Shown here: piece after piece, positions 1 to 36,323 of the stretch
How the letters are laid out: every line of letters begins with the position of its first letter
Numbering within the stretch: position 1 is the first letter of the stretch
Source of the DNA: Akkermansia muciniphila
Lineage (GTDB): Bacteria > Verrucomicrobiota > Verrucomicrobiia > Opitutales > Opitutaceae
Length of the DNA: 36,323 nt
Assembly (NCBI GenBank): GCA_945874545.1
Contig: CAMCHD010000003.1
Location: forward strand, 1 to 36,323
Reading direction: 5' to 3'
The notes under the pieces: model-generated
The model's database searches: none
What the model was told of the DNA's origin: nothing
What the model saw: the letters and a program-made list of their open reading frames with translations, nothing else
Position numbers and translations under genes: made by a program

Positions 1-788
1 CCGGCGCCTACGACCAGATCGCCGACCTCGTCGCCGCCTCCGACCACACCGTCGGATCGATCGAGAGCGGGCTGTTTCTCTCCGGCCGCGCCCGGGGCCT
101 GCCCATCGTGGCTCTCGGCGCCATGTTCCAGCAAACCCCTCTCGGCTTGATGAGTTTTCGCGCCACCGGCATCCGGAGCCCCGCCGATCTGGTGGGAAAA
201 AAAATCGCCGTCCACGGAGACGGACACGAGGCGCTGGACGCCGTCCTGCAACGCGCCGGACTGAACCGCTCACAACTGACCGTAGTGGAAGCCGAATACG
301 GTAACGCCCCCTTGCTCGACCGCACCTACGACGCCAAACAGGGCTACCTGGTGGACGAGCTGATCCAGATGCAGGTCGACGGGCACGACATGGTCGCCCT
401 GCCCTTCGGCGCCCACGGTTACGCCGCCTATTCCCAGGTCTATTTCGTGTCCGAAGCGACCCTCGCCAAACACCGGGAGGCCCTGGTCAAGTTCATCGCC
501 GCCAACAACCGCGGTTGGCGCGCCGCCCTCGTGGACGTGCCCGCCACCGCCCGCTTCATCGTGGAAAAACACGAGCCCTCGCTCGGGCTCGAATACCAGA
601 CCCGCTCGCTCGCCGCCATCGCCTCCATCCTCACCATCGAGAGTCCGCAGATGGGCGTCACCACCCCCGAAACCTGGCTGAAAAACGCCGGCGCCTTCCT
701 CTCCAGTCGTCCCGAGGCGAAACTAGGCGAGATGTCCGGGTGGGTTGATTTTTCGATCGCCGCCGAAGCCGCCGCGCTCAGCCCCTGA
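1..788 (+). CDS. ABC transporter substrate-binding protein, NMT1/THI5-like (5' end missing)
   Basis: This is the C-terminal part of a periplasmic binding protein. The frame is open from base 3 and the true start lies upstream of the window. About 261 residues are visible. They contain the segment 'SPADLVGKKIAVHGDG', typical of the 'dL.GK.vav' hinge strand of NMT1/THI5 and SsuA-like proteins, then a helical C-terminal lobe with 'HREALVKFIAANNRGW', the usual late helix of this family. The family binds small organic molecules such as thiamine precursors, sulfonates or nitrate, and hands them to an inner-membrane ABC permease. A second NMT1/THI5-like lipoprotein lies at 21931-23013 and the only matching permease and ATPase are at 28924-30523, so two binding proteins may share one importer, or this one may have partners upstream. 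It converges on the TPR gene with only 18 bases between. The family is fairly sure; the ligand is unknown. Confidence 0.8.
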   Translation, partial: GAYDQIADLVAASDHTVGSIESGLFLSGRARGLPIVALGAMFQQTPLGLMSFRATGIRSPADLVGKKIAVHGDGHEALDAVLQRAGLNRSQLTVVEAEYGNAPLLDRTYDAKQGYLVDELIQMQVDGHDMVALPFGAHGYAAYSQVYFVSEATLAKHREALVKFIAANNRGWRAALVDVPATARFIVEKHEPSLGLEYQTRSLAAIASILTIESPQMGVTTPETWLKNAGAFLSSRPEAKLGEMSGWVDFSIAAEAAALSP

Positions 789-806
789 TCCACCCGGCGC
801 CAGGCG

Positions 807-1610
807 TCAGTTCTTTAACAGCGCCTCGATCTCGGCCATGCCCGGCACGGTGACCCCCGCCGCGCGCATCTTGGCAAAATCCAAAGGCACCAAAGCCCGC
901 CCGGGCGTCACGCCGTCCATGTCGATCAGGTCCGCGCAGGCCAGATAGAGCTCTTTCGCTTTGGGCAGGTCGCCCGAGAAAAGCGCCGCATGCGCCAGAT
1001 TGATCCGGTGGATGCCGTAGTTCGGTTCGCGCTCCAGGCCCTCCCGCGCCGCCGCCTCGGCCTCCAACGCGTCCTTCAGGAACAAGAACACCTCCGCCCG
1101 GTAGGCGTTGATCCCGGCATACCCCGGCGCGAGGAGGTGCACCCGCTCGAAGACGGTGCTGGAGGCGGCGAATTCGTGGGCGTTGAACAGATTCACCCCG
1201 CGCTCGACGAGGTAGTCCGGCTCATCCGGCCGGAGCGCGAGCGCGCGGTCGTTCGCCGCCCGCCCCGCCGGCAGGTCGCCCAGCATGCGCAGGGTTTTGC
1301 CCGCGCCATGCCAGGCCCGCGCCTCGTCCGGCCGCACGCCGAGCACGGCGGTGAAGTCGGCCAGCGAACCGGCGAAGTCCTTGAGCCGCGCTCGCGCCAG
1401 TCCCCGCGCCAGCCGCGCCTCGAGGTCACCCGGGGCCGCCGCCAACGCCGCATCGGCCAACCGAACCGCATCCGCCCAGCGCCGCGCCGTCACCGCCTCG
1501 ACGGCCGATTCCGTTGAAGACGGCATCGGTTGACCGGCCAGAGCCAGCAGGAGGAATACGGCGGCAGAACGGGACACGCCCCGGACATAGCGCAAATCAT
1601 GCGCGGCCAC
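807..1610 (-). CDS. Exported TPR-repeat protein (paralog 1)
   Basis: The product has 267 residues. A short arginine-containing start and the hydrophobic run 'AAVFLLLALAGQ' suggest export. The rest is tetratricopeptide-like helical repeats, visible as 'ADAALAAAPGDLEARLARGL', 'LADFTAVLGVRPDEARAWHG' and 'ALALRPDEPDYLVERGV'. TPR domains mediate protein contacts and no catalytic motif is seen. The C-terminal stretch after about residue 200 ('IHRINLAHAALFSGD', then a 'LDFAKMRAAGVT' tail) recurs in the proteins at 1909-2679 and 8488-9204, so these three are paralogs. The first in-frame start is GTG at 1610; a second GTG at 1577 would give a tighter signal peptide and is a real alternative. The gene lies downstream of the second TPR gene on the same strand, separated by about 300 bases. 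The role is unknown; a periplasmic scaffold for the nearby hydrolases is a guess. Confidence 0.75.
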   Translation of the reverse strand: MAAHDLRYVRGVSRSAAVFLLLALAGQPMPSSTESAVEAVTARRWADAVRLADAALAAAPGDLEARLARGLARARLKDFAGSLADFTAVLGVRPDEARAWHGAGKTLRMLGDLPAGRAANDRALALRPDEPDYLVERGVNLFNAHEFAASSTVFERVHLLAPGYAGINAYRAEVFLFLKDALEAEAAAREGLEREPNYGIHRINLAHAALFSGDLPKAKELYLACADLIDMDGVTPGRALVPLDFAKMRAAGVTVPGMAEIEALLKN

Positions 1611-1908
1611 TGGTGATTTTCAGCGTAGATTGGCACGCCAAGGCCGGTTGCGAATCGCAAACGCCACGAAAAAACGGATACAGGCCGAACGCAACTTAGC
1701 CCCCACCCGGGACGTTCACTCCATCCAAAGCACTCGAACGATCCTACGCAGCACGGCGCATTCAAAGTCCGCGCGAAAGATCGCGGTCACGCGAGCCAAG
1801 GGGTATCGGTCTCATCCCGAAAAACACGCGCCCCCCTGTCCATTCCGCGCCGAGGCACCTTTGATTCAGGATCGGCCATCTTGTCGGAACTGCAAAGGAG
1901 GAACCCCA
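1611..1908. other. 298-base intergenic region between two TPR genes
   Basis: No convincing gene, RNA or terminator was seen here. The short open frames across it have no recognisable product. It probably holds the promoter of the TPR gene ending at 807, but I could not pick out a credible -35/-10 pair. Confidence 0.5.
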
Positions 1909-2679
1909 TCATTTCTTCGCTGCCATAAACGCGTGAACCCACGCGTAAGCGCCCTCGATCTGGGGATACTTCACCAGGCCACGCGCCTGGATCATCTTGT
2001 AATCATGCAAAATAAATTCCGCCCCGTTCAGTCCCTGTTCGGAGGGCAAGGCCAGGACCCCCGCGTAAAGCGCGCGCGCCTCGGCCTCTTTGCCCGTGAA
2101 CAGAAGGGCGTGCCCAAGGTTTAGCGTGTGGATGGTCGTGGCCGGATCGGCCGCGCGCCCCGCCTCGGCGAGCGGAATCGCAAGCTCGGGTTTTCCCCAG
2201 TGGATATAAAGATCCGCCGCGTAAGAAAAATACTCCGACGGATTGGCTCCGGCCGCCTTCGCCCGCTCCATGCTGATCGCCGCCGCCGCGAAGTCGCCGT
2301 TGATCATCCTATCCACGATGTAGGCCTGGTGGATCCATGCCTTGCCGCTCTCGGGCCGCGCGGCGGTCGCGACCGCGCAATCGCGCCGCGCCAGCTCCAA
2401 TTGACGGAGAAAGTAGTAACTCAACGCGCGATCCGCCCAGAGTTCGCCGTTGTCCGGCTCGGCGTTTATCGCGCGCGATTGCATGGCTGCGGCGCGCCAC
2501 GCCTTGTCCACGTCGTCGCCGTCGAAATACATCACCCCCTGTTCGTTTGTTACCAGCCGGCACTGCCCGATGAGCGCCGCCGCCTCGTCGCGCCACGCCG
2601 CTGGCTCGGCAACCGCGGCGCCTATGCACACGAGCGCGACTACCAACCCGACCCAGCCACGAGAACCCGGATGATTCAT
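1909..2679 (-). CDS. Exported TPR-repeat protein (paralog 2)
   Basis: I start the gene at the ATG at 2679 because it opens a clean signal peptide ('MNHPGSRGWVGLVVALVCIG', cleavage probably after 'AAVAEP'). An upstream in-frame start at 2724 would add 15 residues that spoil it. The product is about 256 residues of helical repeats, for example 'INAEPDNGELWADRALSYYF' and 'ATAARPESGKAWIHQAY'. The C-terminus 'IHTLNLGHALLFTGKEAEAR', followed by 'FILHDYKMIQARG' and 'YPQIEG', matches the ends of the TPR proteins at 807-1610 and 8488-9204. No enzyme motif is visible. The gene is transcribed away from the small secreted protein at 2834-3247, leaving a 154-base divergent region. Function unknown. Confidence 0.78.
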   Translation of the reverse strand: MNHPGSRGWVGLVVALVCIGAAVAEPAAWRDEAAALIGQCRLVTNEQGVMYFDGDDVDKAWRAAAMQSRAINAEPDNGELWADRALSYYFLRQLELARRDCAVATAARPESGKAWIHQAYIVDRMINGDFAAAAISMERAKAAGANPSEYFSYAADLYIHWGKPELAIPLAEAGRAADPATTIHTLNLGHALLFTGKEAEARALYAGVLALPSEQGLNGAEFILHDYKMIQARGLVKYPQIEGAYAWVHAFMAAKK

Positions 2680-2833
2680 GCCCTCCACTATGCACGCGCC
2701 GGGCCCCCCGCGCGCTCCAGGCATGGCAACTCCGCACGAACGCTGGAACTATCGATATCCGGCCCGCGCCCCGCCCGCGACCGGCCCGCGCCCTGCATGC
2801 GGAAAACCTCCAACATACTTCTCCTCCAATCCC

Positions 2834-3247
2834 ATGCTCACGACCCTGCGCCTGACGCCACTCCTTTTAACCCTGACCCTCTCCGTCGCCTCCACATCGC
2901 TCGCGCCCGCCACGAACTTCACCGAGGACGCCCTTACCTTCGCCATCGAGAAACACCCGATCGACCAGCAAGGCCCTCAAGTCATCGACCTCAAGGTCCG
3001 CCTCGATTACAAACTCGATATCGGCCGCAAGGAATACCCCGACTTCGAGGAGGTTTACCGCAACCTGCTCGCCTGGATGAAGGATTACCCCGACAAAAGC
3101 GCCTACTGGGAACCCTTTAACCGCGATCTGGCGAAAAAACTCTTGGATACCTACCCGGCGGTGACGGCCGCGACCCTCGAGCTGAAGGTCCACCCAACCT
3201 TCGGCATCCAGTATTCACACTCCAGCATTGTAACGATTAAGCGCTGA
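2834..3247 (+). CDS. Small secreted protein, possible tunnelling-fold (FolB-like) domain
   Basis: The product has 137 residues. The ATG at 2834 is chosen because it begins a signal peptide ('MLTTLRLTPLLLTLTLSVAS'); the frame stays open upstream to 2678 but that part is proline- and arginine-rich and looks non-coding. After the leader comes a strand pattern with 'IDLKVRLDYKLDIG', a helix beginning 'YPDFEEVYRNLLAWMKDYPD', a second helix with 'DLAKKLLDTYPAV', then 'ATLELKVHPTFG'. This strand-strand-helix-helix-strand order resembles tunnelling-fold enzymes such as dihydroneopterin aldolase (FolB), but I see no clear active-site match, so the fold is an inference and the activity unknown. An exported pterin-4a-carbinolamine dehydratase at 13976-14407 makes a pterin link worth testing. 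The gene converges on the ECF operon with 14 bases between. Confidence 0.65.
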   Translation: MLTTLRLTPLLLTLTLSVASTSLAPATNFTEDALTFAIEKHPIDQQGPQVIDLKVRLDYKLDIGRKEYPDFEEVYRNLLAWMKDYPDKSAYWEPFNRDLAKKLLDTYPAVTAATLELKVHPTFGIQYSHSSIVTIKR

Positions 3248-3261
3248 GGTCCGCCCGGGGT

Positions 3262-4116
3262 TCAATCCGCTCCAAAACGCCCGAAACCAAGCCGCACCGC
3301 CGCCCATACTCCCGCGCCGCAAACCACCGCGCTCGCGGCAATCGCCCACCAGTCCGACGGACGCAGCCGCGCGTCGTGCAGGTAGGTGCGCGCGGGACTC
3401 CCGGAAAACGCCTTGGATTGCAGCACCACCTCGATCTGCTGGGCCTTGAACATCGCGCCGAGGATGACCGGCACCGCGATGCGCGCATAGACCCGCACCC
3501 GCTGCAACGCGCCCATCTCCTCCAAGGCGTAGCCGCGCAACCGCTGCGTCTCCATCACCGCCCGGATCTCATCGAAAATGAGCGGGAAAAATCGCAGCGA
3601 CGAGGAGAACACAAAGACGATTTTGTAGGGGACCCGCAGTCGCACCAGACCGAGCACCAAGCGGTCGGGATGGGTCGTGAAGACGCACAGGGGCACCAGC
3701 AGGAGCAGCATGAGACTCCGGCAGAAAACCCCCGTGCCATACCACACGCCTTCCACCGTCATCTGCGCCCCCCCGATCAGCCACCATGCCTCGGGCAAGG
3801 TTACCAACGGGGTCAATCCGTTCGCCTCCACCCCCACCAGCCGCGCGACGTGCTCTTTGTTGAAAAAACCATGCGTGAACAACATCAAGAGGCCGAAGGG
3901 CGCCATGACACGTAACATCAGGCGCAGGTAGGGCCACGGGATGCCCACGCCGACGCACGCCACGCCTACCCCCGCCAACAAGGCCGACGCGTGGCGCGGA
4001 TCGCTCCACCCCGCCCCCACCACCGTGAGGGTGAGGAAAATCGCGAGCTTCGCCCGAAAATCGAGCCGGGAGAACACGGTGGAACGCGCCACGGTCTGGA
4101 AACGCGGGACGTTCAT
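3262..4116 (-). CDS. ECF transporter T component (EcfT/CbiQ-like permease)
   Basis: EcfT is the inner-membrane coupling subunit of energy-coupling-factor importers; it links the paired ATPases to the substrate-binding S component. The 284-residue product has several hydrophobic segments (roughly residues 25-70, 88-105, 140-160 and 245-275). It then has the two cytoplasmic coupling helices expected of the family: 'METQRLRGYALEE' around residue 180 and 'VVLQSKAFSG' around residue 225, standing where the family's Ala-Arg-Gly signatures lie. The second site reads Lys-Ala-Phe-Ser-Gly, a divergent version. Its ATG overlaps the stop of the ATPase gene by 4 bases (ATGA), so the two are translationally coupled. 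It is the last gene of the S-A-T operon. Family assignment is strong; the substrate is set by the S component and is unknown. Confidence 0.9.
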   Translation of the reverse strand: MNVPRFQTVARSTVFSRLDFRAKLAIFLTLTVVGAGWSDPRHASALLAGVGVACVGVGIPWPYLRLMLRVMAPFGLLMLFTHGFFNKEHVARLVGVEANGLTPLVTLPEAWWLIGGAQMTVEGVWYGTGVFCRSLMLLLLVPLCVFTTHPDRLVLGLVRLRVPYKIVFVFSSSLRFFPLIFDEIRAVMETQRLRGYALEEMGALQRVRVYARIAVPVILGAMFKAQQIEVVLQSKAFSGSPARTYLHDARLRPSDWWAIAASAVVCGAGVWAAVRLGFGRFGAD

Positions 4117-5861
4117 GCCGCCCCTTCCTTTCCACCCGGCATGACGAGGAGGCCTTCCGGCGGGCGATCAAAACTGTCCGCCAGCTCCTCCGGGGTGAGC
4201 GCCCGGCTGTCCGCATGCGCCGCACGCGCCAGCGCGACCGCCTGCGTGGGGGCGAGGTGGGTGCTTTCGAGGACTTCGAGGGCGTGGTAGGCCTCGCGCA
4301 ACGGCGCGTCGAGCAGCACCCGCCCGCCGCCCATCACGATCGCGCGCCGCGCGTAGCCGGGCATCAGATGCAGGTGGTGCGTCACGACCACGATGGTCCG
4401 GCCCGCCGCGTGCAGCTCGCGCGTCAGGTCCAGGATCGCGCGGGATCCGGCCTCGTCCTGCCCGGTGGTGGGCTCGTCGAAGACGAGCACCTCCGGCTCC
4501 ATCACCAGCACCGCCGCGATGACCACGCGCGCACGGTCGCCCTTCGACAGCGCGAAAGGGTGGACGCGGCGATGGGCCTCGAGTTTCAGCGCCCGCAAGG
4601 CGGCATCGATGCGCCGGGCCGATTCCTTCGGCGGCAGGCGGAGCGGGACGAGGGAGAAGCCCACCTCCGCCTCGACCGTGGGATTAAAAATCTGCCGGTC
4701 CGGATTCTGCGGCACGTAACCGATGCGACGCGCCAGCTCCGCCACCGATTGACGCGCCAACGGCGCGCCGTCTATCAGCACTTCGCCGGCGGTGGGTCGC
4801 AGGAGGTTGAGCAGATGCTTGAGCAGGGTGCTTTTGCCGGCCCCGTTCTGGCCGATGATGAGCGCGTAGTCGCCTCGAAAGAGGTCGAGACCGACCCCGC
4901 GCAGCGCCGCCGTGCCATCCGGGTAGACATGCTCGACATTCCGCAAAGCGAGGATCGGCAGCCCGTTGACCGCGAAGTCCGGCTCCGGCGGCGCGTAGGG
5001 CCGCGCGCGAGGCAAGCCCGCCAGGGCGCGGATGGCGTCGCCCAGGCGCACCGGCGCCACACCGGCGGCGCAAACCCCTCGCTTGGCGAGGTGGGCGAAA
5101 ACGCTCGTGACCTCGGGCGGACGCAGGTTGGCGCGGGCGAGCAGCCCGGCGTCCGCATAAATTTCGTCCGGCCGACCATCGGCGACGATACGCCCGCCGA
5201 GGAGCACGACCACCCGGTGCGCGGTCTCGGCCAGTTCGGCGGCGGCGTGGCCGGTGATCACGAAGGCCACCCCGTGACTACGATTGGTCTCGGCGACCAG
5301 GGCGAAGAGTTCGGATGCGCTGCGCGGATCGAGCTGCGAGACGGGTTCGTCGAGCACGATGAGGTCGGGTCGGAGCGCGAGCGCGGCGGCGAACGCGAGC
5401 CGCTGTTGCTGCCCGCCGGAGAGATCGTGCGGATGCTTGTGCGCGAACTCCGCCAGCCGCACCGCCGCCAGCGCCGATTTTACCCGCGCCCTGATTTCGG
5501 CGGCCGGCAGGCCCAGGTTCTCCAGAGCGAAGGCGACCTCGTTCTCCACGCTCGCCGAAACGAGCTGGGTATCGGGATCCTGGAACACCATGCCGACCCG
5601 CGCCGCCAGACGATGGATGGGCTGCTCGACCGTATCGTCGCCGCCGACCCGCACCGCACCAAAAAAACGCCCGCCGTGAAACTGGGGCACCACGCCGTTC
5701 AGCGTCAGGCAGAGCGTGGTCTTGCCCGCGCCGGTGGGCCCGACCAAGGCGAGGATCTGGCCGCGCGGGATGACAAGATCGACATCCCGCAACGCGGGCT
5801 CGACCGCGCGGGGATAAAAATAAGACACCTTTTCCAGGGTAACCAGCGGCGCGTCGGACAT
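4113..5861 (-). CDS. ECF transporter ATPase, two ABC domains fused (EcfA1-EcfA2/YkoD-like)
   Basis: The frame opens with TTG at 5870, but the ATG at 5861 ('MSDAPLVTLEKVSYFYP') is the likelier start and lies 5 bases after the S-component stop. The product is about 582 residues. Numbered from the upstream TTG, the first ABC domain has Walker A 'GPTGAGKTT' at 44-52, signature 'LSGGQQQ' from 150 and Walker B 'LIVLDEP' from 170. The second has Walker A 'GQNGAGKST' at 340-348, signature 'LSKGDRAR' from 441 and Walker B 'VLVFDEP' from 461. Fusion of the two ATPases is known from YkoD-type ECF systems, and an LSKG-type second signature also occurs there, so neither is a defect. It hydrolyses ATP on the cytoplasmic face to drive uptake. 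It overlaps EcfT by 4 bases. Confidence 0.93.
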   Translation of the reverse strand: MSDAPLVTLEKVSYFYPRAVEPALRDVDLVIPRGQILALVGPTGAGKTTLCLTLNGVVPQFHGGRFFGAVRVGGDDTVEQPIHRLAARVGMVFQDPDTQLVSASVENEVAFALENLGLPAAEIRARVKSALAAVRLAEFAHKHPHDLSGGQQQRLAFAAALALRPDLIVLDEPVSQLDPRSASELFALVAETNRSHGVAFVITGHAAAELAETAHRVVVLLGGRIVADGRPDEIYADAGLLARANLRPPEVTSVFAHLAKRGVCAAGVAPVRLGDAIRALAGLPRARPYAPPEPDFAVNGLPILALRNVEHVYPDGTAALRGVGLDLFRGDYALIIGQNGAGKSTLLKHLLNLLRPTAGEVLIDGAPLARQSVAELARRIGYVPQNPDRQIFNPTVEAEVGFSLVPLRLPPKESARRIDAALRALKLEAHRRVHPFALSKGDRARVVIAAVLVMEPEVLVFDEPTTGQDEAGSRAILDLTRELHAAGRTIVVVTHHLHLMPGYARRAIVMGGGRVLLDAPLREAYHALEVLESTHLAPTQAVALARAAHADSRALTPEELADSFDRPPEGLLVMPGGKEGAA

Positions 5862-5866
5862 GACGT

Positions 5867-6682
5867 TCAATAGACGGCCCCGCGAGGTTTCACGAGCGCC
5901 ATGGCCCTCAATCCGGCGATCACACCGGATCCCACCACCATGCCGATTCCACTGCGGATGGCGTGCTCCACCGGCACGACGCCGGCAAAAAAGTAGAACA
6001 GCTCGCCGGGCCAGTTGAAGAGGTAGTAGGAAATCGCCGATTCGGTCATCATCATGACCCCGGCCGCCGACCAGGTGCCGAGAAACAACCCGACGGCGCC
6101 GCGCCCCAGATTAGCCCCCGAGACGAGGGCGCCGATCCAACGGCGGGTGGGAAGGACAAACAGCGCAATGGCCAAAAAGTGCGTCGGGTAGGCAAAGAGG
6201 TAGGCGCGCAACGACACCCCGTTCGCGTTTACCGCATGGTCGCCGTAAAAAACGGGGGCGGCGAGCGCGACCACAGAGAGCAAAAGCCCCAGTCGCCAGT
6301 GCCTTCGGCCGGGCGCCAGGCAGCCCGCGCACAGGGCCGCGAGCATCGCGCCACCGACGCTTAACCAGACCAATCCGGCGGTATGCGGGGCAAGAAACGC
6401 CCCCACCAACGCGCCCGTGCCGCTCGCGACCGCCCCTGCCCAGGGCCCGAGCAGCCAACCGGTGAGCGGATATACCCCCTGCGCCATGGGGAAACTGCTG
6501 CCGCCGGAGAGCACGATGGAAAAAGGGATGAACGACAGCACGGCCACCACGGCCGCGAGCACGATGACGTAGGCCACCGGCGCTCCCGCGATCGAAGCCG
6601 AGTCGATGAATTCCACCCGCCGTTCCGGTCCGGTCGGGACAAAGCCCGAGGGCGATGGCGATGGCGCTCCGATTTCAGGCAT
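5867..6682 (-). CDS. ECF transporter S component (substrate-specific membrane subunit)
   Basis: This is an integral membrane protein of about 271 residues with roughly six hydrophobic segments. The segment 'GVYPLTGWLLGPWAGAVASG' followed by 'GALVGAFLAP' has the glycine- and proline-rich look of ECF S components ('LGPw.Ga..G..gdllg'). The ATG at 6682 is preferred to the GTG at 6688. The cytoplasmic N-terminus is about 35 residues long before the first membrane span. The sequence does not fit a named S-component family that I can recognise, such as ThiT, BioY or RibU, so the ligand cannot be read directly. It heads the minus-strand S-A-T operon. The 141-base upstream region shows no riboswitch that I could recognise. 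Its place among exported aminohydrolases suggests that it imports the small product they release; this is inference. Confidence 0.82.
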   Translation of the reverse strand: MPEIGAPSPSPSGFVPTGPERRVEFIDSASIAGAPVAYVIVLAAVVAVLSFIPFSIVLSGGSSFPMAQGVYPLTGWLLGPWAGAVASGTGALVGAFLAPHTAGLVWLSVGGAMLAALCAGCLAPGRRHWRLGLLLSVVALAAPVFYGDHAVNANGVSLRAYLFAYPTHFLAIALFVLPTRRWIGALVSGANLGRGAVGLFLGTWSAAGVMMMTESAISYYLFNWPGELFYFFAGVVPVEHAIRSGIGMVVGSGVIAGLRAMALVKPRGAVY

Positions 6683-6823
6683 GAACACCGCTTAGCAGGC
6701 CGCGTGCGGGGCGAGGCCGGGCCCGGCGGAAGACGCGGCGTTTTTTTGGCACTGGCGGTCCGGCCCGGGACTTGTCGCGCAAATTCCGACGCGGAAAACG
6801 TCTTTCCCACAACGAGGACACGA

Positions 6824-7540
6824 CTACCGCGCCGGCGGCAGCGCCCAGCGCAACGCGCCGGGCAGGCTTTGTTGCCACGCCACGAAATCATGTCCGCCCT
6901 CGAAATCCACCCGCACCACCTGATGGCCGGTGGCGCGCAAAGCCGCCTCGAACCGATCCACGCCCTCGATCTGCGAGACCACCTGCACTACGTCCACGTG
7001 CCGCACATTGGTCGTCGTCTCCCGGTCGCCCACATCCAGATAAAACGCCGTCGGCAGCGGTTGTGTGAGCTCGCCGAAACGTGACGCGAGCCAGCAATCG
7101 TTCCACCAAAACGAACCCGACTGCGCGATCACCCGGCCAAACTTTCCCGGCAACTCCCGCGCCACGAAGGCCGCCGCCAGGCCGGTGTAGCTCAGACCGA
7201 CCAAGACTCGCCCCAAGTCCGGGCCGGCCAGTTCCGGATGCAGGCGCTCCAGCCAGGGCAACAATTCCTCGCCCATGAACCGCGCGAAGGCCGGATGACA
7301 GGGACACTCCTTCCGACGCGCCTCGAAACTGTGCATCGAGACAAACACCACCCAAGCCGAAGCGATCTCGCCACGTCCCTCCAGCTCGTCGAACAACGCG
7401 CGCGCGCCCACGCGCTCCCGGTAGAGCTCGGCGTCGAGCACGACCACCAGATGGGAAGCGTCGCGCGGCGGCCGGCGTATCCAGATCGCGCGTTCGTTGC
7501 CGAGGTGGACGCTACGGATCTGGTGCGTGGTCTCGGACAT
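6824..7540 (-). CDS. Alpha/beta-hydrolase esterase (esterase D/IroE-like)
   Basis: The product has 238 residues and no signal peptide, so it is probably cytoplasmic. It shows the features of the putative esterase family that includes enterochelin esterases and S-formylglutathione hydrolase. 'HLVVVLDAELYRER' is the first core strand and loop, 'GRVLVGLSYTGLAAAFVARE' is the nucleophile elbow with serine in G-L-S-Y-T-G, 'FYLDVGDRET' probably carries the acid, and 'FEGGHDFVAWQQSL' carries the catalytic histidine. All three triad positions therefore look filled. It would hydrolyse an ester or thioester of unknown identity. The gene is on the same strand as the aminohydrolase array, 44 bases downstream of the Amidohydro_2 gene, and may be the last gene of that operon before the ECF genes. 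Confidence 0.85.
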   Translation of the reverse strand: MSETTHQIRSVHLGNERAIWIRRPPRDASHLVVVLDAELYRERVGARALFDELEGRGEIASAWVVFVSMHSFEARRKECPCHPAFARFMGEELLPWLERLHPELAGPDLGRVLVGLSYTGLAAAFVARELPGKFGRVIAQSGSFWWNDCWLASRFGELTQPLPTAFYLDVGDRETTTNVRHVDVVQVVSQIEGVDRFEAALRATGHQVVRVDFEGGHDFVAWQQSLPGALRWALPPAR

Positions 7541-7584
7541 CGGGACCCGTTCAACGAAAACACGCGCCGGTTTGCGCTCGAGCG

Positions 7585-8478
7585 CTAGAGCTTGAGCAGA
7601 CGCGCCGCGTTGGCACCGAGCACGAGGTCCAGCTCGGCCGGGGTGAGCGCGGCGCGGGCGCTGCGGGCGTCGTCCAGGTCGCGTTGGAACGTGACGTCCT
7701 CGGCGATTTTCGGGTGGGTGAACAGCGGGTAGTCGGTGCCCCAGAGGATACGCTCCGCACCGATCATGTCGGCCACCCGCCGGTAGACGCTGTGGTCGTA
7801 GAGCAGAGGGGAGGCGGCGGTGTCGTAGTAGACGTTTTTGAACAAGCGCCCCAGTCGCGGGTTGAGCTCGTAGAAAGGGATGCCCCCGCCCCAGTGGGCG
7901 AGGATGAAGGTCGTGGCCTGGTGGGCCTTGATCATCTCGAGGTAAGGTTCCAGCGGGGTCGGTTTGGCGCAGGAGCCGGGCGTGATGGCAAGCGGGTCGG
8001 TGACGTGGAGGTTGACCGGCACACCGCGTGCGGCGGCGAGGGCGAAGACGCGCCCCCAGTTCTCGTCATTCAAGTGGCCGCCCTGGGCCTGAGGGCAGAG
8101 TTCGCCCACCCCGATGAGGCCGGCGTCGAGCGCGCGATCCAGCGCCAGGAGCGCGGACGCCCCGGCGGCGGGATTGACGGCGGCAAAGGCCTGGATGCGG
8201 TCCGGGTGGGCTCGATGCCAGTCGATGAACCACGAGTTTTGCAGGTCGCACGTCGCCTGATTTTCCCAATACCAACCGAGCATGACGACCTGGTCCACGC
8301 CGGCGGAATCCATGTCGCGCAAAAGCTGCTCGGTCGTGGCCCAGCCCTGGAGCGTGGGCTGGTGCGGCGGCGCGACGCAGTAGGTGAACCAGGGCTCGCG
8401 GTGGGCGGCGCCCCATTTCACCGGGTCGGCAAAAACCTCGGGCGGGTAGGCGTGGATGTGGGCGTCGATGATCGGCAT
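7585..8478 (-). CDS. Amidohydrolase 2 (ACMSD-like) family metal-dependent hydrolase
   Basis: The 297-residue product has no leader and should be cytoplasmic. It shows the metal-binding landmarks of the Amidohydro_2 TIM barrel: 'IIDAHIHAYPPE' at the N-terminus (His-x-His), a histidine after strand 5 in 'VNLHVTDP', another in 'FILAHWGGG', and the aspartate in 'ERILWGTDYPLF'. Members include ACMSD decarboxylase, gamma-resorcylate decarboxylase and lactone hydrolases, so both C-C and C-O/C-N chemistry are possible. It lies between the TPR gene (9-base gap upstream) and the esterase (44-base gap downstream) in the minus-strand series led by three aminohydrolases. It may act on the imported product of those enzymes. 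Family confident, substrate unknown. Confidence 0.87.
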   Translation of the reverse strand: MPIIDAHIHAYPPEVFADPVKWGAAHREPWFTYCVAPPHQPTLQGWATTEQLLRDMDSAGVDQVVMLGWYWENQATCDLQNSWFIDWHRAHPDRIQAFAAVNPAAGASALLALDRALDAGLIGVGELCPQAQGGHLNDENWGRVFALAAARGVPVNLHVTDPLAITPGSCAKPTPLEPYLEMIKAHQATTFILAHWGGGIPFYELNPRLGRLFKNVYYDTAASPLLYDHSVYRRVADMIGAERILWGTDYPLFTHPKIAEDVTFQRDLDDARSARAALTPAELDLVLGANAARLLKL

Positions 8479-8487
8479 GGCGGTAGA

Positions 8488-9204
8488 TCAGGGCGCGTCG
8501 CGCAGGGCTTCAAGAAAAGGCGTGAGCTCGGCGATCTGCGGATAGGTGATGTCGTGTTTGGCGAAGGTGGCGAAGTCGCCGAGCGCGAAGGCCGCGCCGG
8601 TGCGGCCATGGCCTATCTCGACCTTCGCGACGGCGGCGTAGAGCTTTTTCGCGGCCTCCAGGTTGCCGGAAAACGCCAGGCCGTGGGCGAGGTTAATGCG
8701 GTGGATCGGCGCGGCAGGCTCGACGGCCAGGCCGAGCGCAGCCTCGGCCACGACACGCGCCGGATTCTTCATGTAGAGATACAGCTCGGCGGTGTAGGCG
8801 CGGTAGTGGGCGAACTCGGGGTCGAGCCGGATCACCGTCGAGTAATCGGCCTCGCAGGCGGCGTAGTTTTTCTCGATCAGGCGGTAGGCCAGGTCGCCGC
8901 GATAGAGGATGGCGCGAACATTGAGCGGATCGACCTCGACCGCCTTTTTGAAATCGGCGGCGGACAGCGCGCGGTGTTCCGGCACGCCCGAGTAGAGGTA
9001 GGTGAAGGCGCGCTCCAGGTAGGCATCGCCCGAGGCGGGCTGCAGGGCGATAAGCGCGGTGCCGAGTTCGACCGCGCGTGTGACTTCCTTGGCCGAGCGC
9101 GCGGCGCGAGCCTCCAAGAGCATCGCGACGGGTTCGGCGGCGTAGGCGATCGCGGGCCACCAGACGAGCAGCGCGAGAAACCGACGGAGGCGAAGTGTTC
9201 GCAT
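8488..9204 (-). CDS. Exported TPR-repeat protein (paralog 3), in the aminohydrolase operon
   Basis: The ATG at 9204 gives a textbook signal peptide ('MRTLRLRRFLALLVWWPAIA', cut near 'YAAEP'). An in-frame GTG at 9222 would overlap the upstream aminohydrolase stop as GTGA and is an alternative start. The mature protein, about 215 residues, is TPR-like, for example 'ALIALQPASGDAYLERAFTY' and 'TVIRLDPEFAHYRAYTAEL'. Its end ('IHRINLAHGLAFSGN', 'FALGDFATFAKHDITYPQIA') matches the two TPR proteins at 807-2679. It sits directly after the three exported aminohydrolases and 9 bases before the Amidohydro_2 gene, so it is very likely co-expressed. A role in organising those periplasmic enzymes is plausible but unproven. 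Confidence 0.82.
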   Translation of the reverse strand: MRTLRLRRFLALLVWWPAIAYAAEPVAMLLEARAARSAKEVTRAVELGTALIALQPASGDAYLERAFTYLYSGVPEHRALSAADFKKAVEVDPLNVRAILYRGDLAYRLIEKNYAACEADYSTVIRLDPEFAHYRAYTAELYLYMKNPARVVAEAALGLAVEPAAPIHRINLAHGLAFSGNLEAAKKLYAAVAKVEIGHGRTGAAFALGDFATFAKHDITYPQIAELTPFLEALRDAP

Positions 9205-9218
9205 GGGACGCGGCCGAC

Positions 9219-10679
9219 TCACGGCATGGCGATGGTGAGTCGATTCTCGGCCGCAAGGCGGGCCACGCGGGTATCCACCTCACGGCGCAGGAGGGCCTCG
9301 TCCTGCTTGAGGTGGCGCTCGCCGTCCACCACCAGCTCGCCCCCGACATAGACCTGCTTCAGGTTGCGCAGGCCGCAGGCGAGCACATAGGTGCCGATCA
9401 CGTCGTGCACCGGGCCTGTGTCGGGCGCGCGCGGATCCACAAGGATGAAGTCGGCGAACTTGCCGGGCTCGAGGCTGCCGACCCGGTCCGCAACCCCGAG
9501 CACCTCGGCGGTGCTGAGCGTGTGCAGATGCAGCATGTGGTAGGTGGACATGGCCTTGGCGTCTTTGTATTTCGTGCGGATCAACGCCATTCCGATGCGC
9601 AGATTTTGAAACGGGTCGGAGATATCGGTGCAGGACTGGTCGTCGAGACCGACCGCCACCTTCATGCCCATGGCCTCGTAAAGCGGAATGTCGGCGACTC
9701 CAGAGGCGAGGCGCGAATTCGAGGTGGGTTGCCAGCACATGTGCGCCCCGGCCTTGGCCGCGCGGCGCACGAGGTCGGGCGTGGTCTGGATGAAGTGGCC
9801 GAAGATAAAGTCGGGCCCGAGTGCGCCGGCTTCCTCATACCAGGCGAACTTGGCCTGTTGGTCCGTCACCCGCTCGGGCGACTCGAGAAAGTGGGACTGG
9901 TTGATCAGGCCGAAAGTGCGCATGGCGCGGACCTCGAGGTCGGCGGTGGCCTTGGTGGGCGCACGCTGAAGACCGCCGGAGATGGCCATCTTTAACAGGT
10001 AGGGATTATCGGACTGGGTTTCCTTCACCCAGGCGACCAGCCTCCCAAGACGCTCGATCACCTCATCGTGGGTTCCGAACTCGGGCAAACCGACGCTGTT
10101 GACGAAGCGCAGGCGGGCGTCGGTCTTGGCTTTGATCTGATTTTCCTCGAAGGGTCCGGGTTTGAGCACAGGGGGCGGCACCTTTTCGCCGAGCCCGACG
10201 GCGGGCGTGCCGAGCGAGCCCGAATCGGTGAAGTCGTAGGCGGTGGTGATGCCGTTGCGCAGGAAATCCACCGAACCGTGAAGCGAGAACCAATACATGT
10301 CCTCGGCGGTCGCCCCGCGGGTGAAAGGGCCAAAGCCATTGACCCAGCCGTAAAGTGTCTGGTCGGTGGCCAGGCCGCGCAGAGGGCTCATGTAGATATG
10401 GCTGTGGCCGGAAAGAAACCCGGGGCCGATGATCTTGCCAGCGGCGTCGATCACACGGTCCGCCGCGTGGCCGGCGGGAGCGGCGCCGGCGGCGAGAGCG
10501 GTGATGCGGCCGTCGCCGCCAACCGTGAAGTAGCCGACGTAGGGCTTTTCCTCGCCGCGCTTCATGGTGATGAGCATGGCGTTTTTGACCAACAACGCGT
10601 CGGCGGCGAAGGCCGAGCCGGAGAGGCCGAGAAGGACCGTAAGGAGCGCGAGGGCGCGGTAGAGCGGAACGATTTTCAT
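9219..10679 (-). CDS. Exported COG0402-type aminohydrolase (array member 3)
   Basis: The product has 486 residues and a signal peptide ending about residue 25 ('LSGSAFAAD'). It is a TIM-barrel amidohydrolase of the deaminase branch that includes GuaD, SsnA and MtaD. Metal and catalytic positions are present: His92 and His94 in 'GHSHIYMSPLRG', His263 and Glu266 in 'NQSHFLESPER' (the HxxE pair that shuttles protons in deaminases), His295 in 'FGHFIQTT', and Asp346 in 'VGLDDQSCTD'. The family hydrolyses C-N bonds of purines, pterins or triazines, usually in the cytoplasm; export is unusual. It is third in a tandem of close paralogs. Its ATG overlaps the upstream stop by 4 bases. The variant 'DDQSC' after the metal aspartate differs from the usual 'DGxAS' and is shared by all three array members. 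Confidence 0.9.
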   Translation of the reverse strand: MKIVPLYRALALLTVLLGLSGSAFAADALLVKNAMLITMKRGEEKPYVGYFTVGGDGRITALAAGAAPAGHAADRVIDAAGKIIGPGFLSGHSHIYMSPLRGLATDQTLYGWVNGFGPFTRGATAEDMYWFSLHGSVDFLRNGITTAYDFTDSGSLGTPAVGLGEKVPPPVLKPGPFEENQIKAKTDARLRFVNSVGLPEFGTHDEVIERLGRLVAWVKETQSDNPYLLKMAISGGLQRAPTKATADLEVRAMRTFGLINQSHFLESPERVTDQQAKFAWYEEAGALGPDFIFGHFIQTTPDLVRRAAKAGAHMCWQPTSNSRLASGVADIPLYEAMGMKVAVGLDDQSCTDISDPFQNLRIGMALIRTKYKDAKAMSTYHMLHLHTLSTAEVLGVADRVGSLEPGKFADFILVDPRAPDTGPVHDVIGTYVLACGLRNLKQVYVGGELVVDGERHLKQDEALLRREVDTRVARLAAENRLTIAMP

Positions 10680-12160
10680 GGTTTGGAAAGGGGGGCGGCG
10701 GAAATTTTCGGCGAGGAAGCCGCGGACGCCGCCGCTCGCAGACGGTCGGTGCGGACGTCGATCTCGCGGCGCAGGGCCGGTTCATCCACATCCACGAGAC
10801 GAGGGCCGTCGGCCTTGAGCCGGCCGCCGACATAGACCTGCTTCAGGTTGCGCAGGCTCGTGGCGAGCACGTAGGTCGCGAGCGGCTCGTAGGTCGGGCC
10901 GGAATCGGGGTCGCGCGGATCGACCACGAGAAAATCGGCGAACTTGCCCGGCTCAAGGCTGCCCACATCACGCTCGATCCCCAACACCTCGGCCGAGCCC
11001 AGGGTGTGCAGACGCAGCATGTCGCGGATCGAGAGCGCGGCGGCGGACTTGTGCAGGCCGCGCATGGTGTAGAGGCCGATGCGCAGGTTCTGGAAGGGAT
11101 CGGCGACGTCGGTGCAGGACTGGTCATCCAACCCGACCGCGACCGGGATGCCGGCCTTTCGGTAACTCACGATATCGGCGATCCCGTCGGCCAGGCGGCC
11201 GTTGGAGGTGGGTTGCCAGCTCATCTTCGCGCCCGACGTGGCCACCGCCTTTACTATGGCATCGGTCACGTGAATAAAATGCCCGAAAATCAAGCGCGGC
11301 CCCAGCGCCCCGGCCTCCACATACCAGTCGAACTTCACCTGCTGCTCGGCCACGCGCTCGGGCGATTCCAAGAAGTGCGTCTGATTGAGCAGGTCGTAAC
11401 GCTCCATGTATTCCGCCTCCAGGTAGGCCGTCTTCTTGTCCGGCAGAAACTGCACCTCCCCGGAGATGGCCATTTTCAGGGCGAGCGGGCTTTCCGCCTT
11501 GCGCTTCGCGAAATGCGCCAGCGTCCGATCAAAACGCTCCCGCGTGGCCTCGGGCGTCGCCAATTCGACGATGGACACGCTGTCGATAAAACGCAGCCCG
11601 GCGACGATTTTCGCATCGATCTGGTTTTCCTCGAAAGGGCCGGGCGAGACATAGCCAGGCGCCACCACCTCGCCCGCCCCGACGGCGGGCGGACCGAAGG
11701 CACCCGGGTGGGTGAAATCGTAGGCGGTGGTCAGCCCGTTCCGCAAAAAATCGAGCGCGCCGTGGTAACTAAACCAATACAAGTCCTCGGCGGTGGCGTG
11801 GCGCAGATAACGATCCCACGACTCGAACCACCCGTAGAGCGTCTGGTCGTGGCCGAGGCCGCGCAAGGGGCTCATGTAGATATGGCTGTGCGCGGAGATA
11901 AAGCCCGGTGCGACGATCTGCCCGGAGACGTCGAGCAAGCGCGCGGCCGAGGCCAGAAGGTCGGCGGGGGGCTCGCCCGGTTCCAACGCGATGATGCGGC
12001 CGTCCATCCCCACCGTGAAATAGCCGGTAAACGAGTCCGGGCGCGCGTCCGCCACCGGGATCAAAAGCGCGTTTTTGACCAGCAGCTCGACTTTCGGGGC
12101 GGCCCGGCCCGCGCCGGCCAGCGCGAAAAAGGACAGGAGGAGGGCGACGGTGGTCTTCAT
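10676..12160 (-). CDS. Exported COG0402-type aminohydrolase (array member 2)
   Basis: The product has 494 residues, with signal peptide 'MKTTVALLLSFFALAGAGRA'. It shows the same deaminase-type residues as its neighbours: His91 and His93 in 'AHSHIYMSPLRG', His262 and Glu265 in 'NQTHFLESPERV', His294 in 'FGHFIHVT', 'MSWQPTSNGRLADG' (substrate loop), and Asp345 in 'VGLDDQSCTDVADPFQN'. It is clearly homologous along its whole length to the genes on both sides, so the array arose by tandem duplication. The differences are mostly in the segment between about residues 150 and 255, which could alter specificity. It overlaps both neighbours by 4 bases (ATGA), so one message and coupled translation are expected. 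Substrate unknown; aminated pterins or purines are the best guess. Confidence 0.9.
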   Translation of the reverse strand: MKTTVALLLSFFALAGAGRAAPKVELLVKNALLIPVADARPDSFTGYFTVGMDGRIIALEPGEPPADLLASAARLLDVSGQIVAPGFISAHSHIYMSPLRGLGHDQTLYGWFESWDRYLRHATAEDLYWFSYHGALDFLRNGLTTAYDFTHPGAFGPPAVGAGEVVAPGYVSPGPFEENQIDAKIVAGLRFIDSVSIVELATPEATRERFDRTLAHFAKRKAESPLALKMAISGEVQFLPDKKTAYLEAEYMERYDLLNQTHFLESPERVAEQQVKFDWYVEAGALGPRLIFGHFIHVTDAIVKAVATSGAKMSWQPTSNGRLADGIADIVSYRKAGIPVAVGLDDQSCTDVADPFQNLRIGLYTMRGLHKSAAALSIRDMLRLHTLGSAEVLGIERDVGSLEPGKFADFLVVDPRDPDSGPTYEPLATYVLATSLRNLKQVYVGGRLKADGPRLVDVDEPALRREIDVRTDRLRAAASAASSPKISAAPLSKP

Positions 12161-13695
12161 TTGGCGGCGACGAGCGGCGGGTGTTTTTCGTCGCAGACGC
12201 AGTCGGTAGCCGGGCTGACGGATACGGCCACGGGCTGGGCCGCGACCCTGGCGGCCGCCGCGCGCAGACGGTCGGTGCGGGTGTCGATCTCGGAACGCAG
12301 TTTCGCCTCGTCCACCCCGACGAGTGTCAGCCCTTCGACCTTCAGTTTTCCGCCCACATACACCTGCTTCAGGCTGCGCAGATCGCAGGCCAGCACGTAG
12401 GTGGCGAGAGCCTCATAAACCGGGCCGGTATCCGGCGAGCGCGGATCGACGACCAGAAAATCGGCGAATTTTCCGGGCGCGAGCGAGCCGACCTTGTCCG
12501 CGATGCCCAGCACCTCGGCGCTGCCCAGGGTGTGTAGGCGCAGCATCTCGCGGACGGAAAGCGCGGTCGCGTCCTTGTGGAAGGCCCGCGTGGTGTAGAG
12601 GCCGATTCGCATGTTTTGAAACGGATCGGGCACGTCGGTGCAGGATTGATCATCGAGGCCGACCGCGATGCGGATGCCGGCGTTCTTATACTTCACGATG
12701 TCGGCGTAACCATCGGCCAGCCGCCCGTTCGAGGTGGGTTGCCAGCTCATCGCCGCGCCGAACCTGGCGGTGGTTTCAAGGATGTAATCGTTGGTGTGGA
12801 TGAAATGGCCGAAAATGAACTTCGGGTTGAGAGCACCGGCCTCCACATACCAGTCGAACTTCACTTGTTGGTCCGCCACGCGGTCGGGCGATTCGAGAAA
12901 ATGGGATTGGTTGATCACATCGTGTTCCTTCGCGACCTCGGCCTCCAGGAAGGCGGTGCTCTTTTCGGGGAAAAACTGCACCGCACCGGAAATAGCCGTG
13001 CCCAGATATAGCGGGTCGGAACCATGGTTTCGGGCCGTGTGGGCCAGCAGGTCGCGGAAGCGCTGTTTGATCTCCTCCGGCGTTCCGACCGGCGTCAGGC
13101 CGACGGAGTTGTAGAAACGCAGGCCGGCGTCGGCCTTTCCTCGGATCTGGTTTTCTTGAAAAGGGCCAGGCTTGAGCCGCATCTGCGGCGCGGCTTCACC
13201 CGCGCCCATCGTGGGTTTCCACTCCTCGGTGCCGCCGTAGGTAAAATCATAGGCAGCGGTGACCCCATTGCGCAGGAAGTCCAGCGAACCGTGCAGTGTG
13301 AACCAATAAAGATCCTCTGCATTCGAATGCTTCAGGTAATTGTCCCAAGCACGAAACCAGCCGTAAAGCGTCTGGTCGTGGCCGAGTCCGCGCAGAGGAC
13401 TCATGTAGAGATGCGAGTGGGCGGAGACGAAACCAGGGGCAACGATCTTCCCCGCCACATCCAGGACGCGTTGCGCACCCGCGACCACTTCGGCGGGCGG
13501 CTCGCCGGGCTGGACGGTGAGGATGCGTCCATCGGCCGCCACCGTCATATGCCCCTGGAACGACGTCGGCTGGGCTGGATCGACCGGAATAAGGAGAGCG
13601 TTTTTGACCAGCAGGTCGACCGGCGCGGCAAAGGCCGGATACCAGAGGCCTGCCAAGATCAGGGCACGTGCGAGAACCAGAAGTGGGCGTTTCAT
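12157..13695 (-). CDS. Exported COG0402-type aminohydrolase (array member 1)
   Basis: This is the first gene of the minus-strand array, 512 residues. The signal peptide 'MKRPLLVLARALILAGLWYP' is followed by 'AFAAPVDLLV'. Key residues are His93 and His95 ('AHSHLYMSPLRG'), His265 and Glu268 ('NQSHFLESPDRV'), His297 ('FGHFIHTN') and Asp348 ('VGLDDQSCTDVPDPFQN'). It carries a C-terminal extension of about 20 residues beyond its paralogs, containing 'DCVCDEKHPP', a cysteine pair that might bind metal or form a disulfide in the periplasm. The promoter should lie in the 280-base divergent region shared with the pterin dehydratase gene, where an inverted repeat occurs at 13758-13779. It is predicted to deaminate a small heterocycle delivered by the TonB receptor; this is inference. 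Confidence 0.9.
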   Translation of the reverse strand: MKRPLLVLARALILAGLWYPAFAAPVDLLVKNALLIPVDPAQPTSFQGHMTVAADGRILTVQPGEPPAEVVAGAQRVLDVAGKIVAPGFVSAHSHLYMSPLRGLGHDQTLYGWFRAWDNYLKHSNAEDLYWFTLHGSLDFLRNGVTAAYDFTYGGTEEWKPTMGAGEAAPQMRLKPGPFQENQIRGKADAGLRFYNSVGLTPVGTPEEIKQRFRDLLAHTARNHGSDPLYLGTAISGAVQFFPEKSTAFLEAEVAKEHDVINQSHFLESPDRVADQQVKFDWYVEAGALNPKFIFGHFIHTNDYILETTARFGAAMSWQPTSNGRLADGYADIVKYKNAGIRIAVGLDDQSCTDVPDPFQNMRIGLYTTRAFHKDATALSVREMLRLHTLGSAEVLGIADKVGSLAPGKFADFLVVDPRSPDTGPVYEALATYVLACDLRSLKQVYVGGKLKVEGLTLVGVDEAKLRSEIDTRTDRLRAAAARVAAQPVAVSVSPATDCVCDEKHPPLVAAK

Positions 13696-13757
13696 GGGTT
13701 GTTGAGTGTGGGGACGGAAACCAGGGCGGGCGCGGGGACGGCATTGTCACGCGCGCA

Positions 13758-13779
13758 CCCGACGGCACGGAACGTCGGG
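13758..13779. promoter_or_regulatory. Inverted repeat in the divergent aminohydrolase/pterin-dehydratase promoter region
   Basis: A 7-base perfect inverted repeat, CCCGACG and CGTCGGG, separated by 8 bases, lies about 60 bases upstream of the first array aminohydrolase. The position suits an operator, but in GC-rich DNA a 7-base repeat can occur by chance. The rest of 13696-13975 shows nothing else that I can name. Confidence 0.35.
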
Positions 13780-13975
13780 CATACAACCGGGATAAACTCG
13801 AGCACCGGAAGCTCCGGGAAGGTGGCCGCGCGCGGAGGACATAGGAAGATCCACATACCCCCGTTAAGCTTACCCCGTGCAGGGCGCGTCTCGCGTCGTG
13901 GTGAGTTTGCACTTTCGTTGGGAGTTTACGGTAGCGGCGCGAGTCGCGCACGCCCGGTGCTCGCCGCGGCGACGT

Positions 13976-14407
13976 ATGAAAAAACACATGTTTGATTCTA
14001 TGATCGCCGCGGGCCTCCTCGCTTTCACGGGGTGCACATTTGCGGCGGCCGAATCCCTTCCGGAGATACAGCCTGTTTATGAGAAATTGAATCCCACCCG
14101 AACCAAATTGATGGAAGGCGATGAGCTGAAAGCCGCCCTCGCGGGATTGCCGGGCTGGGCCGAAAAAGACGGGCATCTGGTCCGTCTGTATTCATTTCCC
14201 ACCTACTCGGATGCGGTGGCATTCATCGTGCGCATCTCGCATCCCCTGGAGGCGCTGGATCACCACGCGGACCTCCGCAATGTCTACGGCAAGGTGTATG
14301 TCGCCTTTACCACCCACGACCAGGGAAACCGCATCAGCGACCTCGACTTCAAGGCAGCCCGCGCGGTCGAGGCGATCGCGGCCACATTCCCGCAGAAAAA
14401 ACCCTGA
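13976..14407 (+). CDS. Exported pterin-4a-carbinolamine dehydratase (PCD/DCoH/PhhB-like)
   Basis: PCD dehydrates 4a-hydroxytetrahydropterin, normally in the cytoplasm to recycle the cofactor of aromatic amino-acid hydroxylases. The 143-residue product begins at ATG 13976 with a leader, 'MKKHMFDSMIAAGLLAFTGC'; Cys20 could be a lipid-attachment site, though the Phe-Thr-Gly-Cys box is not ideal. The mature part matches the family: 'EGDELKAALAGLPGWAEKDG', then 'LDHHADLRNVYGKVYVAFTT', with the histidine pair His96-His97, the third histidine His114 and Asp115. The catalytic set is therefore intact. Thirteen bases downstream starts an exported aminohydrolase, so the two are probably one transcription unit. 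No aromatic hydroxylase is in the window. An exported PCD beside exported deaminases suggests pterin chemistry in the periplasm; the family is fairly sure, the role is inferred. Confidence 0.85.
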   Translation: MKKHMFDSMIAAGLLAFTGCTFAAAESLPEIQPVYEKLNPTRTKLMEGDELKAALAGLPGWAEKDGHLVRLYSFPTYSDAVAFIVRISHPLEALDHHADLRNVYGKVYVAFTTHDQGNRISDLDFKAARAVEAIAATFPQKKP

Positions 14408-14420
14408 GTCGCGGAACACC

Positions 14421-15860
14421 ATGCCGCGCATTTATTTCACCTTCCTTTTCCGCCTGGTGCCCACGCTCGTCCTTGCGGCCAGCATCCTGCTCCCGATCAT
14501 TGCTAAGGCCAAGCCGGCGCGGCTGGTCGTCACCAACGCGCTGCTCCTCACCCTCGCCGATGGCGACAAGACGCCGTTTCGCGGCCACCTTGTCGTCGCA
14601 CCCGACGGCACCATCGCCGCAATCGGCCCCGGCGAACCCGAGTCCGGCGCCTGGACGGCGGCGGAGACGATGGAAGCCAACGGCCGGTGGATCATGCCTG
14701 GATTCGTCTCGGCGCACAGCCACCTCTGGCAGAGCGCCTACCGCGGCCTTGCTTCCGATCAAACGCTGATGGGCTGGGTGGATGCGCTCTACCTGAAACG
14801 CGCGATGCGGGCACCGCCGGAGGACTTTTATTGGTTCACGCTGCACGGCGCCCTCGACCACCTGCGCCACGGCATCACCGGGGCCTATAACTTCAACTAC
14901 GGCGGCTGGCGCGAAGGCGATTTCGCCCGCGAGCAATTTCGCGCCGAGGTCGCCAGCGGGATTCGTTTTGTCCACGGCTACAACGTCGGCCGCATGGACG
15001 GCGACAGGACGGTGGAAGCCGCCACGACGCGATTGCGAGCGTTTTTGGCCTGGATCGAAACCCAACGCGCCACCTCGCCGGGCTTGTTATCGGTGATGCT
15101 CAACGGCGCCGCCGCCTTCACCAACGGACCGGAGCAAAGCCACCTGGAGAGCGCTCTCATGCGCCAGTTCGGACTCGGCAACCACCTGCACTATCTGGAA
15201 TCGCCACCCGAGAAATGGGAGGAGCAGGCGAGGTTCCGCTGGTTTCTCGACGCCGGACTCGTGACGGACAAAGTCATCTTCGGCCACTTCATCCACGTGA
15301 CCCCGTTTATCCTTGAAGAGACGGTCAAGGCGGAGGCGGGGATGAGCTGGAACCCGCTCTCGAACGGCCGGCTCGCGTCGGGCACGCCCGACATCGTCGG
15401 CTATCGCAAAGCCGGGCTACGTATCGGCCTCGGGGTGGACGGGCAGGCCAGTGCCGACATCGCCGACCCTTTTGAAAACATGCGGGCCGGCCTTTATGCG
15501 GTCCGGGCACGCGAGGAGGACGCCACCGTTCTCTCGCCTTACCAGGTCGCACGCATGCATACTCTCGGCGCAGCCGAGGTGCTTGGTGCCGAAAGCCGAA
15601 TCGGTAGCCTGGAAACCGGCAAACAGGCCGATTTTCTTGTGCTCGATCCTGGGGATTTCGGCCCGATTTTCGATCCGTGGGCCTCCCTGGTTTTCGTCGG
15701 CACGACCCGACAAATCGTGGAGGTCAGGGTGGGCGGAGAGTGTCTCGTGCGCGACGACCAACCGGTCCGACATGATTGGGCCAACCTTCGCGCCGAGGTG
15801 GCAAAACGAGTCGCGACCAACATTACCCTCGGGCCGATTCCCTCGAATCACTCGCACTAG
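14421..15860 (+). CDS. Exported COG0402-type aminohydrolase (divergent fourth paralog)
   Basis: The product has 479 residues from ATG 14421; the frame is open further upstream but only as a shadow of the PCD gene. A hydrophobic leader ('VPTLVLAASILLPIIAKAKP') should export or anchor it. The metal and catalytic residues are His99 and His101 ('AHSHLWQSAYRG'), His257 and Glu260 ('LHYLESPPEKW'), His289 ('FGHFIHVT') and Asp340 ('LGVDGQASADIADPFENM'). Here the metal aspartate is followed by the canonical 'GQAS', unlike the 'DQSC' of the three array members, so it may have a different substrate or represent the ancestral type. It lies between the PCD gene (13-base gap) and the TonB receptor on the same strand, which links uptake and periplasmic deamination. 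Confidence 0.9.
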   Translation: MPRIYFTFLFRLVPTLVLAASILLPIIAKAKPARLVVTNALLLTLADGDKTPFRGHLVVAPDGTIAAIGPGEPESGAWTAAETMEANGRWIMPGFVSAHSHLWQSAYRGLASDQTLMGWVDALYLKRAMRAPPEDFYWFTLHGALDHLRHGITGAYNFNYGGWREGDFAREQFRAEVASGIRFVHGYNVGRMDGDRTVEAATTRLRAFLAWIETQRATSPGLLSVMLNGAAAFTNGPEQSHLESALMRQFGLGNHLHYLESPPEKWEEQARFRWFLDAGLVTDKVIFGHFIHVTPFILEETVKAEAGMSWNPLSNGRLASGTPDIVGYRKAGLRIGLGVDGQASADIADPFENMRAGLYAVRAREEDATVLSPYQVARMHTLGAAEVLGAESRIGSLETGKQADFLVLDPGDFGPIFDPWASLVFVGTTRQIVEVRVGGECLVRDDQPVRHDWANLRAEVAKRVATNITLGPIPSNHSH

Positions 15861-15984
15861 ACGATCGAAAGCCGCCCGCCATGAATCCCGCACATGCCGC
15901 GTGCCCAATTTTCCTTTCTCCGGCAATAAACACCATCGGCCAGCGTCAAACCGGCATCTCATCTGCGAAGACAAACCCCGAAAC

Positions 15985-16005
15985 TGTCGTGGAATTTCCA
16001 CGACA
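15985..16005. promoter_or_regulatory. Near-perfect palindrome upstream of the TonB receptor
   Basis: TGTCGTGGAA and TTCCACGACA form a perfect 10-base inverted repeat around a single T, ending 49 bases before the receptor's ATG. No T-run follows, so it is not a terminator. It may be an operator for a dimeric repressor or activator, or, if transcribed, an 8-base-pair hairpin with an AATTT loop in the leader. No cognate regulator can be identified from the window. Confidence 0.55.
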
Positions 16006-16054
16006 CAGGGACAAAGCCGCCACGGCTCCAGCAAACCAAAATCCAACAAACAAA

Positions 16055-18574
16055 ATGAAATCGCTAAAGCGTAAGCTAATTCGCAGCGGATACGGGGCCG
16101 GCCTTCTGGCCATGCCCATGATCGCGCTTGGACAGGAAACCCCGGCCCCGACGGCCGCGCCGGGCACCTCCGATGTCGTAACCCTTGAGGAATTTATCGT
16201 TCGCGAAAGCGGCACCGCCTCGCTCGACGCCATCCTTCCTTCCCAACGCCCAGTCGGGGGAGCGCTTTTGGGCGATATCACCGCGCTTGAATTGCCTCGT
16301 TCCGCGACAATCCTGAGCACCGAGGACATGCAGCAACTCGCCGTGGATGGTTTTGAAGACCTAGACCGGGTGGGCGCCGGCCTGAGCCGTCCAAACATCT
16401 TCGGCATCCCCGGCCTGCCGTTTATCCGCGGCGACAACGCCAGCGTATTCTTCAACGGAATGATGCGCATCGCCAACCAGAACGAGACGCCGACGTCCTT
16501 CGGTTCGTTCGAATCCTTCGAGATTCTAAAGGGACCCGCGCCCGCTCACTTCGGCATCACCAACGCGGGCGGTTACGTCGCCACCATTCCCAAGACCCCT
16601 TATTTCGACAAGCAGCGCGGCTCATTTGAGTTTACCCTTGGCGAGTATGACAGCTACAAAGGTCAATTCGACGTCGGCGGTCCGGTCGAGGTGCTGGGCA
16701 AACCGATGGCCTACCGCGTCTCCGTCACGCAGCAGCAAGCCGAGAGCTACTACGATAACGTCAAGAACGACTACACGTCCGTCTATGGCGCCATCAAGGG
16801 CCAACTTACACCCAAACTCACGTTCTTTACCGGTGGAGAATACTACAATTTCAAGTCCAACGAAAACGCGGGCTGGAATCGTGTCACGCAGGACCTGATA
16901 AACAACGGCAACTACATCATCGGTGACGCTGATCCCAACCTTATCGCCACCTCCGGCCCTTACAAGGGTTATGCCGACGTATCGACCTACGGGGCGTTTT
17001 TCCCCGACCAAAATCAAGCTGTCCTCGGTGGCTACAATCCAGACCTTGCCTTGGTCGTGCAAGCGGCGGATTTCCAGAAAGTATACGGCGCCCCCACCGG
17101 CCCCGGAGGCACCTACACCTCCGGTCCGGCCGCTGAGATGACTGTGGTAAACCTGGGTGGCAACCTCTACGGCTATAAATATACCCCGGAATACTTTGCG
17201 GCCGGTGGCAGGGCGCTCACCCGCAAAATCAAAGGCAGCACCGTCTTGTCCGACCGCAACGACTACGCAAACTCTCAGATCGGCGTGTGGTTTGGCGATC
17301 TGGTCTGGAAAGGCGATAGTCGCACCATCACCCTCAAATCACTCGTAGAATCGTCCGAGACCGAGAAGTTTTCCAGTTACGGCTTCGCCCACGATTCCGA
17401 GGGCTACGCCGTCAATGAGAAACTTTTGATCGAGGAGACGCATGATATCGGCCCCATACCGATGACCTTCCAATACGGGCTCGAATACCGTCGAACGGTC
17501 GTCAACGATGCAATCGATTTCTTTTACGAACCCTTCAGCCGTCGCGATATCAGCTCCGGAGAAATCCTTCCTGCATCTATCTCGCTTGCCGGACCGGTCG
17601 TGGATTGGGCCGCGTTGGCCGGTGACGAGTCGCGATCTGACCAATATGGAGCTTTCCTGCAAGCCAAAGCCGACTTCACCAAATATTTCACGGTTTACGG
17701 TGGCATCCGGCACGAGTTGACCGAATTTTCAAAAGGGGCTCCACGTGAAGCCAAAAGCAACGCTCCTTTCGTGAGTGGGAACGAGGAGTATCAAAACTAC
17801 TCAATCAACCCGGTCCTCAAACCCACCGACTGGTGGAGCATCTACGGCGTCGCCCAAGCCGGCACCTCGCTGGCCCCCGGCCAGACCGGTGGCATCGGCA
17901 GTCCATCCAACTTCATCGAGGCCCCGTTCTATGAAGCCGGCACCAAATTCGCGCTTCTTGATAAAAAGCTGTTCCTAAGCGCTTCCGTATACAAATTTGA
18001 GAAAACCGTGCTCAGCAATACCGTCATCGGCACCGGCGAGTCGTCCTACGAGTCGATCGGTTACGAACTTGAGCTCAATTATAAACCGACCAAAAACTTT
18101 AGCATGTTGGCAAACATCGGCGAGCAGGAATCCAAATATACAAATGGTTTCCCGTTTACCACCGCCCCGCTTAGCGAAGAAGATGTCGCCCTCACTGCTG
18201 GAGCGATTCAGTATGACGTGGTCAGCCCAGAATCGGTGCGCTACGCCAACAATCCCGACAAGATCCGCCAAGGATACCCCCTTTTGGTCGCCAACGTGTT
18301 CGCCATTTATGAATTCGACAATGGGTTTGGCGCCGGTTTCGGTCCCCAATACAAGAGTGAATTCTACAACGACAACGAGAAGACTATCAAGCTCCCTGAG
18401 GCGCTGATCTGGAACGCCAATCTATTCTATCGCGGCACCACCTGGGAGGTCTTCCTGCGGCTAAACAACGTGACGGACGAGGATTACTTCATTGGCTCCT
18501 CGTTTGCGCCCACCATGATCGTCACCAAGGCCGAGCCGTTTAACTGGGAGGTCTCGGTCAAATATAAGTTCTAG
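16055..18574 (+). CDS. TonB-dependent outer-membrane receptor
   Basis: The ATG at 16055 is chosen because it starts a signal peptide ('MKSLKRKLIRSGYGAGLLAM', then 'PMIALGQE'); the leader before it is A-rich (AACAAACAAA) without Shine-Dalgarno, while the open frame back to 15776 overlaps the upstream gene. The 839-residue product has an early 'DVVTLEEFIVRESG' segment, a plug domain with 'LPRSATILSTEDMQQL', 'GLPFIRGDNASVFFNGM' and 'FESFEILKGPAPAHFG', and a long beta-barrel ending 'NWEVSVKYKF' with the terminal phenylalanine used by the barrel assembly machinery. Late 'EVFLRLNNVTDEDYFIG' is the typical last-strands motif. The ligand is unknown. It follows the exported aminohydrolase by 194 bases, with a palindrome in between, and ends at a clear terminator. 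It probably brings the enzymes' substrate into the periplasm. Confidence 0.93.
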   Translation: MKSLKRKLIRSGYGAGLLAMPMIALGQETPAPTAAPGTSDVVTLEEFIVRESGTASLDAILPSQRPVGGALLGDITALELPRSATILSTEDMQQLAVDGFEDLDRVGAGLSRPNIFGIPGLPFIRGDNASVFFNGMMRIANQNETPTSFGSFESFEILKGPAPAHFGITNAGGYVATIPKTPYFDKQRGSFEFTLGEYDSYKGQFDVGGPVEVLGKPMAYRVSVTQQQAESYYDNVKNDYTSVYGAIKGQLTPKLTFFTGGEYYNFKSNENAGWNRVTQDLINNGNYIIGDADPNLIATSGPYKGYADVSTYGAFFPDQNQAVLGGYNPDLALVVQAADFQKVYGAPTGPGGTYTSGPAAEMTVVNLGGNLYGYKYTPEYFAAGGRALTRKIKGSTVLSDRNDYANSQIGVWFGDLVWKGDSRTITLKSLVESSETEKFSSYGFAHDSEGYAVNEKLLIEETHDIGPIPMTFQYGLEYRRTVVNDAIDFFYEPFSRRDISSGEILPASISLAGPVVDWAALAGDESRSDQYGAFLQAKADFTKYFTVYGGIRHELTEFSKGAPREAKSNAPFVSGNEEYQNYSINPVLKPTDWWSIYGVAQAGTSLAPGQTGGIGSPSNFIEAPFYEAGTKFALLDKKLFLSASVYKFEKTVLSNTVIGTGESSYESIGYELELNYKPTKNFSMLANIGEQESKYTNGFPFTTAPLSEEDVALTAGAIQYDVVSPESVRYANNPDKIRQGYPLLVANVFAIYEFDNGFGAGFGPQYKSEFYNDNEKTIKLPEALIWNANLFYRGTTWEVFLRLNNVTDEDYFIGSSFAPTMIVTKAEPFNWEVSVKYKF

Positions 18575-18597
18575 ACTATAAGCCGATCAAGTTGCGA

Positions 18598-18627
18598 GGC
18601 GGGGACTTACCGGTCCCCGCCTTTTTT
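18598..18627 (+). terminator. Rho-independent terminator after the TonB receptor
   Basis: GGCGGGGAC at 18598-18606 pairs with GTCCCCGCC at 18613-18621 across a 6-base loop and is followed by six T residues, 23 bases after the receptor stop codon. Confidence 0.92.
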
Positions 18628-18728
18628 ATGCCTCGATCAAGCGGTGTTTTTCCCCTCGTTGTGGCATCTCACGCCCTGCCGGCGTTGAAGCCGGAAGACG
18701 GGCACGGTCGGTGCTTTGAATGTAAGGC

Positions 18729-19253
18729 ATGAACCTTCGACTCCCCAAGACCGTGTTTGCCCTCGTCTTCCTCATGGTGGGCTTTGCCGCCCCGGCCCGC
18801 GCCATCGACGCCGCAGCGCAATCGCTTTACACCCGCTTTCTAAAGGCATGGGAAACCGGAGATGCCGAAACCTTCGCCGCCTGCCTACACCCCGATGTGG
18901 TGTTCAAGTATCCCGGCGGCATCCTGAAACGCGACGAACTCATCGCTACTTTCAAGAGTTATCCCGAAAAGAAAAGAGACATTAAAATCTACCTCGCAGA
19001 CTTCTTTGTCAGCGACGGCCCAAGGCATTACACTGCCTACCAGTTCGCCGCCACCGACCGGGAAACCGGCAAGCGCTTCGCGGTGGGAACCGGCGTGGCG
19101 GGTGAGGTGAAGGAAGGGCTTATCATCGCCTTCCGCGAGTATTGGGACTCGGAAGTCGCCCAACGTCAAAAAGCGGGAGATCTCCCGCTCGACGAAGGCG
19201 GTGTGCTCCCTTGGCCATCCTCCGTCTGGCTGCGTTTTGACACGATCGACTAA
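18729..19253 (+). CDS. Secreted SnoaL/NTF2-like protein (first of a pair)
   Basis: The product has 174 residues. ATG 18729 is preceded by AAGG and starts a signal peptide ('KTVFALVFLMVGFAAPARAI'). The mature part has the cone-shaped NTF2-like layout: an N-terminal helix 'QSLYTRFLKAWETGDAETFA', then 'CLHPDVVFKYPGG', 'YQFAATDRETGKRFAVGTG' and a final 'EGLIIAFREYWDSEVA'. SnoaL-like proteins include isomerases, dehydratases and simple ligand-binding proteins; no catalytic set can be assigned here. The stop overlaps the next gene's first ATG (TAATG), so the two are coupled. The last 40 residues resemble the end of the next protein ('PWPSS' against 'PWPSK'), which suggests duplication. Function unknown. 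Confidence 0.8.
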   Translation: MNLRLPKTVFALVFLMVGFAAPARAIDAAAQSLYTRFLKAWETGDAETFAACLHPDVVFKYPGGILKRDELIATFKSYPEKKRDIKIYLADFFVSDGPRHYTAYQFAATDRETGKRFAVGTGVAGEVKEGLIIAFREYWDSEVAQRQKAGDLPLDEGGVLPWPSSVWLRFDTID

Positions 19254-19849
19254 TGTATTGCGGGAACCTGAAATCTATGAAAACAACCTCATCGAATCAC
19301 ACTCTCCGCCGAAGCATGGGTCACCTGATTCAGTCTCTCGTTTTGTCCGGCTTCTGGATGACATCATCCCCTCTGGGCCATGCCGCTGAAGCGCCGAAAC
19401 CGGCCGTATACGATCCCAATTTAACCGCCGCCCAATGGGTGCCCCTCTACGGCGAGCAATGGTGGAATCACTATCATCCCGAATATGAGGGATGGTTTCC
19501 CGGGGGACGTTCCAATCTGCATCATGATACATGGCTAGCTAAAATCGCTATCAAACATGCCCTCACCAACAACTGGCTGATATTTAACCGGAACTACGCT
19601 TACGATGGACAATGGTTCGCGGTCGAGTGGAGCTACCGTGCCACCGATCTCACCGACGGATTTAAGCAGTGGGAAAGCACGCTCGGATTTGGCCGCATAG
19701 AAAATGGCCGCATGATTTTATGGTGCGAGTATTTTGACGACAACGTAGGCCACCTGCAGAAGTTAGGACTCATGCCCACATACGACGAAGATGAACCGCA
19801 CGCTCCTTGGCCTTCCAAGGCTTTTATCAAAATCCCCTACCGCCCCTGA
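19253..19849 (+). CDS. Secreted SnoaL/NTF2-like paralog
   Basis: The first ATG (19253) overlaps the previous stop as TAATG. The ATG at 19277 ('MKTTSSNHTLRRSMGHLIQS') gives a more typical leader and is an equally good start. The mature part begins after 'HAAEAPKP'. 'FNRNYAYDGQWFAVEWSYRA', 'GRIENGRMILWCEYFDDNVG' and 'EPHAPWPSKA' line up with the second half of the upstream SnoaL-like protein, while the first half, rich in Trp and Tyr ('YGEQWWNHYHPEYEGWFPGG'), has diverged. The role is unknown; binding of an aromatic ligand is possible from the many aromatic residues. Base composition here is clearly more AT-rich than in the flanking operons. A hairpin terminator lies 34 bases after the stop. 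Confidence 0.72.
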   Translation: MYCGNLKSMKTTSSNHTLRRSMGHLIQSLVLSGFWMTSSPLGHAAEAPKPAVYDPNLTAAQWVPLYGEQWWNHYHPEYEGWFPGGRSNLHHDTWLAKIAIKHALTNNWLIFNRNYAYDGQWFAVEWSYRATDLTDGFKQWESTLGFGRIENGRMILWCEYFDDNVGHLQKLGLMPTYDEDEPHAPWPSKAFIKIPYRP

Positions 19850-19860
19850 TCAAATTTTTA

Positions 19861-19880
19861 ACGGTAGGAACGGTAGGAAA
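19861..19880. repeat. Short tandem repeat (two copies of ACGGTAGGA)
   Basis: Two adjacent copies of a 9- to 10-base unit, ACGGTAGGA, lie between the SnoaL-like gene and the terminator hairpin. No function is evident. Confidence 0.6.
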
Positions 19881-19910
19881 TTAAGCTCACGGAGTCGCCG
19901 TGAGCTTTAA
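19881..19910. terminator. Bidirectional hairpin between convergent genes
   Basis: AAGCTCACGG at 19883-19892 pairs with CCGTGAGCTT at 19898-19907 over a 5-base loop, flanked by T/A runs on both sides. It overlaps the last codons and stop of the cytochrome gene on the minus strand, so it can end both transcripts. Confidence 0.7.
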
Positions 19911-20759
19911 AAAGGCGATCAGAAATTCAAGTTGGGAATCGCTGTAGTGAGGATGAGGCTCCATTTTCGCCATCGGGTTTATTTTGGTTGGATTTCGAAC
20001 GTAGGTGCGAAAAAAATCCGGATTGTAGGTCGCATGCATCGCCAATATCTGAATCGGCCGCGCGGCCTTGATCCCGCCGAGATTTTCCTGCGGAACGTTG
20101 TGACAGCTAAAACACGAGTTGATCCAGATATCTCGTCCGGATTTTACCGATTCGACTGGCGTATCCAAAGCGCCCGAATAAAGCCGCGCAAATCGCTCCC
20201 GGTAATTGATGAACTCCAAGGTATCCACCCCCCACGGCCGCTTGTGGCCAGCGTCTTGTATCTTGGAAACGCCGGGGGAGAATTGATCCGCAACACTAAT
20301 CACATACGGGCCGGGATTGAATTTCATCCCCGGAGGCGGCCATTTTTCCGGCCCCTCTCCGTTGATCTCAAGGACGATGAAAGGTCGACGCTCGGCCATG
20401 AACTCGGTCGTGTAAATGGATGCGTAGCCGTCGTTACAAAAAGAAATAATCGCATCCGCATCGCTTGAGCGCGGTAGCTTGGTCAACACATCGTCGAGCA
20501 TCACAATCGTGACCTCCTGTTCTCCGGGAACAAACTCGCCGTCGACTCGAATCTTGGTCGTGGGCAACGACCGCAACTCACTCCAGCGCAGGTAACGGAC
20601 GTCATCGATAGCCATTCCCTCAAGCCTGCCCTTCAAAGCGAGATCATATGGGGATGCTTTGTCTCGATGTAGCTCCAATGCGTGGCCCGATAAAGGAATG
20701 ACACCCCAAAATACATTTATTGCGATACGATAAGCACGAGAAAAAAACCGACCATTCAT
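19887..20759 (-). CDS. Periplasmic c-type cytochrome with probable sulfite-oxidase-like N-terminal domain
   Basis: The ATG at 20759 gives a 290-residue protein with a leader ('AYRIAINVFWGVIPLSGHAL'); the frame runs upstream to 20888 but that part looks non-coding. Residues 40-165 ('YLRWSELRSLPTTKI', 'IISFCNDGYASIYTTEFM', 'PFIVLEINGEGPEKWPPPGM') recall the molybdopterin-binding fold of sulfite-oxidase-like proteins, where an Asp-Gly-Tyr loop is usual; this part is a tentative reading. The C-terminal part is a cytochrome c domain with one heme-binding CFSCH at 216-220 and probable axial methionine at 263 or 266 ('INPMAKMEPHP'), then the closing helix 'SDSQLEFLIAFLK'. It should pass electrons in the periplasm. 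It is transcribed away from the AraC gene and shares the AT-rich composition of its neighbours. Confidence 0.83.
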   Translation of the reverse strand: MNGRFFSRAYRIAINVFWGVIPLSGHALELHRDKASPYDLALKGRLEGMAIDDVRYLRWSELRSLPTTKIRVDGEFVPGEQEVTIVMLDDVLTKLPRSSDADAIISFCNDGYASIYTTEFMAERRPFIVLEINGEGPEKWPPPGMKFNPGPYVISVADQFSPGVSKIQDAGHKRPWGVDTLEFINYRERFARLYSGALDTPVESVKSGRDIWINSCFSCHNVPQENLGGIKAARPIQILAMHATYNPDFFRTYVRNPTKINPMAKMEPHPHYSDSQLEFLIAFLKLTATP

Positions 20760-20894
20760 AACATTTGTAGTGAATACGTCGCGGGAAAAAACCGGTCCGA
20801 AGCAACCCGCGCGAGGTCTCCGGACCTGACCTCCCCCCAAAACAGCACACCGCATGCCGCCCCAAGAAACGCCGCCCGGACAGGCCATCGATGT

Positions 20895-20934
20895 GTGGTG
20901 TTTTTGTGCTCAGGCGTGCATAAACAGACACCAC
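20895..20934. promoter_or_regulatory. Spaced inverted repeat upstream of the AraC-family regulator
   Basis: GTGGTGT (20895-20901) and ACACCAC (20928-20934) are perfect inverted copies 26 bases apart, in the 206-base region between the divergent cytochrome and AraC genes. It is a possible binding site for the regulator itself; chance is not excluded. Confidence 0.3.
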
Positions 20935-20965
20935 CCCTTCCCGCACCCCGCCGGCGGTATGGCGA

Positions 20966-21901
20966 ATGCTGACCGTGGTCATGGTGAAACTTCTGCGTCC
21001 CGCCTCTTCCACGTCCGCAGTGACCGAACTCCCGTTCAATGGCTACCGCCAGGGCTATCACAGCCCCGGCGCATTCCACGTGTTTCGGTATCACGAGAGC
21101 CTCGATCCCCGGCAGGTTCGCACCCAGCCGCATCGTCACGACTTTTTCCAAATCCTCTGGCTGGACGAAGGCCGCGGCACGCTGCGATGCGATCTTTCGG
21201 TGCACGAATTTTCCGGACCCACCCTGGCGTTTTTCGCCCCGGGACGCCTTCATTCCTGGAACCACGAAATCGAGCCGCGCGGGGTGATGTTCGGTTTCCC
21301 CCCCTCTTTTTTCAACACCGACACCGATACACCCGGGCTGATCGGCCGCCTCCCCTACCTGAATGAGACGGGCTGCCCGCTGCTCGCCCTCGCCGGAGCC
21401 GATGCCACCGACATGGCGCGGCACTTCTCCCAACTGCTGGCCGAGGCGGCGCGCGAATTGCCCGGGCGCGACGATATCGTGCACGCCTACATCACCATCA
21501 TCCTGTGCAAGACCCGGCAGCACCTGCTGACCCGCGAGTCCGTGGCACGCACCGAACCGGCCGTCTCCTCCCTCCCCCAACGCTTTCGCATCGCGCTGGA
21601 TAAGAATTTTCCGCGCCTGCAAAAAGTTTCCGACTACGCGAAACTTCTGCAAGTGTCCCGCTCCCACCTGAACGAGGAACTGCGGGTGCACACCGGCCGG
21701 TCCGCCAGCGACCACATCCACGAACGCCTGCTGCTCGAGGCCCGTCGCCTGCTGGTATACTCTCCGATGACGGTCGCGCAGATCGCCTACGAACTCCAGT
21801 TTCAGGATCCCTCCTATTTCGGCCGGTTTTTCCGTCTGCGCATGAACATGTCGCCGGGCTGCTTCCGTTCGCAGGAACAGGCGCGCATCGCCCAAGCCTA
21901 A
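20966..21901 (+). CDS. AraC-family transcriptional regulator
   Basis: The product has 311 residues from ATG 20966 (an ATG at 20981 would drop five). The N-terminal half is a cupin-like ligand domain with 'TQPHRHDFFQILWLDEGRGT' around residue 60, the usual histidine-containing strand. The C-terminal 100 residues are the double helix-turn-helix: 'LQKVSDYAKLLQVSRSHLNE' and 'MTVAQIAYELQFQDPSYFGR' followed by 'FFRLRMNMSPGCFR'. Such proteins activate catabolic genes in response to a small molecule. It is 29 bases upstream of the NMT1-like lipoprotein and CodA-like genes, on the same strand, and divergent from the cytochrome gene, so it probably controls one or both. The inducer is unknown, presumably the imported compound. 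Confidence 0.92.
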   Translation: MLTVVMVKLLRPASSTSAVTELPFNGYRQGYHSPGAFHVFRYHESLDPRQVRTQPHRHDFFQILWLDEGRGTLRCDLSVHEFSGPTLAFFAPGRLHSWNHEIEPRGVMFGFPPSFFNTDTDTPGLIGRLPYLNETGCPLLALAGADATDMARHFSQLLAEAARELPGRDDIVHAYITIILCKTRQHLLTRESVARTEPAVSSLPQRFRIALDKNFPRLQKVSDYAKLLQVSRSHLNEELRVHTGRSASDHIHERLLLEARRLLVYSPMTVAQIAYELQFQDPSYFGRFFRLRMNMSPGCFRSQEQARIAQA

Positions 21902-21930
21902 ACGCTCGCCGAGACTCCCCGCGATCGCTC

Positions 21931-23013
21931 ATGGCCCCTTTGGCTTCCTTTCAGTCCGGCATCCTCGCTCCTCCGAAAAAATCCCCGGGACGACCGACCG
22001 GCGGGTGGCTTCGGCACTCCGGCCTGCGACTCTCCTCCGGCCTGGGACTGGTGGCACTCCTCGTCGGGTGCTCGCCCAAACCACCCGCGGCGACCGATAC
22101 GAGCCCCGGGAAAACTCGCGTGGTCGTGCAATTGGACTGGATCCCGGAGCCCGAACACGGGGGCTTTTTCCAAGCCCAGGCCCGCGGCTGGTTCGCCGCG
22201 GCCGGCCTTGAGGTGGAGCTGCTTCCCGGCGGCGCAAACACCTTCGGACCGCAGAAAGTCGCGACCAGTCAGGCCCACATCGGACAGGCGGACAGCACCA
22301 CCACCCTGCTCGCCATCGCCGAAGGGCTGCCGCTGGTGCACGTCGGGGCGGTTTTCCAAAACGATCCCTCCGTGTTGATGCTGCACGCGGACAATCCGGT
22401 GACGCGCTTCGAGGACCTCGACGGCAAGACCCTGATGGCCCGGCCCGAGTGGGTGTTCCTTGGGTATTTGAAACAGAAATACAAGGTGACCGTGAACGTC
22501 ATCCCGCAGAATTTCCAGGTGGGAAACTTCATCGCCGACAAAGACTTTATCCAGCAGGGTTTCTACATCGCGGAGCCTTTCCACATCATCCGGGGCGGCG
22601 CACAGCCGCCCAAATTCCTCTATGTCTGGGACGCCGGTTTCGACGCCTACACCGCCCTGTATGCCAATCGCGCGTGGACTCGCGACCATGGCCAGCAGTT
22701 GCGCGCCTTCCTCTCCGCCTACGCCGCCGGCTGGCGCGACTACCTCCAGGGCGATCCCGCCCCCGGACAGGTCGCGCTCAAAGTCGCCAACCCGAACAAC
22801 ACCGACGATTTCCTCGCCTGGTCGCGCCAAAAGATCATCGACGAACGCCTCGTCGGCGGCCGTGACGCCTCTCCCGCCGGCGATCTGACCCGCGCCGGAC
22901 GGATCGAGGCGTCACGGTTCGCGGTTCAAATCGCGACGCTGGAGGAGCTCGGCCTGGTGAGCCCGGGTAAACTGACGCCGGACACCGTGATGACGACCGA
23001 ATTTCTGCCCTGA
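21931..23013 (+). CDS. NMT1/THI5-like ABC substrate-binding lipoprotein
   Basis: The product has 360 residues. A long N-terminal tail leads to the lipobox 'GLVALLVGCSPK', with Cys47 as the probable lipid-modified residue. The mature part has the hallmarks of the THI5/ThiY group: 'VVQLDWIPEPEHGGFFQAQA', then 'RGWFAAAGLEVELLPGG', 'EGLPLVHVGAVFQNDPSVLM' and 'DLDGKTLMARPEW'. ThiY itself binds formylaminopyrimidine and THI5-type proteins are tied to pyrimidine precursors of thiamine, but the family also covers many other ligands. It lies 38 bases upstream of a CodA-like deaminase, which supports a pyrimidine- or creatinine-like ligand. The permease and ATPase at 28924-30523 probably complete the importer. 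The family is strong, the ligand inferred. Confidence 0.9.
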   Translation: MAPLASFQSGILAPPKKSPGRPTGGWLRHSGLRLSSGLGLVALLVGCSPKPPAATDTSPGKTRVVVQLDWIPEPEHGGFFQAQARGWFAAAGLEVELLPGGANTFGPQKVATSQAHIGQADSTTTLLAIAEGLPLVHVGAVFQNDPSVLMLHADNPVTRFEDLDGKTLMARPEWVFLGYLKQKYKVTVNVIPQNFQVGNFIADKDFIQQGFYIAEPFHIIRGGAQPPKFLYVWDAGFDAYTALYANRAWTRDHGQQLRAFLSAYAAGWRDYLQGDPAPGQVALKVANPNNTDDFLAWSRQKIIDERLVGGRDASPAGDLTRAGRIEASRFAVQIATLEELGLVSPGKLTPDTVMTTEFLP

Positions 23014-23051
23014 GCGTTCGCGCCGGCGCTCCGTCCCCGCTCCCTGCACCC

Positions 23052-24365
23052 ATGCTCCTCCGCCGCGCCCGCGTTCCGCTCACCTGCCTTCCCCCGGGCT
23101 TTTCCGCCATCGATCCGATCAACGAACCCTGGGCCGAGGTCGACATCGAGCTCGACGCCGAACGCATCGTGGCCGTCTGCCCCGCCACCCCGCTCGGCCA
23201 TGGCGCTCTAGGCGCGACCGACCTCGGCGGCGCCCTCGTCCTGCCCGGACTGCTCGACGTCCACACCCACCTCGACAAGACCCATACCTGGCACCGCTCG
23301 CCCAATCCTGACGGCGAATTCTGGGACGCCTGCCGCATCCTCCACGCCGACAGCGCCCGCTGGACGGAAGAAGACGTCTACCGCCGCGCCTCCTTCGCCC
23401 TGCAGACCGCCTACGCCCAGGGCACCGTGGCCCTGCGCACCCATCTCGACTCCGGAGGCGCGGTGGGCCCGGCCGCCTTCGCCGCGATCAACCGGCTCCG
23501 CGCCGAATGGGCCGGCCGCATCGCCCTGCAAACCGTGAGCCTGTGCAACCTGCAGGCCTTTGCCGACGGGGAGGGCGCGCGCATCATCGAACTCACCGCC
23601 CGGAGCGGGGCCACCGCGCTCGGTGGTTTCCCCCAACCCAATCCCGACCTGCCCGGCCAACTCGACTCGCTCATGGCCGCCGCGCACGAACTGGGCATCG
23701 GCCTCGACCTGCACGTGGACGAGAGCGGGCTGCCCCACGCCGAGTGCCTGCGCGCCACCGCCGAGGCCGTGCTGCGCAACCAGTTCCCCCACCCCGTCGC
23801 CTGCGGCCACAACTGCTCCCTCGCCGTCCAGGATCCCGCCCGCTCCGCCTCCACCCTCGATCTGGTCAAGGAGGCCGGCATCCGGCTGATCTCCCTGCCG
23901 CTGTGCAACCTCTACCTTCAGGCCCGCGACCGCGCCGCGGCGCCGGCCGGAGCGCCCGAGGGCGCGCGCGGCCCCGCCCGCACCCCCCGCTGGCGCGGCC
24001 TCACGCTCGTCCACGAGGCCTGGGACCGCGGCATCCCGGTCGCCTGCGCGAGCGACAACGTCCGTGACGCCTTCTACGCCTGGGGCGACTACGACCTGCT
24101 GGAGGTTTTCCAGCAGTCCGTGCGCATCGGCCATCTGGATACGCGGATGCACGCCGCCGCCTCGGTGGTGACCACCGCGCCGGCCGACATCATGGGCCTG
24201 CCCCACCATGGCCGGATCGCCCCGGGCGCCCACCCCGCGCTCGTCGTCACGGCCGCGACCACGCTGAACGAATTGCTCGCCCGCCCCGCCGCCCCGCGCC
24301 GGCTGGTGCGCGACGGCGTCCTGATCTCCCCCACCCCGCCGCCCTACGCGCGCTTGTCCGAGTAA
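23052..24365 (+). CDS. CodA-like amidohydrolase (cytosine/creatinine deaminase family)
   Basis: The 437-residue product is close in length to E. coli cytosine deaminase (about 426) and follows its motif order. These are His71 and His73 in 'DVHTHLDKTHTW', 'VALRTHLDSG', His221 and Glu224 in 'LHVDESGLP' (counterparts of the CodA HCDE), His253 in 'ACGHNCSLA', 'RWRGLTLVHEAWDRGIPVA' and Asp335 in 'ASDNVRDAFYAWGDYDLLEV'. No leader, so cytoplasmic. The family includes cytosine, isoguanine and creatinine deaminases and some pterin or triazine enzymes; the residues that set specificity cannot be judged by eye. It follows the binding lipoprotein and AraC gene in a likely three-gene operon. A run of Ala, Pro and Gly at residues 295-310 is an unusual low-complexity loop next to the active-site strand. 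Confidence 0.9.
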   Translation: MLLRRARVPLTCLPPGFSAIDPINEPWAEVDIELDAERIVAVCPATPLGHGALGATDLGGALVLPGLLDVHTHLDKTHTWHRSPNPDGEFWDACRILHADSARWTEEDVYRRASFALQTAYAQGTVALRTHLDSGGAVGPAAFAAINRLRAEWAGRIALQTVSLCNLQAFADGEGARIIELTARSGATALGGFPQPNPDLPGQLDSLMAAAHELGIGLDLHVDESGLPHAECLRATAEAVLRNQFPHPVACGHNCSLAVQDPARSASTLDLVKEAGIRLISLPLCNLYLQARDRAAAPAGAPEGARGPARTPRWRGLTLVHEAWDRGIPVACASDNVRDAFYAWGDYDLLEVFQQSVRIGHLDTRMHAAASVVTTAPADIMGLPHHGRIAPGAHPALVVTAATTLNELLARPAAPRRLVRDGVLISPTPPPYARLSE

Positions 24366-24406
24366 ACCGGGACCGGCCGGCGCCGATCACCGCGCCGCCC
24401 GGGAAA

Positions 24407-25840
24407 TCACGGCTGGAGGAAAACCGGGAAAACATCGCGCGGCCCGGCGGCGTCCGCCGCCCATTCCGCCTTCATTTTGCCCGGATTGAGCAGACCCTTC
24501 GGATCGGTCTCCCGTTTGAGCGCCCACTTCGACTCGACGCCCGGGTCTTTGCCGCCGTCCTCGACATAGCAGGTATGCGGATCGCCGCTCGCGATGCCGA
24601 GCTCGCCGGCCGCCGAGATGATCGCCCGCAGTTGTTCCTCACTTTGGAAACGCACCGCCGGGATCAACACCGCCACCACTTCGGCCGGCGCGCCCGCGAC
24701 GCTGCGTCCGCGCACAAACTCATAGTGCAGATGGAGCTGGTCCGGGAAACGCGCGCGCAGCGCCTCCGCCTGGGCGGCGAAGTCCCGGCCCATGCCGAGT
24801 TGCAGGTAGGTGTGCCCCGGACGCGCCTTCATCATCCAGAGGGTGGCGTGGTTCCAGCCATACTCGGCCAACATCGGCTGCCGCCGCGGCTCATGATGGG
24901 GAATGGTCAACGCCACGGTGAGGCCCGAAGCGCGCGCCGCTTCGGCCAGCGCCGGCGCGCACGACTCCTCCACGTCGAAAAACGAGACCGCATGGCCGTC
25001 CGCGATCCACTTTTTCAAGGGCTTGAACGCCGCCCCGAAGCTCGCCTCCTGCAACGAGACCAGACGCTTCGGCACCGCATCATCGCGCGCGACCCCGGTG
25101 ACAAAAGAAGTCAGGGCCGCCCAGTCCGGCGAGGTCACGATCAACTGCTCCCAACGACGCGCCGGCGCAAGGCGCAGCTGAATCTCGGTGATGACGCCGT
25201 TCGTGCCGTAGGCATGGAAGGCCTTCAGCGCATCGGCCTCCTCCAGCACGATTTCGCGTGGCTCCGCTTCGAGGGTGAGGAGCTTGATCCGCTTGATCGT
25301 GCCGTTGTCCCGCAAGCCGCCCCAGGTGATCGAACCGATCCCCGCGCTGCCGCCCGCGATAAACCCCGAGAGGGTAGATTTGACCCAGGTCGAGGGGTAA
25401 CAACGTAGCTCCCAGCCGTGCTCTCGCGCCGCCTGCTCCAGCTTGATCACCCGCGCGCCGGGCTCGGCCGAAAGCAAACCGTCGGCCGAAACCTCCAGCA
25501 CGCGATCGAGCCGTCCGATGTCCACCACGAGCCCGCCGCAAAGCGGAATACATTGCCCGTAGTTGCCGGTCGCCCCGCCCCGCACCGTCACGGGCAGATC
25601 CTTCGCGTAGGCGAGGGCGAGCACGGCCCGCAGCTCGGCCATCGAGCCCGGGCGCACCGCCGCCGCGGCCCGCCGCGGGTCCAGGCGGGACTTCAGGACC
25701 GGCGAATACCAGTAACAATCCTTGGACAGGGTCTCCAGCTCCCCCTGGGTGGTGACCAGGTTTTCCGCGCCGACGAGGGCGGCGAGGGAGGCGAGCGCAT
25801 CGGGCGGGACGGCGACAAAACCGGGGGTGGGCGCGATCAT
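24407..25840 (-). CDS. FAD-linked oxidase, PCMH/GlcD-like (paralog A)
   Basis: The product has 477 residues, cytoplasmic. The N-terminal part is a PCMH-type FAD-binding domain: 'PGSMAELRAVLALAYAKDLP', the FAD pyrophosphate loop 'VRGGATGNYGQCIPLCGG', 'SAEPGARVIKLEQAAREHGW' and 'STLSGFIAGGSAGIGSITWG'. The C-terminal part ends with 'RETDPKGLLNPGKMKAEW', the signature of the FAD-linked oxidase C-terminal domain. Glycolate and D-lactate dehydrogenases belong here, but so do many oxidases of other compounds. It is a close full-length paralog of the enzyme at 32211-33641, sharing 'NYGQCIPL', 'PSTWVKS' and 'GIGSITWGG'. It lies 27 bases downstream of a DUF3891 gene and convergent to the CodA-like gene. 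Substrate unknown. Confidence 0.9.
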   Translation of the reverse strand: MIAPTPGFVAVPPDALASLAALVGAENLVTTQGELETLSKDCYWYSPVLKSRLDPRRAAAAVRPGSMAELRAVLALAYAKDLPVTVRGGATGNYGQCIPLCGGLVVDIGRLDRVLEVSADGLLSAEPGARVIKLEQAAREHGWELRCYPSTWVKSTLSGFIAGGSAGIGSITWGGLRDNGTIKRIKLLTLEAEPREIVLEEADALKAFHAYGTNGVITEIQLRLAPARRWEQLIVTSPDWAALTSFVTGVARDDAVPKRLVSLQEASFGAAFKPLKKWIADGHAVSFFDVEESCAPALAEAARASGLTVALTIPHHEPRRQPMLAEYGWNHATLWMMKARPGHTYLQLGMGRDFAAQAEALRARFPDQLHLHYEFVRGRSVAGAPAEVVAVLIPAVRFQSEEQLRAIISAAGELGIASGDPHTCYVEDGGKDPGVESKWALKRETDPKGLLNPGKMKAEWAADAAGPRDVFPVFLQP

Positions 25841-25867
25841 GGTGGAAAGAGTGGGTGGTCGTGCGCC

Positions 25868-26665
25868 TCAGGCGGCGTGGATGACGACGCGGGTTTGCCG
25901 CACGGACGCCGCCGCGACGGCCGCGCGGTAGGCGTCGACGTCGCCAAAAACCTTCTGCCCGAGCACCCGGTAAGGCAGGTCGAATTCAAGCCGGGCCGTC
26001 GCGAAGGGCCAGGGCGACACCGTCCAGGTGCCGGGGCCGGCCGGCGTGCAGGTCAGCGCATGACGCGCCCCGCCCGAGTCCGGATGGGTATGGCGCAGCG
26101 TCGCCACCCGGTCGAGTCCCGCGCAGGCGATGAGCGAGAGGTTGTCGCAGCACTGGAGAAACTCGAATCCCCGGGCCAGAGCCGCGGCGGAAAAACCCTC
26201 GCGCGCGGCGGTCTCGGCCTGCCAGGCCCGTTGATCGTCGAGAAACGCCGCATGGGCCGGCCGATGGGCGGGCGCGATAGTGGAGAGGTCGGCCTGCTCG
26301 CTGAGCAGGTTGACCGTGTGCATCGAAATCAGGATGCCGGCGAGCGGATCGATCGCCGCCGCCGCCCGGGTGGCCTCGCCCCGGACCGCAAGGTAGGCCG
26401 GCAGGTCGATCTCCTCAAAGGCGCTGTAAGCCCCGACCAGGGCCTTGGTGAAGCCCTCGGGCTTGCCCTCCGGGGTCAGCACGGGGGCGGCGTCGCGCGC
26501 CAGCCAACCGTCGTCGTGGTGCGCCACGGCGGCGACGATGCGGTCGAAAGGCTCCGGCCGCGGGAATTCGGTGTTGCCCCAGGCGGCGGCGAACTGGCCG
26601 GCCAGAAAGGCGTGGTCGGGATGGCGAATCAAAATCCAGCCGGTGTCGGTTTCCGCGCGTATCAT
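25868..26665 (-). CDS. DUF3891-family protein
   Basis: The product has 265 residues and no leader. It shows the features of the uncharacterised DUF3891 family: an N-terminal 'GWILIRHPDHAFLAGQFAAA', then 'IVAAVAHHDDGW' near residue 50, 'LISMHTVNLLSEQADL' and 'EFLQCCDNLSLIACA'. The early histidines (15, 18), the His49-His50-Asp51-Asp52 cluster and the later 'CCDNLSL' give an HD-domain-like spacing, so a metal-dependent hydrolase is possible; this is my inference, not a known activity. It is the first gene of a two-gene minus-strand operon with the FAD-linked oxidase, and the start ATG at 26665 faces a 285-base divergent region. It should act on the same pathway. Confidence 0.82.
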   Translation of the reverse strand: MIRAETDTGWILIRHPDHAFLAGQFAAAWGNTEFPRPEPFDRIVAAVAHHDDGWLARDAAPVLTPEGKPEGFTKALVGAYSAFEEIDLPAYLAVRGEATRAAAAIDPLAGILISMHTVNLLSEQADLSTIAPAHRPAHAAFLDDQRAWQAETAAREGFSAAALARGFEFLQCCDNLSLIACAGLDRVATLRHTHPDSGGARHALTCTPAGPGTWTVSPWPFATARLEFDLPYRVLGQKVFGDVDAYRAAVAAASVRQTRVVIHAA

Positions 26666-26950
26666 AAAAAGAGGCGCGACCCCGGACGATCATCCGCCGG
26701 TGTCGGGCGGGGCGAAACCTAGCCGTGTATCCGGCGATTAACTACGCCTGGATTGTCCGGAACCGCGCGCATTTTGACCTTTGCTCCGAACGTCGCGCCC
26801 ACGCGGACCAAAACACCAAAGCCGGCCTCCGATATGCCAGCACAGGTCTCCTTGGCGAGGCTCGGAGTCCGGCCCCGGCCGGCGCCCGGCATATTCGGCC
26901 TCACGGTGGAAAGCACGCGGGGTTGGCGTCCCGCCTGCTAAACGGAGTCC
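26666..26950. other. 285-base divergent intergenic region
   Basis: This lies between the start of the DUF3891 gene (minus) and the DUF2165 gene (plus), so it should hold two promoters. I see no clear -35/-10 pair, terminator or RNA. A good ribosome-binding site, GGAG, is present 6 bases before the ATG at 26951. Confidence 0.45.
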
Positions 26951-27475
26951 ATGCTCGCCCTTCGCCACACCAAGATCGCCCTGCTCGCCGCCGCCGCGTT
27001 TTTTTTCCTCATCGTCGTGCTGAACAACGCCGTGTTCGACTACCCGTCCAATTACGGCTTCGTGCAGCACGTGTTGAGCATGGACACGCTTTTCTCCGGC
27101 GAGGCGCAGCGCTGGCGTGCGTTTCCCGACCCCACCCCGGAGGACAACTCCTACTGGTTTCACCACGCCTTCTACTGGACCATCATCGCCTGGGAGGCGG
27201 CGGCCGGCGCCCTTTGCGCGTTGGGGGCGTGGAAACTCTGCAAGAACGTCAAAGCCCCCGCCGCCGTTTTCAACGCGGCCAAGACCTTCGGGGTCTACGG
27301 GCTCGGCCTGACCCTGCTGCAGTGGTTCACCGCCTTCATCACGGTCGGGGCGGAGTGGTTCCTGATGTGGCAAAGCAAAAGTTGGAACGGCCAGGACGCC
27401 GCCGGTCGTATGTTTATGATCTTTGGGATCTCCCTCTTGCTGGTGGCGATGAAGGACGAGGAGTTGCCGGACTGA
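26951..27475 (+). CDS. DUF2165-family small membrane protein
   Basis: The product has 174 residues with four hydrophobic segments: 'KIALLAAAAFFFLIVVLNNA', 'FYWTIIAWEAAAGALCALGA', 'TFGVYGLGLTLLQWFTAFIT' and 'MFMIFGISLLLVAMK'. The sequence 'FLMWQSKSWNGQDAAGRMFM' is characteristic of the DUF2165 family of predicted small integral membrane proteins, as are 'NNAVFDYPSNYGFVQHVLSM' and the 'WRAF' that follows. Function is not known for the family. A GGAG ribosome-binding site precedes the ATG. It is 53 bases upstream of the MFS transporter on the same strand and may be co-transcribed with it. Family assignment is good. Confidence 0.85.
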   Translation: MLALRHTKIALLAAAAFFFLIVVLNNAVFDYPSNYGFVQHVLSMDTLFSGEAQRWRAFPDPTPEDNSYWFHHAFYWTIIAWEAAAGALCALGAWKLCKNVKAPAAVFNAAKTFGVYGLGLTLLQWFTAFITVGAEWFLMWQSKSWNGQDAAGRMFMIFGISLLLVAMKDEELPD

Positions 27476-27528
27476 GCGAGCGGCTTGCGCAGCGTGCCGG
27501 CCGGCCGCATTGATCGCGGCCCGCGTCG

Positions 27529-28899
27529 ATGTTTTCCCGTCTCTCCCGTCTTCTGCTGCCCGACGACCCGGCGCTCGTGCCCTTTCGTCCGGGGCTGCGT
27601 TTTGCGTTTTTCAACGCCCTGACCTGGCAGATCGCCACCGGCACGCCGCTGGTGTTGCTGGCCGAGCAACTGGGGGCGTCGCCCGCCCAGGCCGGTCTGG
27701 CCTACAGCTTTGTTTTCCTGCTCACGCCGGTGCAAATCCTGTCCACCGCGCTGCTGCCCCGCTTCGGTTTCAAAAGGCTGACGCTCGGCGGTTGGGGGCT
27801 GCGCAGCTTTTTGTTGCTCGTGCCCCTAGGCCTGGCGGGCGCGGCCCCTTTCATCGGCGTCCGGCCGTGGATGGTGCCCGCGCTGATCGCGAGTTGCTTT
27901 GGGTTTTGCCTGCTGCGCGCCATGGGCATGGCCGCGAGCCTGCCTTGGTTTTTCGCCATCCTGCCGAAGGAGGCGCGCGGACGCTACTTCGCGAGCGATC
28001 AGTTGCTCTCCGGGTTGTCGTGCATGGCCACGCTGATCACCTGCGCCCTTCTTTTTGCGCTGCTGCCGCCCTACCCGGCCCTGTTTATCCAGTATCTGAT
28101 CGCGATGCTCGGCTCGGCGGTCAGCTACCAGGCCCTGCGACGCCTGCCGGACGGTCCGCCGCCGCCGGCGATCGGACTGCGGGGCATCGCCCGGGGCCTC
28201 ACCCGCCTCGCGGTGAAAGCGTCCCCGTTTCGCTCCTACCTCGCGATCACGATCGGATGCTACGCCCTGACCACGCCGATCGCGCCTTTCGCGGTCTACC
28301 ATCTGAAGGCGGTCACCGGCCTGTCGCCGGGCAGGATCATGCTTTACGAACTGATCCGCTACAGCGGATCCGCCCTGTGCGCGTGGACCCTGCGCCGCCG
28401 CATCGACTCGGCCGGGGCCCGACCCTACCTGATGCTTTCGCTCGGCCTCTACGCCGTGCTGTCGTTGTATTGGTTGCTGGTGCTGCGCGTCGGTCTGGGC
28501 GGCGCCGGCGGCATGCTGGCGGCCTACCTCGTGATGGGCTTCGCCGGCACCTGCTGGATGACCGGGAACCTTGGTTACCTGCCGAAACTGCTGACCGAGG
28601 AACAACGCACGCTCGGCCTGACCGTGCACGGGGCCCTCGCCGCCCTGGCCGGCGGTCTCGCCACCACCGCGTGGGGAGTCGCGTTGCGGTCGGCGGATCC
28701 TGGAGCGGGCATGAACCTGGTCGCCTTTCAAATCCTGTTTCTTGCCGCCCTGATCGGCTGCGGCGTGCTTGTCTTGCGTCTGTCGCGCCTACCCGAGCCG
28801 GACGCGCCGGGCATCGATCCCATCCTGCCGGGATCGCTCCTGCTGCGCCCCCACCGGGCGGTTTCCTACCTGGTGAATCTGGTCGACCCCCGCAAATAG
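27529..28899 (+). CDS. Major facilitator superfamily transporter
   Basis: The product has 456 residues with about twelve hydrophobic segments, two six-helix halves separated by a cytoplasmic stretch near residues 205-230 ('LRRLPDGPPPPAIGLRGIAR'). Early features are 'FFNALTWQIATGTPLVLLAE' and the helix 2-3 loop 'LPRFGFKRLTLGGWGLRS', where the MFS signature normally lies. 'ILPKEARGRYFASDQLLSGL' is the typical loop seen in MFS proteins before helix 5. No substrate can be read. It follows the DUF2165 gene and converges on the ABC permease with 24 bases between. It could export a pathway product or import a related compound; its place among the right-half genes is the only hint. Confidence 0.87.
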   Translation: MFSRLSRLLLPDDPALVPFRPGLRFAFFNALTWQIATGTPLVLLAEQLGASPAQAGLAYSFVFLLTPVQILSTALLPRFGFKRLTLGGWGLRSFLLLVPLGLAGAAPFIGVRPWMVPALIASCFGFCLLRAMGMAASLPWFFAILPKEARGRYFASDQLLSGLSCMATLITCALLFALLPPYPALFIQYLIAMLGSAVSYQALRRLPDGPPPPAIGLRGIARGLTRLAVKASPFRSYLAITIGCYALTTPIAPFAVYHLKAVTGLSPGRIMLYELIRYSGSALCAWTLRRRIDSAGARPYLMLSLGLYAVLSLYWLLVLRVGLGGAGGMLAAYLVMGFAGTCWMTGNLGYLPKLLTEEQRTLGLTVHGALAALAGGLATTAWGVALRSADPGAGMNLVAFQILFLAALIGCGVLVLRLSRLPEPDAPGIDPILPGSLLLRPHRAVSYLVNLVDPRK

Positions 28900-28923
28900 G
28901 CGCCGGTCCGCCGCCCGCCGCGG

Positions 28924-29712
28924 TCAGGTTTCCTTGCGGTAGCTGTCATGCCACTTGTGCAGGCCCCACCAGCTGAGCACCAGGACGACACCGACAAAGA
29001 CGAAGCCCAGGGCGCAGCTGACCAACGCGGTCGCAAACAGGGCGCCCATCTGGAACTGGGAACTGTAGACGATGGTGAGAAACCCGAGGCCGCCCTGGCC
29101 GCCGGCGGCGTTGCCGGCGTAGAGGTCGCCCACGATGGCGCCGATGGGCGCGAGGGTGGCCGCGATGCGCAGGCCGGTGAAAAAATAGGGCAACGCGGCC
29201 GGGACCCGCAGCCAGAGGATCTCCTGGCGCTTGCTCGCGTTGCACATGCGGAAAAAATCGACCAGGTTCGCGTCGGTCGAGACCAGGCCCTGGGTGGTGT
29301 TCACCACCATGGGAAAAAAGCAGATAAGGAAGGTGATGATCACCACGCTCTTCAGTCCCGCCCCGACCCAGAGGATCAGGATGGGCGCGAGGATGATGAT
29401 GGGCGTCATCTGCAACACCATGAGGTGGGGATAAAAACTCGCGCGAATGCGGGGCGAAAGGGAGAGAAAAAGCGCGAGCAGGAAACTCATCGCCACCGCG
29501 CTGGAAAACCCGAGCACCGCGCCCCGGCCGGTGTTCAGGGCCGCCGCCCACAGCGCCGGTCCCTTTTCCTGAAAGGCCTGCACGATCTGGTGCGGCGCGG
29601 GCAGGAGAAAGTGCTGCTCCTCGGGCATGATGGCGCGCACCAGATACCATACCCCGAGGATGGAGACGGTGGAGATGACCGGCAGGAAGGTATCGATCCG
29701 GGATTTTTTCAT
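28924..29712 (-). CDS. ABC transporter permease (SsuC/TauC/ThiX-type)
   Basis: The product has 262 residues and six hydrophobic segments. It belongs to the BPD permease family that works with NMT1/THI5- and SsuA-like binding proteins. The N-terminus reads 'LPVISTVSILGVWYLVRAIM' and 'HFLLPAPHQIVQAF', typical of the group. The cytoplasmic EAA-like coupling loop is 'EILWLRVPAALPYFFTGLRI', preceded by 'RMCNASKRQ'. It should form a homodimer and pair with the ATPase encoded 19 bases upstream. The nearest binding protein of the right type is at 21931-23013, with another at the left edge of the window, so the importer is split over several transcription units. It is the last gene of the FAD oxidase-CocE-ATPase-permease operon. 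Confidence 0.92.
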   Translation of the reverse strand: MKKSRIDTFLPVISTVSILGVWYLVRAIMPEEQHFLLPAPHQIVQAFQEKGPALWAAALNTGRGAVLGFSSAVAMSFLLALFLSLSPRIRASFYPHLMVLQMTPIIILAPILILWVGAGLKSVVIITFLICFFPMVVNTTQGLVSTDANLVDFFRMCNASKRQEILWLRVPAALPYFFTGLRIAATLAPIGAIVGDLYAGNAAGGQGGLGFLTIVYSSQFQMGALFATALVSCALGFVFVGVVLVLSWWGLHKWHDSYRKET

Positions 29713-29731
29713 GGCGCGTCGACCGGCATCC

Positions 29732-30523
29732 TCAGGCGGCGTTCTTCAGGCGCTCGACCGAGCGCAGCAGACGCGAGACCTCCGCGACCAGGCGTTGGTA
29801 TTCGGCGGATAGACGCGTTTCCTCGGTCCGGGGATAGGGCAGATCGACCTTCACCTCGGTGTGGATGCGACCGGGGTTGGCCGAGAGCACCACGATGCGG
29901 TTGGAGAGGAAAACCGCCTCCGCGACCGAGTGGGTGACAAAAAACGCCGTCCAGGCGTGCTGCTGGCGGATCGCGAGCAACTCCTCGTTGAGGTGGTCGC
30001 GGGTCATCTCGTCGAGCGCGCCGAAAGGCTCGTCCATGAGGAGCAACTCGGGCGACATCGAAAGGGCGCGGGCGATGGAAACGCGCATCTTTTGCCCGCC
30101 GGAAAGCTCCCGGGGATAAAAGTCCGCGCGTTCGGACAACCCCACCAGGGCGAGGTTTTTTTTCGCCACCGCCTCACGCTCCGGCGCCGGCCGGCCGCGT
30201 ATCTTGAGCGGGAGCTCGACGTTGGCCCGCACCGTCAGCCAGGGCAGCAAGGTGGGCTCCTGAAACACATAAAAAAGCTCCTCGCGGGCGTTCACCGGCT
30301 TCATTCCGTCGACCACGATCTCACCGGAGCTAAGCGGCAGCAGACCGGACATGAGTTTGAGCACGGTCGATTTGCCGCAACCGCTGGGGCCGATGAGGGA
30401 GATAAAATCGCCACGCTCGGCGGTGAGGGACACGCCGTCGATGACCGGCGGTTTGTCACCGAAGCGCTTTACGATGTCGGTGAAGCGAACCAGCGGCGGA
30501 CGGGAGGTAACGGGAGCGGTCAT
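29732..30523 (-). CDS. ABC transporter ATPase (SsuB/TauB/ThiZ-type)
   Basis: The product has 263 residues with one complete nucleotide-binding domain: Walker A 'GPSGCGKST' at 45-53, Q-loop in 'YVFQEPTLLPW', signature 'LSGGQKMR' from residue 140, Walker B 'LLLMDEP' ending at 166, D-loop 'FGALDEMTRD' and switch histidine in 'FFVTHSVAEAV'. 'PFGALDEMTRDHLNEELLAI' is typical of the nitrate/sulfonate/taurine subgroup, which matches the NMT1-type binding proteins and the permease 19 bases downstream. The start ATG overlaps the stop of the CocE-like gene (ATGA), so it is coupled to it. It powers import at the inner membrane. Substrate unknown. Confidence 0.94.
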   Translation of the reverse strand: MTAPVTSRPPLVRFTDIVKRFGDKPPVIDGVSLTAERGDFISLIGPSGCGKSTVLKLMSGLLPLSSGEIVVDGMKPVNAREELFYVFQEPTLLPWLTVRANVELPLKIRGRPAPEREAVAKKNLALVGLSERADFYPRELSGGQKMRVSIARALSMSPELLLMDEPFGALDEMTRDHLNEELLAIRQQHAWTAFFVTHSVAEAVFLSNRIVVLSANPGRIHTEVKVDLPYPRTEETRLSAEYQRLVAEVSRLLRSVERLKNAA

Positions 30524-32211
30524 GACGAGGGAAGGAAGGGAAGTTCGACGCGCGAGGGTCGCGCCTGGTCATGGTGCACCACCTGCAACGCACGGCGAAA
30601 CTCGGCCGGGCGGGACACCGCCGCCGGGTCGGTCTCGGTGTTGGGATGGCGGATCAAAAGGGGAAACGCCGAGCTGGCCACATCCAGCCGCACCCGGTCC
30701 CCCGCCGCGAAACGCACCGCGATCGGATCGAGGGCGATGCGCAGCTCGGCCCCGTCCCGGGCGCGGGCCTCGGTCGCACCCAGGGTGAGGAAGATCGCCC
30801 GTCCATCCGGCAGCACGCGTGAAAGCCGCACGACAAAACTCGTCTCCGGCGCGCTGGAGGTGACGTGAAGCACACACACCGCGTCGCCCGCCATCACCAC
30901 CGGCGCGGGAAACGGCGCGGAGGTGAAGACCAGCAGGTTTATGCCCTGCTGCTGCGCCGCGAGATCGAAGGGGCCGAAGCCGGCGTAACCATTTTGGTTA
31001 CCGCCCGGCGCGGTCACCGGGACCTCGGGATCGTAGTTGAACAAATCGTCCGGGCCCGCCGGTCCGTCCGGCGCGAGCACGCCGTCGCCAAACCGCGAGT
31101 TGGCCCGTCCGGCGCTGGCGAGAAACCACGAGGTCGGGACGGCCTCCGGCGGCGGCCAGCAGGACGCCTCGCGCCAGGCGTTCTCGCCCAGGGTAAAATA
31201 ACGGCACCCGGCGAGCGGCGGTTCGAGGCCGGGTGTCTCGTCGTCGAGCCAGTGGTGAAACCAGGCGGCCATCAGCTCGTCGACCGCCGGCGCGGCCGCC
31301 GGACCCAGGTCGGCCCCGCCGGTGAGATTTCCCCACGGCAAATGCACCCAAGGCGTGGCGAGCAGGAACTGGTTCGGGTGGCGCGCCGCCATCGCGCGGT
31401 AACCGTCGACCGAGCCGCGCAAGTAGAGGTCATACCACCCGCTGAGATGAAACATCGGCAGGCCTAGTTCCGCGACCCGCTCGAGCAGGTCGAACTCGCG
31501 CCAGTAGGCGTCGTAGTCCGCGTGACGCAGCCAGTCCGCGCCGTAGCCGGGGAGGTCTTCGTTGACCAGGGGCGCGATATCCCGCACCGGCAACATCCCC
31601 GACAAGCGGCCGGAGTTTTGCCAGTTTTCGTCCAGCGCGACCTCGCTGGCCGCGCCGAGGCGGCGGCTGTCCTCGCGTAGCATCTGGCTGGCCCACCCCA
31701 GAGTGGTCGAAAGCTGCAGGAGCCCGCCGCGGTAGAACCACCCCGAATACAAATCAAAGGCCGTCATGTGCGGCGCGAGGGCGCGCAACTCCGGTGGCCT
31801 GGCCAGGGCGGCCAGCAACTGGGTCGAGCCCTGGTAGGAAAACCCATACATGCCCACGCGACCATTGGCCCCGGGCAGGGCGGCGGCCCAGCGCACGGTG
31901 TCGTAGCCGTCCTCGGTCTCGTTGCGGAAGGTGTAGAACGCGCCCTCGCTGTCGCCGCGGCCGCGCACGTCCTGGATCACGACGAGGAAACCCCGGCGCG
32001 CGAACCAGGTCGGGTGGGCGTAGACCACGGTCGAGGCGATGTCGCGGCCGTAGGGTTGGCGCATCAACAGGACGGGCCAGGGCCCGGGCGATGCGGGCGT
32101 GGCGACCGGGCGGTAGACATCGGCGACCAAGCGACAACCGTCGCGCAGGGTCATGACGACCCCGCACTCCAACTCGACGCCCGCGCAGACCGAGGAAGGC
32201 AGGGTGATCAT
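30520..32211 (-). CDS. CocE/NonD-family serine hydrolase (X-Pro dipeptidyl-peptidase S15-like)
   Basis: The product has 563 residues, no leader. It has the S15/CocE layout: N-terminal alpha/beta-hydrolase with 'MTLRDGCRLVADVYRP', 'YGRDIAS', 'VVIQDVRGRGDSEGAFYTF', the nucleophile elbow 'MYGFSYQGSTQLLAA' (Ser125), a helical cap, 'MFHLSGWYDLYLRGSVDGYR' (probably the acid) and 'TPWVHLPWGN', where the histidine should lie. A C-terminal jelly-roll follows with 'VMAGDAVCVLHVTSSAPETS' and 'RLDVASSAFPLLIRHPN'. CocE hydrolyses cocaine and relatives cleave esters, amides or beta-lactam esters. It is the second gene of the operon; its ATG shares one base with the FAD oxidase stop (TGATG) and its stop overlaps the ATPase start. 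It probably hydrolyses an imported ester or amide. Confidence 0.9.
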   Translation of the reverse strand: MITLPSSVCAGVELECGVVMTLRDGCRLVADVYRPVATPASPGPWPVLLMRQPYGRDIASTVVYAHPTWFARRGFLVVIQDVRGRGDSEGAFYTFRNETEDGYDTVRWAAALPGANGRVGMYGFSYQGSTQLLAALARPPELRALAPHMTAFDLYSGWFYRGGLLQLSTTLGWASQMLREDSRRLGAASEVALDENWQNSGRLSGMLPVRDIAPLVNEDLPGYGADWLRHADYDAYWREFDLLERVAELGLPMFHLSGWYDLYLRGSVDGYRAMAARHPNQFLLATPWVHLPWGNLTGGADLGPAAAPAVDELMAAWFHHWLDDETPGLEPPLAGCRYFTLGENAWREASCWPPPEAVPTSWFLASAGRANSRFGDGVLAPDGPAGPDDLFNYDPEVPVTAPGGNQNGYAGFGPFDLAAQQQGINLLVFTSAPFPAPVVMAGDAVCVLHVTSSAPETSFVVRLSRVLPDGRAIFLTLGATEARARDGAELRIALDPIAVRFAAGDRVRLDVASSAFPLLIRHPNTETDPAAVSRPAEFRRALQVVHHDQARPSRVELPFLPSS

Positions 32212-33641
32212 CAGGCGGAAGCGGGTTCGGGCGGGGCCTCACCCGCGAAGGGATTTCGCGGATACGTCCGCATTTTCCCCGGATTCAACAACGCATGCGG
32301 ATCGGTGTCGTCCTTCAAGGCGCGCTTGGCGGCGATGTTGGGATGCCGGCCGCCGTCCTCCAGCGTGTAGACGTGGGGGTTGGCGATGAAGACGCCGATC
32401 TCGGCGCAGTAATCGATGATTTCCCGGAGCCGCTCCTCGGTGCGAAAAGCGACGACGGGAATGCCGCCGATCGCGACCGCCTCGCCGGTGAGCAGCCGCC
32501 CATCGTCCTCGGCGCGCATGGTTTTGGGATTGCCCGCGTTCCACATCAGATGGAGCAGAATTTCGCCCGGGAACCGTGTTTGCAGGAGCGCGAACTGCTC
32601 GCGGAAATTGTCTCCGAAGCCAGCCTGCAGATAGGTGTAGGTCGGGTGGGTTTTCAGCACCCAAAGCGTGGTGTGGTTCCAGGTGTAATCGGTGATGTAG
32701 GGCGGCTTGAGCGGGTCGGAAAGCGGCACCCGGTAGCAGACATTGAGCCCCGCCGCCTCGGCCGACGCGACGACGGCGGCGGTGACGGATTTCTCCACCA
32801 GCAGAAAGGTGGCGTGCTCTCCCTCGCGCAGGTGTTTTTGGAGGGGCTTGAACGTGGCCGCGATCGGCGCCTCGAACTGGCTGGCCAGACGTTTGGGCCA
32901 GGCGTCGTTGCGCGCGGCGGCGTCCGTCCACGCCAGCAGGCGCTCCCAATCGGCCGAACAAAAAATCAACTGGTCGTAGTCGCGTTTCGGTGCCAGCCGC
33001 ATCTCCAGCTCCACCATGAAGCCCGTGGTGCCGTAGGTGTGCAGGGCGGTGAGGGCGGCCCGCTCCTCCAACCGCACGAGTCGCGGTGTCTCCTCGCAGC
33101 TGAGCAGCGTGACCGACTTCACGTTGTCCGCGCTGGCGATGCCGCCCCAGGTGATGGACCCGATGCCGCCCGAGCCGCCGCAAAAAAAACCGGCGATGCT
33201 GCTCTTCACCCAGGTCGAAGGAATGCACCGCATCTCCCAACCCGCCGCGCGGGCGGCGGGCTCGATGGACCCGATGCGGGCGCCGGGCTCGGCCCGGACA
33301 ACGCCGTCGGACGTGATTTCAAATTTATCCAGACGAGACAGGTCCACCACCACGCCGCCATAGAGCGGGATGCACTGCCCGTAGTTGCCGGTGCCGCCGC
33401 CGCGCGGGATGACGGGCACGCGCGCCCGGGCGCAGGCCGCCAAGACGGCACGCAGCTCGTCGACGCTGCCGGGGCGCACCGCGAGGTCGGCGCGTTTCTC
33501 CTCCAGCTGGCGTTTCAGGACCGGCGAATACCAATAAAAGTCCTTGGACAAACTCTCCAGACTCTCGCCTGCGGTGACGACCTGGGGCGCCCCCACAAGG
33601 GCGGTGAGTTCGGCGACAAGGTTCTCGGAAACAAAAGCCAT
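32211..33641 (-). CDS. FAD-linked oxidase, PCMH/GlcD-like (paralog B)
   Basis: The product has 476 residues. FAD-binding PCMH features are 'PGSVDELRAVLAACARARVP', 'PRGGGTGNYGQCIPLYGG', 'RAEPGARIGSIEPAARAAGW' and 'SSIAGFFCGGSGGIGSITWG'; the C-terminal domain closes with 'DTDPHALLNPGKMRTYPRN'. It is a full-length paralog of the enzyme at 24407-25840, and both contain 'LSKD' followed by 'YWYSPVLK' near the N-terminus, a local signature not general for the superfamily. It is the first gene of the minus-strand operon with the CocE-like hydrolase and the ABC importer, divergent from the creatininase pair. It should oxidise a pathway intermediate in the cytoplasm; the compound is unknown. Confidence 0.9.
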   Translation of the reverse strand: MAFVSENLVAELTALVGAPQVVTAGESLESLSKDFYWYSPVLKRQLEEKRADLAVRPGSVDELRAVLAACARARVPVIPRGGGTGNYGQCIPLYGGVVVDLSRLDKFEITSDGVVRAEPGARIGSIEPAARAAGWEMRCIPSTWVKSSIAGFFCGGSGGIGSITWGGIASADNVKSVTLLSCEETPRLVRLEERAALTALHTYGTTGFMVELEMRLAPKRDYDQLIFCSADWERLLAWTDAAARNDAWPKRLASQFEAPIAATFKPLQKHLREGEHATFLLVEKSVTAAVVASAEAAGLNVCYRVPLSDPLKPPYITDYTWNHTTLWVLKTHPTYTYLQAGFGDNFREQFALLQTRFPGEILLHLMWNAGNPKTMRAEDDGRLLTGEAVAIGGIPVVAFRTEERLREIIDYCAEIGVFIANPHVYTLEDGGRHPNIAAKRALKDDTDPHALLNPGKMRTYPRNPFAGEAPPEPASA

Positions 33642-33715
33642 ACACTCGGCTTAGCAGGATGACTGCCACCGTTTTCCCCGCCAAAAGGCCGCCCGCTCTG
33701 CGGTCAAAAGCACCA

Positions 33716-33762
33716 CTTGCCCCTCCCCCCGCTTGGCTTTGCACCTGCTAGAAGGGGGCAAG
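33716..33762 (+). promoter_or_regulatory. Inverted repeat covering the ribosome-binding site of the degenerate creatininase gene
   Basis: CTTGCCCC (33716-33723) and GGGGCAAG (33755-33762) are perfect inverted copies. The right arm includes the G-rich stretch just upstream of the ATG at 33767, so if the left arm is transcribed the hairpin would hide the ribosome-binding site. It could equally be an operator in the divergent region. Confidence 0.4.
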
Positions 33763-33766
33763 CCTT

Positions 33767-34435
33767 ATGTCCGACCTTCCCGCCGCCCCCACGCCGCTCT
33801 GCATCGCCGACGACGCCACCTTCTGGCCCTGGCATCCCTGGACCGACTTCGCCCGCTGGCCGGACAAGCCCGGGGTAACGGTTGTCGTGCCCGTGAGCGG
33901 CTTTGCCGACTGGGGACTGGACGCCCCGCTCGACGCGGAGGAGACGGTTTTGCTCTCCGTGCTCAAAGCCGCCGCCGCCCGCCCCGCCCTGCCGCCGGGC
34001 CGCCTTCTGGTGCTGCCACCCCAGCGCTTTGTGCTGGGGCCGACCGGCGCGTGCGCGTTCCCGGTCGATCCCCCGGTGGCCCATGCCGCGCTCGACGAGT
34101 GGTGCGCGAGCGTGCAGGCCGCCGGCTTTCGCCGCATCGTTTTCTACAACAGCAGCCCGTGGAACGAGGAACTGTGCGACGCCGCCGCCCGCGACATCCG
34201 CATCGCGCGCGGGCTCCAGATGTTTTGCGTCAACCTCAGCGCCCTCGGCCTCGATTTCGCCCCGTGGCGCGGCGGAGAACGCGCCAAGCTCCGCGCGCTG
34301 CTGGCCGAGCTGGCGACCGAAGACGCCGGGCCGTTGCTCACCGCCGCCGCCGCGCACCTGGCCGCCCTCCTCCAGGAAATCTCCGCACGCCCTCCCCTGC
34401 CCCGGGACGGCGCGCTCCTCACCCTCACCGCCTGA
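33767..34435 (+). CDS. Creatininase-family protein lacking metal ligands (probable pseudoenzyme)
   Basis: The product has 222 residues, shorter than the usual 240-260. It follows the creatininase fold order but with the active site gone. 'VVPVSGFADWGLDAPLDAEE' stands where the family has 'GxxExHGPHLPxxxD': the metal Glu, His and Asp become Ala47, Trp49 and Glu58. 'CAFPVDPP' replaces the 'EH..FPGT' segment, and 'FRRIVFYNSSPWNEEL' replaces 'NxHGGN', with Ser130 at the metal histidine. The helix 'EWCASVQAAGFRRIVFYN' is otherwise typical. It begins a two-gene unit with an intact family member 14 bases downstream. This suggests a regulatory or structural partner subunit rather than a decayed gene, because the frame is complete and the fold elements are kept. 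That role is inference. Confidence 0.72.
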   Translation: MSDLPAAPTPLCIADDATFWPWHPWTDFARWPDKPGVTVVVPVSGFADWGLDAPLDAEETVLLSVLKAAAARPALPPGRLLVLPPQRFVLGPTGACAFPVDPPVAHAALDEWCASVQAAGFRRIVFYNSSPWNEELCDAAARDIRIARGLQMFCVNLSALGLDFAPWRGGERAKLRALLAELATEDAGPLLTAAAAHLAALLQEISARPPLPRDGALLTLTA

Positions 34436-34449
34436 AGCCCATCGCCGCC

Positions 34450-35232
34450 ATGCCCGCCTCCTTTCCCTCCTACCGCAGCCGTTATCTGCCCGCCATGACC
34501 CTGGCCCAGATCGCCGCGTTGCCCGACAAGGCTCGCACCCCGGTCGTCATCGCCACCGGCGCGATCGAGCAACACGGCCCGCAACTGCCCGTCGCGGTCG
34601 ATTCGTTCCTCGGCCAGGTCTGGCTGACCCGCATCTTCGCCGCCCTGCCCGACGAGGTGCGCGCGGTGGTCGCTCCGCCCATCACGGTCGGCAAGAGCAA
34701 CGAACACGTCGGCTTTCCGGGCACGCTCTACATCTCGAAGGACACGCTCCGCGCCCAGTTGCTCGCGCTCGCCCGCCAACTGCACGCGTGGGGGTTTCGC
34801 TCCCTGTTAATCCTCAACACCCACGGCGGCAACACGGCCGTGCTCCGCTACACCGCGCGCGAGATCGAGGCCACGCTCGGGATGCAAGCCGGCTTCATCC
34901 GCAACGGCGCCAAACTCGAGGGCCTCACCCCGCTGGAAATGGCCTACGGTTTCCACGCCAACACCGCCGAGACGGCTCTGCTCTACGCCACCGCGCCGCA
35001 GTTCACCCGCCCGGCGGACGCCCCCTGTCACTACCCCGCGCGCATCGAGGACCCGGGCGAGCTGCGCCCGGAAAACGCTCCCGCCACCTACTCCTGGGCC
35101 TCGCAGGACATTTCGCCGCACGGCGTGATGGGCGATGCCACCGTGGCCACCGCCGAAAAGGGGCAGGAATGGCTGGAGGTCGCCACCGCCGGCTACGTGG
35201 CCGGCCTGACCGAGCACGCGGCGAGTTTGTGA
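34450..35232 (+). CDS. Creatininase-family amidohydrolase
   Basis: The product has 260 residues, cytoplasmic, the normal length of the family. The metal-binding set is complete: Glu40 and His42 in 'ATGAIEQHGPQLPVAVDSFL', with Asp51, 'SNEHVGFPGTLYIS', His125 in 'ILNTHGGNTAVLRY' and Glu174 in 'GFHANTAETALLYA'. Family members open cyclic amides (creatinine), remove formyl groups from aminopyrimidines (ArfB) or cleave peptides (MftE); creatininase itself turns creatinine into creatine. The window's CodA-like enzyme belongs to the other family that can attack creatinine, and both fit a pathway for a small cyclic amidine or pyrimidine. It is translated right after the degenerate paralog. The frame is open far upstream, but ATG 34450 is the start supported by the family alignment. 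Confidence 0.9.
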   Translation: MPASFPSYRSRYLPAMTLAQIAALPDKARTPVVIATGAIEQHGPQLPVAVDSFLGQVWLTRIFAALPDEVRAVVAPPITVGKSNEHVGFPGTLYISKDTLRAQLLALARQLHAWGFRSLLILNTHGGNTAVLRYTAREIEATLGMQAGFIRNGAKLEGLTPLEMAYGFHANTAETALLYATAPQFTRPADAPCHYPARIEDPGELRPENAPATYSWASQDISPHGVMGDATVATAEKGQEWLEVATAGYVAGLTEHAASL

Positions 35233-35347
35233 AGGGCGGGCGGCAATTTTCACCGATTACCGCGATAACGTAAGTGATTTAATATAAACAGTTAACCTGC
35301 GAACAGAACCCCATGGCCGGGAGCCCGCGGCCACACGGGTTGCGATT

Positions 35348-35375
35348 GCGCCGTAACCGCATTTACTTGCGGCGC
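35348..35375 (+). promoter_or_regulatory. Alternative hairpins directly before the start codon
   Basis: GCGCCG (35348-35353) can pair with CGGCGC (35370-35375), ending on the base before the ATG at 35376. Inside it, CCGCA (35357-35361) can instead pair with TGCGG (35368-35372). The two cannot form together. There is no visible Shine-Dalgarno sequence. Control of translation is possible but unproven. The stretch 35260-35300 upstream is AT-rich and may hold the promoter. Confidence 0.3.
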
Positions 35376-35963
35376 ATGAAATTCCCAAAATCCCTTCCCT
35401 CCCTGCTCGGCGCTTTGGCGCTTGCGCTCTCGTCCGCCACGGCTCGGGCCGAGTCGTTCTTCCAATTCGGTTTCTTTGCTCCCGAGCTACAAATCGTGGA
35501 CGCCAGCGATGACGTCAAAGGCCTGCGCATCGATTTCGTCTATGGCGAAAACGCGAACGTGAGTGGCCTGGACCTCGGTGTCGTCAATTCGACCACGGGC
35601 GACTTCGTCGGCCTCGGCTGGGCCCCGGGCGCGAACCTCGTGGGCGGCTCCGCCAAGGGCATCCAGTGGTCCTGGCTCTACTCCCACACCGAAGGCGAGT
35701 TCACCGGCTGGCAGTCCGGCCTCGTGGCGCGTGTCGGCGGCGCCGGCTCGGCCGGTTTGCAGAGCGGCTGGATCAACCTGGTCGAATCCGACTTCACCGG
35801 CGTGCAATTCGGCCTCTTTAACAAAGCGACCCAGGTTCACGGCCTCCAACTCGGCTTTATCAACTGGGCCGACCGCCTCGACGGCCTGCAAATCGGCCTG
35901 ATCAACTACGCCGAAAACTCCGACGTCTACAAGGTCCTGCCCCTCGTCAACTGGCACTTCTGA
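35376..35963 (+). CDS. Secreted glycine-repeat surface protein (LA_2272-like repeats)
   Basis: The product has 195 residues from ATG 35376, which starts a signal peptide ('MKFPKSLPSLLGALALALSS', cut after 'ATARAE'). The mature part consists of imperfect repeats of about 18-20 residues built on 'GLQxGLxN': 'VSGLDLGVVNSTTGDF', 'GLQSGWINLVESDFTG', 'VQFGLFNKATQVHG', 'LQLGFINWADRLDG' and 'LQIGLINYAENSDV'. It ends in phenylalanine ('PLVNWHF'). The pattern resembles the LA_2272-type surface repeats and predicts a beta-rich structure, perhaps a small outer-membrane barrel or solenoid. Function unknown. It stands alone, 143 bases after the creatininase gene, and is followed by a strong terminator, so it is probably its own transcription unit and not part of the pathway. 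Confidence 0.82.
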   Translation: MKFPKSLPSLLGALALALSSATARAESFFQFGFFAPELQIVDASDDVKGLRIDFVYGENANVSGLDLGVVNSTTGDFVGLGWAPGANLVGGSAKGIQWSWLYSHTEGEFTGWQSGLVARVGGAGSAGLQSGWINLVESDFTGVQFGLFNKATQVHGLQLGFINWADRLDGLQIGLINYAENSDVYKVLPLVNWHF

Positions 35964-35990
35964 TTCGGCCCCTTCGAACCTCTGAAATCT

Positions 35991-36022
35991 AAACCCCGGC
36001 CGCGTGAACGGCCGGGGTTTTT
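35991..36022 (+). terminator. Rho-independent terminator after the repeat protein
   Basis: AAACCCCGGCCG (35991-36002) pairs with CGGCCGGGGTTT (36009-36020) over a 6-base loop and runs into a T tract, 28 bases after the stop codon. The flanking A and T runs let it work in both directions. Confidence 0.92.
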
Positions 36023-36111
36023 CATGGCTCACCAACTCCGCGCGGGCCAATAGCGGCCGCGTGCGCGCCTCATACGATTTCCATTTCGTTTTAAGACTTA
36101 AACTTGGCTCG

Positions 36112-36167
36112 TTGTAGCCCCGATCGGTGATCGGGGAAAGACGCCCGACCACCGGTCGGGCCTACAT
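36112..36167. repeat. Twin-hairpin REP-like intergenic element
   Basis: Two 8-base-pair hairpins stand side by side: CCCCGATC (36118-36125) with GATCGGGG (36129-36136), and GCCCGACC (36143-36150) with GGTCGGGC (36154-36161), each with a 3-base loop. They are framed by TGTAG at 36113-36117 and CTACA at 36162-36166. This layout resembles REP/BIME-type repeats that occur many times in some genomes; only one copy lies here. Confidence 0.6.
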
Positions 36168-36203
36168 CAAACAGAAGGGAGCTCCTAAAATCTCCGGCGG
36201 GGT

Positions 36204-36317
36204 CTGCGTTGAGGGCCAAACGGCAGGCCGCAAGGCGGGGAGGCGGGGGGTATCCTCGAAGAGGCTATCCCCCGCCTCCCCAACGTAGCGGATGCCGGAA
36301 TGGCCCTCAACCCGCAG
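36204..36317. repeat. Long imperfect palindrome, about 114 bases
   Basis: The outer arms 36204-36218 and 36301-36317 pair (TTGAGGGCCA against TGGCCCTCAA, then CTGCG with CGCAG around a 2-base bulge). The middle arms CGGCA (36221) with TGCCG (36293), and CCGC (36228) with GCGG (36288), also pair. The inner arms GGGGAGGCGGGGG (36237-36249) and CCCCCGCCTCCCC (36269-36281) pair, and the tip is CCTC-GAA-GAGG. The stem is nearly continuous. No open frame of note lies within it. It may be a MITE, a repeat element or a structured RNA. Confidence 0.7.
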
Positions 36318-36323
36318 GGCGAC

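Follow-up and report, generated by a model that had tools for sequence, protein, structure and literature searches.

Deaminases of the COG0402 class are usually cytoplasmic, and this locus raises the question of why four of them should carry leader-like N-termini beside a TonB-dependent receptor, and on which compounds such a set might act. The window, meaning here the whole stretch of DNA that was analyzed (36,323 nt of contig CAMCHD010000003.1, assembly GCA_945874545.1, GTDB family Opitutaceae), contains the following features.

3..788, plus strand: second NMT1-type binding protein, truncated at the edge of the contig; relatives are fused to pterin-4a-carbinolamine dehydratase (PCD) in two other genomes
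3262..6688, minus strand: ECF importer (T component 3262-4116, fused ATPases 4113-5870, putative S component 5867-6688)
6824-7540: enterochelin-esterase-like gene, scoring below that family's cut-off
7585..8478, minus strand: Amidohydro_2 (PF04909) enzyme without leader, kept in the cluster
8488..9222, minus strand: leadered TPR protein of the minus-strand operon, its start overlapping the stop of A
9219..10679, minus strand: deaminase A, 486 aa, exported-type paralog
10676..12160, minus strand: deaminase B, 494 aa, exported-type paralog; start overlaps the stop of C
12157..13695, minus strand: deaminase C, 512 aa, exported-type COG0402 amidohydrolase; heads the minus-strand operon
13696..13975: divergent intergenic region, 280 bases separating the two operons
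13976..14407, plus strand: PCD (PF01329), likewise with a leader; opens the plus-strand operon
14421..15860, plus strand: deaminase D, exported-type paralog, divergent
16055..18574, plus strand: TonB-dependent receptor, 839 aa, with a siderophore-receptor-like plug
18729..19253, plus strand: SnoaL1, a SnoaL_2/DUF4440 protein with leader
19253..19849, plus strand: SnoaL2, with a leader-like N-terminus and without Pfam family; relatives are weakly SnoaL-like
19887..20759, minus strand: cytochrome protein; leader-like N-terminus, followed by a domain resembling PruR (pterin-binding type) and, C-terminally, by cytochrome c
21931-23013, plus strand: NMT1-type substrate-binding protein, second conserved module
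23052-24365, plus strand: PRK07583-type cytosine deaminase, in the second conserved module with the NMT1-type binding protein

Deaminases A to D match Pfam family PF01979 with E-values of 1.7e-29 to 9.1e-39, excluding chance in their family assignment, and identity to C is 66% for B, 56% for A and 43% for D. The catalytic residues are located at HxH 92/94, HxxE 263/266, H 295 and D 346 in A; at 91/93, 262/265, 294 and 345 in B; at 93/95, 265/268, 297 and 348 in C; and at 99/101, 257/260, 289 and 340 in D. These residues do not vary across a family alignment of 25 sequences, and the metal and proton-shuttle set and TIM barrel that characterize COG0402 and amidohydrolase subtype III are present; the predicted structures of C and D (pLDDT 90.7 and 91.0, respectively) match the same group. 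This confirms the preliminary description of four COG0402 paralogs, three in tandem (with 4-base overlaps between C, B and A) and one divergent, with leader-like N-termini and every catalytic residue in place.

Ahead of the conserved first strand, each of the four proteins has a leader of approximately 20 to 30 residues comprising a positive start, a hydrophobic core and small residues preceding the likely cleavage site. The hydrophobicity score alone fails to separate the classes, with the presumably cytoplasmic FAD1 control scoring 2.16 and C only 1.53, so the export assignment rests on the leader features, the N-terminal extension and conservation in the clade. The distance from start to HxH is 85-125 residues in leadered and 69-81 in leaderless copies. 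A total of 77 homolog rows were found and 71 kept, those dropped being two with approximately 27% identity, two with an HxH context outside the pattern (the G057 D copy and L106) and two fragments; the homolog tree contains 68 rows, with three short ones excluded. Leaders are a trait of this clade, carried by 65 of the 71 retained homologs as judged on reading, with the remaining six leaderless. Reading of the N-terminus was used to place three of the 65 that had no automatic score (L044, L079 and L085_511) and four that scored below 1.7 (window C, L050, L081 and L097). Features of a cleavable signal peptide for Sec export are found in all four deaminases and most of the clade. A to D are predicted to be exported, a reading that is well supported, and the earlier proposal of exported deaminases adjoining a TonB receptor is supported. 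Adjacency to such a receptor shows no significant association with leadered copies (8/65 versus 0/6 leaderless, p = 1.0, counting receptors of one TonB family only). The G057 D copy, dropped from the rows, would be a ninth copy adjoining TonB.

The four genes lie at the coordinates given earlier; their description as lying around one promoter region leaves out the PCD gene, located between the divergent spacer and D in the same plus-strand operon. The likely start of D is ATG 14421, not 14211. A promoter scan of the spacer returned a single match that overlies the PCD start codon and was dismissed as unconvincing, and an Rfam scan of the window gave no matches at gathering scores. The putative ECF S component had no matches in Pfam, NCBIfam or the PDB; a PDB search with SnoaL2 returned seven matches, mostly to antibody chains (best E 0.027), that were taken as chance.

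The deaminases, PCD, TonB receptor, SnoaL1 and SnoaL2 and the ECF importer are kept together in three related Opitutaceae genomes (G034, G057 and G265). The G266 copy, truncated by a contig end, contains the TonB receptor, deaminase and TPR protein, with no PCD seen. The deaminase family (E <= 1e-60) occurs in 7/8 genomes with a cluster-type PCD versus 19/244 others (p = 4e-7, ignoring relatedness), and cluster-type PCD is absent from 19 of the 26 deaminase genomes. The PruR-cytochrome family is found in 18/26 deaminase genomes versus 20/226 others, a count that likewise ignores relatedness.

The available text of PMC12828455 defines the GuaD cluster by a glutamine just after beta-strand 1. 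D has this glutamine, the Q of HSHLWQS aligning with that of 3hpa and 7ww2, as do 44 of the 70 other homologs; A, B and C have Met instead (HSHIYMS, HSHLYMS). The four deaminases, previously treated as one set, are therefore a set by family and not by class. The best structural matches of the C and D models are MTA/SAH/adenosine deaminases, followed by AtzA, 3hpa (presumably an 8-oxoguanine deaminase, its PDB title stating only amidohydrolase), the isocytosine deaminase 7ww2 and guanine deaminases, with TrzN also among the matches. These nearest solved structures favor an alternative in which the exported enzymes salvage periplasmic purine and pyrimidine bases and nucleosides (guanine, 8-oxoguanine, isocytosine and adenosine types), the PCD and PruR-like domain being otherwise explained. 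The cytosine-deaminase family enzyme inside the window, a Xan_ur_permease adjoining one relative (L090) and a CDA-fold deaminase with leader adjoining the cluster copies of L085 point in the same direction. Base salvage is nevertheless judged rather unlikely, given the co-occurrence of cluster PCD and deaminase and the fusions of the same PCD type, one kind with a substrate-binding protein and another with a PruR-like-family cytochrome c; PCD is not known to take part in base salvage.

The window PCD scores 77.5 bits against PF01329 (gathering score 26) and just misses NCBIfam NF002017 (75.2, cut-off 80). The canonical catalytic motif of PCD is [EDKH]xxxH[HN][PCS]...[HW]...D; the window PCD reads HHA instead of HHP, and the motif is found in 3/8 cluster PCDs versus 17/18 housekeeping PCD loci (20 loci given, with a candidate extracted for 18). 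Glu and the double His are kept in all eight cluster PCDs, and Pro or the third His is changed in five, including that of the window, which without the canonical motif may not be dehydratases. Cluster-type PCD forms a separate family, matched in 8 of 252 Opitutaceae-family genomes at E <= 1.1e-48 (next match 5.5e-32) by a profile built with seven of those eight genomes. One member, in G001, has no clear leader, and no other window query matches within the 18 kb examined around it. Two genomes that appeared to hold two PCDs (G058 and G257) were rejected since the matches are fragments, and a second match in G099 falls below the cluster-family scores. Two genomes encode cluster-type PCD and a substrate-binding protein as a single fused ORF, and one encodes such a fusion with a cytochrome c, adjoining SnoaL1/2 and a deaminase fragment.

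The N-terminal domain of the window cytochrome aligns with the PruR family at an hhalign probability of 91.9% (E 6.8e-7), with 40 shuffled controls reaching at most 4.6% and unrelated alignments at most 0.9%; the value drops to 50.7% when only the four closest sequences are used. In a PDB sequence search, the two best of 177,635 entries are pterin-binding proteins, with weak E-values of 0.02 and 0.22. The available text of the 2026 review PMC13259868 names a Trp and a Tyr of PruR in pterin binding. Residues aligning with both are invariant in four close cytochrome copies, so that the window copy combines profile homology with the pterin-contact Trp, the sequence search being weak; both residues are absent from the PCD-fused cytochrome (L148) and from the second cytochrome copies that G034 and G057 carry. 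The genome to which the window belongs gave no match to PF00174 (SUOX-type), making the PruR-like domain invisible to Pfam. The window-type cytochrome belongs to the second module, which is also found without deaminases (L160, L162 and L166).

The preliminary description proposed that aminated heterocycles are captured, processed and imported. The importers in the cluster fit this order, and the exported PCD with D, the PruR-like cytochrome c and the fusions, all of which it had missed, narrow the heterocycles towards pterin-like ones. Pterins are folate-like pigments and cofactors, and pterin deaminase (EC 3.5.4.11) hydrolyses the pterin 2-amino group. A pterin as the type of substrate is moderately supported, and it stands at roughly even chances that the locus encodes a periplasmic pterin-processing (catabolic) system of capture, redox handling, deamination and then import. 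Pterin-type heterocycles would cross the outer membrane via the neighboring TonB receptor, and the periplasmic PruR-like domain on cytochrome c would bind a (probably reduced) pterin and could accept its electrons. The exported PCD may bind or dehydrate a 4a-hydroxy intermediate. Exocyclic amino groups would be hydrolysed by the exported COG0402 enzymes: D may convert a 2-amino-4-oxo ring by the GuaD-type route, from the pterin to the lumazine type, and A to C would act on rings for which the glutamine contact is dispensable. Once deaminated, the product may enter through the ECF and/or NMT1-ABC importers and be degraded by cytoplasmic amidohydrolases.

Support for the pterin reading comes from the exported PCD sharing the operon of D, the conservation of the cluster in three genomes, the co-occurrence of PCD and deaminase, the PCD fusions, the PruR-like profile match and the D glutamine. 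It is weakened by the missing GuaD glutamine of A to C and by models nearest MTA/SAH/adenosine deaminases, by the weak sequence match to PruR and a PCD-fused cytochrome without contact residues, by the five cluster PCDs without canonical motif, and by the occurrence of the cytochrome module without deaminases and of most deaminase genomes (19/26) without cluster PCD. It is further weakened by the TonB receptor, for which only siderophore-receptor plug similarity was found and whose ligand is not predictable.

The PruR-like domain would also be expected if the enzymes quench pterins rather than feed on them, destroying extracellular PruR-DcpA-type pterin signals or the cell's own released pterins; the available text of PMC13259868 reports that bacteria excrete pterins and that these act in the periplasm. 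The importers and leaderless amidohydrolase kept in the cluster point instead to uptake, and quenching is considered improbable. It is equally doubtful that the paralogs act by modifying a siderophore, antibiotic or xenobiotic taken up via TonB, or by removing chloro or alkylamino groups hydrolytically like AtzA and TrzN, as the receptor plug, those structural matches and the enterochelin-esterase-like gene might suggest, since no siderophore-synthesis genes are among the annotated window genes and the conserved partners include pterin-related families.

The pterin reading invites comparison with the bacterial pterin deaminases Arad3529 of Agrobacterium and PDA of Variovorax sp. F1, likened here by reaction, ring deamination probably being that of D. 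PDA activity was shown in cell-free extracts and with recombinant protein (PMC9513972), and the words periplasm, signal, gene cluster and transporter are absent from the available main text of that paper; the present locus differs in its leaders, paralogs, PCD, cytochrome and importers. With the 8-oxoguanine and isocytosine deaminases 3hpa and 7ww2 and the GuaD cluster, the deaminases share the fold and HxH-HxxE-H-D set, and D the glutamine, however D is only 24-26% identical to them, scores against the NCBIfam 8-oxoguanine deaminase model NF006055 are 144.6-163.5 bits (cut-off 532), and leaders are present here. The cytochrome resembles PruR of the PruA-PruR-DcpA pathway (7kos, 7rkb) through remote N-domain homology and the aligned contact Trp and Tyr, and differs in being joined to cytochrome c, in having a divergent copy without contact residues joined to PCD, and in adjoining catabolic-type genes. 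PF01329, Glu and the double His are shared with PhhB/DCoH, unlike the leader or fusion to exported-type partners and the changed Pro or third His.

No description of a comparable periplasmic pterin-processing system was found in the literature searched. According to the available text of PMC13259868, pterin levels can be far greater outside than inside cells, and the route by which pterins cross membranes is unknown, with no efflux system identified; the locus supplies concrete candidate genes for pterin capture, periplasmic conversion and import. It is possible, and proposed only tentatively, that this is the first periplasmic pathway dedicated to reduced pterins. Import would be preceded by outer-membrane capture, redox coupling to the respiratory chain via a pterin-binding cytochrome c, PCD-assisted conversion and deamination by several specialized exported deaminases; the modules would have been re-wired into SBP-PCD and cytochrome-PCD fusions, and in a sister clade the same step would have shifted into the cytoplasm, next to an ABC binding protein. 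If true, COG0402 deamination outside the cytoplasm would be a conserved trait of a bacterial family. The leadered and leaderless versions of this enzyme family form a natural pair, and four of the six leaderless relatives adjoin a substrate-binding-protein gene.

The window begins at the contig start of a draft genome of 3.88 Mb (completeness 83%), and its COG0402-type amidohydrolases, three in tandem (A, B and C) and one divergent paralog (D), are arranged with their neighbours as follows:

down to 3262, beyond the TPR gene, minus strand: Amidohydro_2 gene, esterase and ECF importer
9219-10679, minus strand: deaminase A, overlapping B, and likewise the TPR gene, by 4 bases
10676-12160, minus strand: deaminase B, with 4-base overlaps with C and A
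12157-13695, minus strand: deaminase C, overlapping B by 4 bases
280 bases between the minus- and plus-strand genes: spacer
13976-14407, plus strand: pterin-4a-carbinolamine dehydratase (PCD) gene, first after the spacer
14421-15860, plus strand: deaminase D, after the PCD gene
16055-18574, plus strand: TonB receptor, after D
3′ of the TonB receptor, plus strand: two SnoaL-type genes with leaders

The four exported deaminases of the preliminary description are borne out, as all of A to D carry a complete set of catalytic residues and, by N-terminal reading, a signal-peptide-like leader, and their export is predicted with high confidence; the claimed TonB neighbour is equally present. The single promoter region around which they were placed corresponds to the 280-base spacer, but the PCD gene lying between it and D had been missed. 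What was noticed thus holds and extends further than first described, the locus apparently representing a conserved periplasmic deaminase system linked to pterin-related proteins through its operon and through gene fusions. Identity to C is 66, 56 and 43% among the other three deaminases (B, A and D), and all four score far under NCBIfam cut-offs (25 families listed for each). Relatives occur in 15 named loci, nine from Opitutaceae/Opitutae, three from Acidobacteria and the remainder from Dactylosporangium, Nguyenibacter and a Methylacidiphilaceae bin. In the open literature searched, and judging by titles and abstract openings, neither export of COG0402 deaminases nor breakdown of pterins in the periplasm had been described; deamination of folate and pteroate has been reported in Variovorax (PMC9513972). 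A putative ECF S component (5867-6688, minus strand) shares 59-60% identity with copies in the other three clusters and has no match in Pfam, NCBIfam or PDB.

Judged by reading of N-termini, leaders are present in 65 of the 71 homologs retained and absent in six, and export is on this basis a trait of the clade, with a leadered/leaderless switch. The leaderless copies are confined to two groups in one region of the tree, requiring two changes (shuffled mean 5.8; 0/500 as low). Within the stretches compared, an NMT1-type substrate-binding protein (SBP) gene lies within 1.4 kb of four of the six leaderless versus none of the 65 leadered copies (p = 1.5e-5, kinship ignored), these four being close kin with one leadered sister (locus L090). 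We read this pattern as a single step that precedes import in one group but follows it in another. TonB genes of the window receptor's family lie within 0.5 kb of 8/65 leadered versus 0/6 leaderless copies, which is not significant. Export within the amidohydrolase superfamily is not unheard of, since a secreted bile salt hydrolase has been reported (preprint PMC13081902).

Guanine-deaminase-type enzymes are defined by a glutamine after beta-strand 1 (PMC12828455), which is kept in 45/71 homologs. These include D (HSHLWQS), the copies from Acidobacteria and Nguyenibacter, and all four leaderless copies linked to an SBP gene. A to C have Met at this position (HSHxYMS), and their near relatives Met, Thr, Phe or Ser. 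In HMMER alignments the glutamine of D aligns with that of 3hpa and the family-profile column with the glutamine of 7ww2, while 4f0r, an MTA/SAH-type enzyme, has Met at D's position. The ring or position acted on probably differs between A to C and D, a guanine-deaminase-type substrate being rather likely for D. Modelled with AlphaFold, C (pLDDT 90.7) and D (pLDDT 91.0) are not told apart by fold search because both match MTA/SAH/adenosine deaminases first, with AtzA, 3hpa and isocytosine deaminase among later matches.

The PCD carries a separate leader, and its gene lies in one operon with that of D. Across 252 genomes of the family, a profile of this cluster type gave eight matches at E <= 1.1e-48, seven of which were themselves in the profile, followed by a gap to 5.5e-32. 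Seven of the eight genomes, from four genera, are among the 26/252 with a deaminase (E <= 1e-60; p = 4e-7, kinship ignored). The other 19 deaminase genomes, some incomplete, lack the cluster PCD, and many clade members may therefore act on other rings. Five of the eight PCDs fail what we take to be the canonical motif, so they may act as binding proteins and not as dehydratases. By Pfam, single open frames fuse PCD to an NMT1 binding protein in genomes G178 (locus L147, with no deaminase within the 20 kb examined) and G265 (L151), and to cytochrome c in G263 (L148), whose 3.9-kb contig also carries SnoaL1, SnoaL2, another copy of the cytochrome and a fragment of a deaminase. A lone leadered PCD of cluster type occurs in G004 (L149:8786-9241), on an 11.6-kb contig with no deaminase genes.

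A cytochrome protein at 19887-20759 provides a further possible pterin link. In PDB, the profile of its N-domain family matches two pterin-binding proteins best, 7rkb (E 0.02) and 7kos (E 0.22), though both matches are weak. Against seven relatives of PruR, a periplasmic pterin-binding protein, hhalign gave 91.9% (E 6.8e-7, 137 columns), falling to 50.7% with the four closest sequences alone; six unrelated alignments did not exceed 0.9%, and the best of 40 column shuffles reached 4.6%. PruR Tyr104 and Trp160 take part in pterin binding (review PMC13259868). By reading of the printed alignment, the Trp of 'RPWGV' and Tyr of 'NDGYAS' align with the PruR Trp and Tyr, and both are invariant across the four close copies. 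Both are missing in divergent copies, including the PCD-fused one, which counts against the pterin reading. At E <= 1e-8 the family occurs in 38/252 genomes, 18 of the 26 with deaminases versus 20 of the 226 others (p = 2e-11, kinship ignored). For a pterin pathway as a whole, we consider the chances evenly balanced.

This type of cytochrome forms part of another conserved module (19887-35232), common to L160 and L162-L166 with members varying by locus: the PruR-like cytochrome, AraC, an NMT1 binding protein, PRK07583 cytosine deaminase, FAD oxidases, DUF3891, MFS, an ABC importer, CocE and creatininase. The module, with the window's cytochrome type, is also found without COG0402-type deaminases. 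L164 (genome G006) has 85-95% identity to the window over AraC-CocE but no deaminase on that stretch, the G006 copies being on other contigs; two modules therefore meet in the window. The second is probably an N-heterocycle pathway of its own.

A further amidohydrolase-like family, its members alike by eye (L090:5323-6558, L104:16116-17339, L151:240-1472), adjoins DUF3891 in two loci and lies near cytosine deaminase in the third, with no member noticed in the window. Another family occurs near Gln-type deaminases (L089:7837-9024, minus strand; L090:10667-11704 and 13227-14318) and its L089 member is classed by Pfam as a Rieske oxygenase; a Xan_ur_permease gene is present in L090 as well. In L085, a 964-aa single frame (3386-6109, plus strand) apparently comprises two tandem deaminase domains, with Gln at the specificity position of the first and Phe in the second. 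Adjoining the leadered COG0402 genes of this locus is a deaminase of the CDA fold (dCMP_cyt_deam_1; 7643-8230, plus strand) that apparently bears a signal peptide. It would add a second, unrelated fold to the exported deaminases, and its family has members in L088, L092 and L054.
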